Counted from the stretch's first letter, positions 1-63,757 are shown. The stretch: 63,757 nt of DNA from a virus (IMGVR_UViG_3300019458_000007:1-63757); one strand, 5' to 3'. Notes: generated by a model from the sequence alone, not told the origin. Made by a program: numbers and translations.

Positions 1-123
1 AGACTGGCTCCTTCCTCTCTAGAATCATCTCTCGGACAATCGACCCCGAGACGAACCTCCCCCTCTCCATTGATCGTGACTTTTGGGTCCGCAACACGGT
101 CATGTGTCGTCCCCCAAACAACG
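1..123. repeat. Terminal direct repeat, left copy
   Basis: Identical over 123 bases to 63635-63757. Joining the copies restores one uninterrupted reading frame (UDG-exonuclease), so the molecule is circularly closed or permuted at 63,634 bp unique length. The repeat could be assembler overlap or a genuine short terminal repeat; it lies inside a gene, which makes assembly overlap more likely. Confidence 0.95.
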
Positions 124-1475
124 ACTTGGCGCCCTACGAAAAAGAGGCAGTCGAGAAGTGTCGCCGCTACGCCCTAGAAGCGATCGAAGAGTTAAAGCCT
201 CGGGTGATCGTCGCAGTCGGGGGCGTCGCCTTGAAGGCATTGACCGGGCGCCCCGAGGGGATCGACACTCTCCGTGGTTATGTCTTCAGGGGACCCAAAG
301 GCCTCCCTGTCATCGGCACCTATCACCCCTCTTATCTCATCAGGGGGAAGGTCCATCTCTCTCGGGTGGTGAAGCTTGATCTCCTTAAGGCGGTTCAGGT
401 CGCGCGTCACGGGCTCCCAGAGAGGGTCACTCGCTACACTCTTAATCCTTCTCCTTTTGATCTGCTTCGTTTTGTGGAGGACTACGAGACGGCTCTGGCT
501 GGAACTCCTGACCTCCCCCTAGCATTCGACATTGAAACGCCCTACGTAAAGAAGGCGGAGAAGGATGAGGACCCGTACAATTTCTCGATAGAAGACGACG
601 AGTCTTTCACGATTCTGAGAATCTCCTTCTCCTTCAAGGAAGGGGAGGCTATCACCTTCCAGTGGAGAGAGCCGTTCATCTCCCTAGCAGTGCGCCTCCT
701 TTCTTCCCCCGGCCCAAAGATCGCCTTCAACGGTCTCAACTTCGATGTCCCCCGCCTTGAGGCGAACAACTGCCCCATCGAGGGTGACTTCATAGATGTC
801 ATGCACGAGTGGAAGTGCCTTGAGAGTGCCCTTCCAATGAGCCTAAGATTTGTCGTGAGCGTCCTTCTCCCCGACGCAGAGCCCTGGAAGTTGGAGGTGA
901 GGGAGAAGCCAGAATTCTACTCTGCCTCCGACTCGGACCTCCTCCTCCGCGCGCACAACAAGATCCGAGCAAAGCTTGAGGCTGAGGGGCGATGGAACAT
1001 GTTCCTGCGCCATTTTGTCAGGTGTGGGACTGTCCTAAAGCGGATGAGCAGAAGGGGAATCAGAGTTGATAAAGAGCGGCGCCAGGCGGCGCGGGAGACA
1101 ATCGAAGCGTGGTTAAAGGAGAGAGAGAGGGCTGTTCAGAAGGTGGTGCCGATCGACCTCTGTCCGAGGAAGACTTTTATGCTCCCATTGGAAACCTTGG
1201 AAAAGAAGGGCTACAAGAGGGAACAACTCCTCCTAGTGGACGACCGAGTGGAGGAGCTCAAGAAGGGTTGGCGATTGTCGGAGGAAGGTTATCTGGAGAG
1301 GATTCCGAAGGAGAAGAAACCCCGTGCGGCGCGTGCGGTGAAGGAGAAGTCACCGCGATCATCCTCAGGGTCTACGAAGCGGGGGAAGAAGACCGCCTCG
1401 TCCTCAAAGGACGAGACCTCCCAGTCTGCGATGAGTGCCTCGGGAAGTTCTTCCCAAAGGGAAAGAGAAGGCTAG
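3..1475 (+). CDS. UDG-like / 3'-5' exonuclease protein (continuation across the join)
   Basis: Main part of a 552-residue protein that begins at TTG 63451 and continues through the circular join. The N-terminal domain has family 4/5 uracil-DNA glycosylase signatures: GEALGEEEE and AFVGKTG before the join, then CRPPNN, an RG-containing middle and TYHPSYL here. It is followed by a DnaQ-type exonuclease domain of family-A polymerases: DIE in LAFDIETPY (Exo I), FNGLNFD (Exo II) and a YSASDSD segment (probable Exo III). UDG-exo-polymerase fusions are known in SPO1-type phages; here the polymerase is a separate downstream gene. The last 50 residues are a Ser/Lys/Arg low-complexity run, while another frame over the same DNA encodes a tidy zinc ribbon, so the native C terminus may need a -1 frameshift near 1310-1325. 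Likely role: proofreading and/or uracil recognition with the polymerase. Confidence 0.85.
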   Translation, partial: TGSFLSRIISRTIDPETNLPLSIDRDFWVRNTVMCRPPNNDLAPYEKEAVEKCRRYALEAIEELKPRVIVAVGGVALKALTGRPEGIDTLRGYVFRGPKGLPVIGTYHPSYLIRGKVHLSRVVKLDLLKAVQVARHGLPERVTRYTLNPSPFDLLRFVEDYETALAGTPDLPLAFDIETPYVKKAEKDEDPYNFSIEDDESFTILRISFSFKEGEAITFQWREPFISLAVRLLSSPGPKIAFNGLNFDVPRLEANNCPIEGDFIDVMHEWKCLESALPMSLRFVVSVLLPDAEPWKLEVREKPEFYSASDSDLLLRAHNKIRAKLEAEGRWNMFLRHFVRCGTVLKRMSRRGIRVDKERRQAARETIEAWLKERERAVQKVVPIDLCPRKTFMLPLETLEKKGYKREQLLLVDDRVEELKKGWRLSEEGYLERIPKEKKPRAARAVKEKSPRSSSGSTKRGKKTASSSKDETSQSAMSASGSSSQREREG

Positions 1476-1489
1476 GGAATGAAGAATAA
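1268..1489 (+). CDS. Zinc-ribbon segment in the -1 frame of the UDG-exonuclease gene
   Basis: This frame is open across the 3' end of the UDG-exonuclease gene and encodes PCGACGEGE, a well-formed hydrophobic/charged middle, and VCDECLGKF, i.e. two CxxC pairs about 30 residues apart. The overlapping zero frame is low-complexity from about 1320 onward, so real coding appears to switch frame at 1300-1325. Either a -1 frameshift (the frame changes around gag-aag-aaa-ccc at 1311-1322) appends the ribbon to the exonuclease, or it is a separate gene from TTG 1268 (a GGAGGAG lies 11 nt upstream), or the assembly has a one-base error. Family-A phage polymerases often have a cysteine-containing insert at this point. 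Confidence 0.5.
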   Translation: MAIVGGRLSGEDSEGEETPCGACGEGEVTAIILRVYEAGEEDRLVLKGRDLPVCDECLGKFFPKGKRRLGNEE

Positions 1490-1712
1490 GAGAAAAGCGT
1501 GCTCGACCGGTCACGGAACGGGCCTCCTCCAAGAGGCCTCCCTCGGGGAGCGTCTCAAGAGAGACAAGGAGCACCTTCTTGTGAAGCAGTTCACGAGAGC
1601 CTCCAAGCACCCCTTTAAGCGGCCCTCGAAGAAGATCATGAAGATCCTCTTTGAGCTACAGAAGGAGAAGGCGGAGGAGTTTGGGGGGTTCTCGGAAGGC
1701 GCTCCCCAGTGA
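1479..1712 (+). CDS. 77-residue basic protein between exonuclease and polymerase
   Basis: Starts at ATG 1479, overlapping the end of the zinc-ribbon frame, and ends overlapping the GTG of the polymerase gene (TGATCG context at 1709). It is Lys/Arg-rich with helical patterning (SLGERLKRDKEHLLVKQF, FKRPSKKIMKILFELQ). No family recognised. Its position, where contiguous UDG-exo-pol proteins carry the linker between exonuclease and thumb, suggests it is either a detached linker fragment of the ancestral polymerase or a small accessory subunit. The upstream GAAGGCTAGGG is only a modest ribosome site, so translational coupling is likely. Confidence 0.65.
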   Translation: MKNKRKACSTGHGTGLLQEASLGERLKRDKEHLLVKQFTRASKHPFKRPSKKIMKILFELQKEKAEEFGGFSEGAPQ

Positions 1713-3847
1713 TCGAAATCAAAAGGTGGGCCCTCCCTGAGGAGTTCAATGCCACCTCTCAGAAGCAGCTCCTAAAATACTTTGCCTGGAAAAAGTACGC
1801 GGTCCCTCTTCATCGCAAGACCCGTAAACCTACCACCGACGAGGAGGCCCTTGAGAAGATACTTACTGAGCATCCCCAGGATCCCCTTATCCCGCTTGCA
1901 GTCGATATTAGACATCTCAAGAAGGGACTTGGAGATCTTCGAGACGCCTATCTGGGGAAGGACGGGCGATTCCATTCTGAGTTTCCTTTCGAGCCCGATA
2001 CGGGGAGGCTTTCCTGTGTAGGTATAGATGCGGAGATTTTAACGGAAGAGGGCTGGCTACTCTATCCTCAACTTAGGGTAGGCATGAAGGTAGTCGGATA
2101 CGATCTTCTTACTGGCCACTTGAAGTGGACCGAGCTGGAAGCGGTACATATTGGATGCGGCGATCTAGGATTGATGGCTTTCAGAAATACCTACAAAGCA
2201 GGGCACGGAAAAAAGCCTTATGGTATTAGGAGTACAGCGGAACATAAATGGGTAGGATTTACTCCTAGGATAGAGGGTTTGATTCGCGGTGACAAGGTCA
2301 ATGCCCATGGGATACTACACCTTAAACTAAGTGCCTCGGGAATAGAAGGCACGTCTGATATATCCTCACAAGAAGCCGCTATAGCCGGATGGGCGCTCAC
2401 AGATGGACATGTCAAAAAGCTTGAGTCTGGAAGGTACGTTCTTTCTGTTGGTTTAGTTAAGAAGCAATCTATAGATCATCTTAAGAGAGATCTAACAGGA
2501 TTGCAGTACACAAGACATAAGTACCTGCGTACTCATACCAGTACAGGAGAAATAGAAGTCTTCTATTTGGGAACTAAAATATTCGATCCCATCTGGCGCA
2601 GAGTATTGGCATTCGGAAACTTTGCTAAGTTTGTTTTAGCTCTTCCCCTCGCAGCAAGAGAGGCTATGTGGGCAGCAATGATGGAGGCCGATGGATCATA
2701 CAGAAAACACTATGGCCGGGATGGTGGCCGCTTTGGAGCCCTCAAGGCTCCAGCAATGGAAGCTTTTACTACACTAGCTACGGTATTGGGCCATAGAATT
2801 ACCTGGAACATACGACGCACTAAGAACAACTTCCACGATTTCCATATACACAAATCTAGGAATGTGCGATATGCCTTGTGGAAGAGTGTCGAAAAGAATG
2901 TGCCTGTCTGGTGTCCTCAAACAGCCTGTGGAACTTGGATAATTAAATCCGATAACCAAATAGCAATAACGGGTAATTCCAGACGCCCGAACGTGCAGAA
3001 TGTCCCCCAAGGTAGGGGCGGCGGGGTTGAGGGTGATGTCGCTCGACTCATTCGGGGGACTATCGTCCCTGATCCAGGAAAGGTACTGCTAGAATTCGAC
3101 TGGAAGGCTATTGAAGCTGTCCTTACGGGTTGGTTCGCCAATGATCTTGGTTACATCCGACTCTCTCTTCTAGATTCCCACGGGTTCTTCACTTCCTTCC
3201 TGCTTCACGACAAGGGGAAGATAGAGAAGCCCTTCTATTCCGATGATCCGGATCTAGAGGGTAAACTCTCCTGGCTGAAGAAGAACTTCCCCCTAGAGAG
3301 GGCGGATGGAAAGAAGATCAACCTTGCCTTGGGCTACGGGATGGGGCCCCGGCTCCTCTCGCGCATCCTCAAGTGTTCCCTCTCTGAAGCAGTCCGGTTC
3401 ATCATGATCAAGGACCGCATGGCCCCGATCGTGACTAGGTGGAAGGGGCAAACACAGCGGCAAGCTCATCATGACGGGTATCTCGAAAATCCCTTCGGCT
3501 ATCGCCGCTACTTCTTCTCCGTTTTCAGCAAGACAAAGAAGGGGGAGTGGAGACTAGGAGAGGAGGCGAACGAGGCCCTCGCGTTCCTACCCCAATCGAC
3601 GGCCGCCTCAATGTTGCGGTGGACGCTGGTGGAATTGGGAGAAGGTGAGGAAGAGGGAGCGTTCGAGCTCTTGATTCCCATCCACGACGCGATCATTCTT
3701 CAATGCGACCCAGAGAGGGAGGAAGGGGTGACGTCTTTTGTGAAGTCGGTGATGGAGAGGGAGTGGCCAGAATTGAATGGCCTCTCAATTGGAGTAAGTG
3801 TGAAGAGGACCACTAAAGCGTGGTCGGAGATGGAGGAAAAGGAATGA
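1709..3847 (+). CDS. Family-A DNA polymerase, polymerase domain, intein-containing
   Basis: A 712-residue precursor; removing residues 103-423 (intein) leaves a 391-residue polymerase. The N-terminal thumb begins PEEFNATSQKQLLKY and continues KTRKPTTDEEALEK, as in PolA-type enzymes. The exteins rebuild TGRLS-SRRPNVQNVPQG, the conserved template/dNTP motif. Motif A is LEFDWKAIEAV (catalytic Asp). Motif B/O-helix is RADGKKINLALGYGMG. Motif C is IPIHDAIILQ, where the usual HDE reads HDA. No exonuclease domain is present; it is on the upstream gene. The start is GTG 1709, overlapping the previous stop. The gene ends in an ATGA overlap with the next. It is the replicative polymerase of the phage. 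Confidence 0.93.
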   Translation: MIEIKRWALPEEFNATSQKQLLKYFAWKKYAVPLHRKTRKPTTDEEALEKILTEHPQDPLIPLAVDIRHLKKGLGDLRDAYLGKDGRFHSEFPFEPDTGRLSCVGIDAEILTEEGWLLYPQLRVGMKVVGYDLLTGHLKWTELEAVHIGCGDLGLMAFRNTYKAGHGKKPYGIRSTAEHKWVGFTPRIEGLIRGDKVNAHGILHLKLSASGIEGTSDISSQEAAIAGWALTDGHVKKLESGRYVLSVGLVKKQSIDHLKRDLTGLQYTRHKYLRTHTSTGEIEVFYLGTKIFDPIWRRVLAFGNFAKFVLALPLAAREAMWAAMMEADGSYRKHYGRDGGRFGALKAPAMEAFTTLATVLGHRITWNIRRTKNNFHDFHIHKSRNVRYALWKSVEKNVPVWCPQTACGTWIIKSDNQIAITGNSRRPNVQNVPQGRGGGVEGDVARLIRGTIVPDPGKVLLEFDWKAIEAVLTGWFANDLGYIRLSLLDSHGFFTSFLLHDKGKIEKPFYSDDPDLEGKLSWLKKNFPLERADGKKINLALGYGMGPRLLSRILKCSLSEAVRFIMIKDRMAPIVTRWKGQTQRQAHHDGYLENPFGYRRYFFSVFSKTKKGEWRLGEEANEALAFLPQSTAASMLRWTLVELGEGEEEGAFELLIPIHDAIILQCDPEREEGVTSFVKSVMEREWPELNGLSIGVSVKRTTKAWSEMEEKE
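2015..2977 (+). mobile_element. Intein with LAGLIDADG homing endonuclease in DNA polymerase
   Basis: A 321-residue in-frame insertion. It starts at Cys1 (CVGIDAEILTEEGW, block A), has a block-B-like GIRSTAEHKW (T and H), two dodecapeptide motifs (AAIAGWALTDGHV near residue 125 and WAAMMEADGSYRK near 225), and ends WIIKSDNQIAITGN followed by extein Ser+1. The penultimate residue is Gly rather than His, a known variation. The DNA is visibly more AT-rich than the flanking polymerase gene, consistent with recent horizontal arrival. It interrupts TGRLS/SRRPN, one of the most conserved sites of family-A polymerases, so splicing must occur for replication. Confidence 0.93.
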
Positions 3848-4176
3848 GTGGGGTTGAGGAAGTGTCAGGGGAAGTGTCAGGGGAAGTGATTGACGTTGTT
3901 CCGGAGAAGGCAGAGACCGTGGAGGTGCCCCCTGCGGACGACTACGACGTGACGGTGACGGTGAAGTTTGTTCTCAGAGGCCCTCGCCTTAAGGACCCTT
4001 CCACCCAGATGCGCCTCCTTGAGCGCGCCATTTGGGAGGCTATGCCGGGGGGCAATATTGGAGCGGACACCTTCGTGAAGATGCCGACGGGAGCGCACGA
4101 CTTCAACGTCTCCATCAAGGCAGAGGTGAAGGAAGTCGAAGAGGCGGTGAAGGAAGTTAAAGAGGAGGGAAACTGA
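3844..4176 (+). CDS. 110-residue acidic protein of unknown function
   Basis: Starts at ATG 3844 in an ATGA overlap with the polymerase stop; GGAGATGGAGG precedes it. Residues 1-40 are acidic and Val/Glu-rich with a GEVSGEV repeat. The middle (YDVTVTVKFVLRGPRL) is a beta-strand-like core and the end is a charged helix (EVKEVEEAVKEVKEE). No family recognised. Tight coupling to the polymerase suggests a replication accessory role, but this is inference. Confidence 0.75.
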   Translation: MSGVEEVSGEVSGEVIDVVPEKAETVEVPPADDYDVTVTVKFVLRGPRLKDPSTQMRLLERAIWEAMPGGNIGADTFVKMPTGAHDFNVSIKAEVKEVEEAVKEVKEEGN

Positions 4177-4421
4177 TGGGAGTTAGGGTTTATTCTCAAG
4201 GGGCCGAGCACTACTACCCGGGGGCCGATGGCTTTGCTGTCTACGGTTCGGTCCTGATCATTACACAGAACATCGGGGCGCCGCCGATGTATGGGGATCC
4301 GACGGGTCTCGCCCCACAGCGGTACATTGATGGGTTCCCCGTCAACCCCATTGACGCTCAGAGAAACGTCGCTGCTTTCTCGTCTTTTGATCGGGTGGAG
4401 TTGGTGGAGGACGAGGGGTGA
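4176..4421 (+). CDS. 81-residue hypothetical protein
   Basis: Starts at ATG 4176 overlapping the preceding stop (TGATG), with AGAGGAGGG as ribosome site. Rich in Tyr/Gly/Pro (GAEHYYPGADGFAVYG, NIGAPPMYGDP), with a predicted strand VLIITQNI. Unknown function; part of the coupled string of small genes after the polymerase. Confidence 0.7.
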   Translation: MGVRVYSQGAEHYYPGADGFAVYGSVLIITQNIGAPPMYGDPTGLAPQRYIDGFPVNPIDAQRNVAAFSSFDRVELVEDEG

Positions 4422-4597
4422 GAACCTTTAACGTCTTCGTCACAGCGAACTTCGATGTGCGGGTCGAGGCGGAGGATGCGGTAGAGGCAGAGAACCAAGC
4501 ACGCCTTCTAGCTCATGGTGAGTGGCGGGACCTTCCGCTGATGGGACCGCCATCGTGGCATTTTCATGCGGTCGGTCAAGACGATTGGGGGGTCTAG
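4418..4597 (+). CDS. 59-residue small protein (GTG start)
   Basis: GTG 4418 overlaps the preceding stop (GTGA), preceded by GGAGGACGAGG. The product begins RTFNVFVTANFDVRVEAED, an alternating-strand pattern followed by a short helix (EAENQARLLAHG), as in many small phage proteins. No named family. It resembles in style the product at 54687. Confidence 0.6.
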   Translation: MRTFNVFVTANFDVRVEAEDAVEAENQARLLAHGEWRDLPLMGPPSWHFHAVGQDDWGV

Positions 4598-4763
4598 GAG
4601 AAGGGATGAAGATTCTTCTAATCTTCCTTCCCCTTCTCCTTCTTGTTCTCCCCTTCCTCTCAACGGGGAGGGGTGCCCCTCCTGCGGAAAGGAGATGATT
4701 CGTGGCTCAGGAAGAAAATGGCTCTGCCGCAGATGCGGCTTCATCCTCACTTGTTGCGACTAG
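4566..4763 (+). CDS. Zinc-ribbon small protein (overlapping frame)
   Basis: The C-terminal half encodes GCPSCGKEMIRGSGRKWLC and CRRCGFILTCC, a compact CxxC-x13-CxxC zinc ribbon. The first 35 residues are Ser/Pro low-complexity and overlap the hydrophobic peptide at 4606, so the true start is uncertain (ATG 4566, or initiation nearer 4650). It also overlaps the next gene by 62 bases. Confidence 0.4.
   Translation: MRSVKTIGGSRRRDEDSSNLPSPSPSCSPLPLNGEGCPSCGKEMIRGSGRKWLCRRCGFILTCCD
4606..4698 (+). CDS. 30-residue hydrophobic peptide
   Basis: ATG 4606 has AGGAGAAGG just upstream. The peptide MKILLIFLPLLLLVLPFLS is a single membrane segment or signal sequence, followed by TGRGAPPAERR. It overlaps, in another frame, a zinc-ribbon reading frame (4566-4763). 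One of two such mini membrane peptides here (the other is at 38450). Confidence 0.45.
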   Translation: MKILLIFLPLLLLVLPFLSTGRGAPPAERR

Positions 4764-4923
4764 GATTAGGCGGTGGCAGTTGCAAAGGAGAAGGGACGTT
4801 TATTGCTCCTACCTGCGAGTGAAGGTGGATGAGGGCGACTGGTCAGGCGTCGCCGACGCTGCGATGGCCTTGAAGGTACTAGAGGCCGAACTGAGAGGGC
4901 TCAGCGAAACTCTGCCGCAATAA
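4702..4923 (+). CDS. 73-residue hypothetical protein, end of rightward unit
   Basis: GTG 4702 has AAAGGAG 7 bases upstream. The convincing part is the second half: RDVYCSYLRVKVDEGDW then SGVADAAMALKVLEAEL, a helical pair found in many small phage proteins of unknown role. It is the last rightward gene and its 3' end overlaps by 23 bases the 3' end of the leftward tail gene at 4901, so the two transcription units meet here. Confidence 0.65.
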   Translation: MAQEENGSAADAASSSLVATRIRRWQLQRRRDVYCSYLRVKVDEGDWSGVADAAMALKVLEAELRGLSETLPQ

Positions 4924-5719
4924 CACCAAACTGAGGATCAAGGGCGCCGTCCCCTCCAACACCGTTAATGGCAAGGTGGACATCTGCCTTAGCCCCGTCG
5001 ACCAAGTTAATCCATGACGAGACGAGGACGGTGTCGGTGGTGTTGATGGCTACCTCCACGGAGGATGCGCCTATTTGGAGGTACGACCCGACAGTGGTAC
5101 TAAAGCTTCCCGACTTATACTGGAGCCTCAAAACGGCCGCCGCCGCTCCCGCCACCGTCTGCTTGTTTACGATCAAGCGACATTGTGAGAAGCCCGAGAG
5201 GTCGGCCTTCGTCACGTAACGGTGGGAGCCGTTGAAAAAGGTATTCGCTGCGGGCATGTTGGTCCACACCACGGCTGCCGCATCCATCAGGAAGGAGACA
5301 TGCTTGCTTCCCGGGACCCCTCCCGTTTTGAGTTCCCCGAGTTGTGAGAAGCAGCGCCAACCCTCTCCATCGTTGTACTGTGCCATCTCAAAGAGCAGGA
5401 TCCGAAGGCGTGCGACCACAGTGATTCCGGCCCCCACGCGGAGCCGGAACTCGAAGGTCTGGGAGTTGGCCGTCGAGGCCCCGTAGTTTTGAACCGACAC
5501 CCTCAAGACCTTGTGGGCCTTCCCAGAAGCCGGCGCCGGGATCACGTCCACACCCGTGGTATCGTTGGTGACGACGTTCACCGAAACAATCGACTCTACC
5601 ACCCGGGTGGTCTGATCAATCACTGCGTAGTCTGCGGTGACCTGATGCTGCGCCTCCGGGGCGCCCGCGGACCCAGCCAGGACTATGTCGAACTTTTTTG
5701 TAGTGCTGTCTAAAAACAT
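4901..5719 (-). CDS. Putative distal tail/appendage protein
   Basis: A 272-residue protein starting at ATG 5719 with AGAGGAGAAAA upstream. All-beta composition with many Ser/Thr/Val and small side chains (VLRVSVQNYGASTANSQTFE, VEVAINTTDTVLVSSWINL) is typical of virion appendage proteins. It is the last gene of the leftward structural operon, where tail-fibre and host-contact proteins commonly lie. No named domain recognised; structural assignment is inferred from composition and position. Confidence 0.65.
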   Translation of the reverse strand: MFLDSTTKKFDIVLAGSAGAPEAQHQVTADYAVIDQTTRVVESIVSVNVVTNDTTGVDVIPAPASGKAHKVLRVSVQNYGASTANSQTFEFRLRVGAGITVVARLRILLFEMAQYNDGEGWRCFSQLGELKTGGVPGSKHVSFLMDAAAVVWTNMPAANTFFNGSHRYVTKADLSGFSQCRLIVNKQTVAGAAAAVLRLQYKSGSFSTTVGSYLQIGASSVEVAINTTDTVLVSSWINLVDGAKADVHLAINGVGGDGALDPQFGVIAAEFR

Positions 5720-5727
5720 TTTCTCCT

Positions 5728-6033
5728 CTAAGTCCTAATCATCACCTTGAACTCAACTTCCCCCGCCGACAAGCCACCTCCACCGCCAGTCGCATTCAGG
5801 GTGGTCCCCGAAAGGGAAAGGTTCGTTCCAAGGGTGATCTCCTGCGGGTTACCGGCCCCTCCCCCAGGAGCCCTGCCTAGAAGACGATCCTCCGCAACAT
5901 TGGTCAAGACCAGGTGCTCGCCATTCGTCAGGTGGAAGAACTCGTTGGCCGCCCCTCCTTGGATGCCCGACAGGTCGTTGTGAGAGGTTAACGTGACTAC
6001 CCCGACCCCCCAGGGGCCGCTGCCTAGATTCAC
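5728..6033 (-). CDS. Small tail-fibre-type protein
   Basis: A 101-residue protein containing TSHNDLSGIQGGAANEFFHL, a sequence type seen repeatedly in phage tail-fibre and receptor-binding proteins (HNDLSG-QGG...-HLT), followed by ITLGTNLSLSGTTLNATGG, a typical fibre beta repeat. It begins immediately before the stop of the gene at 6034. Confidence 0.65.
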   Translation of the reverse strand: MNLGSGPWGVGVVTLTSHNDLSGIQGGAANEFFHLTNGEHLVLTNVAEDRLLGRAPGGGAGNPQEITLGTNLSLSGTTLNATGGGGGLSAGEVEFKVMIRT

Positions 6034-6372
6034 TTAGTAAGCACTCCCCCAGGAAACATTACCTCCACCCAAGGCCTCGCGCTGCCCCTGAAGCATCGCC
6101 CGCTTTTGGTGAGGGGCGGGCCCTTCTGCTGGGGGAAGCTGCCCCATCGACGCCATTCGCCGCCGCCGCATTTGTTCGATGCGGGCGTCTCTCTTCGAGA
6201 GACCTGCCGGTCCAGCCGGAGGAAGAGGGGTGGGGCCACCAGCAGGGGTAGGGCCTCCCACGAAGGGCCCGCCCCTAAATCCGCCAATAGGCCCGGCAGG
6301 AGGAAGGGGAGTAGGGCCTCCTACAGGCATCCCTTGGCCTACACCAGGTTGAAGAGGAAGGTTAAATGCCAT
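6034..6372 (-). CDS. Pro/Gly-rich virion-associated protein
   Basis: 112 residues with two copies of GGPTPLPPAGP and other Gly-Pro blocks, then a basic helix (SKRDARIEQMRRRRMASM). Low complexity, probably disordered or a linker. Lies among leftward structural genes; function unknown. Confidence 0.6.
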   Translation of the reverse strand: MAFNLPLQPGVGQGMPVGGPTPLPPAGPIGGFRGGPFVGGPTPAGGPTPLPPAGPAGLSKRDARIEQMRRRRMASMGQLPPAEGPAPHQKRAMLQGQREALGGGNVSWGSAY

Positions 6373-6381
6373 AAAAGCTCC

Positions 6382-6771
6382 TTAGTAGTCGCCACCAGTG
6401 GCGATGATGTTGAACGTCTCCGCGTTAAGCGTGCTTGCCCTTAGGGAATAGCCGCTCTGGAGAACAAGAGGTTCTGTAGGGGTATACTCCGCTGAGAACG
6501 CCTGAACGAGCGCGCTCGGAGTGGCCGCCGTGACAGAGATCTCCTTGTAGAGCCTCGTGTTGACCCCATCGTTGATGAAGAGCCGGATCTGCCCAGCGGT
6601 AGTTGTTCCGGCCGCCTTCACCACGATCAGTTGAATTAGGGAGCCTTCAGCACCGGCCGTAACGATCGTTACGATTGTTCCAGTCCCGTCGAGGTTGGTG
6701 TTCGCAACTGAGACTTGTCCGACCCAAACCCTCCCGCCATCAGTAAACTTGGGTACGCTATTCGCTGCCAC
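6382..6771 (-). CDS. Small structural (fibre-like) protein
   Basis: 129 residues, nearly all beta strand: VWVGQVSVANTNLDGTGTIV, LIQLIVVKAAGTTTAGQIRL, and a C-terminal SGYSLRASTLNAETFNIIAT. Similar small proteins accompany tail-fibre genes in environmental phages. Assignment from composition and neighbours only. Confidence 0.6.
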   Translation of the reverse strand: MAANSVPKFTDGGRVWVGQVSVANTNLDGTGTIVTIVTAGAEGSLIQLIVVKAAGTTTAGQIRLFINDGVNTRLYKEISVTAATPSALVQAFSAEYTPTEPLVLQSGYSLRASTLNAETFNIIATGGDY

Positions 6772-6780
6772 TAGGCTCTC

Positions 6781-7266
6781 CTATCTGTAAGTGTTCGCAA
6801 TGATCGGCCGCACCGCATATTCCCTGACTGCCTGTGCGTTTAACCAGTCTAGCTGCTGTTTGAGGGTCCTGAAAGGGGGATTTGGGCTTCCAGAAAGCTC
6901 GTCAAGCAGCCCAGGAGTGATCGGCCCCAGATCAAGGGAATGAACGTGATTGAAGGGGGCGAATCCTTGGTGGGGATCCCCTCTCTGTCCCTCCCCTCCA
7001 ACCACCACCGGGGCGGGCGTCCCGAACCCCGCAATCGAGTCACTCCCTCCCATGTGGGTGGTACCGTGTTTCGCGGGCAGGGAGTTGTCGAGGACCATCC
7101 AGAACTTCCAAAGGATGGCGTCAAGTTCTTGAACGAGACTCCTCAACCAGGTGGGCGCGCCCGGCGGAACCTTTTGGGCGAGCTTGAAGAGAACTCCTGG
7201 CTTACGTCTGGAGCGTGCCCTCCCTGGGCGTGTCACTCCCGGGGGGAGATCAAACGCCGCCGGCAA
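6781..7266 (-). CDS. Putative tail/virion protein
   Basis: 161 residues with a basic N terminus (GVTRPGRARSRRKPG), a helical part (WLRSLVQELDAILWKFWMVL) and a KHGTTHMGGSDSIAG segment. H-G-x-x-H-xGGSD-I is a recurring tail-fibre motif (as in other phage proteins with HxxGGxD elements). Overlaps the next upstream gene by 17 bases. Confidence 0.6.
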   Translation of the reverse strand: MPAAFDLPPGVTRPGRARSRRKPGVLFKLAQKVPPGAPTWLRSLVQELDAILWKFWMVLDNSLPAKHGTTHMGGSDSIAGFGTPAPVVVGGEGQRGDPHQGFAPFNHVHSLDLGPITPGLLDELSGSPNPPFRTLKQQLDWLNAQAVREYAVRPIIANTYR

Positions 7267-10200
7267 GACCAGCCTCCATTAAGGTGCTCCTGGCGCGAAC
7301 AGCAAAGTCCGGCTGCTGCATAAGCTTCTGCCGCGCGAGCCCCCGCACCTGCGAGAAGATTCGCTCGATGTACTGCTTTTGACGAACCTGGGGGAGCACC
7401 TGAAACGACGGGTTCGTCATGTAGTGCTGCGCGATGTAGTCCATTGCCTGCTTGTTAGCCTGAGCGACGGTGATCCACTCGTCCTCGGTGAGAGGGACTT
7501 CCACCCCCTGAATCGTTAGAGTCTTCGAGGGCAGCCCGGGAGCGGCACCCGTGCCGGCAATGAACTCCACCAGAGGGGCCTCCGGCTCTTCAAAGGTTGG
7601 CTGCACGGGAGAGAGGAGTCGAGTGATGCTCACTCCAGGACGTTCAATCGGCTCGCCCGTTCCAGAGATCTTGGGGGGAAGCTGCTCTGAAACGAAGGGG
7701 ATACGAGCAGCAACCGAACGGGCAATCGTCTCCGGAACTCCCGCCGGCCCTCTATCCATCGGCCTAGTCTCTCTCACGTAGGGGTCAATGGCCTGAGCGG
7801 CCTTGGCGAAAATATTCGGAACGGCGCTTCCCGCCAACGACCCAGCATACGCGCCTGCCATCTCTCTAGGATTGGAAACAAACTCCATTGCGTCTGCAAG
7901 ACCTTGGAGGTAGGTCTGGGAAGTAAGGTTCTGCCCCAGCGATTCCAGGCCCCGCTCAAAAACCTTCCCCGCCTCCTTCTCGTCCGTCGACTCGGCCGCA
8001 TCGGCCGCGAAGCCGAGAAGCGCCCCGAGCGGCTGGAAGCGCTTGTAGGGCAGGTAGTATTTCCCATAGGGCGTGGGAATCACGAATGAGTAGGGCTGCC
8101 ATCCGCTCTGGAGGAGGAAGTTTCTCTTCTTCTTATCGACGGGCCCGCCGCCAGTCATGTTCCCCGCCAACGCCATCCCACCGAATCCGGCCATTACGAT
8201 GGTCCCGAGAAGTGGGCGCGCTATCGCATCCATCGCCCGTCCCTTCAGCTCCGCCACGCCGTCGGGAGAAAGATCCCCACTTCGGAGAGCCTCCTTATAC
8301 TTCGCATACTCCTTAGCGGCCTTGACGAAACCGAGAGGGCTCCTTTGTGCAATCAACTTCGTGATGTTCCCCGGCACCTGGAGGAAGGGCAGAACGAGGT
8401 GAACCCACTTGTTGGTGTTTCTCATGCGGAGAAGGGCATTCATCATCGGGCCCGGTTCGGCCTCGAAGACTCTCTCCTTTCCACCCGCCCTAGCCTTCTT
8501 GAGCAGCTCAAGATGAAGCTTATTGGACGGATCCAGCGCCTCCTGAACGACCTGGGCCGCCGCAGTCTTATTCCCCTTTGCCTTCCTAAGCGCGAGCTTC
8601 TCCAACTCAGCCGCCGTCCCAGTGTCACGAAGGAATCTTCCCGCCGCATTCATCACACGGAAGGGCAAACGAACCACCCTGCCCGGCGTCCCCGGCACCT
8701 TCCCGACTTGGAACTCAAGGGGGCGTTCTAGGTCGACTCGCTCCGGAGCCAGGGTGAAGGCCTCCCGGAAGTCGCGGCCCATAGTGGCCCACGCCTCGGG
8801 GAACTTCTTCATCCAGCCCTGCACCTCGGCTCGGGTCTCTCCCGAGAAACGGCTTCGAGGGCCAGCAAAAAACTTGTCTAGCATGCCCGAGAGGGCGGTC
8901 TCTCCTAGACGCGCCCCACTTTCGAGGATGTCGGCCGTCTGAACGAACCACGTCCCAGGGGCGGAAAGAAGACCACCCTTCCACACCTCAAGGGCTTTGT
9001 CCATGCCCGTCGCACTCTCGGCCTTTTGGATCGCCGCAAAGAGGGCCTGATCGCCCTGCCTCGCGGCGTTCTTGATCTCCACCTTTTTCTGCTTCGAAAG
9101 CCCCTTCATCGTCTTGAGGCGCTTCTCAAGGAGATCCATCTGAACGGGAGAGGGCGGGGCGGCGGCTGCCATTCTCGGAGCCGTGGCCTTTAGGGGTTCG
9201 CGGGGAGCCGCAGGGGGAATGCCCGCCTCTGTCAGAGCGTAGTCACGAGCTGTCTCCACTCGGGCATCAATCGCACGCTTGAATGCCATTCTCGTTTCAG
9301 GGTCTTTGATCGTCTTCGCAAAACGATTAAGGGCCTCGCCTAGTTGATTCAGTTGGATGTCAGGATTCTCTTCTCGAAGTCTTTGAATCTGTTCCTCGAC
9401 CCTAGCCTCCATAGCCTGGCGGAGTCGCATTGACTTACTTGTCGCCAAAGCCTCCTGCTCCAGAGAAGCTAGTCGCCCTGGTTGGTCCCTCCTGTATTTA
9501 TTGAGGGACTCGCGCGCCTCGTTGCTTAGAGTCGATTCGATCTCGGAGGAAGCTCGGAGGGCACCTCGCCAGAGGTTCTGCACATTCTGAACGTTACCCT
9601 CAGCCAGAAGGGAATCAGAGAGGGGCGTCTCCATCTGGGAGAGCGTTCGGTTGATTTCGGCCTCCACCAGATTGTGGGTGGGATCCTTCGCAACTGGCCC
9701 GCCAGGCAACTTTCCCTTAGCCCCGTACACTCCACTCTCGGTCAACGACCTCTCCCACTGCCCGGTTACGGGATTGAAGATGACATCTCCTATATGTTGA
9801 GTGCCTCGAAGGGAATGTGCGATCTCGTGGCGAGCGAGCTTTCTGAGCTCGGAAAGGAAGATGTAGGCCGCTTCTGGAGAGGCAGGATCAACCCCCTCCG
9901 TCTTGATGCGATCCTTAGTGGCTTCCAAAACCCAGGGCAGATTCACTCGGATGCTGCTACGTACACCGGGATAGTTCACGGCGAGGGATCCAGTCTCCGT
10001 GGTGGGCCCAGTCACCTCTGTCAGGTAAGATCGGCCAAATTCCTTACTGAACCGGGGCCCCCCCGGCAGCATCCGTTGAATGCCCTCAACACCCTCATTC
10101 ACGAAGCGCTCAAAGATATCCCACACACGCTCTGCGTAGGACGTCCTGCTGACCTCCAACAACTTATCGGGATTGGCTCCCTTTCCTGTAGCCTCTTTTC

Positions 10201-11806
10201 GAGTGATGGCAAGCTGTTGAGCAGTCTCTCTGGGAGCTACCGCAGCCTCGCGCCCTCGCGTGAAGATCGGCTCCTCACTCCTGATCCTAGCGTCGTCGTA
10301 GCCCCTCTCCTTTAGAGTGTCGTAGGCCCTCTTTCGAAGGGCCTCCGGGAAATTACCCTTCGCGATAAAGAGCGCCTTGTCGTTGGGAGAGTCGAAGACG
10401 ATGTCCTTGAGAGTGACGTCTCCCAGGGGATCTTCCATCTCTCCCATCGCGAAGGTTCCCTTTCGCGGAGGCCTGGCCTCTACGACCTCTCCCGGAAGAG
10501 AAACAGTAGTATCCCTTGGAACTCCGGGAGCGCTAGGAGCCTCTCCTTCCGGAGGAGCCACTCCTCCTGGGATTCTCCCGGGAGTGGGAGTAGGGCCGCT
10601 CGGAGGCGGCTCAGGAGCTCCGACCTCTTCAAGTAGTCTGGGAGTTGTTCCACCAAGAGAGACATCAACGGGCTCCTTCTCGACGGCTTTCAAGGCCGCA
10701 TCAAGGTCATCAATAACGGTAGTCCACTCCTGGGGGGTCTTGACCGCACGGAGGGTGGCGTCCACTTCTTGAGGCGTCTTCAGGGACGCCCGAAGGGCGG
10801 CCTCAAGTTGATCAGGAGGCGTCGCAGGTGGGGCCTGGGGCCTCGGCCTCGACCTCTTCCCAAGGACGTCAGGAAGACGAGAAGAGGAGGCCCAAACACG
10901 GGTCGCCTCCTCCGACGAAAGCTGTCCCTTCTTCACGGCTTCAACGATCAGGTTCAAGTCTTCGAGGGAGCGGGGACGCTTTGTAGAGGTGCCCATCAGA
11001 CCCCTTCGAAGGGCGGCCTCCTCGGGGGCCTGCTCGGGGGTGATCCCCTTCTGAACGTCCCTCCTCGCAATCTCGTCTCGGGTGACCTTCACCAAGTCCG
11101 GTCTTTCGGCCTTCTCGTAGACAGAGAGTAGATCCTGGACCTGCTGATCAGGGAGATTCGGCAGGCGCTCCCGCAGAACGGCATACTCTCTAGGCTTGGG
11201 CGCCCGCGCATGGAGCGCACCGGCCGCCGCACCCAGACCGGAGACCGCTGTTCCGAAAAGTTCTTCCGCTGCTTGGGGAGAAAGCCCCTCCTCTCGGAGC
11301 GTCTCAAGCGCCCTTCCCCCCTCCTCAACCGCGCCCGTCCCCATCAGGGCGGCAAAGCCGGCGGATGCTCCCCGCTGAATCGGTTGAGCGAACCGACCCG
11401 CTCTGGCTGCCTTCTCAAGAGGAGAGAGCAGTTCTGGGGCAATCTCCCCTCCTTGGCGGAGGATGGAAGAGGCAACCCGGCCTCCCCTGACGACCCCACC
11501 CAGGGCGCCCATTCCGTAGGTAAGGGGGTCTCGCGCGACGTCCACCCCAAACTCCACGGCCCGCCTTCCAATCCTTCCTGCGTAGCCCTCGTCTCCTTGG
11601 GCCAGCCCAAGGCCGGAGGCAATGACCTGTCCCGTAGTGGCCTCTTCAGGAATGTTGAAGCCGGCCGCCCTAGAGGGGGCTAGGAGGAGACGGTCTATTA
11701 ACCTCCCAGGAGCGCCCACTACACGATGAACGCTCTCCAGGAAGCCGGGGCTCTCCTCTTGGGAGGGTCCCCCTAGAAGTGCCAGCGTTGAAGGATTAAG
11801 CGGCAT
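7250..11806 (-). CDS. Giant internal virion/ejection protein with HExxH motif
   Basis: A 1518-residue protein, the largest in the genome. The N-terminal third is helical and Pro-rich with disordered linkers. Near the middle ELRKLARHEIAHSLRGTQ contains HEIAH, the zincin metalloprotease signature, with a possible third ligand in LVEAEINR about 60 residues later. The C-terminal third has amphipathic helices, WVHLVLPFLQVPGNITKLI and a hydrophobic segment (LLGTIVMAGFGGMALAGNM), as in large ejected proteins of podoviruses. It probably lies inside the head and enters the cell with the DNA; the protease-like motif could open the envelope or cleave a host protein. It starts at ATG 11806 in a TAATG overlap with the gene before. 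Confidence 0.75.
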   Translation of the reverse strand: MPLNPSTLALLGGPSQEESPGFLESVHRVVGAPGRLIDRLLLAPSRAAGFNIPEEATTGQVIASGLGLAQGDEGYAGRIGRRAVEFGVDVARDPLTYGMGALGGVVRGGRVASSILRQGGEIAPELLSPLEKAARAGRFAQPIQRGASAGFAALMGTGAVEEGGRALETLREEGLSPQAAEELFGTAVSGLGAAAGALHARAPKPREYAVLRERLPNLPDQQVQDLLSVYEKAERPDLVKVTRDEIARRDVQKGITPEQAPEEAALRRGLMGTSTKRPRSLEDLNLIVEAVKKGQLSSEEATRVWASSSRLPDVLGKRSRPRPQAPPATPPDQLEAALRASLKTPQEVDATLRAVKTPQEWTTVIDDLDAALKAVEKEPVDVSLGGTTPRLLEEVGAPEPPPSGPTPTPGRIPGGVAPPEGEAPSAPGVPRDTTVSLPGEVVEARPPRKGTFAMGEMEDPLGDVTLKDIVFDSPNDKALFIAKGNFPEALRKRAYDTLKERGYDDARIRSEEPIFTRGREAAVAPRETAQQLAITRKEATGKGANPDKLLEVSRTSYAERVWDIFERFVNEGVEGIQRMLPGGPRFSKEFGRSYLTEVTGPTTETGSLAVNYPGVRSSIRVNLPWVLEATKDRIKTEGVDPASPEAAYIFLSELRKLARHEIAHSLRGTQHIGDVIFNPVTGQWERSLTESGVYGAKGKLPGGPVAKDPTHNLVEAEINRTLSQMETPLSDSLLAEGNVQNVQNLWRGALRASSEIESTLSNEARESLNKYRRDQPGRLASLEQEALATSKSMRLRQAMEARVEEQIQRLREENPDIQLNQLGEALNRFAKTIKDPETRMAFKRAIDARVETARDYALTEAGIPPAAPREPLKATAPRMAAAAPPSPVQMDLLEKRLKTMKGLSKQKKVEIKNAARQGDQALFAAIQKAESATGMDKALEVWKGGLLSAPGTWFVQTADILESGARLGETALSGMLDKFFAGPRSRFSGETRAEVQGWMKKFPEAWATMGRDFREAFTLAPERVDLERPLEFQVGKVPGTPGRVVRLPFRVMNAAGRFLRDTGTAAELEKLALRKAKGNKTAAAQVVQEALDPSNKLHLELLKKARAGGKERVFEAEPGPMMNALLRMRNTNKWVHLVLPFLQVPGNITKLIAQRSPLGFVKAAKEYAKYKEALRSGDLSPDGVAELKGRAMDAIARPLLGTIVMAGFGGMALAGNMTGGGPVDKKKRNFLLQSGWQPYSFVIPTPYGKYYLPYKRFQPLGALLGFAADAAESTDEKEAGKVFERGLESLGQNLTSQTYLQGLADAMEFVSNPREMAGAYAGSLAGSAVPNIFAKAAQAIDPYVRETRPMDRGPAGVPETIARSVAARIPFVSEQLPPKISGTGEPIERPGVSITRLLSPVQPTFEEPEAPLVEFIAGTGAAPGLPSKTLTIQGVEVPLTEDEWITVAQANKQAMDYIAQHYMTNPSFQVLPQVRQKQYIERIFSQVRGLARQKLMQQPDFAVRARSTLMEAGLAGGV

Positions 11807-12606
11807 TACAGGCCGAGGCCACTCTCCCGGTAGGAAAGCTGTCCTCTCACTCCCTTCAGATAAAGATCATACTCCTGGGCAATGGCTGCCTGGATTCGCT
11901 GCTCCCGCTCGATGGGCGGGAATTTCTGAAACTCTGGATTCGCTCCTGCTACCCTTCGAACCTCCGCCTCGATTTCTTTCAGCTTCGCGACATCCTCAAG
12001 ACGGAACTCCCTCTCTTGTGCGCCGGGCGCGCGCGCAACCTGGGCGGCCGCCTCACCCTTGGCCCTCTCCTCCGCGAAGGGGTCCTTGGCGAGGGCTTGC
12101 AGTCGAGAACGCTGGGCGGCCGCCTCTAACGGCGCCATTTGGGAAAGCTCTCTCTCCTGTTCTGCTCGGGAAATCTCATCCAGCGCCGCCTGATGGCGTG
12201 CTGAGAGCAGCCCCCGAGCGCCTAGATCGGTCTCCATCTGACCCCGCGTCATCAGACCGTCAACTCCACCCCACTCAGGAATGGAGGTGGGATCGAAGGC
12301 CCCCTCACGGAAAGCCTCAGTGATCTCAAAAGGTCTGGTTCCTGCCTCACGACCACGCGTGATCGACGCTCCGGGACCGCCAACCGAAGAGGGCAGCTCG
12401 GGTAGAGTCGGCTCCGCGCTGGGGGTGGCTTCTTTCGCGGCCGTGAAGCTCTCTAGGGTGGATTGCGGCCCAGGCAGAGGAGGCAGAGGGGGAGGAACGC
12501 TAGAAAAGGCCGCCGCCCCCGGTAGAGTGGGAGCAATAGCACGACCACCCCGGAGAAGCTGCTCTGTGAGCCATGCTGGAGTAAGTGGAAGTGGACTATG
12601 AGGCAT
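11806..12606 (-). CDS. Putative internal virion protein
   Basis: 266 residues, Pro/Ala-rich N terminus (residues 25-75), then long charged helices (ARHQAALDEISRAEQERELS, RLEDVAKLKEIEAEVRRVAG). Directly coupled to the giant protein (TAATG). In podoviruses the genes around the large ejection protein usually encode its companions, which is the basis for this call; no named domain seen. Confidence 0.55.
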   Translation of the reverse strand: MPHSPLPLTPAWLTEQLLRGGRAIAPTLPGAAAFSSVPPPLPPLPGPQSTLESFTAAKEATPSAEPTLPELPSSVGGPGASITRGREAGTRPFEITEAFREGAFDPTSIPEWGGVDGLMTRGQMETDLGARGLLSARHQAALDEISRAEQERELSQMAPLEAAAQRSRLQALAKDPFAEERAKGEAAAQVARAPGAQEREFRLEDVAKLKEIEAEVRRVAGANPEFQKFPPIEREQRIQAAIAQEYDLYLKGVRGQLSYRESGLGL

Positions 12607-12618
12607 TAGAGTATCTCC

Positions 12619-12921
12619 TTAGATTTGGTTGACGGTAGACGGAGAAGTGCTTGTCTCCAATGCTTGGCGTTGAGCTTCAAGCCGAGCGCGCTTTCTTGCA
12701 AGCTTCCATCTTGAAAACTCATCCAGAGAATCCTCATCCTCCTCCTTCATGCCTGCTAAGAGCCTACCCTCTGCCTTCATGCGTTCCAGATCGGCTTCGC
12801 GGGCCTCAGAGGTTTGTAGATCTAGAGGAGACGCTAACCGCGCAGGATTGCGACTTTGAATGATTCCAACACCAGGACTTTTGGGATCCATAACAAGATA
12901 CTGCTCACCCCAAGTAGCCAT
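12619..12921 (-). CDS. 100-residue hypothetical virion-region protein
   Basis: Mostly charged helix (EAREADLERMKAEGRLLAGM, RWKLARKRARLEAQRQALE). ATG 12921 abuts the stop of the gene at 12921-13265. Possibly a small internal protein or chaperone; function not recognised. Confidence 0.6.
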   Translation of the reverse strand: MATWGEQYLVMDPKSPGVGIIQSRNPARLASPLDLQTSEAREADLERMKAEGRLLAGMKEEDEDSLDEFSRWKLARKRARLEAQRQALETSTSPSTVNQI

Positions 12922-13265
12922 TAGATTACGTAGCCTCTACGTGCGGCGAGGCTTCCAGGAGTAACGCGCGCCGTACCGTAGTTCTGAAAGGTGCCGTGCG
13001 CGCCCGGAGGGGGAAGTATGGGAACTTCCATTCCCTCTGCCCCACGGTAGCCCTCATCGAGGGGCCTTGCCGGTGTTGGAGCCTGATAGTATGCAGGCTT
13101 AAACGCTTGCACAGACGGATTCACGACAGGCTGCGCCGCGGCCTTTTTCCGGGCCAGAGCGTCAAAGAGGGAGGCCCAGTCCTGCCCGGCCGGTCCACCC
13201 GGGCCCCCCGCAGTCTCCAGCCGGTACTGATCCGGCGTTTGGGTGTAAGAAATGTCAGGCGGCAT
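12921..13265 (-). CDS. 114-residue Pro/Tyr-rich protein
   Basis: Composition dominated by Pro, Gly, Ala and Tyr (KPAYYQAPTPARPLDEGYRG, VPILPPPGAHGTFQNYG). Likely disordered. Coupled to genes on both sides within the virion operon. Function unknown. Confidence 0.55.
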   Translation of the reverse strand: MPPDISYTQTPDQYRLETAGGPGGPAGQDWASLFDALARKKAAAQPVVNPSVQAFKPAYYQAPTPARPLDEGYRGAEGMEVPILPPPGAHGTFQNYGTARVTPGSLAARRGYVI

Positions 13266-13279
13266 CTTTAGGTCCTTTC

Positions 13280-14158
13280 TTAGGCGTAGCCAGAGGCGGC
13301 TAGAAGTTTAATCAGGGAATCAACCCCACCCTGTCTGAGGAGGCCCTGCTTATAGGCTGCGTCCTGGGCCGCCTGCCACTGCTGAAGGCCGAGGCCTTGC
13401 TGCTCGAGACCGAGCTGCGCCCCGATGGGAGCGAAACCACTCTCCATTCCGTAGGCGCCCTGAGTCAGGCCCGTCCGAGCGAGGCCGAGTTGGGACGGCG
13501 CAGAAAGAATCCCTTGACCCGCAATAGCGAGCTGGTCCAAGTCCCTCTCTCGCCCAAGTGAAATATCCGCCGCGCCCTTGGCCTGGAGACGTTGGGCCGC
13601 GCTCTCAATGGCGCTCCCACCAAAACCGGCGCCCCTTCCAGATCGCGCCGCCGCCTCTCTAGACCTCTCTCCCATTCCCGCAGCCCAGTCCCCAACAGCC
13701 GTTCCCTGGCGTTCAATTGCTCTCCGAGTTGGATCAGCACTCATCCGCTGTCGGAGGTTCGTGATGGACTCCATAAGGAAGGGATCCATCTGTCCTTCCT
13801 GAGTCTCCAACGTCTGAGTCCTCTTCGAGAGCTTCTTTGCCGTCTCCTCTACCCTAGGGTCTTTCTGCGCGACGCTGGTCAGTGGGGGCGCTCCAGGAAG
13901 CGTTCCCTGAGTTCCACTCTGAGCACCCCCACCCAAGATATTTCCCACCGCCCGAAGGATGGCAGGATCAGGGGCGCCCCCACCTCCCCCAACAGCTCCA
14001 CCAAAAGCTACTGTAGGAGCGCCCCCAGGAACTCCCGTGGGAGGAGCCGGGCCGGTCCTCCCAGGAACCGTCAACCGATTGGGATCGTTTGCAACCCTAT
14101 AGGTAGGAACTGGTTGAGCCCGTCCACCACCGGGTAGATCATCATAATAACCCATCAT
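13280..14158 (-). CDS. Putative internal/tail protein, Gly/Ala/Gln-rich
   Basis: 292 residues. N terminus is Gly/Pro-rich (GGAVGGGGGAPDPAIL); the middle is helical with an alanine-glycine tract (REAAARSGRGAGFGGSAIES), then Gln-rich helices (LGLEQQGLGLQQWQAAQDAA). This pattern is common in podovirus proteins lying between the stopper genes and the ejection protein. It starts at ATG 14158, overlapping the stop of the propeller-like gene. Confidence 0.55.
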   Translation of the reverse strand: MMGYYDDLPGGGRAQPVPTYRVANDPNRLTVPGRTGPAPPTGVPGGAPTVAFGGAVGGGGGAPDPAILRAVGNILGGGAQSGTQGTLPGAPPLTSVAQKDPRVEETAKKLSKRTQTLETQEGQMDPFLMESITNLRQRMSADPTRRAIERQGTAVGDWAAGMGERSREAAARSGRGAGFGGSAIESAAQRLQAKGAADISLGRERDLDQLAIAGQGILSAPSQLGLARTGLTQGAYGMESGFAPIGAQLGLEQQGLGLQQWQAAQDAAYKQGLLRQGGVDSLIKLLAASGYA

Positions 14159-15870
14159 TAACTCCTGAGTCTCTCTTGATGGCCAAGAGAGTGATAGATT
14201 CCGAAACCGCGGAGAGCAACCCCTACAGGCGCGCTCACGTTGAAGTCCAACGTTAGGCCCTTACCGTTCACCTCCGCCAGGGGGGCAAAGTAGATGGAGG
14301 TTCTAGGCACCTTCGCAAAGGGCGCCGTGATGGTACCTACCGGGATCGTAAGTGTCTTCTGTGGGGTGGCCGCCTCGTTGGCGGAATCGTCGCCCCCATA
14401 GAGGCCCACCGTCACGGCGTTGTTCTCGTTCTTGAGAAACACATCGAGGGAGTTGTAGTTCCGCCCATGCGCTTCATCACCGCTCTGATCACCAAAGAAG
14501 AAATGCTTCGTGGTGACTCGCATAGCTTTCATGAACGCGTCGCCATCGTCGTCGGCGTCATCCTCCACATTCTCCCTCCGAATGAACCCATCACAAGAAC
14601 CAGAGAGGAGTTCTCGATAGTGGTTCGAGTCGGAGATCACGATGCTCCCGATGGAGGAATCCTCCCGGGCGCGAATGTCGATCGTCCACCACGGCTCGGC
14701 TTCCCCCTTCCTCAGGGGCTCTATATGACCAATATACTTGAAGGTGCGAGGAGAGGCGGCCCGGGGAATTACCAACTGGTAAGTCTTCGTGTAACGGTCC
14801 TCAGCAGCAAAGCACGCCTCATAGATCCCTTGACTCGCTCGATAGTCGTCTCGCCAGAAGCGATGTAGGGAGTCGTTCATGAGATCGTGGAAGGCCCCGT
14901 CGTAGCGCCAAGGCCCTTCCTGTCCGGCGCCGAAGAGATCTGAATTAGGGCCCGCTAGTTGGAGAGCGTGATGCGAGAGCACCCCGTAGTAGTTGGAGAT
15001 CTTCACAATCTGGTAATCCCGAGAGGAGAATCCTTGGATCGCGTAGGCACCACCCAGGTAGCCTACAACGAGAATATCTCCCCACCGCTTTAGGCCCGTA
15101 ACGGCTTCTCCGTCGAGGGTGTCAATCCACCCACGCTCTTTCACAACCCGGTTGAAGCTCTCCGGCTCAAAGAGGCGAGAGAAGTAAACTCGCCCCGGGA
15201 AGTTGTAATCACCCGACACCCAATGGGCGTCATGATAGATTTCGTTGAAGCGCCCATTTGGCGGGACGCCTCTCGCGTAGATGTCCGCGTCGAACTCTCC
15301 ATCGAGGCCCTCGAAAACAGGGAGGCGCGTGCCGAGAGAGAGCGTCGGGAGGTTCTCCGTCACGGTCGTCACACCCAGAGTGCGCTCCCAGGCGAAGGCG
15401 GGGATTCCACCATCCATTGAGAGATACCCCCTGAGGTGTGTCACTCGGGGATTCACGGGCGAGTCGGGAAGATTGGACCAAACACGGCCCTCTCCGTTGA
15501 GTTCGAGGGTCGCCGAGGGGGTAGAAGGGTTGCCCTCCTGAACGACCTTCCCACCCTCCTTGTGGACATAGGTGAGGTATCCAATCGCGAGCCCAGACGA
15601 TCCGCCCGAGGAAGTACCGAGGGAAAGAGTTGGCCCCCTCTCCGGCGCCGGGACCCCCGCCACATGATTCGACCGCGCCTCCGTGATGACCAGAGGGGTA
15701 GTGAACATCCCGAATACGTAGACCCTCCCCTGATACTCTACCACAGACGGCCGGGTGTTGACATTCTGAGTCTGATCAGGAATACCCTGGTCGACGAAGT
15801 CTACCGTTGAGCTGGCCTTATAGTAGAGATGGTTGGCCGCCGCGCCCCTCGTCAAAGCCATGACTGCCAT
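14158..15870 (-). CDS. Tail-tube/stopper protein, beta-propeller-like (tubular-B type)
   Basis: 570 residues, all-beta. It contains YFSRLFEPESFNRVVKERGW, GEAVTGLKRWGDILVVGYLG and AYAIQGFSSRDYQIVKISNY, the order seen in T7 gp12-like and P22 gp10-like tail-tube or stabilisation proteins (position-dependent blades: fSRl-eP-sF, I-Gl-r-gd-lvV, ay-i-G-). The next gene upstream shows the matching first half of this system. Likely forms the short tail tube or plug below the adaptor. Confidence 0.75.
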   Translation of the reverse strand: MAVMALTRGAAANHLYYKASSTVDFVDQGIPDQTQNVNTRPSVVEYQGRVYVFGMFTTPLVITEARSNHVAGVPAPERGPTLSLGTSSGGSSGLAIGYLTYVHKEGGKVVQEGNPSTPSATLELNGEGRVWSNLPDSPVNPRVTHLRGYLSMDGGIPAFAWERTLGVTTVTENLPTLSLGTRLPVFEGLDGEFDADIYARGVPPNGRFNEIYHDAHWVSGDYNFPGRVYFSRLFEPESFNRVVKERGWIDTLDGEAVTGLKRWGDILVVGYLGGAYAIQGFSSRDYQIVKISNYYGVLSHHALQLAGPNSDLFGAGQEGPWRYDGAFHDLMNDSLHRFWRDDYRASQGIYEACFAAEDRYTKTYQLVIPRAASPRTFKYIGHIEPLRKGEAEPWWTIDIRAREDSSIGSIVISDSNHYRELLSGSCDGFIRRENVEDDADDDGDAFMKAMRVTTKHFFFGDQSGDEAHGRNYNSLDVFLKNENNAVTVGLYGGDDSANEAATPQKTLTIPVGTITAPFAKVPRTSIYFAPLAEVNGKGLTLDFNVSAPVGVALRGFGIYHSLGHQERLRS

Positions 15871-17075
15871 TAGAAGGCCACCACTTCGGGGAAATGGACA
15901 TTGTTGGTGACAATGGTGTCCTGCGTGCTGTCGACGTTGATAACCCCGACCCCACCGGGAGGGGCCATCCCACTGGAGGTAAAGCTCACGTAAAGCTTTG
16001 GACCAACCTCCTCTAGGTCTCCAATAGCCCCGCCCTCCCCTACGTCAAACGAAAAAGCCGTATCCGTAAAGGTAGATCCATCATAAAAGCCTACCTCACA
16101 CGTACCACCGGGAACGTCTTGGGACCAAAGATAGTGGGCAGAACCATTCCACACGGTTACGGACGACACTAGGTTGGATCCCCCTATTCCTGTCGTCGGT
16201 TCGTGGGTTGCTGTCACACTAGACCCGTTAAAGATGTAGATCTCTCCGCCATCGACGTTGAAGCCGACGATCACGAGCTCATTACCGAGAGCGGCTGCCC
16301 CAGTGGGGACGAAGGACGCATCCGGGAGGGAGATGGGAGAGCCCCAGACTCCACCATTTCTCTTCGAAATCTCGTCTCCCGCGATTGCCCAGATGTCGTC
16401 AAGGAAGGTCACTAGGATCTGCCTCGTGGTGGGGAGCCCGGTGGGTTCAACGGAGAGGGAAGAGGCATCCCACCTGTAGACGTCTCCGGTCGTAACGGAG
16501 CCGATGTAGAGAACAGGCCCCGGGTCGCCATCCGCCCTGATTTCCTCCCTCACCGCATAGGAGGAGAACTCCGTCACTTCTACAATCTTCTCTGCCTTAA
16601 GCTGTGAAAGGAAGGTAGCCGAGGACCTCTCCGGGATGACCACCTGGTAGAGAACCCCAGCGTCAAAGGAGAGGAGCATTCCATCGAACTTCGCCATGCC
16701 GAATCTAGGGACTGTATCTGACGCTACAGAGACCGTTTGAAGGGGGATGACTCCAGTCAACTGAGTGGTAGGATCCAGCTCCGGATTGTAAATGTACAGA
16801 GATCCATTCAACCAAAGGTTCGTTGTCGAGTCAGGCAAGGAGAAGAATCCCAAAACGCATCCGTCCATAGCGGCGTCGTGGATCTTTTCTTGGCCCCCTC
16901 TCGAAACAATCTCATTCCCGTAGATCCGCACGTTCTGTGCGTAGAAAAACTGATTGTCGGCGATCGCCCCAGGATCGTTCTCACGATTCATTCCCGCCCA
17001 TCCAGGGAAGGTAATACCTGCCCGCAGGATGAGGGGGCTTTTGATTCCGAGTTCTTGACCCTGAAGTCTCGCCAC
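15870..17075 (-). CDS. Tail-tube/stopper partner, beta-propeller-like
   Basis: 401 residues. N terminus DPGAIADNQFFYAQNVRIYG followed by GNEIVSRGGQEKI matches the conserved opening of phage propeller-like tail-tube proteins (D-pg-i-d-q-a---NVr-------R-G---). It then repeats Trp/Asp-containing blades (VYRWDASSLSVEPTGLP, GEIYIFNGSSVTATHE). Coupled by one-base overlap to the 570-residue protein, suggesting the two share one machine. Confidence 0.7.
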   Translation of the reverse strand: MARLQGQELGIKSPLILRAGITFPGWAGMNRENDPGAIADNQFFYAQNVRIYGNEIVSRGGQEKIHDAAMDGCVLGFFSLPDSTTNLWLNGSLYIYNPELDPTTQLTGVIPLQTVSVASDTVPRFGMAKFDGMLLSFDAGVLYQVVIPERSSATFLSQLKAEKIVEVTEFSSYAVREEIRADGDPGPVLYIGSVTTGDVYRWDASSLSVEPTGLPTTRQILVTFLDDIWAIAGDEISKRNGGVWGSPISLPDASFVPTGAAALGNELVIVGFNVDGGEIYIFNGSSVTATHEPTTGIGGSNLVSSVTVWNGSAHYLWSQDVPGGTCEVGFYDGSTFTDTAFSFDVGEGGAIGDLEEVGPKLYVSFTSSGMAPPGGVGVINVDSTQDTIVTNNVHFPEVVAF

Positions 17076-17111
17076 TACATCTCCTCTACGAGGGCGTCGC
17101 CCACAACGATT

Positions 17112-17360
17112 TTACCGAAGAATGGCATCCACCGCGGCCTTGTTCGAAGGGCTGGCATTCCTGTACTTTTCGGCCACATTCTGCGCCTCCGAAGCTTCGT
17201 ACTTCTGAACCTCCGTGGCGAGGGCTCTTCGGAATCGTTCCTGGATGTAATCCTCTGCGGTCACGTCTGAAGCCGTCGGTTCCTTGTTTGCGTTCGTTGC
17301 ATTGACCCAGAAGGCGACAGCTTCGTCTTCTCCAGCACTGGTATTATAGATCACTTGCAT
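17112..17360 (-). CDS. 82-residue small virion-region protein
   Basis: The start is ATG 17360, preceded by GCAGGAGGTCATCC, an excellent ribosome site; a longer frame upstream overlaps the next gene and is rejected. The product MQVIYNTSAGEDEAVAFWVN then IQERFRRALATEVQKYEASE is helical and acidic. The type is common in tail gene clusters; function unknown. Confidence 0.7.
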   Translation of the reverse strand: MQVIYNTSAGEDEAVAFWVNATNANKEPTASDVTAEDYIQERFRRALATEVQKYEASEAQNVAEKYRNASPSNKAAVDAILR

Positions 17361-17374
17361 GGATGACCTCCTGC

Positions 17375-17905
17375 TTACTGCATGATAAAGAATTGAATGT
17401 AGGAACCCGCCAGGACGGTGGTCGCGGTTCCGCCCGAGGTGTTTTGTGCCAAACGGACCGCGAACGTTCCTGCTGTCACATTTTGGAAAACGCAGGAGAA
17501 GCGTACATACCCACCCGTCGTGCCGGATCCGGTCACTGGGGTTGAAGTGGTAGACTCGGTAACGCTGAAACCGTTGACCGGATCGGTGGTTCCGGGAACG
17601 ATGTAAAAGTGTCGCCATCTTGCTGCGGTGGGACTCATGGGTCCTCGGATGTTGTACTTGAAGTCCTCGGTGGCTCCAGTGTCGAAGAAGATTTCTCCCT
17701 GCACGAAATACTTCGTACTCGCCGACATGGTGAAAAACAGGACCGAATCATCATCGAGTGTCGAATCGTTCGTTATGGATTCGTCCGCAGTTTTGCGAAT
17801 GAGCCCGGCAGGAGCAGTCGAGCCGCTATACTGAGCGTGACTTGGGAGCGTGAGAAGAAGACTCAATAACAGGCTGAGCACGGTTGTCGTTCGTAAGAGA
17901 CGCAT
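17375..17905 (-). CDS. Virion-cluster protein with Sec signal peptide
   Basis: 176 residues. The N terminus MRLLRTTTVLSLLLSLLLTL with PSHAQYSG following is a textbook Sec signal peptide (two Arg, 14 hydrophobic residues, AxA-like SHA cleavage). The mature part is a beta-rich domain (FFTMSASTKYFVQGEIFF, GYVRFSCVFQNVTAGTFAVR) resembling small tail-spike or surface proteins. A secreted protein inside the tail-fibre gene block is unusual: it may act in the periplasm or on the host surface, or the signal may be a membrane anchor in the virion. Confidence 0.7.
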   Translation of the reverse strand: MRLLRTTTVLSLLLSLLLTLPSHAQYSGSTAPAGLIRKTADESITNDSTLDDDSVLFFTMSASTKYFVQGEIFFDTGATEDFKYNIRGPMSPTAARWRHFYIVPGTTDPVNGFSVTESTTSTPVTGSGTTGGYVRFSCVFQNVTAGTFAVRLAQNTSGGTATTVLAGSYIQFFIMQ

Positions 17906-17917
17906 TACTGACCTCGT

Positions 17918-19099
17918 CTAGTTAGTCACAAGAAAGCCGACAGACGTCTCAGCAGTACAAGCGACGGTCATTCGAATAGTAAACGAACCTGCTGCCGGTT
18001 CGACTCCAGCAATAAGGCACGTAGCATCATCTGTGCGGCGGACGGCGAAGATGATGGAGTTCGCCGTTACGAGAGAGTTTGTCACGACGAGAGTCGTCGC
18101 GCCTGCGGCGAAGTTAACGGTTCCTGCGATCTTGTTGATAGTCTGAGCGCCAGTCGTTCCCCCCGGCGTGATCGTGCGGTCGAGGACTATACCCGCAGGT
18201 GATACCTCTAGGTGCGTGACGCCATCCGCTTCTAACCGAACGCCACCGGCGGGACCAGTCGCTTGCAACTGTAGGCTTTGGTCATCTGTGCCAGTTCCAG
18301 CCGACACCGCACGTACGTAGGCCGTACCAGAACCGTCGTGTGTCAGGGTGAGTCGTTCGTAGTTGGAGGCATCCGTGAAGGTGCCGTATAGGTTAATGGG
18401 AGTAGTTATCCCTTGACGGAAGGCAATCTCGGTGTCGCTAAAGCGCGCCACCTCTGCCGCATCGACAGAGATAATGTAGGCCGGGTCGTCGAGCGAGAAG
18501 CCTGTGCCATTATTTACAGAGAATCCAATAGCGGGGGCCGTTGCGGAGCCTGCCTCGACGAGTAGTATCCTCCCGGCCCCGCTGTCGAGCAGGATGTTCC
18601 CAGTCGTAGCACCACTGCCTGTAGTCAGATTGACGTTTCCCCCGGTCGAGGCTCCTGCTCCACCTATGAGAGAGACAGACCCGCCCAGCGCAATTCCGCC
18701 AGCACCGCCAGTGATAGTAACTGTCTGGCCAGAGACGGCCTGATCGCGCCCGGCGATATTTCGAATGAAGAGTGTCTCGACGGTGTCGTCGTATCCCAAT
18801 TCACTGGCCGTAGCACGCAGAACACCCCCCGCGTCCGCGTATAGCACGGCATTGGCGGCCCCAGTTACGGTAGTAGTGCCCGGCTCAAGGGCACCGCCCC
18901 CTCCAGCCTCCACCCACGAAGAGCCATCAAAGAACTTGAGAGTGCTTGTAGTGGTGTCGAAGGCCATTGCTCCCTCCCCGGGGGCCGGGGGGAGGAGGGC
19001 AGTCGTGTAGCGGGGGACCCCGAAGAAGCCGGGAAGGGTCAGCGCTTGCTGAACCTCCTTTACGGCCTTCGAGGAAAGAAAGACGTCTCTGCCAGCCAT
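17918..19099 (-). CDS. Tail-fibre-like protein
   Basis: 393 residues. The opening region contains PRYTTALLPPAPGEGAMAFD and TTSTLKFFDGSSWVEAG, the standard phage head-fibre/tail-fibre lead-in (R-t-a-R-p--p-G-mvydt-t--l---dG-sW). It continues with Gly/Thr-rich beta repeats (GGAGGIALGGSVSLIGGAGA, VNLTTGSGATTGNILL) typical of fibre shafts. Likely a host-contact fibre. Confidence 0.8.
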   Translation of the reverse strand: MAGRDVFLSSKAVKEVQQALTLPGFFGVPRYTTALLPPAPGEGAMAFDTTTSTLKFFDGSSWVEAGGGGALEPGTTTVTGAANAVLYADAGGVLRATASELGYDDTVETLFIRNIAGRDQAVSGQTVTITGGAGGIALGGSVSLIGGAGASTGGNVNLTTGSGATTGNILLDSGAGRILLVEAGSATAPAIGFSVNNGTGFSLDDPAYIISVDAAEVARFSDTEIAFRQGITTPINLYGTFTDASNYERLTLTHDGSGTAYVRAVSAGTGTDDQSLQLQATGPAGGVRLEADGVTHLEVSPAGIVLDRTITPGGTTGAQTINKIAGTVNFAAGATTLVVTNSLVTANSIIFAVRRTDDATCLIAGVEPAAGSFTIRMTVACTAETSVGFLVTN

Positions 19100-19108
19100 C
19101 TTTACTCC

Positions 19109-19729
19109 TTAGACCGAGACGTTGTCGTCAGCGGTCAGATAAACGTCGATCGAGTCAGTGCCGCTTCCAGTGGTCTCTTCCACTCCCACCCGCACGAAGC
19201 TCCAAGGCTCCGTAACGGAGAAGGAATCACTCTCGGTGGCGCTCATGGTGCGATCAAGGAGGGTGGTCCAAACCGCATCTGGGTCGCTCATCTTTGCCTC
19301 GACGACGAGTCTAACGTCGGTCGCCCCCAGGGTAGTGAGGTTCCACGAGACGGTGACGTTCTTGAGCGTCCCGACAAAGACCCTACCGTCGGTGGCGGCG
19401 GTTCCACTCCTAAAGGGAAGGAGCTTCGCGGCCTTCCCACCAGAGAGGTCCCACGCAGAGTTCACGGTGATGGAGGTAGAAGAGGCCTTGGTTGCCACGC
19501 GGCGGCGAAGCTGCGTCCCACTCGTGTCCGTCTCGACCAGGAGCCAGTCATCAACCGCCACCTGGTCAAAGGGAGTTGCCCCGTCGCCGGAGGGCTCCAC
19601 AGCCGTTGTGGTGACAGACGAGCCCGAGGTCTGAATGAATCCCCTGATGTTGGTCTGATCGAGGAACCTGCCGTAGGTGAGATCCGCCGGAATATCGTAG
19701 TCGTAGAAAAGGGTGCGAGTGAAGGGCAT
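19109..19729 (-). CDS. Structural protein, tail/fibre associated
   Basis: 206 residues, all beta, with an immunoglobulin-like spacing of strands (LKNVTVSWNLTTLGATDVRL, SFSVTEPWSFVRVGVEETTG) and C-terminal IDVYLTADDNVSV. Between the adaptor and the fibre genes; probably a virion protein. No family recognised. Confidence 0.6.
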   Translation of the reverse strand: MPFTRTLFYDYDIPADLTYGRFLDQTNIRGFIQTSGSSVTTTAVEPSGDGATPFDQVAVDDWLLVETDTSGTQLRRRVATKASSTSITVNSAWDLSGGKAAKLLPFRSGTAATDGRVFVGTLKNVTVSWNLTTLGATDVRLVVEAKMSDPDAVWTTLLDRTMSATESDSFSVTEPWSFVRVGVEETTGSGTDSIDVYLTADDNVSV

Positions 19730-19737
19730 TTAGAATC

Positions 19738-20793
19738 CTAGATCCATCGGGGATAGAACCCCGCGCGGACTCCCCGAATGACTCCGTAGCGCGGCATTGA
19801 AAGAGGTTCGTTACGGCCCTGCTTGTATTCGCCCCAGAAGTTGATCACCGTCTTCATCCAATCTTCCATCCACTTCCGGTCGCGAAGGTCACCTTGGGCG
19901 GTCCCGCTCAACGTGCGTAGGCCCTCCACAAAGAGCCTCTCCACTGCATCGGCCGGGAAACGTTCGATCCCAGTGACGGCCGCAGCGAGGGTAGGTGGGG
20001 CCACACCCAATGACCCATCCACGAGGTCGTCCCCCGTGAGGGTCGTTGTGGTGTTGTCGGAAATGGTGGTGACAAGCCCGTAGGTCGTCCCACCCGCCGC
20101 GGTTCGGTAGATCTTGCGGGCCGTGACGGCGCGGGCCGGCGAGACGGGGATCCCACTCAAGTTTCCCTTCTGAGCCGCTAGGGTGATCGAATTGGAGACC
20201 ACCCCCGCCTCCGTCTCTCCCAAAGCGGTGACGAACGTCACCAAGTAGGAGTAAACACCAGAGAGCGCCCCCGCAGCGCCAATCGCGGCCGTGGGGGGTC
20301 CGGGCCGATCAATGAGATCCGGCGTCTTCTGGACGTACTCGTCAACCAGGAGGGTGTAGGGTTGGTTTGCTTTGGGCCAGAATTGAAGGAGGGGCCGGCC
20401 CGTCGAGGCAACTCCCTCTAGAGTGTAGGTGGTTGGCCTTCCAATGACGGTGGCGCTCCCCACCATTCGGCGGTAAGAGTTTAGCTCGTCCGGCTCGACG
20501 GGAGTGAGTTGGTAGAAGGGGAATCCGGAGAGATAGATCTGCATCTGGTCCCCCGCGTGGGAGAAGTCGGCGGGCATTGCCACCGACTCGTCATTCACCG
20601 CGACGGAGAGGGAGGCATTCCTTGCAAGGCGGAACCAGAAGGGGGCAAGGTCCCAAACCCGCTTAGCGAGGATCGTAAGGTAAAAGCGGGTCCGATCACG
20701 GAAGTTCTGGTCGAGGGCGACAGTCTCGCTCCCAATATTGAGGAACATCTTCCCGTGATTCGTGATGATCTCCCCAACGGTGAGGTCGGCCAT
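19738..20793 (-). CDS. Head-to-tail adaptor with inserted FN3-like domain
   Basis: 351 residues. The flanks are helical with RTRFYLTILAKRVWDLAPFW and PADFSHAGDQMQIYL near the start and FPADAVERLFVEGLRTLSG plus WMKTVINFWGEYKQGRNEP at the end, as in T7 gp11/P22 gp4-like adaptors. Residues about 185-275 form an inserted beta domain (SGVYSYLVTFVTALGETEAG, ARKIYRTAAGGTTYGLV), a fibronectin-III-like pattern often decorating phage virion proteins. Likely sits between portal and tail tube. Confidence 0.65.
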   Translation of the reverse strand: MADLTVGEIITNHGKMFLNIGSETVALDQNFRDRTRFYLTILAKRVWDLAPFWFRLARNASLSVAVNDESVAMPADFSHAGDQMQIYLSGFPFYQLTPVEPDELNSYRRMVGSATVIGRPTTYTLEGVASTGRPLLQFWPKANQPYTLLVDEYVQKTPDLIDRPGPPTAAIGAAGALSGVYSYLVTFVTALGETEAGVVSNSITLAAQKGNLSGIPVSPARAVTARKIYRTAAGGTTYGLVTTISDNTTTTLTGDDLVDGSLGVAPPTLAAAVTGIERFPADAVERLFVEGLRTLSGTAQGDLRDRKWMEDWMKTVINFWGEYKQGRNEPLSMPRYGVIRGVRAGFYPRWI

Positions 20794-20801
20794 TTAACCT
20801 C

Positions 20802-21122
20802 CTAAGGACAGCCTGGGTCGTTTGTACTGGAGTAGGTAAAGTTAACGGTTGTGGTGGAGTCGGTAGCGACCTCAATATCTTCACTCCCCTGCTGAGCCCT
20901 GTCGGCGCTTGTGGAGATAATCCGATAAGTCCCTATGGGAACGTAGGAGAGAATGAAATCGCCCGCCCCGTTGGCGGTTGTGGATGGCCCTCCCGGGCAG
21001 AGCTTGATGAAGGAGAGGGGGAGGGCCGTTCCAGAGATGGTGCCAGTTGTTCCGAGAAGGACAACCTGAGGAAAGCGAAACCGCCAGTAGTTGAGATTTC
21101 GCCGAAAGAGCTCCCAGGCCAT
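20802..21122 (-). CDS. Small protein with carboxypeptidase-regulatory-like (Ig-fold) domain
   Basis: 106 residues. GTISGTALPLSFIKLCPGGP, then GAGDFILSYVPIGTYRIIST and ATDSTTTVNFTYSS follow the usual pattern of CarboxypepD_reg/SpaA-like Ig domains (v-G-v---a-v-l------t-tdg-f-l--lp-G-Y-l). Short beta domains of this kind decorate capsids or tails. It overlies no other gene and is coupled to the adaptor. Confidence 0.65.
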   Translation of the reverse strand: MAWELFRRNLNYWRFRFPQVVLLGTTGTISGTALPLSFIKLCPGGPSTTANGAGDFILSYVPIGTYRIISTSADRAQQGSEDIEVATDSTTTVNFTYSSTNDPGCP

Positions 21123-21131
21123 CCCTCCCCC

Positions 21132-22010
21132 TTAGTTCTCGCTAACGACCTCGGAGAGCGAGTCCTCGAAGAGCTCCTCCTTGGTGGGGAGGGGATACTT
21201 CCTAGGCCGACCGGGCCCCCTCTTCACAAGGGGAGCCACCTCTTTCTTATCCTCTTCACTCGGATGCCTCACCTTAATGTGCTTCTTGTAGAGTCCCTCA
21301 TTGTCCGTTTCGAAGTCACCGTGAGAGCAGATGAAGTGGAGGGAAGAAGCCACCTTCGCCTCCTCCACCTGAAGAAGAATCTCTTCAGCCTTTCTCTCGC
21401 GAGCGCTCATCGGGGGAAAGTCAGTGCGGCCCGGGTTGTCGTGGCGCCACTTCTCAAGAAACTGGAGCCGCCCCTGACGCACTCCCTCCGCCCAAGCACG
21501 GTGGGCCTCGGCCCAAAGGGCGCGGGCCGCCAGCTTAATCGGCTTATCGACTTCAGGGTCCCCGGAAAGCAACGTCAGGCCCAACCGCATCGAGGGATCG
21601 AGGGCCTGCGCTCCGTACTTCGTAGTGAGGAACTGGACCACCCTATCGGCGGTCTCCTCCTCAATCTTTCCCTGAGCGTCAGCTATCGGACGTGCCCAAC
21701 CAATGGAGTAACCATAGACCGGATGGTAGCAGGGCTTGGCCTCCTTACCATAGATCACGCCATAACGGTCTTTGATCTTGAGAATACCGTCCGCTCGCAC
21801 CTTGAGAACCTTTCCGTTGTCATCTCGGATAGTGGGATGGTCAACGAAGATGTCATCCCCCAGGGAGGGAGGAAAGTAGAAGAACGATCCGTTATACTGC
21901 GGCGCGAACCATTCGGGGGCCGGGTTGTAGACCAGAAAGGTGGGGGCCGACTCTCGGAGACGGCGCTTGACCTCAGCCGGCTCAAGGGACGGCAACTGAA
22001 TACTACTCAT
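21132..22010 (-). CDS. Hypothetical protein with C-terminal AT-hook
   Basis: 292 residues from ATG 22010, which overlaps the upstream stop; a 30-residue extension is possible but lies inside the previous gene. It has a conserved-looking N-terminal region (FYFPPSLGDDIFVDHPTIRD, GVIYGKEAKPCYHPVYGY), a Trp/Arg-rich helix, a C/H segment (FICSHGDFET, LYKKHIKVRH), and ends with KRGPGRPRKYP, an AT-hook. The AT-hook suggests contact with DNA, perhaps in packaging or the ejected complex. Not recognised otherwise. Confidence 0.7.
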   Translation of the reverse strand: MSSIQLPSLEPAEVKRRLRESAPTFLVYNPAPEWFAPQYNGSFFYFPPSLGDDIFVDHPTIRDDNGKVLKVRADGILKIKDRYGVIYGKEAKPCYHPVYGYSIGWARPIADAQGKIEEETADRVVQFLTTKYGAQALDPSMRLGLTLLSGDPEVDKPIKLAARALWAEAHRAWAEGVRQGRLQFLEKWRHDNPGRTDFPPMSARERKAEEILLQVEEAKVASSLHFICSHGDFETDNEGLYKKHIKVRHPSEEDKKEVAPLVKRGPGRPRKYPLPTKEELFEDSLSEVVSEN

Positions 22011-22719
22011 TGACTTTAGTCTCCTTGGGGCCATCATGGCCCAACAGAACGAAAGGAGATGGCTCGAAAATGGGCGGCAGCAATCTCCCCTCCTCAACAC
22101 ACTTCTTCATGTCGTTCCAGTCTTGCTTCAACGCGTACTCGGCCTCGGCGACCACCTTTTCGAGTTCTTTCTGGTCGGCCTCCTCAGCCTCCTTCAGAAA
22201 ACGAAGGGCATCCTGCACGCTGTTTCTCGAGTGGCACCACTCGTTGTAGCGAACGTAATCAATCACCTTCTCATCGAAGGGTTTGGGCATGTCGGGAATT
22301 CCAAGGCGCGCTCCCCGAGAGCCCTTCGGCCACCTCACCGTCCAACTCTCCAACTCGAAGATTCGAGAGGGGTCAAAAGGGAAGTTCGCCGGGATAGCCC
22401 CAAGCTTGACCGGACGTTTAGTCAGACCACTCTTTTCCGCGTAGGAGGGGACGTAGCGGCAAATGACGTAATGTCCCAGCTTCTCCTCCGTCTTGGCCGG
22501 CGTTTCCATCACCTTCCAGCTCCACAGGACCACGAAGTTTGGATCATACCTTCGGCACTCTTCAATGATGAAGGGGGAAGGTTCATCGCCAGCCGGGAAG
22601 ACGGCCGTGAAGACCGTCTCCTTGCAGCGCCAGACAGCATCCTTCGAGAGTTCAATAACGGAGGGCTTCCCCCTCAAAGAGGGATAAATCGTCACGCCGT
22701 CGCTGAAGAAGCCCGTCAC
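22003..22719 (-). CDS. 238-residue hypothetical protein
   Basis: Contains EPSPFIIEECRRYDPNFVVL, TEEKLGHYVICRYVP and a C-terminal acidic helix (DQKELEKVVAEAEYALKQDW). Coupled to the AT-hook gene. Similar proteins occur between capsid and adaptor genes in related phages; role unknown. Confidence 0.65.
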   Translation of the reverse strand: MTGFFSDGVTIYPSLRGKPSVIELSKDAVWRCKETVFTAVFPAGDEPSPFIIEECRRYDPNFVVLWSWKVMETPAKTEEKLGHYVICRYVPSYAEKSGLTKRPVKLGAIPANFPFDPSRIFELESWTVRWPKGSRGARLGIPDMPKPFDEKVIDYVRYNEWCHSRNSVQDALRFLKEAEEADQKELEKVVAEAEYALKQDWNDMKKCVEEGRLLPPIFEPSPFVLLGHDGPKETKVNE

Positions 22720-22907
22720 TTTTTGAGGATCCCCAAGACCTGCTCAGCATCAACGACCTCTCCCCTCTCTTCGGCCTCGACGATGGAGAGCAGGCGCCCC
22801 ACCGTCTCAAGCTGGCCGATAGTCACGTTAAGGTGAGAAAGGAGGCGCTCCCTGTCACCAAGAAGCGCCTTCTGGTAGTTAACTAGAACGTCTTTTGTGA
22901 GTCCCAT
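22716..22907 (-). CDS. 63-residue helical protein
   Basis: Short all-helical protein (VNYQKALLGDRERLLSHLNV, TVGRLLSIVEAEERGEVVDA) with an ATG preceded by GGGAGAAGGATGGG. Four-base overlap with the next gene. Possibly a small head protein or regulator; unknown. Confidence 0.65.
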   Translation of the reverse strand: MGLTKDVLVNYQKALLGDRERLLSHLNVTIGQLETVGRLLSIVEAEERGEVVDAEQVLGILKK

Positions 22908-22924
22908 CCTTCTCCCCCAGTCCC

Positions 22925-23563
22925 TTAGTTTGCGTAAAGGGGGATCTTCAGAAGCGTCGATCCCACCCGCACACGAATGAAGCCCGTGTTCGCGGGAAGC
23001 GCCGGCTCAGAGCCAGTCGTCGAACTGACCTGCGCATCGTCGGGGAGAGCCGCGAAACCAGTCCACGCCACCCCGCCCCCAGCCGCCTCCACGTGAAGGA
23101 CGAAAAGACCGTTCGTGAAGGTCTTGGTGGTGAGCTGCTGGAAGACACGAAAGGCCGCCGACGTCCCAGTGATGGTGCGCGTCCCGCCGTTCCCGTCAGT
23201 GAGGTTTACTTCAACGCCACGCAGCGCACCAGAGAGGTTCCCACCCGCACCGCTCGACCCCTGAAGAATGGGATCGAACTTGGCCGCGATAAGGCTGTCG
23301 CCAGCGGTGCCATCAGCAAAGCGGGGAGAGAACTCAGCCGCAGTAACGCTCGCAGTAGCAGCAGCCCCGCCAGCACCCCCCGGCTTGCACTGAAGACCAA
23401 TCAGGTTTCCAGACGTATCGGAGGTGTTACGCGAGTTAAGTCGAATCGGCTTAGTCCCGCGGGCGGTCTGAAGATCGAGGTTGAACTGTGCATTCGGATT
23501 GTCCTTGATCCCCGGCCCCAGGGCGCCCTGAGAGAAGTCGATGTTACGAGAAACAATTGCCAT
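22925..23563 (-). CDS. Head-fibre/decoration-type structural protein
   Basis: 212 residues. The gene directly follows the major capsid gene. It is beta-rich with the ending GFIRVRVGSTLLKIPLYAN, a C-terminal signature that recurs in capsid-associated proteins of many environmental phages, and a TTKTFTNGLFVLHVEAAGGG segment. Probably exposed on the head. Confidence 0.7.
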   Translation of the reverse strand: MAIVSRNIDFSQGALGPGIKDNPNAQFNLDLQTARGTKPIRLNSRNTSDTSGNLIGLQCKPGGAGGAAATASVTAAEFSPRFADGTAGDSLIAAKFDPILQGSSGAGGNLSGALRGVEVNLTDGNGGTRTITGTSAAFRVFQQLTTKTFTNGLFVLHVEAAGGGVAWTGFAALPDDAQVSSTTGSEPALPANTGFIRVRVGSTLLKIPLYAN

Positions 23564-23681
23564 TTGAAACTCCTTAAGAGGACGGTTCTCAGGCCGGCCT
23601 CTAGTGTGGAAGTGGGGAGGACGTCGCCGCCCTCCCCGTTTATTCCTAGATGTTTTTTAGCCCCCTGCTGGATGTTTTTTT
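23564..23681 (-). other. Intergenic region after capsid gene: hairpin and A-runs
   Basis: 118 bases without a gene. On the minus strand, directly after the capsid stop, GCTAAAAAAAAACATC is followed 12 bases later by GCTAAAAAACATC (a direct repeat with A-runs), then a GGGGAGG/CCTCCCC hairpin with a 10-base loop (23614-23637). The hairpin is followed by a T-rich stretch only on the plus strand, so it is not a clear leftward terminator; it may attenuate transcription or stabilise the capsid mRNA 3' end. Confidence 0.45.
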
Positions 23682-24980
23682 TTAGCTGTCGCCCGCGAGT
23701 TCGGAATCGGCGACGTTGGTGACTCTCGTGTTCAATCTCGGCTGACGATGCGAGATGTTGCCATCCCAGCTCATCGCAGCGATCTTGCTGAACGAGTAGG
23801 TCGTGGTCGAAGGGGCCTGAAGCAGAATCGGGGATCCACTCCCGGAAGCATCAGTTCCGTCGCCCACCCACGAGGCCTTCTTGGTGACGTGCCGACGGAA
23901 GAACGGCTTCGACACAACCACAAACTCCCGAGCGGGGTAGTCCTTGTCCACCTTGAAGGGGATGGCTTGGCCACCGTACTGGAACTTGATGGAATCCTGC
24001 TTGTACCCCATGTTGTAGTCAGGCACGCCCGCACCGCTCACATTGAAGCGCCGGTCGGGAATGGTGACCTTCAGATACTCAGAGACGATTCCGAGGTTGC
24101 ACCAGATCTCCGTGCCAACCACGTCCGCCTCGACCTCGATAGCGTGGACGGCCTTCCGCACCAGCGACTCAGAGAAGCTCTGAGGCGAGGAGGCGGAGGC
24201 AGTAAACACGTTAGCGTTCAAGGAGGGGTTGGTCGAACGAGAGAGACCATAGATGGTAGTCTGGAGGGTGCCGTCGTCAGCGATTCCACGGAGGCCGTTA
24301 GTGGCCACACCGTAGGACGAAACCGAAGACGTCAGAGCCTTGTAGACGCCCCAACCGGCAGTCAGAGAGCGCGCGTTTCCGATAGTCACAACCCGGGTGA
24401 AGTAGTTCACATTCAAGATGGTCTCGGTCGCGCCTTGCTTCGTACCACCAGTGTCCAGGTCGAAGAAGTCGATGGTCATACCACGTCGAAGCTGGAACGC
24501 AGCCTCAGGAAGGTCCGTAGTGAAGGTCGTCGAGGCGACAGTGGTGGTCGCGACCCGAGCCATACGGCCCGTGCCATGCCCCGCCACAGTCAGACGGTTC
24601 ACCGCGGAGAGCAGGTTCCGCATCGTCATCGTGACGTGCTGGTTGAGGATGGACTCATTCAGAGTGCCTTCCTGCACGCCCCGATAAAGAGCCTGCTCGG
24701 TCAGACCGAAAGCAGACGCCACAGTAATGGGCGTGATCTCAGCCTGAAGAACGGTAGGAGTGTTAAGGTCAGGGAAGACGGAACCCTCAGCAGCCGCAGC
24801 CGCGTTGTGGGCATCCGACACCCAGATGCCGAACCGGCGGCCAGTGCCGACGGCCGGCTCGTTCGAAGCATCCTCAAGGGAATCGAGGAACTTCGTCAGT
24901 GATCTCTCGAACGGAGCGAACTTACCCCGGGTGTAGACCCGAATCAGATAGTTCGAAAAGTTGGAGGTTGTAGTAGCCAT
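23682..24980 (-). CDS. Major capsid protein
   Basis: 432 residues, preceded by a scaffold-like gene and followed by a head-decoration-like gene. Sequence features fit an HK97-fold capsid protein of the podovirus type: VLQAEITPITVASAFGLTEQ, RRGMTIDFFDLDTGG, GTEIWCNLGIVSEYLKVTIP, and a C-terminal KVDKDYPAREFVVVSKPFF domain. The start is ATG 24980 with AAGAGGTAG upstream. Probably the most abundant virion protein; a consensus promoter at 26304-26332 lies upstream of its operon. Confidence 0.85.
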   Translation of the reverse strand: MATTTSNFSNYLIRVYTRGKFAPFERSLTKFLDSLEDASNEPAVGTGRRFGIWVSDAHNAAAAAEGSVFPDLNTPTVLQAEITPITVASAFGLTEQALYRGVQEGTLNESILNQHVTMTMRNLLSAVNRLTVAGHGTGRMARVATTTVASTTFTTDLPEAAFQLRRGMTIDFFDLDTGGTKQGATETILNVNYFTRVVTIGNARSLTAGWGVYKALTSSVSSYGVATNGLRGIADDGTLQTTIYGLSRSTNPSLNANVFTASASSPQSFSESLVRKAVHAIEVEADVVGTEIWCNLGIVSEYLKVTIPDRRFNVSGAGVPDYNMGYKQDSIKFQYGGQAIPFKVDKDYPAREFVVVSKPFFRRHVTKKASWVGDGTDASGSGSPILLQAPSTTTYSFSKIAAMSWDGNISHRQPRLNTRVTNVADSELAGDS

Positions 24981-24995
24981 TGGTAAAACTACCTC

Positions 24996-26252
24996 TTAGG
25001 AAAATAGCCCCATCTGTTTCGCTACCAGGGCCGCCTCCTTGGCGAGCTCCTGTTCGTAGTCGTAGAGGGACTTGTGTTGCTCGGGGGTGGATGATTGAGT
25101 CACAGGAGCGGCGGGGGGCGCTGTAGAAGTGGCCGTGGCCGTTCGGGACTGGGCCGCCTTCGCGTACTCCGCAGACTTTCCCCGATGATACCGATCGTAT
25201 CGGTCCATCAGGACCTTTGCCGCAGAAGACACAAACCCGTAGACGTCCTCGATAGGATCAGAGGTATCGAGAGCCACGGCCGCCAGGGCGCGTGCCCTAA
25301 CGTCAGCCTTGAAGTCATCGACTTCAGACTGAGGGATCTTGAAATCCTTGATCGCCTTGTCGATTGCGTTCGGGAATGCTACCGCGAACTCAGCGCGGTA
25401 TTCTGAAACAAGTGACTCATGGGCTGCCCTTTCTTCCCTCTCTCCAAGGACCGCATTCAGCTCACGATGAACGGCATCCTTGGTAAGGTTGGCACGCTGG
25501 GTCGCCAGAACGTCAAGACGTTCCTGACGGCCCTCCAGGTTCGACTTCTTCAAATCAAGCTGAAGAAGCTTCGTCTCCATGCGATCAATATGGGAGTTGT
25601 ATCGGTCGACCTCTAGAGGGTCGGCCTTCACCTGGGGAATCTCTAAAGCAAACTTTGCCTGGTTGAGCGAACGCTCAACTTCGGATCGTTCCTTAGAGAC
25701 GCCCTCAATAAGCCCCTTATTGGAGACGAACTCCTGGACGTAGCCAGAAAAGACAGGGTCGCTATCAAGGATCTGGTTGACGTGGCCCTGGACGGTTCTC
25801 TCGTCGGCAAGGGGAGGGGACGTTTGCTCCGTCCGCCTCTCCACCGCTCCCGAGAGTGGCTGCCCGGTCTTGGGATCGAACCCAAGCTCTCGCAGCTTTG
25901 TGGCCATCTGGGCCGCACGGGTGTTGGTCTCAAGAGCTGCCTTGGCGGCGGCAACCCTGTCGCCCCCATACATGCTCTCATATCGCTTGACAGACTCATC
26001 CTCCACAGAGGGAGGCGATGTTACCGATGGCGACTCTTCCCCTTTAGCCGCAACCGTTTGATCCGGCTGCGCTTCAGGAGGGGTCTCCGGCTGAGATTGG
26101 GTCTCAGGGGGCGGCTCGGCAGCCGTCCCTTCGGAGGCGGGGGCCCCCGATCTTAGGAGTTCTCCTAGCTCTCTCTCCGCCGATGCCTCGACCTGGGCCA
26201 TGTCGGGGGTGAGAACAGCGTCGTTTCCTGCAAGTCCAACTGTTCCAGTCAT
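24996..26252 (-). CDS. Scaffolding-type head assembly protein
   Basis: 418 residues, acidic and highly helical, directly upstream of the capsid gene as scaffolds usually are. N-terminal part is Pro/Glu-rich and disordered (PPPETQSQPETPPEAQPDQT), the middle is coiled coil (LLQLDLKKSNLEGRQERLDV), the C terminus is charged (YDYEQELAKEAALVAKQMG). Expected to shape the procapsid and leave before packaging. The start is ATG 26252 with AGGAGAATAA upstream. Confidence 0.75.
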   Translation of the reverse strand: MTGTVGLAGNDAVLTPDMAQVEASAERELGELLRSGAPASEGTAAEPPPETQSQPETPPEAQPDQTVAAKGEESPSVTSPPSVEDESVKRYESMYGGDRVAAAKAALETNTRAAQMATKLRELGFDPKTGQPLSGAVERRTEQTSPPLADERTVQGHVNQILDSDPVFSGYVQEFVSNKGLIEGVSKERSEVERSLNQAKFALEIPQVKADPLEVDRYNSHIDRMETKLLQLDLKKSNLEGRQERLDVLATQRANLTKDAVHRELNAVLGEREERAAHESLVSEYRAEFAVAFPNAIDKAIKDFKIPQSEVDDFKADVRARALAAVALDTSDPIEDVYGFVSSAAKVLMDRYDRYHRGKSAEYAKAAQSRTATATSTAPPAAPVTQSSTPEQHKSLYDYEQELAKEAALVAKQMGLFS

Positions 26253-26303
26253 TTACAGTTATTCTCCTTCTTGTCCTCCGAGAGAACTCTTTTCACGTCC
26301 CCG

Positions 26304-26332
26304 ATTATAACAAAAAGGGGCGGAAATGTCAA
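26304..26332 (-). promoter_or_regulatory. Consensus sigma-70 promoter for scaffold/capsid genes
   Basis: On the minus strand TTGACA (26327-26332), 17-base spacer, TATAAT (26304-26309): an exact consensus. It lies 52 bases upstream of the scaffold ATG and outside any gene. It implies host RNA polymerase transcribes the late head genes. Confidence 0.88.
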
Positions 26333-26337
26333 GGTCT

Positions 26338-26356
26338 TGGGTGTATATACCCAGGG
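26338..26356. promoter_or_regulatory. GGTGTATATACCC motif, copy 1
   Basis: TGGGTGTATATACCCA (26338-26353) is a 16-base dyad with one mismatched pair. It sits 5 bases upstream of the -35 of the capsid promoter. Near-identical copies are at 33845-33862 and 54480-54497. Candidate operator; the binding protein is unknown. Confidence 0.5.
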
Positions 26357-26369
26357 AGGAGGGAAATTC

Positions 26370-26621
26370 CTACTCCTTCTCCTTAAGTTCTTCCTTCTGG
26401 GCCTTCTTCTTAGCCTCCTTTTTCTTCTCCTCTTCCTCCTTTTTCCGCCTCTCTTCCTCCTCCCGCTTCCGACGTTCCTCGGCCAGCCGCTTTGCTAGGT
26501 CGCCCAAGCCTCCCGGACTAATCTCAGACGGCTTGTATTTACCCTCTTCCTGCTTAGTGTAGTCAGAGGGGACCATGCGGCCCGTCTTGGGATCCCTTAC
26601 ATATCCTTTCGTATCAGCCAT
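26370..26621 (-). CDS. 83-residue Lys/Glu coiled-coil protein
   Basis: N terminus TKGYVRDPKTGRMVPSDYTK, then an unbroken charged helix built of EERRKREEEERRKKEEEE-type repeats. Lies between portal and scaffold. Possibly a minor scaffold or a linker protein; low complexity prevents family assignment. Its ATG 26621 is preceded by AGGAGCTTAA. Confidence 0.65.
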   Translation of the reverse strand: MADTKGYVRDPKTGRMVPSDYTKQEEGKYKPSEISPGGLGDLAKRLAEERRKREEEERRKKEEEEKKKEAKKKAQKEELKEKE

Positions 26622-26629
26622 TTAAGCTC

Positions 26630-29143
26630 CTACTGTCCCGTCTGTGCGGGATTTTCCGGGGTGGGTTGAAGTCCGCCCTCTGCTTCCGGCGCCCCGGGGG
26701 CCGCCAGCACAGGCTGTTGCATCGCTTGAAGTTGCTTAAGCTGCCCCTGGAGGCGATGGTCTTCCAGGTGAGCCCTCCATCTAAGGATCTTATCTAGGGC
26801 CTCCGCGTCTTGGGGAGGCTCAAAAAGGAGAGGCACCCCCTCAAGGGGAACCCCCGTCATGGGGTCAATTGGCGGGGTGGAAGCCTGCTGAAGGACGGCT
26901 GTCCACGCCTGGTAGATTTTCTCTTGGAGGCACACGGGAGCCGGGGTCATCATTGCCTGCTGAAGGACGAGATCCCAATTTGCCCCGAGGACCTTCAGAG
27001 CGCCGTCCCAGTTGCCGGCCTCCTCAAGGGAGCGGCAATATTCACCCATCGAATCAATCCCGTGCTGCCTCGCGTGGGCAGCGTGGTCATCTAAGGAGGG
27101 GTCTACAACAGGTATCTTCCCTGACTCCTTGAACTCAATGTACTCCCTCTGCGCCGCGTCCTTCTGGATGTCTTGCTCCTCGAAGAGGCTCTCGGGGGCA
27201 TCAAGGATCCGGGCAACCTCACGAGCCACATTTGGGTCTTGCGGATTAAGGAATCCCCTCTCTGACAGGGAGAGGACAAGTTCCTGCGAGCGGGCCTTCT
27301 CATCGAAATCGGCCTCACTCTCGACAGTGATGTTAACCTCTCCCTTGATGTCCTCTCCAAGGAGGAAGCTCCACCGTTCCTCTCCCGCCTCGTTCTCATA
27401 GGAGACCTCTCGAGGCTCTATGTAGAAGGCGGTCATCAATTCGAGACCGTGCTTCCAGAGACGCTTGAGGCACTCCTCGATTCGCTTGATCCGGGGTTCC
27501 CGCTTCTCCCCCGCGTAGGTCTTCAGATATTGGATGGCAAGGGCGGCCTCCACATTCGGGGGCACCTGCCCCTTTTCCACCTCCACGTTCCCCGCATACT
27601 TCTCAAGAGAGGAGACCGTGTCTTGGAGTTCTCTCCAGACCCCATCCGCGATGGTGGAGTTGTTGATGATTTGGGGAACCATGTTGGGCGCGTCTGGATG
27701 AACGTCAATGAAGGCAAACCTTCCCGGGACGCCATCTCTTGTGGCGATCTCCAGGTTGTGTTCCTTCAAGGCGATGTAGAGCGGAACAGCCAGCCGTTGA
27801 CGGACGCTTTGAGCCTGAGAGCGAATCTCATTCGCATTGTCTTGGGGATCGAAGAGAAGCTCCCAGAGAGACAGCCCTTGCAGATAACGGGCCCCATCTC
27901 GGACCTCCCAAGGCACATAGTCCATCAAAATCCTCGGAACCTTCTTCAGGGGGTCGGTCGGGGAGGGAATGAGAAAGGGCGCGTCGAGGAGGATCTGATC
28001 CCCCGCGATGATGATAGAGCGGCCCTCGTTGAGCCGGAAGGTGACATTGCCCTCCGAATCCTGAACCCTCTCCATCCAAGGCTTCTTGTGCCATTCCATG
28101 ACTCGAACGGCCTCCTTCAAGACCTTCGAATCGAGGACACTCCCATACATGTCGGGGGCGCCGAAGAGCGGGTGGTATTTCGCAATCACATCGGGGCGGT
28201 CCGGCTCCACCTTGTCCGCCTTCTCGGGATAGTGAAGGGCCACCCAATCAAGGGTCTCAACATGGACCTCCCGCCACTCGTTCACATCCCCTGGAGCCAT
28301 CATGAAACCAAGGTTCTTCGGAAAGACGTCGTAGGGCGACCTCACTGAGAGAAGCCAATCTCCAAGGGGCTGAGCTGTCCCCAAGGAGCGTCCCAGGAAA
28401 TCGTGGCCCGTGGCGGCCTCCCCCAGGGTGGGAGAGAAGGGCTGAAGGGGCGGATGCCCTGGACAGGTCGGGCAATTCGTGACATTGTAGGAAAGATCGG
28501 GCTGGATCGGGGCAAGCTCACTTCCAAGGAAGGAGGCCTTCTCTCGATAGTTGGGTCCAACCCTCGGGGAGGAGAGGAGAAAGGGGCATTCCGGGTCGGG
28601 GCACTTCATGGCCGACGTTAGGGGCGTCTGGGCTGTCTTGTCCCACCGCTGTTCCCACTCGCTTCGAAGCCAGACCCCGCCGTAGACGGGGATGTGGTAG
28701 TACATCACATACGCCTGGCGGTCCCACTCTATCTCCTTAAGACGGTGCCGAAGGACATCGGTGGCCTTCCTTGCGGCCTCCCTCACCTTGTAAGAGGGGT
28801 TCTCGCTCTTGGGCCGTACAACCGGACGATAGTTAGGCCTTCCCAGGCGGGCGCTCTCGTTCGTCCTCGACCCGTGGCCCTCGTTGAAAACCGGAGTAGG
28901 GATGTAGTTCGGATCGTTCGGCTCGTAATAGATCGAGGCCCACTGGGAGAGCGACGTCCCCCCGTCAAACGCCGAGGGCCCCGCCTGAAGCCACTGTGCT
29001 CCCTGGTCATAGAGCTCGGACCTCCGATAGGTGGAGCGCCACTTCGTGTAGAGGGGGTGGTTGTAGTAGAGGCCATCCTCAAAACTCCTCTTCGCCTCCT
29101 CTATTCCCAGCTTCCCGATAGGGGGTAGCTGCTTTTGCTTCAT
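26630..29143 (-). CDS. Portal protein
   Basis: 837 residues, at the upper end of podovirus (P22-type) portals. Between the terminase block and the scaffold/capsid genes, the canonical place. Sequence marks: LRHRLKEIEWDRQAYVMYYH, a PSPTDPLKKVPRILMDYVPW segment, GLSLWELLFDPQDNANEIRS (stem/clip region), NVEVEKGQVPPNVEAALAIQ. It has an inserted cysteine pair (CPDPEC near residue 190 and CPTC near 235) that could bind zinc. The C-terminal tail is Gln/Pro-rich. Forms the DNA channel and packaging motor docking ring. Confidence 0.85.
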   Translation of the reverse strand: MKQKQLPPIGKLGIEEAKRSFEDGLYYNHPLYTKWRSTYRRSELYDQGAQWLQAGPSAFDGGTSLSQWASIYYEPNDPNYIPTPVFNEGHGSRTNESARLGRPNYRPVVRPKSENPSYKVREAARKATDVLRHRLKEIEWDRQAYVMYYHIPVYGGVWLRSEWEQRWDKTAQTPLTSAMKCPDPECPFLLSSPRVGPNYREKASFLGSELAPIQPDLSYNVTNCPTCPGHPPLQPFSPTLGEAATGHDFLGRSLGTAQPLGDWLLSVRSPYDVFPKNLGFMMAPGDVNEWREVHVETLDWVALHYPEKADKVEPDRPDVIAKYHPLFGAPDMYGSVLDSKVLKEAVRVMEWHKKPWMERVQDSEGNVTFRLNEGRSIIIAGDQILLDAPFLIPSPTDPLKKVPRILMDYVPWEVRDGARYLQGLSLWELLFDPQDNANEIRSQAQSVRQRLAVPLYIALKEHNLEIATRDGVPGRFAFIDVHPDAPNMVPQIINNSTIADGVWRELQDTVSSLEKYAGNVEVEKGQVPPNVEAALAIQYLKTYAGEKREPRIKRIEECLKRLWKHGLELMTAFYIEPREVSYENEAGEERWSFLLGEDIKGEVNITVESEADFDEKARSQELVLSLSERGFLNPQDPNVAREVARILDAPESLFEEQDIQKDAAQREYIEFKESGKIPVVDPSLDDHAAHARQHGIDSMGEYCRSLEEAGNWDGALKVLGANWDLVLQQAMMTPAPVCLQEKIYQAWTAVLQQASTPPIDPMTGVPLEGVPLLFEPPQDAEALDKILRWRAHLEDHRLQGQLKQLQAMQQPVLAAPGAPEAEGGLQPTPENPAQTGQ

Positions 29144-29422
29144 TTAGGACTCCTTCTGGAGTTTGCGGGTCATAGCCTCTTCTACTTCTCTTGCAGAGAC
29201 CCTAGGGCGGTAGGTCGTCTTCCTCGGGTCAACCCAAGAGGAAGGAGCCTCCTCCCTCTTCTCTTCGGACTTCTCCGCCGGATAGAGTTCTCTGTAGGCC
29301 CCCCGCGAGGAAAGCGCAATCACTTGCCTCGTGAGCTCCGTCACTCGCAAGCGCTCTGCCTCAAGCTGTTGTCGGAGAAGGGCGATGATGGGGTCCCTTT
29401 GGTCGGCCTTAAATCTGAACAC
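29144..29422 (-). CDS. 92-residue helical protein near portal
   Basis: N-terminal helix DPIIALLRQQLEAERLRVTE then a basic/acidic tail (KSEEKREEAPSSWVDPRKTT). ATG 29422 with GGAGGGAGAG upstream. A small helper between terminase and portal; function unknown. Confidence 0.65.
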   Translation of the reverse strand: MFRFKADQRDPIIALLRQQLEAERLRVTELTRQVIALSSRGAYRELYPAEKSEEKREEAPSSWVDPRKTTYRPRVSAREVEEAMTRKLQKES

Positions 29423-29433
29423 GGCTCTCCCTC

Positions 29434-29601
29434 CTAATATCCACCCAAAGCCCCCTTCTGTCCTTCCTTCTTCGCCTTCTTCTTCCTCGCGAAGTCCTCT
29501 AGTTGACCCTCATTCATTCCTGTCTGGGTCTTCTTCCCCTCACGCAGGCGTCCCAGCTCAGCCCCCATAAAGCGCCTCTGTTTCTCACTTACTGCTGGCA
29601 T
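29434..29601 (-). CDS. 55-residue conserved small phage protein (DUF3008-like)
   Basis: ATG 29601; the product opens MPAVSEKQRRFMGAELGRLR and continues EGKKTQTGMNEGQLEDFARK with a Lys-rich end (KKKAKKEGQKGALGGY). This matches the short DUF3008-type proteins common next to terminase/portal genes (PavSekQrrfMGaeL--r-gk-t-TgMse-qL-dFA). Function unknown. Confidence 0.8.
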   Translation of the reverse strand: MPAVSEKQRRFMGAELGRLREGKKTQTGMNEGQLEDFARKKKAKKEGQKGALGGY

Positions 29602-30009
29602 CTACTCGTCCTTTCTAATTCTCTTCACCCGAAGGCGCTTCCTTCCCGCGGCCTTAGCAGCCTCGTGCGACTTCATGAAGACGTCGATCTTCTTCCCCTT
29701 GATGGCGCTCCCAGTGTCCATTACCCTTCTCCTGCCCAGGCCCTCGATCTCGACCTCCGCCCCCCTCGGCAGGACCGACCAGTCAGCCGCAATGGTGACG
29801 CCCTCTTCTGGAGGCCTCCCGCTCGCGGTGAGTCCGTGGCCCCCCTTCTCCGGAGAAGAGTGGCCGCAACAGGTCGGACAAGGACAGTAGAAGGTGGTCT
29901 CGAATTCGTCTTCTTCGCCTTCAAGGAGGCTAGGAGGCGGCTTAACCAAGCCAAAAAGAGCTTCCCTTTGCGCACGGATGAGTTCATCTCGGTAATCCTC
30001 TGGGCTCAT
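29602..30009 (-). CDS. 3D-domain (double-psi barrel) cell-wall protein, copy 1
   Basis: 135 residues from ATG 30009 (a longer frame runs into the terminase gene). After a helical N terminus (SPEDYRDELIRAQREALFG) it has the 3D-domain pattern: YCPCPTCCGHSS, GVTIAADWSVLPRGAEVEIE, GLGRRRVMDTGSAIKGKKID, VFMKSHEAAKAAGRK, with the Asp-rich DTG and IDVF motifs. Such domains occur in lytic-transglycosylase-type wall enzymes. No signal peptide. Its stop lies next to the DUF3008-like gene and its start overlaps the terminase end. It may be a virion-borne wall enzyme. A second copy is at 50508. Confidence 0.8.
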   Translation of the reverse strand: MSPEDYRDELIRAQREALFGLVKPPPSLLEGEEDEFETTFYCPCPTCCGHSSPEKGGHGLTASGRPPEEGVTIAADWSVLPRGAEVEIEGLGRRRVMDTGSAIKGKKIDVFMKSHEAAKAAGRKRLRVKRIRKDE

Positions 30010-31589
30010 CTTTTCCTCACGTAAGGGTTTGCGAGGATAGTCTTTTCTTCCCCCCGTTGCCGGCGGATGTCCTTCCACAGACGTTCATAGAAGAGCTCCT
30101 CGGTAGAGTGGGGCTTTGCCTCCTCCTCTTCCACCTCTCTCCTATAACGGTTCACCGTCACGAGGGCGCCCGCAGCAGCGTTGCAAAGATCGTCGTGGGC
30201 CCCCTTCGGGTGGTCGATAATCTCCCTACCACTCGCCAGGCTCCGTCGATCCAGCAAGAGGAACTGATTCCTCAGTTTAGCATCGTTGGGGAGGACACAT
30301 CTGTTTGAGTTAATCAGGGGTAGGAGGTTCGCGTAGAGCTCGGTCCTTCGCTGTTTGCAGATGGAATAGGTGACTCCATTCTCTCTAAACATGTCCTGGT
30401 AGACGCGACCCCCAAAGTTGTCCCCCGTCACCCGCCGAAGACCATACTCCTTGAGGAGATCCGTCACCTCTTTAACAGCTTCGGTCGTTGAGAAGGGGGC
30501 CTCCTTCTCCCAGAGCAGATCTAGGACCGACCCCAACTTCGGATCCCAGTGAGCGATCCCCAAGGTGAAGGAATCGGAGTTCCCTCCCGAGGGATCCACG
30601 AAGGCCGTGTACTTGATTCCCTTCGTCGGCTCGATCTCGAAGTGCTCGCCCGTCACACTCTCCAACATCTCCCGTGTAACGAAGGCCGCAACGTCGGTCC
30701 GGAACTCCGCCCCATATTCGGCAGCCGCCGCAATGGGGTCATCAAGGAAGGCCTTCTCCACCTCCGCCCGCACTTCAGGTGTGTCGTGCATCATCAAGGT
30801 GGGGGCCTTCCATACGAGTCTCTCTCCGTCCTTCCCGAAGTCTTGCTCAAAGCGCTCCCAAAGAACGCCCCTCCGCGCGTAGGGAGAGGATAAGCCCATG
30901 ATCATTCCATCTCCTCCATAGGAGAGCATGGCCGGTCGGACGCTCTCTAAGATCGCCCGGTCCGGGTTCGCCGCATCGTCCGTATGCCAAAATGCGATCT
31001 CGTCCCCGATGAAGAGGGGAATCGCCTTGGAGCGGACTGCCGTGATTGAGCATGCCCTGATCGCAAAGTCGCATCTCGTCTTGAGGCGAACGATCTCGGC
31101 GGTGGGGGTGCCCTCTAGGAGGTGAGACAGCTCCGGAGAGGAGGAGAGGATCGCCACGATAAAGTCCTTGATCGTCTTCGCCTCAGTGGTGTTCTTCGCG
31201 ATGATGGGGATTTGAGCCCTCTCTCCAGGGGCGAGGTGCGGTCGATGATCCTTGAAGGCCGCTACGTAAACGCCAATCACGGAGGCGATGGCGCTTTTTC
31301 GAGCGCGCCTCCCACAGATCATCCACACCTCACGAGCCTTCGCCTGTGGGGAGGCCTTACGGCCCGTCGCGGTTTGGAAAATCTCCATCTCCTTTGGGGA
31401 GAGGGGAAGGCCGAAGGATGCGCCGAGAAAGGCTCTCCATCCACTCCAGTCCGCCCCGCCCTTCAGCCAAGGGAGGTGGTCGAAGAACTTGAGGGGGGTC
31501 ATCTTCCCGCTCTGAAGGATCGCCTGGTGGCGCTCCTCGGGGGTGGAGCGCAGGAGGGCCTCTCGAAGGTCCTCTTTGGAGAAGGTCAC
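30006..31589 (-). CDS. terL: Terminase large subunit
   Basis: 527 residues. ATPase: Walker A-like ICGRRARKS (residues 91-99, with the R/K-rich variant), Walker B PLFIGDEIAFW (190-200), coupling motif MGLSSPYARRGVLW. Nuclease: FVDPSGG (Asp332), VTGDNFGG, and HPKGAHDDLCNAAAG near the C terminus supply the metal ligands of the RNase H fold. It follows the putative small subunit with a four-base overlap. Cuts and pumps DNA into the procapsid through the portal. Confidence 0.95.
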   Translation of the reverse strand: MTFSKEDLREALLRSTPEERHQAILQSGKMTPLKFFDHLPWLKGGADWSGWRAFLGASFGLPLSPKEMEIFQTATGRKASPQAKAREVWMICGRRARKSAIASVIGVYVAAFKDHRPHLAPGERAQIPIIAKNTTEAKTIKDFIVAILSSSPELSHLLEGTPTAEIVRLKTRCDFAIRACSITAVRSKAIPLFIGDEIAFWHTDDAANPDRAILESVRPAMLSYGGDGMIMGLSSPYARRGVLWERFEQDFGKDGERLVWKAPTLMMHDTPEVRAEVEKAFLDDPIAAAAEYGAEFRTDVAAFVTREMLESVTGEHFEIEPTKGIKYTAFVDPSGGNSDSFTLGIAHWDPKLGSVLDLLWEKEAPFSTTEAVKEVTDLLKEYGLRRVTGDNFGGRVYQDMFRENGVTYSICKQRRTELYANLLPLINSNRCVLPNDAKLRNQFLLLDRRSLASGREIIDHPKGAHDDLCNAAAGALVTVNRYRREVEEEEAKPHSTEELFYERLWKDIRRQRGEEKTILANPYVRKR

Positions 31590-32248
31590 CCCTGCTCCTC
31601 GGGGGAATCTAAGAGATGAAGGGAGGCCTCAAGAAGGAGATCCTCCCCCTCCTCCCTGTCCATCCCAGTCATCTTCGCCAGGATTTCCTCCACCTTGGTA
31701 GTGGGGGCCTTGGGAATCTCTTTGAAGAGTCCAAGGATCTTTGCCAGGTTCTCCTGCGAGCCTATCTCGTCGTGCTCGGTTCGAACTTCCACTGCCTCTA
31801 GGAGGCCCGTCTCAGGATTCTTTCTTAGGACTTCCGTCCGTCTGGTAGGTTTCTCTCCGGTCGCTTGACGGGAGAGGAGGTCGAGCAGGCGCTCCTTCGA
31901 GAGAACCTCCTCCACCACCACTTCCATCTTGGTCGGATTAATCAGGCCTCGATAGACGGCCTTCTGGTAAAGGCGATCGGAGATGTATTCCTTGTATTTA
32001 GTAGAATAACGCTTCAGCGCGAGGGGAGAGCCGTATTCGTCTCCGGTCAACTCCAGGGCTTTGATCCTGTCGCCCTCCGCCTTTCCGTGGAAGGCCTCGA
32101 CGAAACGGAGGAGACGGGCCTCCTGGTAGTCCATGAGACGGCCGGCTTTGTCGGGAGGGACGTTACGGAGGATACGCTCAGGCCGTGCAGGCTTAGTGTC
32201 CGTCAGGGGCCTCCTCCTCTTCGTCTTCCCACCCCTCCTCCTCCGCAA
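31586..32248 (-). CDS. Putative terminase small subunit
   Basis: 220 residues, immediately upstream of terL. Basic N terminus (GGKTKRRRPLTDTKPARPER), then a helical region (QEARLLRFVEAFHGKAEGDR, KALELTGDEYGSPLALKRYS) with the look of a small-terminase DNA-binding domain, and an acidic C terminus. The first ~35 residues overlap the 51-residue gene upstream; an internal ATG at 32134 (MDYQEARLL) is an alternative start. Expected to recognise the packaging site. Confidence 0.65.
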   Translation of the reverse strand: MRRRRGGKTKRRRPLTDTKPARPERILRNVPPDKAGRLMDYQEARLLRFVEAFHGKAEGDRIKALELTGDEYGSPLALKRYSTKYKEYISDRLYQKAVYRGLINPTKMEVVVEEVLSKERLLDLLSRQATGEKPTRRTEVLRKNPETGLLEAVEVRTEHDEIGSQENLAKILGLFKEIPKAPTTKVEEILAKMTGMDREEGEDLLLEASLHLLDSPEEQG

Positions 32249-32348
32249 CGAACGCCTCGATCACGGCCTCCACTACCCCCCGGGGGTCTTCGTAGTTGAG
32301 GGCGTAGTGCTCCCAAACGCGCTCGGGAATGTGAATCGTAAGAATCAA
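32193..32348 (-). CDS. 51-residue acidic protein (TTG start)
   Basis: TTG 32348 overlaps the TGA of the preceding gene (TTGA) and has GAGGAGGACAGACA upstream. Product: ILTIHIPERVWEHYALNYED followed by a helix and an acidic tail (EEEGWEDEEEEAPDGH). Not recognised; the N terminus recalls small DNA-binding or antitoxin-like folds, but this is weak. Confidence 0.6.
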   Translation of the reverse strand: MILTIHIPERVWEHYALNYEDPRGVVEAVIEAFVAEEEGWEDEEEEAPDGH

Positions 32349-32509
32349 TTGTCTGTCCTCCTCGGGTCCGCGGGAGTAAAGGTGACCTCCACTCCTAGCT
32401 CCTTTGCTACAAAAAGAAAGAGATTAATGAGACCGCTGATTGCGTTGTTGGTGAGGACGGCGTGGGCCTCTAAGGCCTTGAGGCGATCTTCGACGGGTGC
32501 TGGATCCAT
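32345..32509 (-). CDS. 54-residue helical protein, first gene of terminase operon
   Basis: The start is ATG 32509 with GGAGAAGGAAATGG before it. Product has helices DRLKALEAHAVLTNNAISGL and INLFLFVAKELGVEV. The promoter at 32615-32644 lies about 100 bases upstream. A longer frame reaching 32671 would run through the promoter and is rejected. Unknown function. Confidence 0.7.
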   Translation of the reverse strand: MDPAPVEDRLKALEAHAVLTNNAISGLINLFLFVAKELGVEVTFTPADPRRTDN

Positions 32510-32614
32510 TTCCTTCTCCACTAAAAAGGCTAAAGGGGAAGAGCCCGCCGGGAGGGACCCGACTTGAGGTCGGGGAGAAGGAGGGCAGCGGGCCCATCCC
32601 CTAAAGCGACCGAC

Positions 32615-32644
32615 ATTATAGCATAGAGAGGGGGGGCGGGTCAA
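32615..32644 (-). promoter_or_regulatory. Sigma-70-type promoter for the terminase operon
   Basis: Minus strand TTGACC (32639-32644), 18-base spacer, TATAAT (32615-32620). Followed about 105 bases later by the first leftward gene of the packaging operon. Outside any gene. Confidence 0.85.
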
Positions 32645-32703
32645 GGAGGAACCCCTTTTCAAGCTTTTCAAGACCCCCCAAAAAGGCCTGAAATCGGGGC
32701 CCC

Positions 32704-32914
32704 ACTGATTCTAAAGGACTTACGAGGACGAAAAGTCATTTTTCAGCGCCCCTTAAAGAGAGTAGTGTTGAAATCGTTGGAACGGCCAGAAGAGACGAAA
32801 GAGTAGATTTCAGGCACTTCAATTTCACCGTGCCCTATCAGGGGGCACGGGTTGAAGAATCGATGGAATGAAAAGGGGGGCGGCGGGCCGCCCCCTAAGT
32901 CCTTTAGAATCAGT
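32704..32914. other. Structured element A: 19-bp inverted repeat enclosing stem-loops
   Basis: ACTGATTCTAAAGGACTTA (32704-32722) is exactly inverted at 32896-32914. Inside: GAGAGTAGTG (32758), ATTTCAGGCACTTC (32807), and 21 bases after the start of the latter a perfect 8-bp stem CCGTGCCC/GGGCACGG with loop TATCAGG (32828-32850). The same order, with compensating stem changes, is found at 43191-43301. The right arm also overlaps the 3' end of the 58-residue gene at 32910. The rest of 32510-32900 shows no gene. Confidence 0.65.
32872..32895 (-). terminator. Intrinsic terminator of the 58-residue gene
   Basis: On the minus strand GGGGGCGG-CCCG-CCGCCCCC (32876-32895) is an 8-bp GC stem followed by CTTTTCATT. 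It lies 15 bases after the stop of the gene at 32910-33086 and would separate it from the terminase promoter. Confidence 0.7.
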
Positions 32915-33086
32915 CGACCTCCCCGCCTTTTTCACTTTTCAGGGCGTTTCGCCCTTCTGTGGGGGGCGTTGAAAAGCTTCCCCGTCGGCGCTCCCGCCAC
33001 CTCTTCACGGCGGCCTTCCGCTTCTCCTTGTTCTTTAGGTAGTAGGCCCTCTCGTAGAGAAGGCGCCGGACATAGGGAAGGGGCAT
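32910..33086 (-). CDS. 58-residue very basic protein, leftward of the origin region
   Basis: ATG 33086 follows AGGAGGTTTTCA, a near-perfect ribosome site, and the promoter at 33107-33135. Product begins MPLPYVRRLLYERAYYLKNK and continues with an Arg/Lys-rich helix (EKRKAAVKRWRERRRG) and a Ser/Pro tail. Net charge strongly positive, so nucleic-acid binding is likely. With its own promoter and terminator it is an independently expressed single gene: possibly a regulator. Unrecognised family. Confidence 0.72.
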   Translation of the reverse strand: MPLPYVRRLLYERAYYLKNKEKRKAAVKRWRERRRGSFSTPPTEGRNALKSEKGGEVD

Positions 33087-33106
33087 TGAAAACCTCCTGG
33101 GCGCCT

Positions 33107-33135
33107 ATGATACCACGAAGGGGGGAGGGGGTCAA
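33107..33135 (-). promoter_or_regulatory. Sigma-70-type promoter for the 58-residue gene
   Basis: Minus strand TTGACC (33130-33135), 17-base spacer, TATCAT (33107-33112), 21 bases upstream of the ATG at 33086. Confidence 0.7.
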
Positions 33136-33179
33136 GGACGAGGGAGGCCTATTTAAGGACGATAATTCTCTCAGATGGC

Positions 33180-33207
33180 TTGATAGACCATCTAGGAGAA
33201 GGATAAT
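33180..33207 (+). promoter_or_regulatory. Rightward sigma-70-type promoter
   Basis: TTGATA (33180-33185), 16-base spacer, GATAAT (33202-33207). It points into the non-coding region ahead of the 318-residue gene at 33900 and would drive the rightward unit with a leader of about 690 bases. It faces away from the promoter at 33107-33135. Confidence 0.5.
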
Positions 33208-33316
33208 ACACATGGGAGGGCGGATTTCTGTTATCGTACCTTTCCCCAAAGTGCGGCCAAATTAAAAGGGTGGGTCCCCCCTCTCGTGGGGGGTGGAGGG
33301 GGCCATCGGGGGGGAC

Positions 33317-33456
33317 GGCCTAAGGCCAATGGAATCAATGACTTAGGGGAGGGGTTCCCCCGGGGGCTGCCCTCCCCTGAGCCGGCGCCATAAGCCCTTG
33401 CCCTTCAACGACTTGGAGAGGGGCCTAAGTCCTTGGCGCTCAACAACTTAAGTAGG
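33317..33456 (+). repeat. Three ~35-bp iteron-like repeats with a GC hairpin
   Basis: Copies at 33317-33352, 33387-33421 and 33422-33456. Shared pattern: CC(T/A)TAAG, a CCTTG-like or CCAATG box, then TCAA(C/T)(G/A)ACTTA(G/A)G, giving a loose CCTAAG...CTTAGG dyad in the first copy. The TAAG boxes start at 33321, 33391 and 33426, i.e. at 70 and 35 bases, a multiple of 35. Between copies 1 and 2 is GGGGAGGG/CCCTCCCC (33346-33377). Similar words occur at 32896 (TAAGTCCTTTAGAATCA) and 43147. Position at the strand switch suggests a replication origin or regulator site. Confidence 0.55.
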
Positions 33457-33899
33457 CTTGACAACCGGGCCCCCCGGTCCGACCTTCTCCTTGTCGGTCC
33501 AGAGTGACTCGGGGCCGACCCAGACGAGGGCACGGACCCTGAAGGGTCCGGAGCGGTCTTCGGGACCCGCCCGCGTCAAGGCATCGCTCCCTCACTTCCC
33601 GGGGCCGGAGGCCCCAATCCCGCCCAGTGCGGGGTGTCTTTGAGCCGTAGGACCGTTCCGGGGCCGCGATTGCGACTTAAGGGCGCAACGCTGGCGGTTC
33701 CCCGCGCGCCTTCTCAGTGAGCAAGGCGTTAGCTTAAGGTCCGTCCTCCCCCCGGCCGGTTCCGTCCCCTCTTTCCACTTTTCCCGTCCCACTCCCACGA
33801 TGTTGACCCCGGGAGCCTACCGCCATCTCGGCGGCCTAGGCCAACCCGGGTATATACACCCGTTGCTAGCTGGGGCGGACAAAAAAGGCAACCCAAGCC
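33457..33899. other. GC-rich non-coding leader/origin flank
   Basis: No credible gene. Many short dyads: CGGACCCT/AGGGTCCG (33533-33550), GGGGCC/GGCCCC (near 33600), TTGACA-like boxes without a matching -10. The sequence is richer in G+C than most of the window. It forms the long leader of the 318-residue gene and contains motif copy 2 at 33845-33862. Confidence 0.55.
33845..33862. promoter_or_regulatory. GGTGTATATACCC motif, copy 2
   Basis: CCCGGGTATATACACCCG; on the minus strand CGGGTGTATATACCCGGG, nearly the same as copies at 26338 and 54480. It lies 38 bases before the ATG of the 318-residue gene, where an operator or promoter element would be expected. Confidence 0.5.
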
Positions 33900-34856
33900 A
33901 TGAACAACACGCACACCGCGACCGCGATCGCAGCCCACAACGACGGGGTGCTCGCCTGGCTCCGCACCCTGGCCGGGCTCGTGACTGAGGAGGGCAGCAT
34001 CCCTCGGTTCCCGGCGCTCCGATCCGCCTTCGACCGTCTCTCGGCCGCGGGCTTCAACGCCATCGTCCAGACGGGGTTCCTTCCCTCCGGCAGCAACGCG
34101 GGGGCGAAGGATGCGGAAGAGCAGGTCAATAAGCCCTTCGACGTTCTGCCGGCCCCGCAAGCCGGCGGCACCGTCTACGGCATGGCCAACCCCCGTCAGT
34201 CCGATCAGGACTCGGCCGTCGTCGTCGCCGCTCTAGCAGCGCTGGCCGTCACCACGGACGACTCCTCAACCCACGACTGGCGTGGCCAGTCGACGAAGGG
34301 CGGGGGGTTCCAGCTGAAGAACATCAAGGACGGCGAGACGGGCGAGCGTCGCGAGTCGCTCGCCAAGGTCAAGACCACGAACGGGACCTTCCTACGGCTC
34401 ATCAAGGAGTTGAGCGTCACCGTCGACAAGCCGAAGGACAAGCCCGCCGTCTACACCCTGCCCGCCGTCATGAAGGACGCTATGAGGCGCTCCGGCGTCC
34501 CGGCCTTCCCGGCCGAGGCCGTCAAGCTCCCGATCCCGAAGAGCAACGCCAAGAAGGCCGCGACCCTGTGGGCGCGCATCCGGATTCAGGTCACCAAGGA
34601 CCGCGTCAAGGAGACGGACATGGGCAGCAACGACCCCGAAGCCTTCCTCGTCGTGCTCCAGAGCCTCACCAAGCGAGTCAAGATCGGCTACGTCCGCTGC
34701 GCCCGGGAGTCCGTCGTGGACTCTCACTCGCCCGCGTTCGAGGCCGCCGGCTTCCGTCTCATCACCCCCGACGAGTACCGCGCCATCCTGGAGAAAGGCC
34801 CCGGCGAGTTCGAGACCAAGAAGGCCGAGGCCGAGAAGACCGAGAAGGCCGCTTAA
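33900..34856 (+). CDS. 318-residue unknown protein, first gene of rightward unit
   Basis: Begins MNNTHTATAIAAHNDGVLAW. Has a long helical N half, HDWRGQSTKGGGFQLKNIKD in the middle, and a core KAATLWARIRIQVTKDRVKE / AFLVVLQSLTKRVKIGYVRC, ending in a Lys/Glu/Ala tail (KKAEAEKTEKAA). Codon choice is strongly biased to C-ending codons, unlike the small genes that follow, suggesting high expression. AAAAAAGGCAACCC is the ribosome site. Two GNRA-loop hairpins follow the stop. No family recognised; position suggests an abundant early protein. Confidence 0.85.
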   Translation: MNNTHTATAIAAHNDGVLAWLRTLAGLVTEEGSIPRFPALRSAFDRLSAAGFNAIVQTGFLPSGSNAGAKDAEEQVNKPFDVLPAPQAGGTVYGMANPRQSDQDSAVVVAALAALAVTTDDSSTHDWRGQSTKGGGFQLKNIKDGETGERRESLAKVKTTNGTFLRLIKELSVTVDKPKDKPAVYTLPAVMKDAMRRSGVPAFPAEAVKLPIPKSNAKKAATLWARIRIQVTKDRVKETDMGSNDPEAFLVVLQSLTKRVKIGYVRCARESVVDSHSPAFEAAGFRLITPDEYRAILEKGPGEFETKKAEAEKTEKAA

Positions 34857-34876
34857 CCGAACCTTCTAGGTTCAGT

Positions 34877-34978
34877 CGAGGGGCGAGCAATCGCCCCTCG
34901 CTATGAGCCCGGAACCCCTTCTTTGACCCCCAAACGTTTCTTTGAGACTTTGAACCGTCCCGGCGCCGAAAGGCGCCG
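34877..34978 (+). other. Hairpins with GNRA tetraloops after the 318-residue gene
   Basis: CGAGGGGCGA-GCAA-TCGCCCCTCG (34877-34900) is a perfect 10-bp stem with a GCAA loop; CGGCGCC-GAAA-GGCGCCG (34961-34978) is a 7-bp stem with a GAAA loop. Neither has a U-tract, so they look like RNA structures (3' stabiliser, processing site or ncRNA) rather than simple terminators. A third CCCCTT...AAGGGG pairing follows at about 34983-35010. No gene in 34857-35062. Confidence 0.65.
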
Positions 34979-35062
34979 CCCGCCCCTTCGGCCTCCCCCG
35001 GCCCAAGGGGTTAAGTGCGTTTATGGAAGAGAATTTAAAGCCCCTTCGAGGGAGAGACTAGC

Positions 35063-35236
35063 ATGAATAAGAAGATGAATTCCCGTGATCGCCGTCACGA
35101 AATCAGGAAGCGTCAAAAGATGAAGCATCAGTATGCCTTTATCCGAACCGGGGCCGGGATCAATCCCCTTGCGTTCATCGAGGCGAACGCGGGCTTGATC
35201 TGTGTCAGGGCGGACGGCATTCGTCTCTACTCGTAG
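35063..35236 (+). CDS. 57-residue basic protein
   Basis: ATG 35063 preceded by AGGGAGAGAC. N terminus is Lys/Arg/His-rich (MNKKMNSRDRRHEIRKRQKM), followed by KHQYAFIRTGAGINPLAFIE and ICVRADGIRLYS. Possibly nucleic-acid binding. Not recognised. Confidence 0.65.
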   Translation: MNKKMNSRDRRHEIRKRQKMKHQYAFIRTGAGINPLAFIEANAGLICVRADGIRLYS

Positions 35237-35252
35237 TTTTGGAGGACAACCC

Positions 35253-35396
35253 GTGCCACGCATCAACCTAGTCGGGCCGCGCGCGCTCAAAGTCAGCTAC
35301 CACTCTCATGGTGTCACCATCTGGGAAAAGGAACTAAACCCGGTCCGGGATATGTTGTGGCGCACCCGCCCGGCGCCCCTCCGGCCCATGCGCTAG
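35253..35396 (+). CDS. 47-residue small protein (GTG start)
   Basis: GTG 35253 with GGAGGACAACCC upstream, a strong ribosome site; a longer frame from 35202 overlaps the preceding gene. Product PRINLVGPRALKVSYHSHGV continuing TIWEKELNPVRDMLWR. Unknown. Confidence 0.6.
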   Translation: MPRINLVGPRALKVSYHSHGVTIWEKELNPVRDMLWRTRPAPLRPMR

Positions 35397-35401
35397 AGCC
35401 T

Positions 35402-35547
35402 CTCCTTTGGAGCGGGAGCGAGCCGGCCATTTGAGGGGCGCGTAACGACTCTACAGAGTCTCCGGGCCGCGCCCTGAGGAGCACCCCTTTCGGATCGAGT
35501 GTCCCAAATGATCTGCCATCCCTAAGCTCGCTCCCGGCCCAAAGGAG
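35402..35547 (+). other. Structured RNA-like element with two-part long stem
   Basis: CTCCTTTGG (35402) pairs with CCAAAGGAG (35539-35547), a 3x3 internal loop (AGC/GGC) follows, then GGGAGCGAGC (35414-35423) pairs with GCTCGCTCCC (35526-35535): 19 pairs enclosing about 100 bases with further hairpins (GACTC/GAGTC near 35447). Between two small genes; nothing coding in 35397-35596. Confidence 0.65.
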
Positions 35548-35596
35548 ACGTTTGGCCCTCGTTCGAGCCAGGTATTTACTGTAGGAGAAAAGTCTC

Positions 35597-35788
35597 ATGA
35601 AAAAGGAAAAGAACGACACCAGCAAGAACAGCAGGAAGGAACCGAAGGAACCGATCACAGCCTACTTCGCATCCTGTACGTGCGGATGGTCCGTCTCGCG
35701 CCCGGACCCGCTCGACGCTATGTCCGCTGCGGGCGGGCATCGAATCTTGCACAAACGGTGCGCCGAGCTTCTTCGATCAAATCGCTGA
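35597..35788 (+). CDS. 63-residue Cys/His small protein
   Basis: Lys/Glu-rich N terminus (MKKEKNDTSKNSRKEPKEP) then SCTCGWSVSRPDPLDAMSAA, GGHRILHKRC: a C-x-C...H-x4-H-x2-C arrangement that could bind zinc. ATG preceded by AGGAGAAAAGTC. Unknown role. Confidence 0.65.
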   Translation: MKKEKNDTSKNSRKEPKEPITAYFASCTCGWSVSRPDPLDAMSAAGGHRILHKRCAELLRSNR

Positions 35789-35835
35789 CTTAGTCGAAGC
35801 GGGGCTCGTGTAGCACGGCCCAGGGGAGGACTGGT

Positions 35836-36210
35836 GTGTGTGAGATAGTAACCGGCGAGGAATACGAGATCACCGAACCGAGGTTGGCGTACAAGGTAGT
35901 ATGGCACAACGGTACGGGGGTGTATTACTCAGTCTCTTGGAATGGAAGGGTCCTCTGTGCCCAGCCGGAAACGCGAATCGACAAGATAGTGTCTCAGGCT
36001 CGGGTTACGTGTGGAGGATTGCATGTCTTCTGGCTCCGGGCCGCGGCTGAGAGGTATGCTTCAGACGTCTACCACAACCACTTCTTCTCTAGCTTCCCGA
36101 TCATTTTGCCTGTCTTGGTATGGGGGAGCGCTATCCCCTTCGAGGGCGGTGCAGCCGTGGAATTCGCCACTCTCGCTCCGAGGAGCGCTACTTCCCCGAC
36201 AACGCCATGA
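35836..36210 (+). CDS. 124-residue hypothetical protein
   Basis: GTG 35836 with GGGGAGGAC upstream. N half is well-formed (TGEEYEITEPRLAYKVVWHN, GVYYSVSWNGRVLC), with strands and a helix (AAAERYASDVYHNH); the C terminus is hydrophobic then Ser/Thr-rich. Unknown. Confidence 0.6.
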   Translation: MCEIVTGEEYEITEPRLAYKVVWHNGTGVYYSVSWNGRVLCAQPETRIDKIVSQARVTCGGLHVFWLRAAAERYASDVYHNHFFSSFPIILPVLVWGSAIPFEGGAAVEFATLAPRSATSPTTP

Positions 36211-36250
36211 AGCGAGACTACTCCGCCGGTTTTAAACTGAGATAGATCCC

Positions 36251-36811
36251 ATGCTCGACGACCGGGTCACCCTAAAAAGCGAAATCGCCCGCCTGAAAGA
36301 GCGCCTCGTCGCCCTAGAGAGGGCACTCCGGGGCGGCTTCAGGCGAATCAAAAGCGGCCGCGGCTTTTCTCTCGTCTATGATCCTCCACCCCGCAGGGAC
36401 AGTCCCCGGACGGCCGAGCAGGAGGCAGAACGCTCCGAAACCTTCCAGGCGCTCAGACGCCTTGAGCGTGCCGAGGAGACCTCTCGACCTCCCCGACTCG
36501 TCCCTGCGATCGTCCAGGACAAGAACCGCTCCGCCCACAAAAGAAAGGCTCCCTCTCGAAAGCGCACCACCTTCGGCCTCCGCTCGTGTCCAGCCGACGA
36601 TCTCCAACTGGCCTCCATCTGGCGCGCGGGCATGAATAAGGAATTCCTAATCCAATGTCTCCGTGAGGAAACCCCTGAGGACCTCCTAAAGGCAGAGAAT
36701 AGCGTCCTTCGCCCGCTCGCGCCTTCGGTCAGAAAGAAGTGGGGCGCGGCGCGCCGCAAACCCTTCGACAAGGTCAAGGTCTCCGCCCTCCGAAAGCATC
36801 ACGAGTCCTGA
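36251..36811 (+). CDS. 186-residue basic protein with N-terminal coiled coil
   Basis: Starts with a coiled coil (VTLKSEIARLKERLVALERA), then Arg/Lys/Glu-rich region and a C-terminal helical domain (MNKEFLIQCLREETPEDLLK, ENSVLRPLAPSVRKKW, KVKVSALRKHHES). Might bind nucleic acid or protein partners; family not recognised. ATG 36251 at a weak GATAGATCCC site. Confidence 0.6.
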   Translation: MLDDRVTLKSEIARLKERLVALERALRGGFRRIKSGRGFSLVYDPPPRRDSPRTAEQEAERSETFQALRRLERAEETSRPPRLVPAIVQDKNRSAHKRKAPSRKRTTFGLRSCPADDLQLASIWRAGMNKEFLIQCLREETPEDLLKAENSVLRPLAPSVRKKWGAARRKPFDKVKVSALRKHHES

Positions 36812-36851
36812 CGGGGCGACGGCTCCCGCCAAATAGGAAGGACAGCTCCCA

Positions 36852-36992
36852 GTGACGATCGAAAAACGCTTCGCCGAAACTCGTCCCAAGTTCCACGCCA
36901 AGAAATGTCCCTTCGACACTTATCTCTCTTGGCTCCTCTTCAAGGCCGCCCTTCTCGACGCGAACCGCCGCCTAAAGAAGGAATTTAACTGA
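36852..36992 (+). CDS. 46-residue small protein (GTG start)
   Basis: GTG 36852 follows GGAAGGACAGCTCCC. Product TIEKRFAETRPKFHAKKCPF then DTYLSWLLFKAALLDANRRL, basic and helical. Unknown. Confidence 0.5.
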   Translation: MTIEKRFAETRPKFHAKKCPFDTYLSWLLFKAALLDANRRLKKEFN

Positions 36993-37026
36993 CGGGGCCA
37001 CGACCTAGGAGCGCAAAGGAAGGACT

Positions 37027-37404
37027 ATGACACAAAAGGAAGAGAAGGTCTCCTTCGAGGAGGCTTACGAGCACCTCCTTCAGAGAATCAAGAGGGGCGG
37101 CCCGTGGGGATGGGACGGTAAGAGGTGCGTGTACTTCAAGGGGTTCGGAGGAGGTTGTGGTATTGGGGCGCACATTCCGGACGACCTCTACTGTCCGGAG
37201 ATGGAGGGTCTTAACATTTGGGATGTTTTTTCGAGGTACCCTCACATCAAAGCTCACTTTCAGGACGGGGTTCCCTGGATGGCACTCCAGACTATCCACG
37301 ACCTTCTGGCCCCCAATTATGCGAAGTCGGCCTCAGGGAAAAGCCAGATGATAGGCCGCGCCTTCAAGGCGGTCGGCAACTTCCTCAAGGAGAGAAAATC
37401 ATGA
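37027..37404 (+). CDS. 125-residue protein with GGGCGIGAH motif
   Basis: ATG 37027 with GGAAGGAC before it. Helical start (VSFEEAYEHLLQRIKRG), then KRCVYFKGFGGGCGIGAHIP and a helical C half (MALQTIHDLLAPNY). The Cys-x-x-Gly-(x)-A signature recurs in the proteins at 38536 (CCLGVACDV) and 47223 (CALGWATTD), which may form one loose family. Function unknown. Confidence 0.7.
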   Translation: MTQKEEKVSFEEAYEHLLQRIKRGGPWGWDGKRCVYFKGFGGGCGIGAHIPDDLYCPEMEGLNIWDVFSRYPHIKAHFQDGVPWMALQTIHDLLAPNYAKSASGKSQMIGRAFKAVGNFLKERKS

Positions 37405-37580
37405 GATGGGGCTTCTACTCCCTCTGCTCCTCGCAGAGCTTCCTGAATTGCACCTTTGGAGAAAGCGGATGGTGCCAGAACGTGGCTCACGCCAAAAGCT
37501 CTCCCCTTCTGGCCGCCTTCGATTTAGCGAGCGAGGAAGAGCCAAAGAAGGCAAAGGCGGAAAACCTGAAGGAGAGGTAA
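37401..37580 (+). CDS. 59-residue small protein
   Basis: ATG 37401 overlaps the previous stop (ATGA), AAGGAGAGAAAATC upstream. Product MRWGFYSLCSSQSFLNCTFG, ESGWCQNVAHAKSS, acidic/Lys end. Three cysteines; unknown. Confidence 0.6.
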   Translation: MRWGFYSLCSSQSFLNCTFGESGWCQNVAHAKSSPLLAAFDLASEEEPKKAKAENLKER

Positions 37581-37581
37581 A

Positions 37582-37857
37582 ATGCCTTTCATGCCGCTGA
37601 GGAAGAAGGCTTCCCACGAAGCCCAGGGGCTCGGATGCACCCAATGCGGGCGTTTGGACTTGGTCCTTCACCACTACACCTCGAAGGGCGGGATACGGCA
37701 AAGCGGGGTAATCAACCATCCCGGGGAGTTTCGGAAGAAGGACCTTTCCAAGGACCAGGATTTCTCGCCCGAGGCCTTCTGCTCTTTCGGCTGCTTCGAC
37801 CTTCACGAGGCAAGGAGGATCCCCGAGCCTCGGTGGAAAGTCAAGAGGCCCTTTTAG
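37582..37857 (+). CDS. 91-residue zinc-finger-like protein
   Basis: Contains GCTQCGRLDLVLHHY and FCSFGCFDLHEARR: two CxxC-type pairs (C-T-Q-C, C-S-F-G-C) plus His residues, typical of HNH-like or treble-clef zinc proteins but without a clear catalytic HNH triad. AGGAGAGGTAAA is the ribosome site. Function unknown. Confidence 0.65.
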   Translation: MPFMPLRKKASHEAQGLGCTQCGRLDLVLHHYTSKGGIRQSGVINHPGEFRKKDLSKDQDFSPEAFCSFGCFDLHEARRIPEPRWKVKRPF

Positions 37858-37866
37858 GAGGACGAG

Positions 37867-38256
37867 ATGTGCTTAAGTAGCCTGGACGAAAACTTCTCCC
37901 CGGAGCCCGAGGCTGAGGGGATAGGGTGGAAGATCTTCGATAAGGAAGATAATGGCTCGTTGTTGTTTCCTATTAAACGCCACGAAGGTAGTTGGTCGGC
38001 CCGTGCCAACAGGTGGCTCACCTCCCCTTCGGGGCAGATCAACGGGTGGAACTACACGGACCGACCCTTTCGCTACCCCAAGGGATTCCATCTGTATCCT
38101 ACGCGCAAGGTGGCCGCTGAAATCCGCTTCTGCGAAGGCCTTAACTTTACAGTGAGACGCATCAAATGGCGGGGCCTCCTCGCCAGTGGGGAGCAAGACG
38201 GCTTCCCCGTCATCGTCGTCCGTCAAATACGCATCCTTCCTAAGAAGCGGCGTTGA
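37867..38256 (+). CDS. 129-residue hypothetical protein
   Basis: ATG 37867 after AGGAGGACGAG. Begins MCLSSLDENFSPEPEAEGIG; core GWKIFDKEDNGSLLFPIKR, FRYPKGFHLYPTRKVAAEIR and a C-terminal VRRIKWRGLLASGEQDG. The pattern (kv-k-gyKvf-----g-l-p-f, GfHvf-t---A) is common in small phage proteins of unknown function. Confidence 0.65.
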   Translation: MCLSSLDENFSPEPEAEGIGWKIFDKEDNGSLLFPIKRHEGSWSARANRWLTSPSGQINGWNYTDRPFRYPKGFHLYPTRKVAAEIRFCEGLNFTVRRIKWRGLLASGEQDGFPVIVVRQIRILPKKRR

Positions 38257-38453
38257 GGCCCCTCAGCGGGAAGAAAAGAAACAACTACCGTCGCCTCCCG
38301 GCTCCCGTCCTCCGAAGTGCACGCACTACCTGTGCGGTCCACCGCCTCTACACTGGTGATGGGACGCCAAAGTCGCCGTGCAGGCGGTGTCACGACCTCT
38401 GGGAAGCTACGAAAGCCATTGATCGTTGGCTTGGTCTGGTGGAGGGCCAATGA
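38253..38453 (+). CDS. 66-residue Cys-rich protein (TTG start)
   Basis: TTG 38253 overlaps the previous stop (TTGA). Product includes RTTCAVHRLYTGDGTPKSPC and RRCHDLWEATKAIDRWLG, with four cysteine/histidine ligands for a small zinc site. Unknown. Confidence 0.5.
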   Translation: MRPLSGKKRNNYRRLPAPVLRSARTTCAVHRLYTGDGTPKSPCRRCHDLWEATKAIDRWLGLVEGQ

Positions 38454-38527
38454 TTTCTCGAACCTACCCTTTCAAGGGCTTTCTCCTCGGGCTGGCGGCC
38501 TGGATTTTCTGGTTACTCTTCTTCTAA
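38450..38527 (+). CDS. 25-residue membrane peptide
   Basis: ATG 38450 overlaps the preceding TGA; GGAGGGCC upstream. MISRTYPFKGFLLGLAAWIF then WLLFF is a single hydrophobic segment. Possible membrane effector or leader; too short for family assignment. Confidence 0.45.
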   Translation: MISRTYPFKGFLLGLAAWIFWLLFF

Positions 38528-38535
38528 GGTGCTGA

Positions 38536-39321
38536 ATGACCCCCAAAGTAGCTGAGGTCGCCCGTTGGATCGTCTTCTATGCGGGCTTGATGGGCCTCCC
38601 CGCCCCTCCTGTCATCGAAGGAAGGGTGCCCGGGTTTTACGCACAAACGGTCTTCGACGGTCTAGGCCCGACGATCGTTCTCGATCCAAAGATGCTGGGC
38701 GGCGCCTCAGCGGAGGGGATAGCCGTCCACGAGATGTGCCACGTACGTCTTTCGCATTGGAACCCGGTGGTTCAGGCCTCCCTTGGAGTGACGGAAGAGA
38801 ACGCTCAAGAAAGGTTTCACAGGAAGGATTTCAAGGAGTGCGTTAGGGTTTACGCCAAAAAGGCCCGTCTCCGTATGCGCCGCTCGACTAGGGAGCCAGA
38901 AGAAGCCCAGTTTCACATCCTACCGCAAAGCGCTAGAACCATAAAGGAGCCTAACCCCATGAACGAGAATGAAGCCCGTTTGGTCGAAGCCCTCCGTAGC
39001 GGTCGATACAGGCAAGGTTGCAAGGCTCTACGCCCCGAGGATAACACCTATTGCTGCTTGGGCGTCGCGTGTGACGTACTCACGCCCGAAAACTGGAATC
39101 TGAAGAATGACTTCTGGTTATCGGATGGTGCGGATTCGATGTTGCCCTGGAATGTCCAGCGAGCTCTCGGCTGGGCTACGGACCACGGACGCCTCGATTT
39201 TGTCGGGCGAGACGGCACGGAACTATCCTTGTTGGACCTCAACGACGACGGATTCACCTTCGATGAAATTGCTGACGTGATCGAGGCGGGCCTCGTGAAG
39301 CACTACGAGGAGACCTCTTAA
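38536..39321 (+). CDS. Zincin-like (HExxH) domain fused in frame to a CCLG-family domain
   Basis: 261 residues. Residues 1-125: GPTIVLDPKMLGG then AVHEMCHVRLSHW, an HEMCH zincin signature with a plausible third ligand (E in TEENAQERFH). Residues 142-261: MNENEARLVEALRSGRYRQG, TYCCLGVACDVLTPENW, RALGWATDHGRL and LLDLNDDGFTFDEIADVIEA, a family seen alone in other phages. An ATG at 38959 with AAAGGAG nine bases upstream lies at the junction, so the second domain may also be made by itself. Looks like a recent fusion or loss of a stop between two genes. Confidence 0.75.
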   Translation: MTPKVAEVARWIVFYAGLMGLPAPPVIEGRVPGFYAQTVFDGLGPTIVLDPKMLGGASAEGIAVHEMCHVRLSHWNPVVQASLGVTEENAQERFHRKDFKECVRVYAKKARLRMRRSTREPEEAQFHILPQSARTIKEPNPMNENEARLVEALRSGRYRQGCKALRPEDNTYCCLGVACDVLTPENWNLKNDFWLSDGADSMLPWNVQRALGWATDHGRLDFVGRDGTELSLLDLNDDGFTFDEIADVIEAGLVKHYEETS

Positions 39322-39467
39322 GCTCAGGGCCAGGAGCCCGAGTGGGTGGGCGCTCACCCAATGATTAAACCTCTCCAAGCGACCTGGAAGGATGCTGTCG
39401 GCGGCTGTCCACTAGGCTTGGGGGTGCGCGCGCACCGTAGTGAGACCGCCCTTAAAGGAGAAGCAAA
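39322..39467 (+). other. Intergenic region with stem-loops ahead of a lipoprotein gene
   Basis: 146 bases without a gene. TGGGTG/CACCCA (39344-39361), CCAAGC/GCTTGG (about 39375-39421) and the palindrome GGTGCGCGCGCACC (39423-39436) can form stems. CTTAAAGGAGAAGCAAA at the end is the ribosome site of the next gene. Confidence 0.5.
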
Positions 39468-40748
39468 ATGAGAAAGATGTTCCTGGCCCTCCTCCTCGGA
39501 GCGGCTTTCGGTTGTAGTGGAGGAGGGAACCTTCCCTCCTCCCCCTCGGACGACTCCGTGACGTCTTCTTCCACCTCTTCCGTCGCTCAGGTGGCGGGAA
39601 GTGGGGCGGGCGGCGCGGAGGGTTCGATCTCCCTCTCCCCTCCCACCTTCGTCTTCACCATCGAGGGGGCGCAGAGATCCGACTTCATTCTGGAGCTCTG
39701 GAACAAGTTCGAGAGCGGCACCTCTCGAACGGGCGAGCCCCTCTATCGACAGAAGGGAGTGGGGAATGGAATCCACCAGGTCGACGCCTCGAAGTGGGCT
39801 TGTCTGGACATCCAAGCCGATATCGTCTCCCCGAATGGGGGCCTCCTGAGGGGAAAGCAGTTCGCAGCGTGGGGTTCTTGCCCGCCCCGTCCTCCCCGAC
39901 CCAGACCGACCCCGACTCCCGACCCCAAGTGCTCTGACTTCGACGCCCCCGTTCCCGCCTTCAGTTTCAACATCTCCGAGGCCGGAACGGTCACTTACGT
40001 CTCGGCGGAGGTCTCCCCTCAGGGTGGTTACTTTCTTCCCGAGCCTCCCAAGACGACTTATTCCCGCCTCACGGAGATCGGGCTCTACGAGTTCACCTAC
40101 GTGATCCCCTACGGTCCGCAGGAATTGGAATGCACGGCCTCGGCCGAAGCCTCCTTCGAGGTGACCGCCGCCCTCTGCGAAGACCGCTTCGACGGGAGCC
40201 CGACGAGTGGATCGGCCCTGAAGCAGCTTCAAGAGCATCCCGGAACGCCGGAAGTGCGGGAGTACACGAGCTATTGGAAGATGAACCAGGGCAACGACAA
40301 CGCTAGGAGGAACGCCTGCGAGAACCGCGGTGGTGAGTGGTTGGACGACTTCAACATCCCGAACGACGGCACAGGCTCCACTCGCCCCGATGTGTGTCGA
40401 TTCGTTTCCGCCAATCCGCCTGGGGCCCCCGGCAACGACATGACTCTTTACAATCCGCCGGGTGTGACATCGAGGGTGGTCCAGGCCGGAACGCCCACTA
40501 CCTTCAGCGTCACCGTCACAGGAAGCTACTCCATCGGAGAGGGTGACGGTGGGACCTACTTGATCGAGATCGTCTACAACCCTTCGAATTTCGTGAAAAA
40601 GTCCACCACGGTGGTTGTCCCCTGCGGGGAGTCCCTCACAGGACAGCTCGTCTGGGGTCGGGGCGACCAATTCAACAATTCCCCCAACTACTCCCCGAAC
40701 GACGGCCACGTCACGGGAAGCTACTCCCTTCGGATCACAAAACAGTAG
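39468..40748 (+). CDS. Predicted lipoprotein, 426 residues
   Basis: N terminus MRKMFLALLLGAAFGCSGGG: basic n-region, hydrophobic core and lipobox AFGC, so Cys16 would be lipidated after Lsp cleavage. A Ser/Thr-rich linker follows, then a beta-rich domain (PTFVFTIEGAQRSDFILELW), a Pro-rich hinge (CPPRPPRPRPTPTPDPKC) and a C-terminal domain (TTFSVTVTGSYSIGEGDGGT). Likely anchored in the host envelope during infection; phage lipoproteins of this type often block superinfection or remodel the surface, but that is inference. Codons and GC resemble neighbours. Confidence 0.75.
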   Translation: MRKMFLALLLGAAFGCSGGGNLPSSPSDDSVTSSSTSSVAQVAGSGAGGAEGSISLSPPTFVFTIEGAQRSDFILELWNKFESGTSRTGEPLYRQKGVGNGIHQVDASKWACLDIQADIVSPNGGLLRGKQFAAWGSCPPRPPRPRPTPTPDPKCSDFDAPVPAFSFNISEAGTVTYVSAEVSPQGGYFLPEPPKTTYSRLTEIGLYEFTYVIPYGPQELECTASAEASFEVTAALCEDRFDGSPTSGSALKQLQEHPGTPEVREYTSYWKMNQGNDNARRNACENRGGEWLDDFNIPNDGTGSTRPDVCRFVSANPPGAPGNDMTLYNPPGVTSRVVQAGTPTTFSVTVTGSYSIGEGDGGTYLIEIVYNPSNFVKKSTTVVVPCGESLTGQLVWGRGDQFNNSPNYSPNDGHVTGSYSLRITKQ

Positions 40749-40773
40749 GAACCACTTCCTATCCCAGGCCGAA

Positions 40774-40813
40774 ACGCACGCGCCGTCGGCGTGCGTCGCA
40801 GCGTTAGGCGCTG
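40774..40813 (+). other. Tandem hairpins after the lipoprotein gene
   Basis: ACGCACGC/GCGTGCGT (40774-40781 with 40789-40796) and GCAGCG/CGCTGC around TTAGG (40797-40813). No following T-run, so rho-independent termination is doubtful; they may protect the mRNA end. Confidence 0.5.
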
Positions 40814-40843
40814 CCTGATGATGGCTAGTGAGAGGAGCATGAA

Positions 40844-41095
40844 GTGCCACCGCTTAACCGCTTAGATCCCTGGGGGGAACTTGTTGACAAGGATCAAGCA
40901 GACGCCCGCTGGTTGAGGGTGGGAGGGTGGCTCTCTTCCCTTCTCGGAGCTAACCTGAAGACCTGCAATCCCGGTTTTGTCTTCAGGGATCCTTCTTCTT
41001 CCCACTGTTGGTTCGTATCTGGTGGTGTGGGTGCCGCCCTTTTCGACGCCATAGTCGGCCATGAGTCCATCGACGAGGTCGAGGCCGAGGAGTAA
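40844..41095 (+). CDS. 83-residue hypothetical protein
   Basis: GTG 40844 with GAGAGGAGCATGAA upstream. Product includes RLDPWGELVDKDQADARWLR, GGWLSSLLGANLKTCNPGF and GGVGAALFDAIVGHESIDEV. No family recognised. Confidence 0.55.
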   Translation: MPPLNRLDPWGELVDKDQADARWLRVGGWLSSLLGANLKTCNPGFVFRDPSSSHCWFVSGGVGAALFDAIVGHESIDEVEAEE

Positions 41096-41269
41096 ATGGA
41101 AGATAGGGGGAAGTGCGCCTGCGGCGAGGATGCCGTCTTCGTGGTCTTCATAACTGACTTTAATGGGGACGTCTTAGGAGAGAACTCTTTTTGCGAGGAG
41201 TGCATTGACATGAGGGAAGTTAAGAGAGCAGTCTTGGCACTGGGGATCCTCTTGGGGGCGAGAACATGA
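41096..41269 (+). CDS. 57-residue zinc-ribbon-like protein
   Basis: ATG 41096 directly after the previous TAA. Product EDRGKCACGEDAVFVVFITD, FNGDVLGENSFCEECIDM, then a helix. CxCG and CEEC pairs form a ribbon-like zinc site. Ends in an ATGA overlap with the next gene. Confidence 0.65.
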   Translation: MEDRGKCACGEDAVFVVFITDFNGDVLGENSFCEECIDMREVKRAVLALGILLGART

Positions 41270-41490
41270 CTTACTCTCATCTCCACGGTTTTTGTGGGGG
41301 CGTGTCGATAGGGCTATCGGCCTTAGAGAAGAAGACTTTATCTTGGGAGGCCTTGGAGCACTTTTGTTCGACTGAGTGCCCGACAAAGAGTCTCTATGTG
41401 GTTAGCGAGCTACTCAGCCTTAAGAGCTTGCAAAGCCCCCCCCCCCCAAAGGATGGAAGGTCATACCTGTCACGAAACGGTTGGGTCTAG
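41266..41490 (+). CDS. 74-residue protein ending across a C12 tract
   Basis: ATG 41266. MTYSHLHGFCGGVSIGLSAL, EALEHFCSTECPTKSLYVVS, SELLSLKSLQSPPPPKDG. The cysteine/histidine set (HFCSTEC) suggests zinc. The run of 12 C at 41436-41447 encodes the proline stretch; loss of one C would fuse this gene in frame with the gene at 41519. Confidence 0.6.
   Translation: MTYSHLHGFCGGVSIGLSALEKKTLSWEALEHFCSTECPTKSLYVVSELLSLKSLQSPPPPKDGRSYLSRNGWV
41436..41447. repeat. Homopolymer of 12 C inside a gene
   Basis: Twelve consecutive C, the longest homopolymer I noticed. Such tracts slip during replication. Here a one-base loss changes the frame from the 41266 gene into an open frame that runs through to 41794. 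Confidence 0.85.
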
Positions 41491-41518
41491 TAGTCTTCAT
41501 AAGAGCGAGGGAGGAGTA

Positions 41519-41794
41519 ATGCGGAAGTGTAAAAACCACGTTGTGGGTCTTTCCCCCTCTTTCGGGTGGATCTACGGTTTCACCAGTGGTATATGTAATT
41601 GGGCGTTCAACGACATAAAGCTCACACGACGAAGGAGGGTCGTTGGAGCCGTTACCGAGTCTCGTCAGGTGGAGGCTCGACGGCGCCTTCGAAAGGCTGG
41701 GTATAAGTCCCTGAGTCTCATCAATGCGAACACGGGCAACCATTGCCTCTTCCACTACAAGATTCGAGGAGATGGGTGTGAGAAAGGAAAGTGA
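41519..41794 (+). CDS. 91-residue hypothetical protein
   Basis: ATG 41519 with GGGAGGAGTA upstream. Product MRKCKNHVVGLSPSFGWIYG, NDIKLTRRRRVVGAVTESRQ, and a C-terminal Cys/His pair. A helical basic part (VEARRRLRKAGYKSL). Unknown. The same reading frame is open back to 41396 through the C tract. Confidence 0.65.
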   Translation: MRKCKNHVVGLSPSFGWIYGFTSGICNWAFNDIKLTRRRRVVGAVTESRQVEARRRLRKAGYKSLSLINANTGNHCLFHYKIRGDGCEKGK

Positions 41795-41797
41795 GAA

Positions 41798-42370
41798 GTG
41801 AGTAGTCTAGTCCTAGCCGTCGTTTCGGGGATCATCATGGTGTCGGGGGACGTTAATGGCTCTACGGCTGTCGGGCACGCCTGTCCGATCTCCAGCACCA
41901 CCGCCCTGACCAACGCCCACGTCGCTTACAGCGACTCCAAACCCCGCACCCTGATCTACTCCGACGGGAATGGAGTAGAAGGCATCCTTCGCCCCGTCTT
42001 GGTGGATCAGGCGCGCGATCTTGCCCTTCTAGAGGTCGTCTCAGGATCAGACTTCCAGAAGTTTTTCCCCCTCGCCCCAGAGGCCCCTAAGAGGGGAGAT
42101 AGGGTCTGGTTGGAGGGTTACGATTTCACCAAGGGGGGCACACCCCGCATCGTAGAGACGGAGATCGTCAATCCCTCCCCCATCCTCTTCACCTACAAGA
42201 AGGGGGGCGGCCCAGGGAGTTCGGGCTCGTGCGTTATCAACTCCCTCGGGGAGGTGGTGGCCATCAACAAGGGTGCCCTTCCCAAAGATGCAGATAACAT
42301 GTGGGGTCGGGGCGTCCTCGTGGCGGGCGAAATGTGGTCAAAGATTATTCACAAGGAAGGAGGCCGCTGA
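41798..42370 (+). CDS. Trypsin-like (S1/HtrA-type) serine protease
   Basis: 190 residues from GTG 41798 (GGAAAGTGAGAA upstream). The order of catalytic elements is intact: TALTNAHVAY with His41, DQARDLALLEV with Asp74, GGGPGSSGSCVIN with Ser142 in the GSSG motif. The first 15 residues (MSSLVLAVVSGIIMV) are hydrophobic, suggesting export or membrane association. Trypsin-like folds of this length lack a PDZ domain. It overlaps the gamma-glutamylcyclotransferase gene (TGATG) and opens the amide-bond gene cluster. Possible roles: trimming a precursor for the ligases, or processing a host/virion protein. Confidence 0.88.
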   Translation: MSSLVLAVVSGIIMVSGDVNGSTAVGHACPISSTTALTNAHVAYSDSKPRTLIYSDGNGVEGILRPVLVDQARDLALLEVVSGSDFQKFFPLAPEAPKRGDRVWLEGYDFTKGGTPRIVETEIVNPSPILFTYKKGGGPGSSGSCVINSLGEVVAINKGALPKDADNMWGRGVLVAGEMWSKIIHKEGGR

Positions 42371-42702
42371 TGGAGCCATTGGCAGTTTACGGCACCCTCA
42401 AAAAGGGTTTTCGTCTACACCATCTTCTGATGGATTCCCCCTTCGAGGGGAACGCCACCCTCAAGGGATTCAACATGTACTCCGTGGGGTCTTACCCCGC
42501 CATCACGAGGGGGGAAGGAAGCGTGGAGGCGGAGGTCTACATGGTGGATCCACATCTCTTCCGTCAACTGGACGCGGTCGAGGGCGCGTATGAGAGGGAG
42601 AAACACCCCACTACCGACGGCAGGGAGGTTTGGATCTACGTGATGGACAGACACTTCGACGCCTATCACCTTGTCAAAGACGGTGTTTGGAGGCAGAGAT
42701 AA
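42370..42702 (+). CDS. Gamma-glutamylcyclotransferase-like (AIG2/GGCT family)
   Basis: 110 residues from ATG 42370, overlapping the protease stop. VYGTLKKGFRLHHLLMDSPF is the GGCT signature (YGTL plus G---h-ll). GFNMYSVGSYPAITRGEGSV and EVYMVDPHLFRQLDAVEGAY provide the rest, including the catalytic-type Glu in VEG. Family members release gamma-glutamyl groups as 5-oxoproline. In amidoligase gene sets of phages and bacteria such an enzyme recurs, where it may trim gamma-glutamyl tags. Confidence 0.9.
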   Translation: MEPLAVYGTLKKGFRLHHLLMDSPFEGNATLKGFNMYSVGSYPAITRGEGSVEAEVYMVDPHLFRQLDAVEGAYEREKHPTTDGREVWIYVMDRHFDAYHLVKDGVWRQR

Positions 42703-42728
42703 TTGGCGGGCTAGAGGAATGTATTGAC

Positions 42729-43142
42729 ATGGAGGAAATGACAAACCTGCTCGAAGAGCTAACCCCCAAGCCAGTGGTTATTCCTCGTAAGCGGAGATTC
42801 CTGCGATTGAGGGACTTGTCGGAGGGGGAGTCGGGATACGTACGACATACTGACTTACTCCTAACCAAAAAAGGCTACGGACACATACGCTATGATGCGG
42901 AGATACTATTCTACGGGCAGGTATCTCGCGAACTGCCGAGTGGACAACCCATCTTGTTGGTGAAGGTCGTAAGAGGGGGGGCTTCGGTGGTGGTCTATCG
43001 CTCGGAGAAGTCGCGGTGGCTCTTCGTCAGTCTGCCGTCTCAGATGAACCTGGATACCCTCCAGGGACTTTACGTCGTATCCTACGAGGAGCGGACGGAC
43101 TCACCGCCAGACCTCGACCCCGAAGTCCCAAAAACGCCTTGA
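42729..43142 (+). CDS. 137-residue hypothetical protein
   Basis: ATG 42729 with AGAGGAATG nine bases upstream (an upstream frame reaches 42630 but overlaps the GGCT gene). Product has a basic core (VVIPRKRRFLRLRDLSEGES) and YGHIRYDAEILFYGQVSREL, SVVVYRSEKSRWLFVSL; beta-rich, ending in an acidic/Pro tail. Unknown; lies inside the ligase cluster. Confidence 0.6.
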   Translation: MEEMTNLLEELTPKPVVIPRKRRFLRLRDLSEGESGYVRHTDLLLTKKGYGHIRYDAEILFYGQVSRELPSGQPILLVKVVRGGASVVVYRSEKSRWLFVSLPSQMNLDTLQGLYVVSYEERTDSPPDLDPEVPKTP

Positions 43143-43146
43143 AAAG

Positions 43147-43302
43147 GCTAAGTCCCAGTAATTCAACACTTTAGGGGGGCAGAAAGGCCGTTTTCAACCC
43201 CCTCTATAGATAGAGAGTCGTGAAAAGATAAATTTCAGCCACTACCGTTTTACAGTACGCCCTAGGGGTGCGTACTGCCGAGCCTGGAGGGGGGTTGAAA
43301 AG
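43147..43302 (+). other. Structured element B, homologue of element A
   Basis: Starts with a repeat of the 33.3-kb type (GCTAAGTCCCAGTAATTCAA then CACTTTAGGGG, 43147-43177). TTTTCAACCCCC (43191-43202) pairs with GGGGGTTGAAAA (43290-43301). Inside are CTCTAT/ATAGAG (43202-43215), GAGAGTCGTG (43213), ATTTCAGCCACTAC (43232) and, 21 bases after the start of that box, the 8-bp stem CAGTACGC/GCGTACTG (43253-43277). Order and spacing of the last three match 32758-32850. It ends 14 bases before the amidoligase GTG, so it may control that gene. Confidence 0.65.
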
Positions 43303-43315
43303 GGAGGATCAGACA

Positions 43316-44281
43316 GTGTTACTCGGTGCAGATCCAGAATTCTTTCTCCTCAAGGAGGGCAAGATCATTCCAGCCTCGGACGCTGGCCTCGGCAATGGGA
43401 AAGAAGACCCGGCGGCTAGGCTTAGGATGAGTGAGGCTATCGTCCTCTACCGTGATGGCTACGCAGCGGAGGTTAACTTTATCCACGCCTACAACTGCCG
43501 AGGCACTATGGGCAATGCTCTAAGAGCCGGGGTCATGGCTTTTCTTCGGAATACTGGTCTGTCAGCCAGCACTCTTCCATCTATTGAAGTTCCTCTACCC
43601 TCCCTCTTGAGTCTGCCAGTTGATGTTGCCACCTTCGGTTGCTCTCCTTCCCTCAACGCATGGGAGGATGGCCCCTGCGAGATCGACGTGGACGGACTAA
43701 CACACCCCTTCCGGTACTCCGGGGGCCACCTTTGGTTCTCCGCCCTAAAGCGGGATTGGTGGTGGACCTCCCACATCAGAGAGAGCGTGAAGCTCTTAGA
43801 CCTATTCCTCGGGGCGCCCTTTTCTTGGATGTTCGCCAGACCGGAGCACTTCAGACGGAGGTGCCTCTACGGGAAGGCGGGAGAGTATCGAGTCAAGGAC
43901 TTCCACGAAGGAAACTACCAAGGCCTAGAATATCGAACTCTCTCCGCTGAATGGATGAACCACGCGGTCTTCTTTTCCTTCGTCTTCGGGGTGGGTCGCC
44001 ATGTTCTTCAAAACGCACCTCATCTCTGGCGCGACTTTCAACCCTTCTTAGAGAAGGAGGGAGACCTTCTCCAACAGGCCATCAATACGGGAGAGGGACT
44101 GGACAAGCTAGTGGAGAAGACACGCCTCCTGCCCTTCTATACCTTCTCCACCCTAGAGAGTGTAAGAGAGAAGACAGAGTACGGGCAAAGGCGTTTCGAG
44201 TTTCGCCTCGACGATGTAAGTGATTTCCATCTCGGCTGGTTTACGACCCTCAACAAAGCCGGCATTGAGGAGGCGGCGTAG
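43316..44281 (+). CDS. COOH-NH2 ligase-type amidoligase (phage type 2)
   Basis: 321 residues from GTG 43316, which has AGGGAGG at ideal distance; an upstream in-frame GTG at 43268 lies within the hairpin of element B. The N terminus LLGADPEFFLLKEGKIIPAS is the COOH-NH2 ligase type-2 signature (GaDPEf--------v-As), followed by YRDGYAAEVNFIHAYNCRGT (Glu in the E-N/F motif), and YRVKDFHEGNYQGLEYRTLS (R..E...RtL). Members join a carboxylate and an amine using ATP with a glutamine-synthetase-like fold. It is one of two amidoligases in this cluster; substrate unknown. Confidence 0.88.
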   Translation: MLLGADPEFFLLKEGKIIPASDAGLGNGKEDPAARLRMSEAIVLYRDGYAAEVNFIHAYNCRGTMGNALRAGVMAFLRNTGLSASTLPSIEVPLPSLLSLPVDVATFGCSPSLNAWEDGPCEIDVDGLTHPFRYSGGHLWFSALKRDWWWTSHIRESVKLLDLFLGAPFSWMFARPEHFRRRCLYGKAGEYRVKDFHEGNYQGLEYRTLSAEWMNHAVFFSFVFGVGRHVLQNAPHLWRDFQPFLEKEGDLLQQAINTGEGLDKLVEKTRLLPFYTFSTLESVREKTEYGQRRFEFRLDDVSDFHLGWFTTLNKAGIEEAA

Positions 44282-44307
44282 AATCGGACTTCAAGAAGTT
44301 CTCTTTC

Positions 44308-44528
44308 CAAAGGAGGGGGCTCCCTCTCTACGTCAAGGTGTTTGGGTGGGTTGCGGACTGACGAGCGTGAGCGAACTCCTTTCGTGAAGTGTCCTCTGTG
44401 GGAAGGTTTCTTCTCTACTCGGAGACGAGGAGCGGGACACGTAAGCGATCGGACAGTTAGTACCGCGGCGTCCCACTCGGTCTCTTGAGCCGGGAGCTGC
44501 CACTATAGGGTTCGAGCCCCCTCCTTTG
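44308..44528 (+). other. Structured element: 16-bp perfect inverted repeat around 189 bases
   Basis: CCAAAGGAGGGGGCTC (44308-44323) is exactly complementary to GAGCCCCCTCCTTTGG (44513-44528). The interior contains CTCGG...CCGGGAG and other GC stems and a GGGTTCGAGCCCC sequence that imitates a tRNA T-arm. No open frame in 44282-44550. Lies between the first amidoligase and a zinc-binding gene. Likely a folded RNA or leader; not a tRNA (see rejected list). Confidence 0.6.
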
Positions 44529-44550
44529 GGGAGAGAAAGAAAGGAAAGAA

Positions 44551-44871
44551 ATGAAGAAGGAACAAGTAAGCTTCGTAGGTGAGGACGTTTACTTGGAGTA
44601 CCGAAACAAAGAATCCCTTTCGGATTATTGTTTCGCGTGTGGGACGGAGGATCGGATCCCGGTGGGAGGAGAGCACTACATCATCGTGGCTTCCGTCATA
44701 GAGGACGGGAAGACGGAAGACTTCTCGACCATCCATTTCTGCCCGAAACACATGACCGAGCTGGCGGAGCAAATCCTGCTCCACTGCTACCGCGTGGCGA
44801 CGGATAGGGAAGGTGGGGCGATCAAACTTCCACTCTTGAAGAACCTTTCGAAGACAGAAAAGGCCGCATAG
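44551..44871 (+). CDS. 106-residue zinc-binding protein
   Basis: ATG 44551 with AGAAAGGAAAGAA upstream. DYCFACGTEDRIPVGGEHY, STIHFCPKHMTELAEQILLH provide CxxC plus HFCPKH ligands. Similar small Cys/His proteins of phages are of unknown function. Lies between the two amidoligase genes. Confidence 0.7.
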   Translation: MKKEQVSFVGEDVYLEYRNKESLSDYCFACGTEDRIPVGGEHYIIVASVIEDGKTEDFSTIHFCPKHMTELAEQILLHCYRVATDREGGAIKLPLLKNLSKTEKAA

Positions 44872-44881
44872 GAGGTGTTAA

Positions 44882-45418
44882 GTGACATCTATTATAGACA
44901 CCGCCAGCTTCGATAGCAACATAGACACTAGCGGGGAGAGATTCATTTTCTCTAAAAAGCGAGGAAAACTTACCTTGAGGGTGAAGTCTCCACTCTTCGA
45001 AGAGGCCTTCAAGATCTCCTCGGGAGGGGAGATCTCTCCTGCCACAGACCCGGTTTGGGGGGCTCGACCCTATGTTCTCAAGCTGGACCGAGATGCTCAG
45101 CGGCGTTTTCAAGAGGAAGGAATCTTCCTTGCAGGCCTAGACCGAGTCTGGCACCATGCAATTGACGGTATGCCTAATGTTCCTACGCTTCGCAGAGAGA
45201 CTCCTGGTATCGTCCTGAACTTCGGCTTCCTCCTGATCCCGGGCATCAAAGACGGCATGACCTTCCCCCTTCGAGACACCATCCCACTCTCTCTCATAGA
45301 AGGGCCGGACTATCGTTTTACCAATGGCCTGAAGAGGGGACTCTACACGCTACTCAAGCATTTCGTCTTCGATTATGAACTCGACATTCAGATTAAGGTC
45401 GATCAAAAGGGGCTTTGA
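44882..45418 (+). CDS. 178-residue unknown protein coupled to the second amidoligase
   Basis: GTG 44882 with TAGGAGGTGTTA upstream; the stop overlaps the next ATG. Mixed alpha/beta: SGERFIFSKKRGKLTLRVKS, PYVLKLDRDAQRRFQEEGIF, PGIVLNFGFLLIPGIKDGMT, RGLYTLLKHFVFDYELDIQI. No catalytic motif seen. Companion genes of amidoligases often encode their substrate or carrier, and tight coupling to the 45418 gene makes this the best candidate here; that is inference. Confidence 0.75.
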   Translation: MTSIIDTASFDSNIDTSGERFIFSKKRGKLTLRVKSPLFEEAFKISSGGEISPATDPVWGARPYVLKLDRDAQRRFQEEGIFLAGLDRVWHHAIDGMPNVPTLRRETPGIVLNFGFLLIPGIKDGMTFPLRDTIPLSLIEGPDYRFTNGLKRGLYTLLKHFVFDYELDIQIKVDQKGL

Positions 45419-46077
45419 TGAAGTACATCTACAAAGTGGGGGTTGAGCTGGAGGGTGGGTGGAACAGACGGCCCCTACGGAAGGTGATCGTTGAGGACCG
45501 TTCTGTCAGGACACAACTCAACCACAATGGAGAGATCAACTCTCCTGCCTTTTCGGACCTAGACGCCCTGGAAGAGTGGCTCGTGGCTCATAGGCCTGAC
45601 GGAGTCGATACATCTTGCGGCTTCCACATACACCTCTCCTTCAAGTCGAGGATGGACTACCTCCGGCTAACCACCCCCCGCTTCTACAGATTTCTTCTAA
45701 AGATCATTAAGGCGTGGGCTATCGAGAAGGAGATTCCCGAGACTCACCACTTTTGGAAGCGCTTCAGAGGAACCTTTCGAGCCCCCAATGGAAGGAACTT
45801 CTGCCGTAAGGACTTTACCCCCGAAACGCAGCTTTACGAGACCCGTAAGGGTCCAGACGGCTCGGCCCGTCACTGTCACTTAAACTTCTGTTGGACCCTG
45901 CACAAGACGCTAGAGTTGCGCCTCTTCCCTGGATGGGAGACGGAGAGGAGTGCCTTGTATATGAGCGGCGTTCATTGCTTCGTGGAGGCGGTGGAGAAGT
46001 TTCTTCTCAGGGAGAGGAAAAGAAAGGTCAACAACATCAAGTTGAAGCTGGAACCGTTTAAGCGGCGCCCTCGCTAG
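45418..46077 (+). CDS. Amidoligase (Amidoligase_2-like)
   Basis: 219 residues from ATG 45418. KVGVELEGGW opens the protein (GvElE), VEDRSVRTQLNHNGEINSPA gives the D-S and GE-SP motifs, DTSCGFHIHLSFKSRMDYLR the conserved cGfHiHls, and LELRLFPGWETERSALY the Arg-containing C-terminal motif. These are the hallmarks of the amidoligase/GCS-like ATP-dependent COOH-NH2 ligases. It is a different subfamily from the one at 43316, so two distinct amide bonds or two substrates may be involved. Confidence 0.9.
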   Translation: MKYIYKVGVELEGGWNRRPLRKVIVEDRSVRTQLNHNGEINSPAFSDLDALEEWLVAHRPDGVDTSCGFHIHLSFKSRMDYLRLTTPRFYRFLLKIIKAWAIEKEIPETHHFWKRFRGTFRAPNGRNFCRKDFTPETQLYETRKGPDGSARHCHLNFCWTLHKTLELRLFPGWETERSALYMSGVHCFVEAVEKFLLRERKRKVNNIKLKLEPFKRRPR

Positions 46078-46097
46078 CGAAGGGAGGAGGGAGCAAA

Positions 46098-46298
46098 ATG
46101 TATAAGACCGACCGAAGCCGATGCGTGTGTCCCGATACTTGGGAGTGCCCCCACTGTGTGTATGCGTGCGAGTCCTGCTCAGACCAGCGAGAAAGCCGGA
46201 ACACGCTCACCGATCTGGAAGTGTTCGAAATAGCCGTATACGACCGAAGTTACACAGACTACGACGACGAGGACATGGACGAGGAGGTAAGCAAATGA
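46098..46298 (+). CDS. 66-residue Cys-rich protein
   Basis: GGAGGAGGGAGCAAA precedes ATG 46098. RCVCPDTWECPHCVYACESC has seven cysteines in 25 residues (knuckle-type zinc binding), then an acidic tail (YDDEDMDEEV). ATGA overlap with the next gene. Confidence 0.65.
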   Translation: MYKTDRSRCVCPDTWECPHCVYACESCSDQRESRNTLTDLEVFEIAVYDRSYTDYDDEDMDEEVSK

Positions 46299-47029
46299 AA
46301 ATCACACGAGACATAGCCCAAAAGGTGTTGAAAGTGGTGGACGCAGGGCTCGTGAAGGGAATCGGTAATCCGGTGCCGGGGAAAATGTGCGTGGAGGCCG
46401 CGGTCTGCTACGCCCTTGGCCTTCCGCACGGGGATCAGCCAAACTGCGTGGGCGAGGCGGTCCGACAGTTCAAAATCCCACTAAACGACGCACGGTGGTC
46501 TTCGGATGAGGCTCGAACGACAGGGCTGCGGAAATTGGCCGTGGCTCAACTTGGAAGCGACACCATCGACCAGAGAGAGTTCGCGCGATTGGTGGCCGAG
46601 GGCACCATTCGGCAAGTATTACCGGAGATGCTGCGCCGCGTGGCGCAAAGGGAGGCGGCTAATCACGAGGAAGCCCTCAGGGCGGCGGCGTTGCGGTGTG
46701 AGCAAGAAGGTACAGCGGAAGCAGCACTGATAGCGCGAGATAGCGCGCTCGCCGCCCGCGAGGCCTCCCGCGCCGCCTTCCACTGCGCCGCCGCCCTCTT
46801 CGCGGCCGCCGCCTCCGCCTCCGCCTTCGCGGCCTCCGCCTTCGCGGCCGCCGCCTCCGCCTCCGCCGGCGCCTACGCCGCCTCCGCCGCCTCCGCGGCC
46901 TACGCCGACTACGCCGCCTCCGCCGAACGGGATCACATCTTGATGATTTCCGCGAACGTCGGACTTCAGGCTCTTATCACGCTCAAGTCACCTGGCGCAC
47001 AATTCTTGGATTTGTGTGAAGGAGAGTGA
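46295..47029 (+). CDS. Protein with alanine-rich repeat tract
   Basis: 244 residues from ATG 46295 (a longer frame overlaps the previous gene). The N domain is PGKMCVEAAVCYALGLPHGD, VGEAVRQFKIPLNDARWSSD, TGLRKLAVAQLGSDTIDQRE, a conserved-looking fold. Residues about 150-220 are an Ala-Ser/Tyr tract built from GCC-TCC-GCC units (AAAASASAFAASAFAAAASA, YAASAASAAYADYAASA). The N domain pattern with a variable alanine tract occurs in other phages and bacteria without known function. DNA of the tract is repetitive and length-variable in principle. Confidence 0.7.
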   Translation: MKITRDIAQKVLKVVDAGLVKGIGNPVPGKMCVEAAVCYALGLPHGDQPNCVGEAVRQFKIPLNDARWSSDEARTTGLRKLAVAQLGSDTIDQREFARLVAEGTIRQVLPEMLRRVAQREAANHEEALRAAALRCEQEGTAEAALIARDSALAAREASRAAFHCAAALFAAAASASAFAASAFAAAASASAGAYAASAASAAYADYAASAERDHILMISANVGLQALITLKSPGAQFLDLCEGE

Positions 47030-47031
47030 TA

Positions 47032-47223
47032 ATGGGCACGACGAAGCAATGGGGTGCCGTGGGAATGCAAGCGTCCAGAGACACGAGAGGCGAGAACATG
47101 ATCTTCGGTGACTACGACTCGTGGAAGACGACTCCCCCCGACGATCCCCCCGAGGACCGATGGGGCTACGATCCCGACGCGGAAGCGGACGCGGGCTATT
47201 TCGAGGATGAAGAGGACCAGTGA
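47032..47223 (+). CDS. 63-residue acidic protein
   Basis: ATG 47032 with GGAGAG seven bases upstream. WGAVGMQASRDTRGENMIFG then an acidic, aromatic tail (DPDAEADAGYFEDEEDQ). Unknown. Overlaps the next gene (TGATG). Confidence 0.6.
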   Translation: MGTTKQWGAVGMQASRDTRGENMIFGDYDSWKTTPPDDPPEDRWGYDPDAEADAGYFEDEEDQ

Positions 47224-47690
47224 TGAGGGGTAAAAGAAGGGTGGAGCCTGTTTCGCGCAAGTTGGGGAACGCGCGCCTGCTGCGGCTGGCGCGTCTCTTG
47301 CGGACGAAGAAGGTGCAGCGGAGGTTCGACTTCCGCTTTTGGGTCGGAGGTAACTGGAAGGGCGCGTGGGATCTTTCCTGTGGGACCACGGCCTGCGCGC
47401 TAGGCTGGGCGACGACCGATCCGTATTTCCGGCGTTTGGGGCTGAGGCTAACCCGCGACTTTGAGGTAACGCGGTTGGGGGTGGCCGGGGTGGATTGGGA
47501 CGAGCTAGACACTAATGTCGAGTTGCTGTTTCCTGCGACGTCGCTCTTCGGTATAACCGTATTGGAGGCGTCGGATCTATTCGTTCCAGGCTACAAATTG
47601 CCCGCCGGCGCTTCCGCTCTCCAGGTCGCCGAGCACATCGAAGCCTTCGTCGCCGCCCGAAAAGGCTCCAGTCGAGGGAGGTGCGCTTGA
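47223..47690 (+). CDS. 155-residue protein with CALGWA motif
   Basis: ATG 47223. Basic N terminus (RGKRRVEPVSRKLGNARLLR), then FWVGGNWKGAWDLSCGTTAC ALGWATTDPYFRRLGLRLTR and a C-terminal helix (ALQVAEHIEAFVAAR). The CGTTACALGWA block with a following helix belongs to a phage family related in style to 38536 and 37027. Function unknown. Confidence 0.7.
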   Translation: MRGKRRVEPVSRKLGNARLLRLARLLRTKKVQRRFDFRFWVGGNWKGAWDLSCGTTACALGWATTDPYFRRLGLRLTRDFEVTRLGVAGVDWDELDTNVELLFPATSLFGITVLEASDLFVPGYKLPAGASALQVAEHIEAFVAARKGSSRGRCA

Positions 47691-47866
47691 GAACACACGA
47701 CCATCGTCAAAGCTTGTGGATTCTCGCCGGGGGTCGCATCTTGTGGTGTTGGCGCTGTGGCGCGTGGCGGGCGAATGATCACGACTCGAAATGGTACCAG
47801 CCAGCGGGGAAGGGGGCCAAGACTCCCCATCGTGGCGTTCGAATACTATCCGATCTTGTAAGGTAA
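47687..47866 (+). CDS. 59-residue zinc-knuckle protein (TTG start)
   Basis: TTG 47687 overlaps the previous stop (GTG 47681 is an alternative). WILAGGRILWCWRCGAWRAN then NDHDSKWYQPAGKGAKTPHR: one CxxC pair plus aromatic residues. Unknown. Confidence 0.55.
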   Translation: MRTHDHRQSLWILAGGRILWCWRCGAWRANDHDSKWYQPAGKGAKTPHRGVRILSDLVR

Positions 47867-47909
47867 GGAGGAGGCGAAGTGACGATCTACGAGGAAGGAG
47901 AGATGTCTC

Positions 47910-48770
47910 GTGTGCATCATATTTCACGTTAAGGAGGCTCGCCCCGACGACAACATGCTTCAGCGGGCACAGGAAAGAAACTCCGATGGGATTGGACTGG
48001 CTTGGCGGGAGACGATTAAGGGAGAGCGGTTGGTTCGGTGGGAGAAAGGTCTCACTGTGGACTATCTTCTTGAGAAGCTTCACAAGAAGGAACCACCAAA
48101 GCCCTACGTGATTCACTTTCGAAAGGCCTCTGTGGGAGCCACAGATCCTAGGCTCTGCCACCCCTTCGTAGTAACTCCTCGTACGCCTCTCGACTTGAAG
48201 GGCACTGCTAAGACCGTCCTTTTCCACAACGGCCACTGGAACTCGTGGAGATTCGATCTAAAAAGACTCATAATGGAGCGGAGAAAGGAGATCCCCACAG
48301 GTCCTTGGACTGACTCGCGAGCTATAGCCTTCTTTTTCGCGGTTTATGGCCCTGGTGTGACGGCCTTCGAGGATTTCGGTGGGGATCAGCGCCTCTTGCT
48401 CTTTTCTGCCGACGAGAACAAGACCTTCAGGTGGGGCTCGTGGTCGGCGAGAGAGGGTTTCGACCACTCCAATCCATCCAAGGACTGGATGGGTGCGATC
48501 AACATCGCTCCAGAGGTAGACCTCTGGAAACAGGAAGAAGAGACCGAGGGAAAGGGGAAGAAGGCGAAGGGCGGCACGCAGTTCCTCTTAGAAGCGGCGA
48601 AAGCCGTCATGACCGGAGCCCGAGTCGGGAAGAAGTCAAAGAAGAATGAGGAAAGCACTCCCCTCGATTCCTCTAGGTTTTGGTCTAATGACGAGTTGAG
48701 GCAAGTGCTGATCGAGCTGAGGCAGTTTGCCTTCAAGGAATACACGCTTTGTCGGCAGAAGGCCGCATAG
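47910..48770 (+). CDS. Class II glutamine amidotransferase (Ntn hydrolase)
   Basis: 286 residues. The GTG at 47910 yields Met-Cys, so Cys2 becomes the N-terminal nucleophile after Met removal. Further class II GATase motifs: NSDGIGLAW (24-32), VIHFRKASVG (68-76, Arg binding glutamine), HPFVV (84), FHNGHW (105-110, oxyanion Asn-Gly). The C-terminal region is Lys/Glu-rich (TEGKGKKAKGGTQ). It would release ammonia from glutamine, or use related chemistry, for the neighbouring ligases. AAGGAGAGATGTCTC is the ribosome site. Confidence 0.9.
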   Translation: MCIIFHVKEARPDDNMLQRAQERNSDGIGLAWRETIKGERLVRWEKGLTVDYLLEKLHKKEPPKPYVIHFRKASVGATDPRLCHPFVVTPRTPLDLKGTAKTVLFHNGHWNSWRFDLKRLIMERRKEIPTGPWTDSRAIAFFFAVYGPGVTAFEDFGGDQRLLLFSADENKTFRWGSWSAREGFDHSNPSKDWMGAINIAPEVDLWKQEEETEGKGKKAKGGTQFLLEAAKAVMTGARVGKKSKKNEESTPLDSSRFWSNDELRQVLIELRQFAFKEYTLCRQKAA

Positions 48771-48818
48771 GAAGGAGGAGGGAAGCGCTGACCCGCTTCC
48801 GCCGTAGGAGGTGAGAGG

Positions 48819-49043
48819 ATGAAATGCACTGCAACGTGCAAGATCGGCGAGGTCGTCTTCGAGTGCGCCCGTAGACGGGCTCATCGCGAACACGCCGCAG
48901 GCCATGGTCTCTTTGCGCGAGTCGTCTGGTTCGACGTAGACACAGCCGTCTCGCTGCTCGCTGCCAAGGCTTGCATGCAGAGCGATATCAATGCCGCACT
49001 CCTTGCTAAGGGGCTGCCTCTGCCCGTCTCGGAGGAAAAATAA
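48819..49043 (+). CDS. 74-residue hypothetical protein
   Basis: ATG 48819 with AGGAGGTGAGAGG. MKCTATCKIGEVVFECARRR, EHAAGHGLFARVVWFDVDTA, VSLLAAKACMQSDINAALLA. Four cysteines/histidines. Overlaps the ATP-grasp gene by one base. Confidence 0.6.
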   Translation: MKCTATCKIGEVVFECARRRAHREHAAGHGLFARVVWFDVDTAVSLLAAKACMQSDINAALLAKGLPLPVSEEK

Positions 49044-49741
49044 TGATCTACGTCTTCGCTGACCGCCCTTCTCGGAGCGCTCGGCTCCTCTCTAAGCTGC
49101 TCGGAGCGAAGCGGCTCACCTCACCCAGGAAGCTTTCTAGGGGAGACGTCGTCATCAACTGGGGCTCTTCTGTGGAGTGGGCCGTGGGAGCCAAAGTCCT
49201 TCAAGCCTCTCTCAAGGCCAACAAGTTGGTAGAGTTGGAGGCCCTTTCAAAAAAGGGCATACCCACCCCTTCCTTCTCAACTAAACCGAAAGAAGGGTGG
49301 CTAGGCCGAAGTCTTCATCACTCCCACGGAAGAGACTTCTTGAGACCACTCCTCTTTCCAGCCTTCTGGACAAAGAAGCTAGACCTCATCAAGGAGTATC
49401 GTTGCCACGTCTTCGACTTTGAAGGCGACGACATTCGAATACTTCGTTGGGGCCAACGTCTTCCAAAACCAGGCGCCCACGAATGGATCCGCTCTACCGA
49501 AGCTGGATGGCGGCTCTCCTACGGGAGGGCTCTTCCAAAGGGCCTACGAAGCATAGCAAAGGGGGCCGTCCGGGCGTTGGGTTATGCTTGGGGTGCCGTT
49601 GACACGGGGATTACGAGTGACGGTTGTAGGGTCGTTCTGGAGGTGAACTCCGCCCCCGGACTAGACGAGGGGGGCCAAACGATTCAACTTTATGCCGAGG
49701 CCATCAGAGAAATGATAGGAGGGAGGGATGGTAGACCTTAA
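49043..49741 (+). CDS. ATP-grasp ligase
   Basis: 232 residues. KKLDLIKEYRCHVFDFEGDD (K-EyR-hv) and GCRVVLEVNSAPGLDE (E-N of the metal site) are ATP-grasp landmarks; RALGYAWGAVDTGITSDG precedes. N-terminal RGDVVINWGSS is the pre-ATP-grasp Rossmann-like part. It would ligate a carboxylate to an amine through an acyl phosphate, as in RimK or peptide-ligase toolkits. It is the third ligase type in the 42-50 kb cluster. Confidence 0.88.
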   Translation: MIYVFADRPSRSARLLSKLLGAKRLTSPRKLSRGDVVINWGSSVEWAVGAKVLQASLKANKLVELEALSKKGIPTPSFSTKPKEGWLGRSLHHSHGRDFLRPLLFPAFWTKKLDLIKEYRCHVFDFEGDDIRILRWGQRLPKPGAHEWIRSTEAGWRLSYGRALPKGLRSIAKGAVRALGYAWGAVDTGITSDGCRVVLEVNSAPGLDEGGQTIQLYAEAIREMIGGRDGRP

Positions 49742-50012
49742 AGTAAAACTTTTGGGGAAGAAGGTGCTATGCAGCTATTGTAGACGTACTACATCGGTGG
49801 ACGCAAGTGATTGGCAAAAGATAGAAGTGATCTCCTGGTGTCCAACCTGCTATCCCGAGTTGTTCGCAACACTAAAGGAAGGCTTTTCTAGAGAGGACTT
49901 TCATAGCGCCTATGTTCGTTTGAGGCCGTCTGAGACCCTGAGGGCGGATCAACTTCTCATAGGTCTAGGGCTGGCCGCCCCTTGCGGCTGCAACAATTGT
50001 CGGAGGCGGTAG
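49728..50012 (+). CDS. 94-residue zinc-ribbon protein
   Basis: ATG 49728 within the end of the ligase gene (GGAGGGAGGG upstream). VLCSYCRRTTSVDASDWQKI, SWCPTCYPELFATLKEGFS, PCGCNNCRRR: CxxC, CxxC plus a third CxC/CxxC cluster at the C terminus. Unknown. Confidence 0.65.
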   Translation: MVDLKVKLLGKKVLCSYCRRTTSVDASDWQKIEVISWCPTCYPELFATLKEGFSREDFHSAYVRLRPSETLRADQLLIGLGLAAPCGCNNCRRR

Positions 50013-50308
50013 TGAAACTTTTTTTGCTCACGTTCGACGATTATCTGGAGACAAGACCGATCGGCCTCTTTCGGCGGGAGCCCGATGTTGTGGATGCCAT
50101 CTCCAAGCTGTCATCCAAGGACGACGGAATCTACACCACATGGGTGATTGAGCCGGATTCCCTTCTTGGAGTGAGGAGGCTCTCCTCCTCCACAACCTCT
50201 GGAGGTAGGGAAGTAGATATAGATGAGCTGACCAGCGATCCAGACGGTTTGCCAGGGGTCTTCGACGATGATGGCTTCGAGGAGGAGGAGGAGGAGGACT
50301 TCGAATGA
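50012..50308 (+). CDS. 98-residue protein with acidic tail (GTG start)
   Basis: GTG 50012 overlaps the previous TAG. KLFLLTFDDYLETRPIGLFR, REPDVVDAISKLSSKDDGIY, and a C-terminal EEEEEEDFE run. Unknown. Confidence 0.6.
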   Translation: MKLFLLTFDDYLETRPIGLFRREPDVVDAISKLSSKDDGIYTTWVIEPDSLLGVRRLSSSTTSGGREVDIDELTSDPDGLPGVFDDDGFEEEEEEDFE

Positions 50309-50511
50309 AGATCTACCTGCGGGGCGACCTCTCGAAGGCCGTCATTGTCTGCGATGAGTGTGGGGTTCAGCCGGACGGATTCCTGCCTGTGGGGTTGTGG
50401 AATCTGGACTGCGGGCACAAACTCTGCTCTGACTGCTACGCCTACGCGGAAGAGTTCGGCATTGGCGTTCATCGGGATGTGTGCCCAAGGTGGAAGGTCG
50501 GGGCCGCGTGA
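50305..50511 (+). CDS. 68-residue RING/treble-clef-like protein
   Basis: ATG 50305 overlaps the previous stop. VIVCDECGVQPDGFLPVGLW, LDCGHKLCSDCYAYAEEFGI: C-x2-C, CGH-x-LC-x2-C spacing like a degenerate RING or zinc ribbon. In phages such domains are rarely characterised. Confidence 0.6.
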   Translation: MKIYLRGDLSKAVIVCDECGVQPDGFLPVGLWNLDCGHKLCSDCYAYAEEFGIGVHRDVCPRWKVGAA

Positions 50512-50963
50512 GGAGGGCCGCATGGTGGATGGTAGTCCTTTTTTTAACCCTCACCTCGCCCTCTTCGAGGGTGACGGAGGAATCCCCATCTGGTGGCGGG
50601 GACGAATTAGCTCCACTGAGGGAGTCGCTCGCTCTTATGGGTTACCTGTCTCCACCCCGGCCCCCCTTGCCCGGGAGATTCCTTCTTACAGCATACTGTA
50701 CGTGCGAGGTCTGTACCGCCCCCTTTTCTGACGGCTTCACCTCGACGGGAGCGAGGGCAACAGAGGGTCGGACGATAGCCGTCGACCCCCTCTACATCCC
50801 CATCGGTACATGGGTAGAGATCGAGGGCTTGGGTAAGCGGAGAGCGGAGGACATCGGGGGAGCGATTAAACAACAGAGGATTGACGTTTTCATTGACGAC
50901 CATCGGAGGGCGAGGCAGTTCGGAGTGAGGAGAAGTTGGACTAGAAGGGTGGGAGGAGGATAG
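50508..50963 (+). CDS. 3D-domain cell-wall protein with N-terminal membrane segment, copy 2
   Basis: 151 residues from GTG 50508. RRAAWWMVVLFLTLTSPS is a signal anchor. The 3D/double-psi barrel starts LLTAYCTCEVCTAPFSDGFT, continues RTIAVDPLYIPIGTWVEIEG and LGKRRAEDIGGAIKQQRIDV, FIDDHRRARQFGVR. It is a paralogue of the 29602 protein but exported and in the rightward unit, so it would act on wall from the periplasmic side late in infection. The Asp of the DTG motif of copy 1 reads DIG here. Confidence 0.8.
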   Translation: MRRAAWWMVVLFLTLTSPSSRVTEESPSGGGDELAPLRESLALMGYLSPPRPPLPGRFLLTAYCTCEVCTAPFSDGFTSTGARATEGRTIAVDPLYIPIGTWVEIEGLGKRRAEDIGGAIKQQRIDVFIDDHRRARQFGVRRSWTRRVGGG

Positions 50964-50966
50964 GAG

Positions 50967-51209
50967 ATGTTAGGGCTGGAACCCAACCTCATGTGGGAGG
51001 TCACCTTCGATCTAGACTCTGGGAGTCGGAACAAGGTGCTTGTCCTCGAAGACTGGGATCTTGATGATGATGATAAGTACCGAGCCGAGGTGATTAGGAA
51101 GTTGAAGAAGCGGATTCAAGCGCGTCTCGGCCCGTCGAAGATTACTCGGATCCACAAAATCAGGCTAGTGGAGAGCGGCGTTTATTTCGTAGGGGGCGGC
51201 GATGAGTAG
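50967..51209 (+). CDS. 80-residue hypothetical protein
   Basis: ATG 50967 with GGAGGATAGGAG. LMWEVTFDLDSGSRNKVLVL, DDDDKYRAEVIRKLKKRIQA, ITRIHKIRLVESGVYFVGGG: alternating strands and a charged helix. Unknown; overlaps the RNA ligase start by eight bases. Confidence 0.65.
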   Translation: MLGLEPNLMWEVTFDLDSGSRNKVLVLEDWDLDDDDKYRAEVIRKLKKRIQARLGPSKITRIHKIRLVESGVYFVGGGDE

Positions 51210-52329
51210 TTCAACACACAAAGTCGAGGTCTTCCGGATTGATCGCATTTACGAGCACCCCGACGCAGACGCGCTGGAGATCGTCAAACCCTGGGGCTAT
51301 CAGTGCGTAGTGAGAAAAGGGGAGTGGAAGGAGGGTGACCTGGCCGCCTACGTTCCTCCTGATAGCCTCGTCCCTCTGGACGTGGTCGAATTCGCCTGGC
51401 TCAAGGACTTGGGCCGCACGTCAAAGAGCATAGACGGCCGTCTCTACCACAGAGTGACTGCGATCCGTCTGCGGAAGGAACCTTCCCTCGGGGTGGTCGT
51501 CCCCATTTGGCGCGTCGGCGGGGCCGTAGGGGACGATGTTGGGCCAGCTCTAGGCGTCATCCACTACGATCCTCCCTCGAAGGAGCCGAAGGAGAAGGAG
51601 AGGAAGCCGTGGTGGACCAAGAAGTTCCGACCCAACGTTCGTGTCCCAATCTACGATCTCGAATCCCTTCGTCGCTACTCTTCCCTCTTTGAGGAGGGCG
51701 AGCCCGTGGTGGTAACGGAGAAGATCCACGGCGCCAACTTTAGAGCCGTTTGGGACGACACGAAGTGGATCGTCCTCACGAGGGATGGTCTTCGAGTCGG
51801 GCCTATCGCCATGAAGTGGGGCGGTTTTGGCCGGGGCCTCTCCCTCGTTCCCTCTCATGAACGTTACCTATGGGTAGGAAGTCGTACTCAATGGCGTTTG
51901 AAGGACCACTCCGATTGGTGGAAGGTGATCGACAAGTACCCCCAAGTGGTGGACTTCCTCCGGGCCTATCCGGAAGTCGCCCTCTATGGGGAAGTCTACG
52001 GGGACGTTCAAGACCTTCGTTACGGAAGAGGCCCGGGGGAGATCGACTTCGCAGCCTTTGACATTCTCGCGGAGGATGGCTTTGTCGATGCCATGCTCTT
52101 ACCAGAGCTTCTCTACCCATTCGATATCCCAATTGCTCCCATAATCGGGATCGTTCCATTCAACATGGAGTCCGTTCTCTCCCTGGCAGAAGGGCCTTCT
52201 GTAGTGAAGGGGGCGAACCACCTTCGAGAGGGTGTCGTCGTGAAGCCGGTTGAGGAGCGCCATCACCCCGCTGTGGGGAGGGTCGCCCTAAAGGTAGTGA
52301 GTGTCGCTTACTTGGAGAGACAGAAATGA
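51202..52329 (+). CDS. RNA ligase (Rnl-type, DRB0094-like architecture)
   Basis: 375 residues. Residues 1-115 form an OB-fold-like N domain (KVEVFRIDRIYEHPDADALE, GDLAAYVPPDSLVPLDVV). The nucleotidyltransferase domain has VVTEKIHGANFRAV (Lys174 as nucleotide-accepting residue), VALYGEVYGDVQDLRYG (motif IIIa-like), LREGVVVKPVEERH (motif IV) and VALKVVSVAYLERQ (motif V). Such enzymes seal nicked RNA, often tRNA cut by host defence nucleases. No kinase/phosphatase partner recognised. Coupled by ATGA to the next gene. Confidence 0.88.
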   Translation: MSSSTHKVEVFRIDRIYEHPDADALEIVKPWGYQCVVRKGEWKEGDLAAYVPPDSLVPLDVVEFAWLKDLGRTSKSIDGRLYHRVTAIRLRKEPSLGVVVPIWRVGGAVGDDVGPALGVIHYDPPSKEPKEKERKPWWTKKFRPNVRVPIYDLESLRRYSSLFEEGEPVVVTEKIHGANFRAVWDDTKWIVLTRDGLRVGPIAMKWGGFGRGLSLVPSHERYLWVGSRTQWRLKDHSDWWKVIDKYPQVVDFLRAYPEVALYGEVYGDVQDLRYGRGPGEIDFAAFDILAEDGFVDAMLLPELLYPFDIPIAPIIGIVPFNMESVLSLAEGPSVVKGANHLREGVVVKPVEERHHPAVGRVALKVVSVAYLERQK

Positions 52330-52658
52330 AGCTCGAAGTTCAAAAGGAACTCGACTCCATCTACCCCTCCGCCACGGGGGACCTGTATTTCGGCGTCGGA
52401 GACGGCTGGGCACCGCTCCTTCGAGACCTTCTGATAGCCCTCAAGGCTCTTGATCTACCCCCGAACTTTAAAGTCACCGACATCAAGGAGAAGTACGGGG
52501 GCCTGCGCTTCTACACAAATTTCTCCAACGACGCCGTAGACGACCTTATTGATCAAGCGGAAAGTAAGTCGCTTGATGTTTGTGAGCTCTGCGGAGAGCC
52601 GGGAGAGGTCAAAGCCAAGGGCTACTGGTTGTCGACTAGATGCGCTAAGTGCCGATGA
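52326..52658 (+). CDS. 110-residue zinc-ribbon phage protein
   Basis: GVGDGWAPLLRDLLIALKAL, DIKEKYGGLRFYTNFSNDAV, and VCELCGEPGEVKAKGYWLST with a final CAKC. The pattern GdGW--l---L, KEKyGgLRfY, CeyCG-pG is a common phage family of unknown function, possibly nucleic-acid binding through the ribbon. Confidence 0.75.
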   Translation: MKLEVQKELDSIYPSATGDLYFGVGDGWAPLLRDLLIALKALDLPPNFKVTDIKEKYGGLRFYTNFSNDAVDDLIDQAESKSLDVCELCGEPGEVKAKGYWLSTRCAKCR

Positions 52659-52664
52659 GGAGGC

Positions 52665-53171
52665 ATGATGCCGATTGATACAACGAGGTTGGCTCCTTGG
52701 AGCCACCGCTTACCCCCAATGTCAGAAAAGCATCAGGCTATATTGAGCAAATTTACCAACCCCGAGACGGGGCTGGAGTGTAGGGTAATGGTAGGTGAAT
52801 GTGTGGAGTGGTGGTATCCTTACCATACTACTCTTCTTGTGCAACTCCAAGAGGGCTCGCCCCCGTACAATCCAATGGCTAGTGGCTACATAACAGCCAT
52901 GCCAGGCAACTGCGGGACGGCCGTAATCTTTAGGCCAGCGATTCTTTCCGTTGGGAAGGATCTTGCCCTTTCCATTCTTCAGCTCCTAGAACTAGCGGCC
53001 TTACTGCGGGGTTACACACTGCTGCTCGCCACAGACATTAGTGGCGGCGCGATTCACCGCAACGCAGAAGCTTTGGGTTGGAAAGAGGTCCGATCGTTCA
53101 TTAATGAACGATCTCGTAGGAGGGTCTATCTCTATGAGAAGATCATGAAGGAAAAAGTCGATGCTTTTTAA
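52665..53171 (+). CDS. GNAT-like acetyltransferase
   Basis: 168 residues from ATG 52665 (an ATG three bases later is alternative). Strands and helices in GNAT order: ECRVMVGECVEWWYPYHTTL, FRPAILSVGKDLALSILQLL, YTLLLATDISGGAIHRNAEA, LGWKEVRSFINERSRRRVYL. The end n-a--Gwke---f-NeRtrr-v-lY is seen in phage GNAT proteins. The acetyl-CoA motif (R/Q-x-x-G) is not conspicuous, so activity is uncertain. Confidence 0.55.
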   Translation: MMPIDTTRLAPWSHRLPPMSEKHQAILSKFTNPETGLECRVMVGECVEWWYPYHTTLLVQLQEGSPPYNPMASGYITAMPGNCGTAVIFRPAILSVGKDLALSILQLLELAALLRGYTLLLATDISGGAIHRNAEALGWKEVRSFINERSRRRVYLYEKIMKEKVDAF

Positions 53172-54231
53172 TGTCGTCTCCAGGAGTGGCTTAGAGACAA
53201 TGATCTCGTGCCCCAGGCGGGGGTACTACGGTTTACTCTATAGGGGCGGCTTCGATGGACCGGCAGGCCCCGACTTGGTGATCGGCCTCACCGTCCATAA
53301 AGGTCTAGAGACCCTCTTCAAGAACGGGGGCCACCTTCCTGAAGCGATTGCTTCAGCGGAAAGGGAGTTCATTCAGCAGTTAAAGGGCACTACCATCACG
53401 GCAGAGTGGAAAGAACACCTCTCCCTCGCCATCGCCCTGTTGACGGGATGGAAGAGGGTACGTTGGGACTCTTTTCACTCGGAATACGACGTCCTGGCAG
53501 TGGAGTTGGAGACACGTAGCATCCTCGCTCCAGGAGTGACGCTTGCTGCCCGCGCGGACCTGATTGTGCGGGAGAAGGCGACGGGCCGCCCCTTCGTCTG
53601 GAACTGGAAGACCGCCTCCGACAAAACCGACTTTGCCCTGAAGTGGTATCACGAGGTCCAGATGTGGACCGAGGCTCTCGCGACAGAGGACCACTTAGGA
53701 GAGAGGGTGGAGGGCTGCATCGTTGAGGGCCTTTTCAAGGGGGGGAAGTCCACCGCTGCTACCTTCAAGGGTTCCTACACCTCCCCCCTCGTTTGCGGCT
53801 ACATTCACGAGGATGGCTCTTTCGCGTGGAAGTACACGTCCGCGAAAGGTTGGAAGCGCTTCTTCCCGGCCAACGCTTTCCCCGGCGGCATTGAGGGGTG
53901 GGTCAACTTTCTACCCGCCGAAGTAGTAAACGATCAGTTTGCCAGAACTCCTCCCATCCTTAAGAACGATGAAGTAGTGAGAGGGTGGATAAAGCAGATC
54001 GTCCGAAGGGTTATGGACATCCAGAGGATGTTGAAGGAAGACGTTTCAGAGGAGGATCGGCTCGCGTTCTTCACCCAAAATTGGGGACACTTCCGTTGCT
54101 CACGTTGTCCGTTCAGCAAGGTCTGTCATCTCGAATTGACGATCGAGCAGATGGTGGAGTTGGGCCTTTTGGTAGAGAGGGTAGACCATCATAGGATAAA
54201 GGGAGAAGGAGGGGAAGATGGCAAGTCTTAA
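53161..54231 (+). CDS. Cas4/RecB-like PD-(D/E)XK nuclease with Fe-S cysteines
   Basis: 356 residues. Motifs in order: MISCPRRGYYGLLYRGG with Cys17; GLTVHKGLETLF (His, as in RecB nucleases); LAARADLIVREKATGRPFVW NWKTASD (D and WKT motifs); HEVQMWTEALA (Q-W-Y/T-motif); and CSRCPFSKVCHLELT at the end. Four cysteines (17 and the C-terminal CxxC-x4-C) would bind a 4Fe-4S cluster. Phage enzymes of this kind resect DNA ends and partner with RecA/Sak-type annealing proteins, here the ATPase at 55252. Confidence 0.88.
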   Translation: MLFNVVSRSGLETMISCPRRGYYGLLYRGGFDGPAGPDLVIGLTVHKGLETLFKNGGHLPEAIASAEREFIQQLKGTTITAEWKEHLSLAIALLTGWKRVRWDSFHSEYDVLAVELETRSILAPGVTLAARADLIVREKATGRPFVWNWKTASDKTDFALKWYHEVQMWTEALATEDHLGERVEGCIVEGLFKGGKSTAATFKGSYTSPLVCGYIHEDGSFAWKYTSAKGWKRFFPANAFPGGIEGWVNFLPAEVVNDQFARTPPILKNDEVVRGWIKQIVRRVMDIQRMLKEDVSEEDRLAFFTQNWGHFRCSRCPFSKVCHLELTIEQMVELGLLVERVDHHRIKGEGGEDGKS

Positions 54232-54451
54232 AGAACGACTGAGGGAGTGGAAGGAGTTTCGTGCCGTGGCTGCCGACTTGGGCCGCCCCGACATCGACCC
54301 GGAGAATTTAAAGAAGTTGCTCCTCCTCTTGAAGGAGGAGAGGGACACCTTCTTGGAGGACCGGAACCGCGCTCTGAGCGGCCTTAAGTTCACTCACCAC
54401 GACCTTAAGAATTATCAAGGACAGGTCAGCGACAATGATGATTACCTATAA
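54218..54451 (+). CDS. 77-residue coiled-coil protein
   Basis: ATG 54218 with AGAAGGAGGGGAAG upstream. LKERLREWKEFRAVAADLGR, NLKKLLLLLKEERDTFLEDR: a charged helical protein. Overlaps the zinc-binding gene at 54438. Unknown. Confidence 0.65.
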   Translation: MASLKERLREWKEFRAVAADLGRPDIDPENLKKLLLLLKEERDTFLEDRNRALSGLKFTHHDLKNYQGQVSDNDDYL

Positions 54452-54596
54452 GTGTCCTCCTCACCGCTATCCCCGAGTTCCGGTGTATATACCCGAGGGA
54501 AGGGCGAAGTTGTCGAATGGTTCCTCGTTCCCCATTCTGAGGGAAGTCTGGGTTTGCGAGAAGTGCAAGAAGACCTTTGCAGGTCAGCGACAATAG
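54438..54596 (+). CDS. 52-residue zinc-binding protein overlapping motif copy 3
   Basis: ATG 54438. Product MITYKCPPHRYPRVPVYIPE then FPILREVWVCEKCKKTFAGQ: Cys-x3-His and CEKC ligands, a degenerate zinc ribbon. The conserved GGTGTATATACCC motif lies inside the coding sequence for PVYIPE. Confidence 0.55.
   Translation: MITYKCPPHRYPRVPVYIPEGRAKLSNGSSFPILREVWVCEKCKKTFAGQRQ
54480..54497. promoter_or_regulatory. GGTGTATATACCC motif, copy 3
   Basis: CCGGTGTATATACCCGAG, sharing its 13-base core with copies at 26338 and 33845. Unlike those it is within a small gene, using the unusual codon ATA. It may be an operator for downstream genes or a chance resemblance. Confidence 0.4.
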
Positions 54597-54686
54597 GGAG
54601 GTTTAGTGAGATGATTGAGGACGAGCTGGTGGAGGTTCTAGAGGACGAGTTGTACTGACGGAATGCGAGGGGAGAGAGAGTAGCTA

Positions 54687-54881
54687 ATGCATGAATATTC
54701 ATTTATCGTCAAGCTCGGAGCGATAGTGAGGGTGCGAGCAAGCAGTGAAGACGAGGTGCGGGCCATCCTGTCTCGTGTAGAGGCTTGGGCGCCGTCGATG
54801 CATGAGAAAGGACCCGTTACACTTCGTGAGTGCATCCTTGAAAATAACCAGCCTTACCGTTTGGATGGGGATGGGATATAA
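54687..54881 (+). CDS. 64-residue small protein
   Basis: ATG 54687 with GGGGAGAGAGAG upstream. HEYSFIVKLGAIVRVRASSE, DEVRAILSRVEAWAPSMHEK, RECILENNQPYRLDGDGI: strand-helix-strand small fold like the product at 4418. Unknown. A 15-residue acidic peptide frame (54611-54658) lies in the short gap before it. Confidence 0.65.
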   Translation: MHEYSFIVKLGAIVRVRASSEDEVRAILSRVEAWAPSMHEKGPVTLRECILENNQPYRLDGDGI

Positions 54882-55093
54882 TGAGAGAGCTTAGCCAAAT
54901 GATCCCTGAGGCGTTGTACTGGCTACGCGGGAAGTTCTGCACACATCCTCTCCATAAAATGTGGAAAGACCGTCTGGAAACCACTCATTACGTACTGTGG
55001 TGTCGTAACTGTGGTACGTATTTGAGGACTGACCGTCTAAGACTGTACTCCCAACGGCTTTCCCTTCTACAGTGGGACTTCAGGTTAAGTTAG
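54881..55093 (+). CDS. 70-residue zinc-finger-like protein
   Basis: ATG 54881 overlaps the previous stop (TAATG). GKFCTHPLHKMWKDRLETTH, VLWCRNCGTYLRTDRLRLYS: C...H...H and CxxC ligands. After the amber stop at 55091 the same frame continues with a protein-like GPEWWDKWIREPKRR before the next stop. Confidence 0.65.
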   Translation: MRELSQMIPEALYWLRGKFCTHPLHKMWKDRLETTHYVLWCRNCGTYLRTDRLRLYSQRLSLLQWDFRLS

Positions 55094-55251
55094 GACGATG
55101 TCGGACCCGAGTGGTGGGACAAATGGATCAGGGAGCCTAAGAGGAGATAAGCCTACCCTCGACAGTGCCGGCCCGCGTAACCAATGGACGAGGGCGCGCA
55201 ATGCGCCCGACGTAAGTTCAAGGAGAAGAACGCTCTAGCGTTTTCTTCACC
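55094..55251 (+). other. Leader of the RecA-like ATPase gene with stem-loops
   Basis: GGGCGC/GCGCCC around GCAAT (about 55189-55205), AACGCT/AGCGTT with a CT loop (55229-55242), then CCGTGTCA/TGACACGG (55250-55276), which encloses the annotated GTG. AAGGAG (about 55220) is 30 bases from that GTG. No confident gene here, though a 46-codon frame from 55099 exists. Confidence 0.5.
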
Positions 55252-56415
55252 GTGTCACATTTTTCTCTTGACACGGAAAGCAGTTTAGACGTAGAATTCA
55301 AATCCTCGATCGGTTGCTTTTCACGCCCTGACGAGGATCCTAGAGAAGGAGAACTTTTGATCAATCCAAAGGACGTCTTACTTATTTACGGAGCGGGAGG
55401 CATTGGGAAATCGTCCCGGGCCGCGGAGGCGGCGGAGTATACGTTTAAGACTTCTGGCAAGAAGACGAGAGTGGTCAACGCAGACGGTGGTGGGACGTCG
55501 AGCGCGTTCGAGAATCTTGTTGACGCGGGTATTGCGGAGATTTGGAACGTAGATCAGTGGGAGGGCACGTTCGCTGCCCTCCAGCTTGCCTCCCTTGGCG
55601 GATGGCCCTCCAATCCGCAGACACCCAACTCTCCCATCCTCCTCCCCACCAGAGAATGGCGCCCTTGCGTCTTCTGCGAGAAAGACTCCGGGGCGAAGGG
55701 TCTCACGATGATTGGGGCGTGTGCAGCGTGCAAGAAGCCCTTTCCTCCCGGAACGATCTTGAAGGTGGAACAGGAACTTCTTCACGGAATCGAAGAGGTG
55801 GGTCTGATCGTCTTCGAGGGGATGACTGCCTTCGGAGATCTCCTCCTGAATCGCTTTCGCGACATCGACAAGTCGTCGGCCGCGGCCGTGGTGAAGGATG
55901 GAGATGCGACCGTCGTTCAAGTCGGGATGCAGCATTACCTCCTAGCACAGAACCAACTCATGACGTTCTTCTCGAACTGTCGAAGGATTCCGGTCGAGAC
56001 GATTTTATGGACGGCCCTTGAGCTTAAGTCGGACGAGATGGGCGACACCCTCTACGGTCCAGCGGGACCTGGGAAGAAACTCACCTCCCTCTGTATTCCC
56101 AAGTTCACCTCCGTGATTCATCTCGACGCCGTGACAAAAGTCCAGGGAGGGAAGAGGCTCACGAATCCTGATGGGACGGAGATCCTAGAGAGGAAGATGT
56201 TCCTTGCCCCCCACTATCCTATCGACGCTCCAGGAAAGCGGTGGGTCGCGAAGACGTCTGCCCCCCACGGTGGGGGAATGCCTCTAGTCATTGAATCCGA
56301 CATGGAGGTCTTCTTTGAGGAGCTGAAGAAGGCCAAGGCCGCGGCGAAGGATAAACTTCTGAAAAATGGGTTAGCCCCCACCCTTGACGGGGGATTAAAG
56401 GAGAAACAAAACTAA
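55252..56415 (+). CDS. RecA-like/Sak4-type P-loop ATPase
   Basis: 387 residues in the longest form. Walker A LIYGAGGIGKSS (residues 44-55), Walker B-like EEVGLIVFEGMTAFGDLL, a conserved Q and ILWTALELKSDEMGDTLYGP (sensor-like), and an inserted cysteine cluster CVFCEKDSGAKG... CAACKK that could bind zinc. Sak4-type proteins assist strand annealing with SSB and a nuclease; both neighbours fit (nuclease 53161, putative SSB 56416). The start is uncertain: GTG 55252 lies in a hairpin; TTG 55357 has AGAAGGAG five bases upstream and begins INPKDVLLIYG. Confidence 0.82.
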   Translation: MSHFSLDTESSLDVEFKSSIGCFSRPDEDPREGELLINPKDVLLIYGAGGIGKSSRAAEAAEYTFKTSGKKTRVVNADGGGTSSAFENLVDAGIAEIWNVDQWEGTFAALQLASLGGWPSNPQTPNSPILLPTREWRPCVFCEKDSGAKGLTMIGACAACKKPFPPGTILKVEQELLHGIEEVGLIVFEGMTAFGDLLLNRFRDIDKSSAAAVVKDGDATVVQVGMQHYLLAQNQLMTFFSNCRRIPVETILWTALELKSDEMGDTLYGPAGPGKKLTSLCIPKFTSVIHLDAVTKVQGGKRLTNPDGTEILERKMFLAPHYPIDAPGKRWVAKTSAPHGGGMPLVIESDMEVFFEELKKAKAAAKDKLLKNGLAPTLDGGLKEKQN

Positions 56416-57021
56416 ATGACTGACGGAAATGGTAGCACCTACTCTGACCTGACGGACCTGGTCCACACGGCTGAGGCGGTGCCTGAGGGTGTGGAGACGG
56501 CTGACTTCTCTGCGTTCATCCTGCTCCAACCCGGCGAGTACATGAGCCCCTCGCGGGTGATCAAGGGGAAGTCGAACCCTGACGGTTCCATCACCTTCGA
56601 GATCACCTTCGATTCGGGCTTCTTGCGCGACGGCGTCTTTGTCGGCGGGAAGGGTGACCGCACCTGGGTTTCCACTCGACTCTTCCAGTCGAAGGACGCT
56701 CAGGGGAACCCGCGACCCGGCAAGACTTCCACGGTGGCGGAATACCTGAAGAAGGCCGGCTTTGAGGTGAAGGGCCTCTCTGGTAGTGAGCTTATCGACC
56801 TGATGATCCAGTCGCAGGACATCCCGGTCGGGGTCTACGTGAAGTGGACCGAGCGCACGGAGCGGCAGGCGGATGGGACCTATCCCAAGGAGACCTTGAA
56901 GACCCGCGACTTCAACGTCGGCACCAAGGACGAGCCGGTGTACGTCCCCGAGGTTGAGGTGGCTGGGAAGAAGTTCCAGGCACGTCACCGCGTCTCGGGC
57001 TTCACCAACATCACGCAGTAA
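56416..57021 (+). CDS. Putative single-stranded DNA-binding protein
   Basis: 201 residues immediately after the RecA-like gene (spacing 0). Beta-rich with an OB-like rhythm (SITFEITFDSGFLRDGVFVG, DRTWVSTRLFQSKDAQGNPR, GVYVKWTERTERQADGTYPK) and aromatic residues. The pairing with a Sak4-like ATPase and strong C-ending codon bias (high expression) support an SSB-type role, but there is no family signature. Confidence 0.5.
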   Translation: MTDGNGSTYSDLTDLVHTAEAVPEGVETADFSAFILLQPGEYMSPSRVIKGKSNPDGSITFEITFDSGFLRDGVFVGGKGDRTWVSTRLFQSKDAQGNPRPGKTSTVAEYLKKAGFEVKGLSGSELIDLMIQSQDIPVGVYVKWTERTERQADGTYPKETLKTRDFNVGTKDEPVYVPEVEVAGKKFQARHRVSGFTNITQ

Positions 57022-57035
57022 GAGAAACAGAGAAG

Positions 57036-57073
57036 GAGGGATGGGGGGAGGTTAGCCTCCCCCCTCCGTTTTT
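57036..57073 (+). terminator. Rho-independent terminator
   Basis: GGGGGGAGG (57043-57051), loop TTAG, CCTCCCCCC (57056-57064), then TCCGTTTTTG. A 9-bp GC stem followed by five T: a strong intrinsic terminator after the putative SSB gene. Confidence 0.9.
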
Positions 57074-57075
57074 GA

Positions 57076-57273
57076 ATGAAGAACATTGGAGATGTAATGG
57101 GCAACTCTAGAGATCGTGATCTCGCTTCCCTCGAAGCGGCCGTTCTTTCCCTCGTTGATTCCGTCAACGAGTGGGATGCCCGACAGATGGTGGGAAAGAC
57201 GGAGTGGAGAGGCTTCCTCAAAGCGCTTTCAAAGGTGAATGGCCTCGTAAAGCGTTTGGAGTCAACCACTTAG
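57076..57273 (+). CDS. 65-residue small helical protein
   Basis: ATG 57076 lies 2 bases after the terminator T-run, so either read-through or an unseen promoter feeds it; an ATG at 57097 with GGAG 11 bases upstream is an alternative. RDRDLASLEAAVLSLVDSVN, EWRGFLKALSKVNGLVKRLE. Unknown. Confidence 0.6.
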   Translation: MKNIGDVMGNSRDRDLASLEAAVLSLVDSVNEWDARQMVGKTEWRGFLKALSKVNGLVKRLESTT

Positions 57274-57277
57274 CTTA

Positions 57278-57306
57278 TTGACTTTCTAGAGAAAGTGTGT
57301 TAACCT
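57278..57306 (+). promoter_or_regulatory. Possible promoter/operator with dyad
   Basis: TTGACT (57278-57283), 17 bases, TAACCT (57301-57306). The dyad ACTTTCT-AG-AGAAAGT (57281-57296) overlaps the -35. The predicted start of transcription would be inside the next small gene, so it might serve the lipoprotein gene at 57462. Weak -10. Confidence 0.35.
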
Positions 57307-57307
57307 G

Positions 57308-57472
57308 ATGACCATGAAGAAGAAGCAGAAAGACTTTCCCCCCGAGCCGGAGGACGCCACCGACGCGGGTTGGTTGGCAAGAAACTCTGACCTTCGGGGG
57401 CCCGACCCGGATCAAGAAGCTAGGGTACTTGGGGTCTCCTTCGTCAACACGAGGCCACCCCGTGAAGAGTAG
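57308..57472 (+). CDS. 54-residue small protein
   Basis: ATG 57308 (or the ATG two codons later). KKKQKDFPPEPEDATDAGWL, GPDPDQEARVLGVSFVNTRP, acidic/Pro-rich. Overlaps the start of the lipoprotein gene by 11 bases. Confidence 0.5.
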   Translation: MTMKKKQKDFPPEPEDATDAGWLARNSDLRGPDPDQEARVLGVSFVNTRPPREE

Positions 57473-58451
57473 ATTTTTCTCTTTGCTCCTCCTACCCCTC
57501 CTTAGCTGCGGAGGTATGGAGATCCCAGATCAGGGGCTCACGCCGTGTCAGCGTGCTACGGTAGAGAGAATCCTAGCTTGCCAAAAGGATCCGAACTCCG
57601 GAGACTGCGCAGATGCGCGGGAGAGGGAATCCAAGGCGTGTGCGCCCCTACCGGGGCCCACTCCCGAGCCCCTCCCGGGGCCAACGCCGGAACCCTCTCC
57701 AGAACCCACCCCGGAACCCTCTCCGGAGCCTTCACCGCCTCCGACGCCCGAGCCGACCCCCGAGCCCTCTCCCCTCCCGGGTCGGCCTAACATTCAGTGG
57801 AAGCTGACTGACGCTTCTGACGTCTGCCTCCTCGCTCAGGTAGAGGGTAACCCCAATCTGGGCATTCCTCCCACCGCCGCGCCCGCGCCACAGTTTATCT
57901 TTGATGTGGAGGCCGTAACGGCCGCCCACCCGCCGCTTCCGGGGGACACCGAAGCCACTTGGTATTCACGCCTCGCCCCCTTCTTTTGGGAGCGCGGCCT
58001 TGATGTAGCCCTCTACGGGGAGGAACTGGCCGTCTCGAAAGACGGACGAACCTCTGAGAATTACGATCGCCTTCTCTCAAACGGGGATCCCAGAACCGGC
58101 CCCAAAACTTTTCGCTCTCGTTGCTTCCCCGCTACTCTTTCGGAGGTCCTCCCCCTTCGCCCCTATCCCACCACCGTCGACTCGATCCGGATAAAGAAGT
58201 TTGGGGAGTGGCTCGACGGTGTGGCCCTTCACAGGAACTTCCCTCCCGACCCCAACTTCCCACCTGACCGTGCCTTCGTCCCGACTTGTGGTCCTGAGGG
58301 ACCTGGAAGGGAAGAGTGCGACAAGGCACTCCCCGTGCGGTGGGAAGGGAATGGAAGAGTGAACGTCACCAACCCGTGGCTCTTCAAGCCTTCGGGTGGA
58401 AGAGTGCGGGCCTGCGTCGGGAGTGTCTGCTCCGATTGGCTTGAGCCGTGA
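57462..58451 (+). CDS. Predicted lipoprotein with Pro-Glu repeat linker
   Basis: 329 residues from GTG 57462: MKSRFFSLLLLPLLSCGG is a lipoprotein signal with Cys16 after LLS. Residues about 65-110 are a PTPEP/PSPEP linker (at least eight repeats), like wall-spanning or envelope-spanning linkers. The C-terminal domain (LTDASDVCLLAQVEGNPNLG, PRTGPKTFRSRCFPATLSEV) has six scattered cysteines for disulfides. The earlier in-frame start at 57429 would hide the signal. Surface-anchored during infection; role unknown. Confidence 0.75.
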   Translation: MKSRFFSLLLLPLLSCGGMEIPDQGLTPCQRATVERILACQKDPNSGDCADARERESKACAPLPGPTPEPLPGPTPEPSPEPTPEPSPEPSPPPTPEPTPEPSPLPGRPNIQWKLTDASDVCLLAQVEGNPNLGIPPTAAPAPQFIFDVEAVTAAHPPLPGDTEATWYSRLAPFFWERGLDVALYGEELAVSKDGRTSENYDRLLSNGDPRTGPKTFRSRCFPATLSEVLPLRPYPTTVDSIRIKKFGEWLDGVALHRNFPPDPNFPPDRAFVPTCGPEGPGREECDKALPVRWEGNGRVNVTNPWLFKPSGGRVRACVGSVCSDWLEP

Positions 58452-58741
58452 AGCTGAGCTGGAGAGCTGCTTGTTGGACAGTGGCCGTAGTGCTTACCTT
58501 CGCCATGCTGGCCGGACTCGCACACTTCCAGGCCCGCCCGAAGTGGTGGGTCGTTTGTTACCTCGATGTGGGTGGGCCAGTATGCCCACACTTCGTGAAA
58601 GCTCTCAGCTATCGTATAGAGGGCAATTGTGTCCGGTTCTCGACCGACGCAACGTTCTGCAATATCTTTGGGGTGGTCCCCTACGTAGGATCCGAGGAGA
58701 AGGGTAAGGCAAGTGGAACTACCTCCGCTGAGGCGAGGTGA
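58448..58741 (+). CDS. 97-residue membrane protein
   Basis: GTG 58448 overlaps the lipoprotein stop (GTGA). KLSWRAACWTVAVVLTFAML AGLAHFQ is a single N-terminal membrane segment; the rest has several cysteines (WWVVCYLDVGGPVCPHFV, GNCVRFSTDATFCNIFG) that may form disulfides outside the cytoplasm. Unknown; near the lysis genes. Confidence 0.65.
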   Translation: MKLSWRAACWTVAVVLTFAMLAGLAHFQARPKWWVVCYLDVGGPVCPHFVKALSYRIEGNCVRFSTDATFCNIFGVVPYVGSEEKGKASGTTSAEAR

Positions 58742-59108
58742 TCTCCTTGAGATCACTTGGGTCGATATCTTCGAGGACGTCGTCGGAAACCCGGACAAGG
58801 GTGACCTGGCGCGACGAGTTTCTTTCGGACTGTTTTGGGAGACACGTCCCTCCAGGGGAGTCGACGCCCTCGTTACAACGACCACTCTAGAAGAGGATCA
58901 CTCCCAATCCGGTTACTGCATCTACCCACTGTCCTGCATTATCGACCTAAAGATCATAAAGAGAGCCAAAAAGAATGGACCAACTAGCCCTAGAGTACGT
59001 AAAAGCTCTCGGCCCGACGGGCATATACATCGTAGCGATCGTCTACCTGTGGAGGGACAGGCAGAAGCTAGAAGAGAGAATCCTCTCCCTCTTGACCGAG
59101 ACAACTAA
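58713..59108 (+). CDS. 131-residue protein overlapping the holin-like gene
   Basis: GTG 58713. The first 88 residues look genuine (PLRRGDLLEITWVDIFEDVV, YCIYPLSCIIDLKIIKRAKK). From about 58975 the frame overlaps the holin-like gene for 134 bases and becomes Arg/Pro-rich, so the C-terminal 44 residues may be fortuitous or the result of a lost stop. W-D--e---G-------v-----lp----i-l--i is a pattern common to small phage proteins. Confidence 0.6.
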   Translation: MELPPLRRGDLLEITWVDIFEDVVGNPDKGDLARRVSFGLFWETRPSRGVDALVTTTTLEEDHSQSGYCIYPLSCIIDLKIIKRAKKNGPTSPRVRKSSRPDGHIHRSDRLPVEGQAEARRENPLPLDRDN

Positions 59109-59175
59109 ACAGAACACCCTAGTCGCGAAAGCGTTGGAGGATCTCCTTGAAAAGCATTCCACTTCTTCCAGCTAG
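58975..59175 (+). CDS. Holin-like membrane protein
   Basis: 66 residues: GPTGIYIVAIVYLWRDRQKL is one membrane helix followed by an amphipathic charged helix (EERILSLLTETTKQNTLVAK). This shape (one N-terminal segment plus coiled tail) is typical of XhlA/BhlA-type holin components. It is two genes ahead of the endolysin. Confidence 0.65.
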   Translation: MDQLALEYVKALGPTGIYIVAIVYLWRDRQKLEERILSLLTETTKQNTLVAKALEDLLEKHSTSSS

Positions 59176-59293
59176 GGAAGACGAGTTCCTAAAGGTGGAG
59201 GCCGCCTACATGGAATCGGCCCTCCGAGTGGCGGCGCTAATTCAGGCTGCGGCCAAGAAGGCGAAGCAGAACGGGAAGGATAAGGAGGAGTGA
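59147..59293 (+). CDS. 48-residue small protein between holin and endolysin
   Basis: TTG 59147 with GGAGG six bases upstream. KSIPLLPAREDEFLKVEAAY, MESALRVAALIQAAAKKAKQ. Its stop overlaps the endolysin GTG. Could be a lysis accessory, but there is no signal or membrane segment. Confidence 0.5.
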   Translation: MKSIPLLPAREDEFLKVEAAYMESALRVAALIQAAAKKAKQNGKDKEE

Positions 59294-59646
59294 GCCTCAA
59301 AGAGCAGAGAATCTTCTTCACCCTCCAGGTTGCCACTCTCATAGAGTGGGCCTCCTCTCTAGGCTACGATCTAGCCTTTGACGAGGCGAGGGTGTTCTCC
59401 CCTAGGAGAGTCAGGAAGAATGGAGAGACGTTCTTTGCGGAAGATGCCGTCCACAAGAAGGGCTCCCGTCACCACGACGGGCGCGCGGTTGATCTCCTCC
59501 TCTACATAGACGGCAAGTACATCTCTAACGGGGACCACCCAGCGTGGGCCCGCTTAGGGGAGTTCTGGAAGTCCCTCTCCCCACATCTTACCTGGGGTGG
59601 AGATTTCCCTTCCAAGGACGCTAATCACTTCTCCATCTTTGAGTAA
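59290..59646 (+). CDS. Endolysin, M15-type peptidase (VanY/L-Ala-D-Glu peptidase-like)
   Basis: 118 residues from GTG 59290 (GTGA overlap, AAGGAGG upstream). HKKGSRHHDGRAVDLLLYID carries SxHxxGxAxD with the zinc His/Asp; LTWGGDFPSKDANHFSIF carries the second zinc His in the WGGdf---D--HF motif. Single-domain enzymes of about 120-140 residues cleave peptide cross-bridges in peptidoglycan. Follows the holin-like gene, forming the lysis cassette. Confidence 0.9.
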   Translation: MSLKEQRIFFTLQVATLIEWASSLGYDLAFDEARVFSPRRVRKNGETFFAEDAVHKKGSRHHDGRAVDLLLYIDGKYISNGDHPAWARLGEFWKSLSPHLTWGGDFPSKDANHFSIFE

Positions 59647-59663
59647 CGGCTCGAAGAAAAAGT

Positions 59664-60131
59664 TTGACATACAAAAAAAGACGTAGTAGGGTAGATCCAC
59701 TAGAAGCGATCGACTCGTTGGTACAGCCATATTCAGAGGAGATTATCTTACATGGGAGAGAGGTAGTGAAGAGGGCCTTAGAGGAGGACCCCCTAGGAAA
59801 AGACTCTAGAGAGCCTGGAGCGAAGATGGATCTAGGAAAGCCTCCCCTCTTGAGGGGAGTCCTCCAATACTTCCCCCGTGCTCTAGAGGCCGTTGCAACC
59901 GTTTCCCTCAAAGGAGCGGAGAAGTACAGTTGGAAAGGATGGGAGGCCGTCCCAGACGGAGTTAACCGCTATGGCGACGCCCTCGTGAGGCACCTCCTGG
60001 CAGAGGAGACGGAGGGTCCCTACGATCACTACCTCGATCTTCACCACGCAGCCGCCACCGCCTGGAACGCCCTCGCGAGGTTGGAGTTGGTTCTCCGTTC
60101 AGGCGTCCCGCTGAGGAATCCCAAGAAGTGA
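59664..60131 (+). CDS. dATP/dGTP diphosphohydrolase-like protein (DUF5664)
   Basis: 155 residues (TTG 59664; the upstream site is poor). REPGAKMDLGKPPLLRGVLQ YFPRALEAVATVSLKGAEKY, GVNRYGDALVRHLLAEETEG, DLHHAAATAWNALARLELV match DUF5664, named as the N-terminal domain of a dATP/dGTP diphosphohydrolase and related to the MazG-like all-alpha fold (E/D-x-K ligands in each helix). Such enzymes adjust nucleotide pools, including in phages with 2-aminoadenine DNA; no PurZ is visible here. Confidence 0.8.
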   Translation: MTYKKRRSRVDPLEAIDSLVQPYSEEIILHGREVVKRALEEDPLGKDSREPGAKMDLGKPPLLRGVLQYFPRALEAVATVSLKGAEKYSWKGWEAVPDGVNRYGDALVRHLLAEETEGPYDHYLDLHHAAATAWNALARLELVLRSGVPLRNPKK

Positions 60132-60274
60132 AAGAAACTTACTGCCTCATCTGCGGAAGAGAGATGGAGTTTGACGAAGGGGAGAAGGTGCTCCGGCTCT
60201 GTTGGACCTGCTCTCGAATCGAGGAAAGAGAGGCTGCCCTTTTTGACTCTTATAATGAAGAGGAAGAAGAATGA
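60128..60274 (+). CDS. 48-residue zinc-ribbon protein
   Basis: GTG 60128 overlaps the previous stop. KETYCLICGREMEFDEGEKV, LRLCWTCSRIEEREAALFDS: CxxC-x14-CxxC. Ends in an ATGA overlap. Confidence 0.65.
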   Translation: MKETYCLICGREMEFDEGEKVLRLCWTCSRIEEREAALFDSYNEEEEE

Positions 60275-60459
60275 GTTTTTTCCGTAACATGGCTGATGAA
60301 GATCTGGAATTCAAAGTCGGCGATGAGGGCTTTGACTACTTCTTTCGATTTTATGTGGGAGAGGATTCTACAGACGACCCCAATCTTAAGGCACTAATTC
60401 ATCAATACAACCGTGCCGCTGACGAGCTTGAGGCTTACCTTGGGTTAGGTGAAGAATGA
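60271..60459 (+). CDS. 62-residue acidic protein
   Basis: ATG 60271. FRNMADEDLEFKVGDEGFDY, FFRFYVGEDSTDDPNLKALI, NRAADELEAYLGLGEE. Unknown; coupled on both sides. Confidence 0.65.
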   Translation: MSFFRNMADEDLEFKVGDEGFDYFFRFYVGEDSTDDPNLKALIHQYNRAADELEAYLGLGEE

Positions 60460-61163
60460 GTGACAAAGCGAAGGTCCTTCTTTGGGACATCGAGTCGAGG
60501 GGCCTAGTCGGTGACTACGGCTCTATCCTCTGCATCGGTTGGCAGTGGCTTGGAGAAAAGACAGTCCACGTCAAGACGATCCACGACATCTCGGGAAGGC
60601 ACCCCCTCGATGACCGTGAGCTGGTGCGGTGGTTTATCGAGAATGTCTGGAACCGAGCGGACATTGCAGTGGGGTGGTACTCTGGAGGCCACGACGAACC
60701 GTTCCTCCGGACGAGGGCGATCCTCCACGGCCTACCTGCACCAAAGGACGTTACGACCCTCGATCTCTGGGGCAAGGTACGGAAGCGCTTCAAGTTCTCC
60801 CGTAACTCCCTAGACAACGTCTCACGACATCTTCCTGGAGTCCCCAGGAAGTGGTACAACCCGGCCCCCGATTTCGAGAAGGTGCTCTACGGTGACAAGG
60901 CCGCGCTTCGACGAATCGCCCACCACTGTAAGGTGGATGTGCAAGTCACGGAGGCCGCCTACAGGAAGTTCGCCCCCTTCATCCTCACGCATCCTAGAGT
61001 GACGCACGACGTTGGGAGATGCCGCACTTGCGGTTCGACCTCCCTTCAGAGGAGAGGCTGGAAGTTCTCGGCAGCGAAGGGCCGTCAGATTCAGGTTCGC
61101 TGCAACGCTTGTGGATCGTGGGACGCAAAGACAGAGAAGGATTTGGAGAAGAGGGGGAAGTGA
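60456..61163 (+). CDS. RNase H-fold 3'-5' exonuclease with zinc ribbon
   Basis: 235 residues. VLLWDIESRGLVGDYGSILC has the D-x-E motif; AVGWYSGGHDEPFLRTRA (Asp in the second motif), TTLDLWGKVRKRF, AHHCKVDVQVTEAAY (D of the third motif) follow, as in DnaQ/YprB-like exonucleases. Residues 185-225 are a zinc ribbon (RCRTCGSTSLQRRGW ... VRCNACGSW). Likely DNA or RNA exonuclease in replication or repair. Confidence 0.85.
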   Translation: MSDKAKVLLWDIESRGLVGDYGSILCIGWQWLGEKTVHVKTIHDISGRHPLDDRELVRWFIENVWNRADIAVGWYSGGHDEPFLRTRAILHGLPAPKDVTTLDLWGKVRKRFKFSRNSLDNVSRHLPGVPRKWYNPAPDFEKVLYGDKAALRRIAHHCKVDVQVTEAAYRKFAPFILTHPRVTHDVGRCRTCGSTSLQRRGWKFSAAKGRQIQVRCNACGSWDAKTEKDLEKRGK

Positions 61164-61303
61164 TGAAGAGCTTTGAGCGGGGTCGTTTCTTTCTTGCCTA
61201 TTGGCCTCGCGCGGATTGGACCTACTTCGATATTCACTTCCTCACACCGTGCTGCCACCTCAGCATCACTCTCGGGAAGTTTTCACTGGACATCTCTAAA
61301 TGA
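61163..61303 (+). CDS. 46-residue small protein
   Basis: ATG 61163 overlaps the previous stop (TGATG). KSFERGRFFLAYWPRADWTY, FDIHFLTPCCHLSITLGKFS. An aromatic-rich beta protein. Unknown. Confidence 0.65.
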   Translation: MKSFERGRFFLAYWPRADWTYFDIHFLTPCCHLSITLGKFSLDISK

Positions 61304-61509
61304 CGTTGAAAGAGGGTGAGGAACTCCCTAGGAGGGAAATCTCCCCTGAGGCCATCTTCCTCGCTGAGGTCCTCCACCACGAAGCGCGCCTTGAGCGAAT
61401 CCACACTATTCTAGAGCTTGCCCTTAGAGCAGAGAGAGAAAAGAAGGAGAAGGATGAAGGACCGTCTTCGGACGATCAGAGCCAACGCGACCCTGACATT
61501 TCCATTTGA
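61300..61509 (+). CDS. 69-residue helical protein
   Basis: ATG 61300 overlaps the previous stop. KEGEELPRREISPEAIFLAE, VLHHEARLERIHTILELALR, then a charged tail. Overlaps the next gene by 56 bases. Confidence 0.6.
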   Translation: MTLKEGEELPRREISPEAIFLAEVLHHEARLERIHTILELALRAEREKKEKDEGPSSDDQSQRDPDISI

Positions 61510-61618
61510 GGTTGAGGTAGAAGACGGCGAGGACGTAAAGAGAGCGCTCTACGAGGAGGCCTTCTCTATGATCGACCCGCCCTTCGATGGATGGTTCCTC
61601 CGAGTGGAGGAGGAGTGA
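61454..61618 (+). CDS. 54-residue acidic protein
   Basis: ATG 61454 with AAGAAGGAGAAGG upstream. KDRLRTIRANATLTFPFEVE, VEDGEDVKRALYEEAFSMID, DGWFLRVEEE. Strand-helix small protein. Unknown; abuts the ATPase start. Confidence 0.65.
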   Translation: MKDRLRTIRANATLTFPFEVEVEDGEDVKRALYEEAFSMIDPPFDGWFLRVEEE

Positions 61619-62557
61619 GTGGCTCTTTACTCGTGGGACGAACTCTCCCGCTTGAAAGTGGAGGAGCCCGAATTTTTCATTGACCCCTTCGTAGTGAAGG
61701 AGGGAATCACTTTCTTTTGGGCGAAGAGCAGCGTAGGAAAGTCCCCCGTCTCGTGGGAAATGGCCTCCTCTATTGGGAAGGGAACTTCCTTTTTCGGCCT
61801 TCCCTCCCGCGTCGGTCGAGTCCTTTACATCGACGTTGACACTCCCGAGAACGCCCTTGCGGCGAGGATCGGGAAGAAGCCCGTCGCTCCCAACGTTTGG
61901 TTCTACATCGCCAAACCTTTAGGGATTCCCAACATCCGAAAGGAAGTGGAGGACGAGCTTAAGAGCCTCCAGAAAGACATCCACCCGGATGTAGTCTTTC
62001 TCAACACCCTCCGAAAAGTCCACCGCCTCGACGACAAAGACTCCGCCACCCCGGTGACGGTCTACGAATACTTCCAGCACCTTTATCCCCAAGCGGCCCT
62101 CGTCTTCATTCACCATACCAAGAAGAGCCCAATCGACCCGAGGATGAAGGAGAACAAGGGAGAGAACTTCTCAGGGTCGCAACACTGGATCAATGACGCT
62201 CAAGTGGGCCTCCACCTGGAGCGTTACAACGATCCTCGGGGCCGTTTCAACATTAGACTCTACCACAAGAAGAGTCAGATCTCCCGCCGCCTACGGCCGG
62301 TCCCTCTCCTTCTTCACCAAGACGGCACCACCATTACCTGTCCTCTCTTCGAGGACATGAAGACGGTCTACGCGATGATGAATGAGAGGGAGGAGAAGGG
62401 AGGAGCGCTAGATGAGGTGGTGGCACAAGAGTTGAAGATCTCAACGGCTACGGCGCGAAGGCTGCGTCTTCCAATCGAGCTGGGACAGTTTCCCACTAGT
62501 CGCCATTGGCTGGACCCGGAGACGGGGGATGAAGAGGGGGAGGAGGACGGTGAGTAG
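61619..62557 (+). CDS. RepA/RecA-fold hexameric helicase-like ATPase
   Basis: 312 residues from GTG 61619 (GGAGGAGTGA upstream). Walker A ITFFWAKSSVGKSPVSW (35-42 as AKSSVGKS), VLYIDVDTPENALAARIG, Walker B HPDVVFLNTLRKVHRLD, YPQAALVFIHHTKKS (HH sensor) and a C-terminal winged-helix-like region (DEVVAQELKISTATARRLRL). This is the AAA_25/RepA-like group used as replicative helicases or helicase loaders by plasmids and phages. No separate DnaB helicase or primase is recognised, so it is the best helicase candidate. Confidence 0.82.
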   Translation: MALYSWDELSRLKVEEPEFFIDPFVVKEGITFFWAKSSVGKSPVSWEMASSIGKGTSFFGLPSRVGRVLYIDVDTPENALAARIGKKPVAPNVWFYIAKPLGIPNIRKEVEDELKSLQKDIHPDVVFLNTLRKVHRLDDKDSATPVTVYEYFQHLYPQAALVFIHHTKKSPIDPRMKENKGENFSGSQHWINDAQVGLHLERYNDPRGRFNIRLYHKKSQISRRLRPVPLLLHQDGTTITCPLFEDMKTVYAMMNEREEKGGALDEVVAQELKISTATARRLRLPIELGQFPTSRHWLDPETGDEEGEEDGE

Positions 62558-63128
62558 GCCGAGGATTGGCGTTGACGCTGACGGTGTAGTCGTCAATTGG
62601 AACGACAAGGCCGCCGAGCTGATGGGCCTAGCGGAGCGGTGGGGTGCGTGGGGACCGCCCGAATGGGACACCTTGGAGAAGTTGAACAAGAAGGCCTTTG
62701 ATCTGCTCTGGGAGGAGCCCCTCCTTTCCGAGATGTTCCGGGAGGCCGCCCCCCTCCCCAACGCCCTTGAGACGCTCCAAGAGCTCTCTAAAGTGGCCGA
62801 CGTCTGGATCGTCTCCTCACGCCCTGGAGGCGCGTGGGCGGCCACGAAGTCATGGCTACGTCGCCACGACGTAGAAGTGAAGGGAGTCCGACTAGTAGAG
62901 GGGTGGAGAGAAAAGGCCGGGGTAGTAAAGGCCTTGGGCCTCCGAGCCTTCATCGACGACAAGGAGGAGACGGTAAGAGATCTCCACTCAAAGGGCGTCC
63001 TCTCCTTCTTGATGGAGCGAAACTACAACAAGGGAATGGACTATCCCCAGCGTCTCCGAGTGAGGGACCTTCCCTCTTTTAAGAGAAAGCTAGAAAGATT
63101 AGGAGTGATCGCGCGTGGAGATGAATGA
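62550..63128 (+). CDS. HAD-family 5'(3')-deoxyribonucleotidase-like phosphatase
   Basis: 192 residues from GTG 62550 with GGGGAGGAGGACG upstream (ATG 62529 is alternative). PRIGVDADGVVVNWNDKAAE carries the DxDG(V) nucleophile motif; VWIVSSRPGGAWAATKSWLR the Ser/Thr motif II; RAFIDDKEETVRDLHSKG the DDxxxxT/V motif IV. Members dephosphorylate nucleotides; next to MazG and the DUF5664 gene it would take part in pool control. Confidence 0.82.
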   Translation: MSRPRIGVDADGVVVNWNDKAAELMGLAERWGAWGPPEWDTLEKLNKKAFDLLWEEPLLSEMFREAAPLPNALETLQELSKVADVWIVSSRPGGAWAATKSWLRRHDVEVKGVRLVEGWREKAGVVKALGLRAFIDDKEETVRDLHSKGVLSFLMERNYNKGMDYPQRLRVRDLPSFKRKLERLGVIARGDE

Positions 63129-63447
63129 TTATCAGGAGGCGGCGCGGAGAACGGCCGTCTATCCGGAAGACATTGGCCTTATCTACACTGCCCTAGGTCT
63201 GGCGGGGGAGAGCGGTGAGTACGTTGACAAGATTAAGAAGGAGGTTCGGAAGGGCGCTAGGAACCTCCTCAGTACCGAGAAGGCCGAGCGAGCCCTCATG
63301 TTGGAACTCTCAGACGTGCTCTGGTACGTTGCGCTCGCCGCGCATGAGTTGGGTTATACCCTAGAGGAAGTGGCAGAGGCGAACTTAGAGAAGCTTCAGG
63401 ACAGGCAGAGGAGGGGCGTCCTCAAGGGAGAGGGCGACACGCGGTGA
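63115..63447 (+). CDS. MazG-like nucleotide pyrophosphohydrolase
   Basis: 110 residues (GTG 63115; ATG 63121 is alternative). NDYQEAARRTAVYPEDIGLI, YTALGLAGESGEYVDKIKKE, LMLELSDVLWYVALAAHELG: the E-x2-E-x12-E-x2-D metal motif of MazG (GLAGESGE and ELSDVLWY) is intact. Cleaves NTP/dNTP to monophosphate. Immediately upstream of the UDG-exo gene. Confidence 0.92.
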   Translation: MEMNDYQEAARRTAVYPEDIGLIYTALGLAGESGEYVDKIKKEVRKGARNLLSTEKAERALMLELSDVLWYVALAAHELGYTLEEVAEANLEKLQDRQRRGVLKGEGDTR

Positions 63448-63450
63448 AGC

Positions 63451-63757
63451 TTGATTAACATCATCAAGCTCAGAAAAGACCTCCTCCCTAAACCTCCAAC
63501 GTGTAAGGGCTGCCCCCTCTTCGGTGATGGCTTCGGCTTCTCTCGTACGAGAGGAGAAGGAAAGGAGAAGATCCTTATCTTTGGTGAAGCCCTAGGGGAA
63601 GAAGAGGAGCTGGCGGGCATCGCCTTCGTTGGGAAGACTGGCTCCTTCCTCTCTAGAATCATCTCTCGGACAATCGACCCCGAGACGAACCTCCCCCTCT
63701 CCATTGATCGTGACTTTTGGGTCCGCAACACGGTCATGTGTCGTCCCCCAAACAACG
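63451..63757 (+). CDS. UDG-like / exonuclease protein, 5' part
   Basis: TTG 63451, in frame with and three bases after the MazG stop, begins INIIKLRKDLLPKPPTCKGC. The visible UDG motifs are KILIFGEALGEEEELAG, AFVGKTGSFLSRI and, near the end, VRNTVMCRPPNN. The frame leaves the window and continues at 3-1475. GAGGGCG is a weak ribosome site, so coupling to MazG is likely. CKGCPLF gives a first Cys of a possible Fe-S or zinc site of family-4 enzymes. Confidence 0.85.
   Translation, partial: MINIIKLRKDLLPKPPTCKGCPLFGDGFGFSRTRGEGKEKILIFGEALGEEEELAGIAFVGKTGSFLSRIISRTIDPETNLPLSIDRDFWVRNTVMCRPPNN
63635..63757. repeat. Terminal direct repeat, right copy
   Basis: Identical to 1-123; see the left copy. 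Confidence 0.95.

Follow-up and report, generated by a model that had tools for sequence, protein, structure and literature searches.

Why would a phage encode a serine protease, a gamma-glutamyl cyclotransferase (GGCT), two amidoligases, a class II glutamine amidotransferase (GATase) and an ATP-grasp ligase close to one another, and what could these enzymes act on? This question is raised by a phage record of 63,757 bases, referred to below as the window, meaning the whole stretch of DNA analyzed. The record begins and ends with the same 123 bases, and the reading frame of the DNA polymerase continues across the junction of its ends. The genome is therefore most likely complete, at about 63.6 kb, and either circular or terminally redundant. 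Early and replication genes are located on its plus strand, while late genes, including those for portal-like and terminase-like proteins, are located on its minus strand.

Genes of the locus and their conserved residues

An initial annotation of the sequence had assigned six genes to the families named above. These families and coordinates were borne out by Pfam and PHROG searches, iterated profiles, conserved residues and the predicted fold of the GATase, while the conserved c7 gene at 44882-45418 had been overlooked. The iterated profiles were seeded from classical phage cassettes and extended via IMG/VR relatives, with the window excluded. The features are:

41798-42370, plus strand: Trypsin_2-type serine protease, 190 aa (Pfam Trypsin_2 1.8e-11, above the Pfam cut-off); a neighbor, not placed in the cassette
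42370-42702, plus strand: gamma-glutamyl cyclotransferase (GGCT/GGACT, AIG2-like; Pfam GGACT 3.9e-23, above the Pfam cut-off; phrog_2520 1.4e-15); an optional member
43268-44281, plus strand: COOH-NH2 ligase type 2, an amidoligase of the glutamine synthetase fold (Pfam COOH-NH2_lig 2.1e-8, above the Pfam cut-off; phrog_3815 9.5e-23)
44882-45418, plus strand: probable c7-family protein, 178 aa (hhalign; slot between the two ligases of the glutamine synthetase fold)
45415-46077, plus strand: Amidoligase_2 family ligase, short divergent form (iterated profile)
47910-48770, plus strand: standalone class II (Ntn) GATase with a Cys2 nucleophile (iterated profile; GlmS fold)
49043-49741, plus strand: RimK-like ATP-grasp ligase, short-lid form (phrog_2599 2.4e-17)

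Two of the enzymes emerged only with iterated profiles. Direct searches remained below the cut-off for Amidoligase_2 (PF12224, 0.052; 13.8 versus 22 bits) and for the GATase (GATase_4, 0.13), while the iterated profiles gave 1.1e-29 and 8.2e-21, respectively, values that indicate a continuous family and not direct similarity to distant members, as relatives of the window itself contributed to the iteration. In locus L131, a protein of this Amidoligase_2 family clears the Pfam cut-off alone (33.9 versus 22 bits). The predicted Amidoligase_2 model has a mean pLDDT of 70, and Foldseek returned nothing significant for it (E > 0.1); the top matches were mostly glutamine synthetases, together with YbdK, PafA and McsB, a fold similarity which lends weak support to the family call. 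Most of the N-terminal half of the GATase model has a pLDDT of about 90, and the model matches the glutaminase domain of GlmS (Foldseek 2.8e-6). For the ATP-grasp ligase, lineage relatives match at 4e-46 to 3e-30. Assignment of this ligase to the R2K clade (PF18299) was rejected, since R2K_2 scored 15.0 bits versus a cut-off of 26.2 and the RimK-like phrog_2599 fits better. A search of NCBIfam gained nothing further.

We compared each family with 42 to 98 relatives at columns that are at least 93% conserved. The window keeps all of these columns in the GATase (9/9, with C2, H69, R71, N107, G108 and D135 among the class II residues retained) and in GGCT (3/3, including both Glu), along with 26 of 28 in the COOH-NH2 ligase, 12 of 13 in Amidoligase_2 (the PF12224 residues G-E-E, D-S, E, H-x-H, R, N and E-x-R) and 7 of 8 in the ATP-grasp ligase. 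The exceptions are H156W and N227A in the COOH-NH2 ligase, Y153H in Amidoligase_2 and K139R in the ATP-grasp ligase. In the window Amidoligase_2 and in the aligned relatives of its sub-type, G-x-E-x-E-x-E is also missing its third Glu. Because two near-invariant residues are changed, the COOH-NH2 ligase of the window may have altered activity; its true start may be the GTG at 43316 rather than 43268. The start of Amidoligase_2, either TTG 45415 or ATG 45418, overlaps the stop codon of c7. The four exchanges and the several unrelated small ORFs interspersed among the cassette genes could be read as signs of a decaying, partly inactive copy. However, all reading frames are intact, the GATase is unchanged at its conserved columns and the overlapping start and stop codons are retained, and we consider decay very unlikely.

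A podovirus cassette in a c7-type form

The combination of two amidoligases with an ATP-grasp ligase was initially thought to be uncommon. By sequence comparison, the gene set is instead a known and widespread podovirus cassette. A "peptidoglycan modification cassette" has been described in PSA-HP1, RIO-1, phiEco32, PA11, tf, LUZ24, PaP3 and CW02, where the same genes are listed and placed among replication genes (PMC5498523), and the cassette is listed gene by gene for UFV-P2 (PMC3890496). The suggested likeness to a phiEco32-type toolkit for amide bonds was thus confirmed. The window shares five enzyme families with the cassettes of RIO-1/PSA-HP1, phiEco32, LUZ24, tf, PA11 and CW02 (GGCT, class II GATase, COOH-NH2 ligase type 2, Amidoligase_2 and RimK-like ATP-grasp), likewise on the early/replication strand.

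Neighborhood comparison showed that the enzymes co-occur in relatives. Of the two outcomes named at the outset as speaking against the initial reading, failure of the profile searches and separate occurrence in relatives, neither arose. Both ligases, the GATase, the ATP-grasp ligase and A1, an unnamed protein of about 185 aa (phrog_4877/phrog_11055) encoded between the two ligases, are present in all 15 annotated phage records compared, 11 of which were picked via the COOH-NH2 ligase and four via other cassette genes or by name. Relatives in IMG/VR were retrieved with an alignment as query, a scan with a single sequence having found none. Among the resulting 80 loci, found via the COOH-NH2 ligase and in many cases cut by contig ends, we detected the GATase in 69, Amidoligase_2 in 59 and the ATP-grasp ligase in 58; the four ligase/GATase genes were found together in 50. 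When the window proteins were compared with 50,697 phage records, at least 50 records matched the COOH-NH2 ligase and at least 201 the ATP-grasp ligase; with so few matches, co-occurrence in 15/15 records and 50/80 loci is far above chance. GGCT is an optional member, found in 11 of the 15 phage records and 30 of the 80 loci, and the window has one.

All four ligase and GATase genes are present in the window, and we are highly confident that its genes are a variant of the known cassette. It differs from the classical form in that c7 replaces A1, Amidoligase_2 is shorter and the lid of the ATP-grasp ligase is shortened. We file it as a variant and not as a typical member because A1 is missing and c7 occupies its slot. 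ORF 44882-45418 matches the c7 profile over 60 columns at its C-terminus (hhalign probability 81, E 1.2e-5), while hmmsearch alone gave 0.036. Homology to c7 is rated probable on the strength of the hhalign match and the shared slot, given the weak hmmsearch result; in the lineage to which the window belongs, c7 is usually located between the two ligases of the glutamine synthetase fold. A1 itself has no match in the window, and the idea that ORF 44882 is an A1 homolog was rejected as the searches gave no support. Among 95 loci, A1 was found in 51 and c7 in 5, with no locus carrying both, and no sequence similarity between A1 and c7 was found. The two proteins may be functional equivalents or very distant homologs. 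The c7 proteins tested had no Pfam or PHROG match, and a c7 protein used as query had no match in the 50,697 phage records.

The window phage is a member of an uncultured lineage that carries this divergent sub-type. Closest to its Amidoligase_2, GATase and ATP-grasp ligase are those of uncultured phages G003 (locus L123), G009 (L126), G010 (L129), G011 (L127) and G021 (L121), and a second scan added L125, L128 and L130. Both the DNA polymerase and the cassette of the window have counterparts in five lineage genomes, most of which also have its portal-like protein and a PD-(D/E)XK nuclease in common with it. The c7-type IMG/VR cassettes (L121, L123, L125-L130) contain the same gene families as the window in largely equal order. 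The exact order GGCT, COOH-NH2 ligase, c7, Amidoligase_2, GATase, ATP-grasp ligase recurs in L128 and L129, where GGCT is likewise upstream of the COOH-NH2 ligase, and the same order from the COOH-NH2 ligase onward is found in L123, L126 and L127. Most c7-type relatives lack GGCT, with one of the five fetched lineage genomes carrying it and four not, and three have c7 downstream instead. Several relatives carry a c9 gene between the GATase and the ATP-grasp ligase, whereas the window does not. The window Amidoligase_2 had zero tblastn matches in the 50,697 phage records, where another Amidoligase_2 of the sub-type was also without a match, and no bacterial chromosomal relatives of Amidoligase_2 were found in the genome contigs searched. 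What is new here is a distinct c7-type sub-type with a conserved gene; the set of enzymes for amide bonds itself was already known.

The protease next to the cassette

The protease retains a visible H, D, S triad (TNAHV, DLALL, GSSGS), and its stop codon overlaps the GGCT start codon at 42370 by one base (TGATG). Along with the presence of a Trypsin_2 protease in most lineage members (7 of the 8 genomes with the sub-type cassette), this overlap would favor the earlier suggestion that the protease acts in the system by freeing or removing an isopeptide tag. The relatives argue otherwise. In these seven genomes the protease is encoded on the strand opposite the cassette, at a distance of tens of kilobases by record coordinates. 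Alignment of five lineage proteases showed N-termini that look like signal peptides and similarity among the five, but hardly any similarity of the window copy to them (best E 0.003). Among 54 other cassette phages, a Trypsin_2 domain was found in four and is missing from 50. We therefore rejected the protease as a cassette component and, judging from gene location and similarity, class it as a neighbor; the one-base overlap is taken as a local arrangement and not as evidence for tag removal. A tag-removing role appears extremely unlikely.

Possible chemistry and target

Functions of the cassette enzymes can be proposed from their families. The class II GATase would release ammonia from glutamine, and the adjacent Amidoligase_2 would turn a carboxylate into an amide with this ammonia and ATP. 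More bonds of the amide or gamma-glutamyl type could come from the COOH-NH2 ligase and the ATP-grasp ligase, and GGCT, where present, could take off a gamma-glutamyl group as 5-oxoproline. It is plausible that the enzymes of the window make and trim gamma-glutamyl or isopeptide bonds, as suggested initially, and the cassette probably serves to alter, during infection, small peptides or building blocks of the cell wall. The c7 protein probably assists both glutamine-synthetase-fold ligases as a partner or as a carrier of their substrate. A similar pairing of an ATP-grasp ligase with a GGCT-fold enzyme is known from butirosin biosynthesis, where gamma-glutamyl protection by the ligase is reversed by GGCT-fold BtrG; unlike that type of system, the window has no acyl carrier protein or antibiotic genes that we could see.

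The pairing of Amidoligase_2 with the GATase draws on their adjacency. Amidoligase_2 is the constant neighbor of the GATase in the sub-type, and the two genes are also adjacent in six loci that gave no match for the other ligases (L119, L120, L131, L132, L134, L136), which fits an ammonia-supply pair. Counting against this pairing, the classical cassette often has its GATase upstream of the COOH-NH2 ligase rather than beside Amidoligase_2.

We prefer to read positions 42370-49741, without the protease, as a divergent c7-type podovirus cassette that performs amide or gamma-glutamyl-type chemistry on a cytosolic wall precursor, a reading to which we give an even chance. Confidence is moderate for the chemistry and low for a wall-peptide precursor as the target. 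No obvious export signals were seen by eye in the cassette enzymes, and their genes are on the early/replication strand; the substrate should for these reasons be cytosolic. A cytosolic peptide precursor of the cell wall is the target that we favor, as in the published proposal, and the wall as such would be carried over from that earlier inference. Action of the cassette on peptidoglycan side chains, blocking superinfection, has only been proposed (PMC5498523, PMC10580990), and we found no experimental test or demonstrated function of any phage cassette in the literature consulted. A 3D-domain protein encoded at 50481 was considered as a link to the cell wall and rejected, being present in 0 of 17 related records; the domain itself is genuine (7e-13). 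A known defense system was rejected as well, since no cassette enzyme matched PADLOC and the protease alone had weak protease-domain matches.

Another possibility is that the ligases tag a host or phage protein with an amino acid or peptide, in the way that RimK adds to ribosomal protein S6, and that GGCT trims the tag. This has a smaller but real chance of being correct, considering that the ATP-grasp ligase matches RimK-like phrog_2599 and that Burroughs et al. propose modification of host proteins by related phage ATP-grasp ligases (PMC4431377). However, no conserved gene for a tag peptide was found, unless it is c7/A1, and the published reading of the cassette is wall modification. The cassette might also channel nitrogen into compounds resembling glutamate or glutathione for the infected host, as the authors of the study on Poriferisphaera phage ZRK32 read the same gene set (PMC10945688). 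Their study tested the whole phage and not its genes (PMC10945688), and three carboxylate-amine ligases with a dedicated class II GATase exceed the needs of simple nitrogen assimilation; we consider such auxiliary metabolism unlikely. Slightly less likely again is that c7, or A1 in the classical form, is a ribosomally made substrate or carrier for the amide-linked product of both glutamine-synthetase-fold ligases and the ATP-grasp ligase, which would make the cassette a carrier or tag pathway and not a wall-modifying one.

The c7-type variant is useful in that it separates constant parts (two ligases, GATase, ATP-grasp ligase) from an optional one (GGCT) and a swapped one (A1 for c7). The amidoligase cassette occurs in many phage contigs, among them such well-studied laboratory phages as phiEco32 and LUZ24, and Amidoligase_2 with the GATase, sometimes together with c7, is the smallest unit worth testing.

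Genome ends and the DNA polymerase gene

Since identical 123-bp repeats occur at both ends of the record, the window is indicated to be a complete genome, circular or terminally redundant.

1-123 and 63635-63757: terminal repeat, 123 bp, identical copies
63448-63757 and 1-3847: family A DNA polymerase gene, spanning the record ends

The polymerase gene is split into two ORFs in the window, with a break near 1475/1709, while it is a single uninterrupted ORF in five relatives. After 'TGRLS|C', the second of these ORFs is interrupted in frame by ~310 extra aa (about 2017-2948), an insert whose sequence is intein-like.

Genes within and downstream of the cassette

46295-47029: Ala-rich protein, unknown (phrog_3416, 0.0045)
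50481-50963: 3D-domain protein (PF06725, 7e-13)
51202-52329: RNA ligase (PF09414, 6e-20; PHA02142 OB-fold domain also present)
59290-59646: Peptidase_M15_4-like D,D-carboxypeptidase (2.4e-6)

The Ala-rich ORF is an insertion separating Amidoligase_2 from the GATase in the window, and no homologue of its product was found among the examined loci. Downstream of the cassette, at a distance of 0.7 kb, lies the gene of the 3D-domain protein, which has a hydrophobic N-terminal stretch and was not found in any of the 17 related records searched. The RNA ligase gene is also on the downstream side, with homologues in L075 and L037. The Peptidase_M15_4-like protein is a candidate lysis enzyme.

Family c9 and a duplicated cassette in relatives

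L126, 12414-13535: c9, conserved uncharacterised family (homologues in L123, L127, L128 and L129)
L122, 8139-15310: duplicated sub-type cassette, on a 150-kb phage contig

In the lineage of uncultured phages sharing this divergent form of the cassette, c9 is located between the GATase and ATP-grasp genes and its proteins bear CxxC pairs; a search of the window for c9 gave no match. In the L122 gene set this cassette form is duplicated, with two Amidoligase_2 genes, two GATase genes and one c7 gene (the family usually between the COOH-NH2 ligase and Amidoligase_2) within 7 kb.
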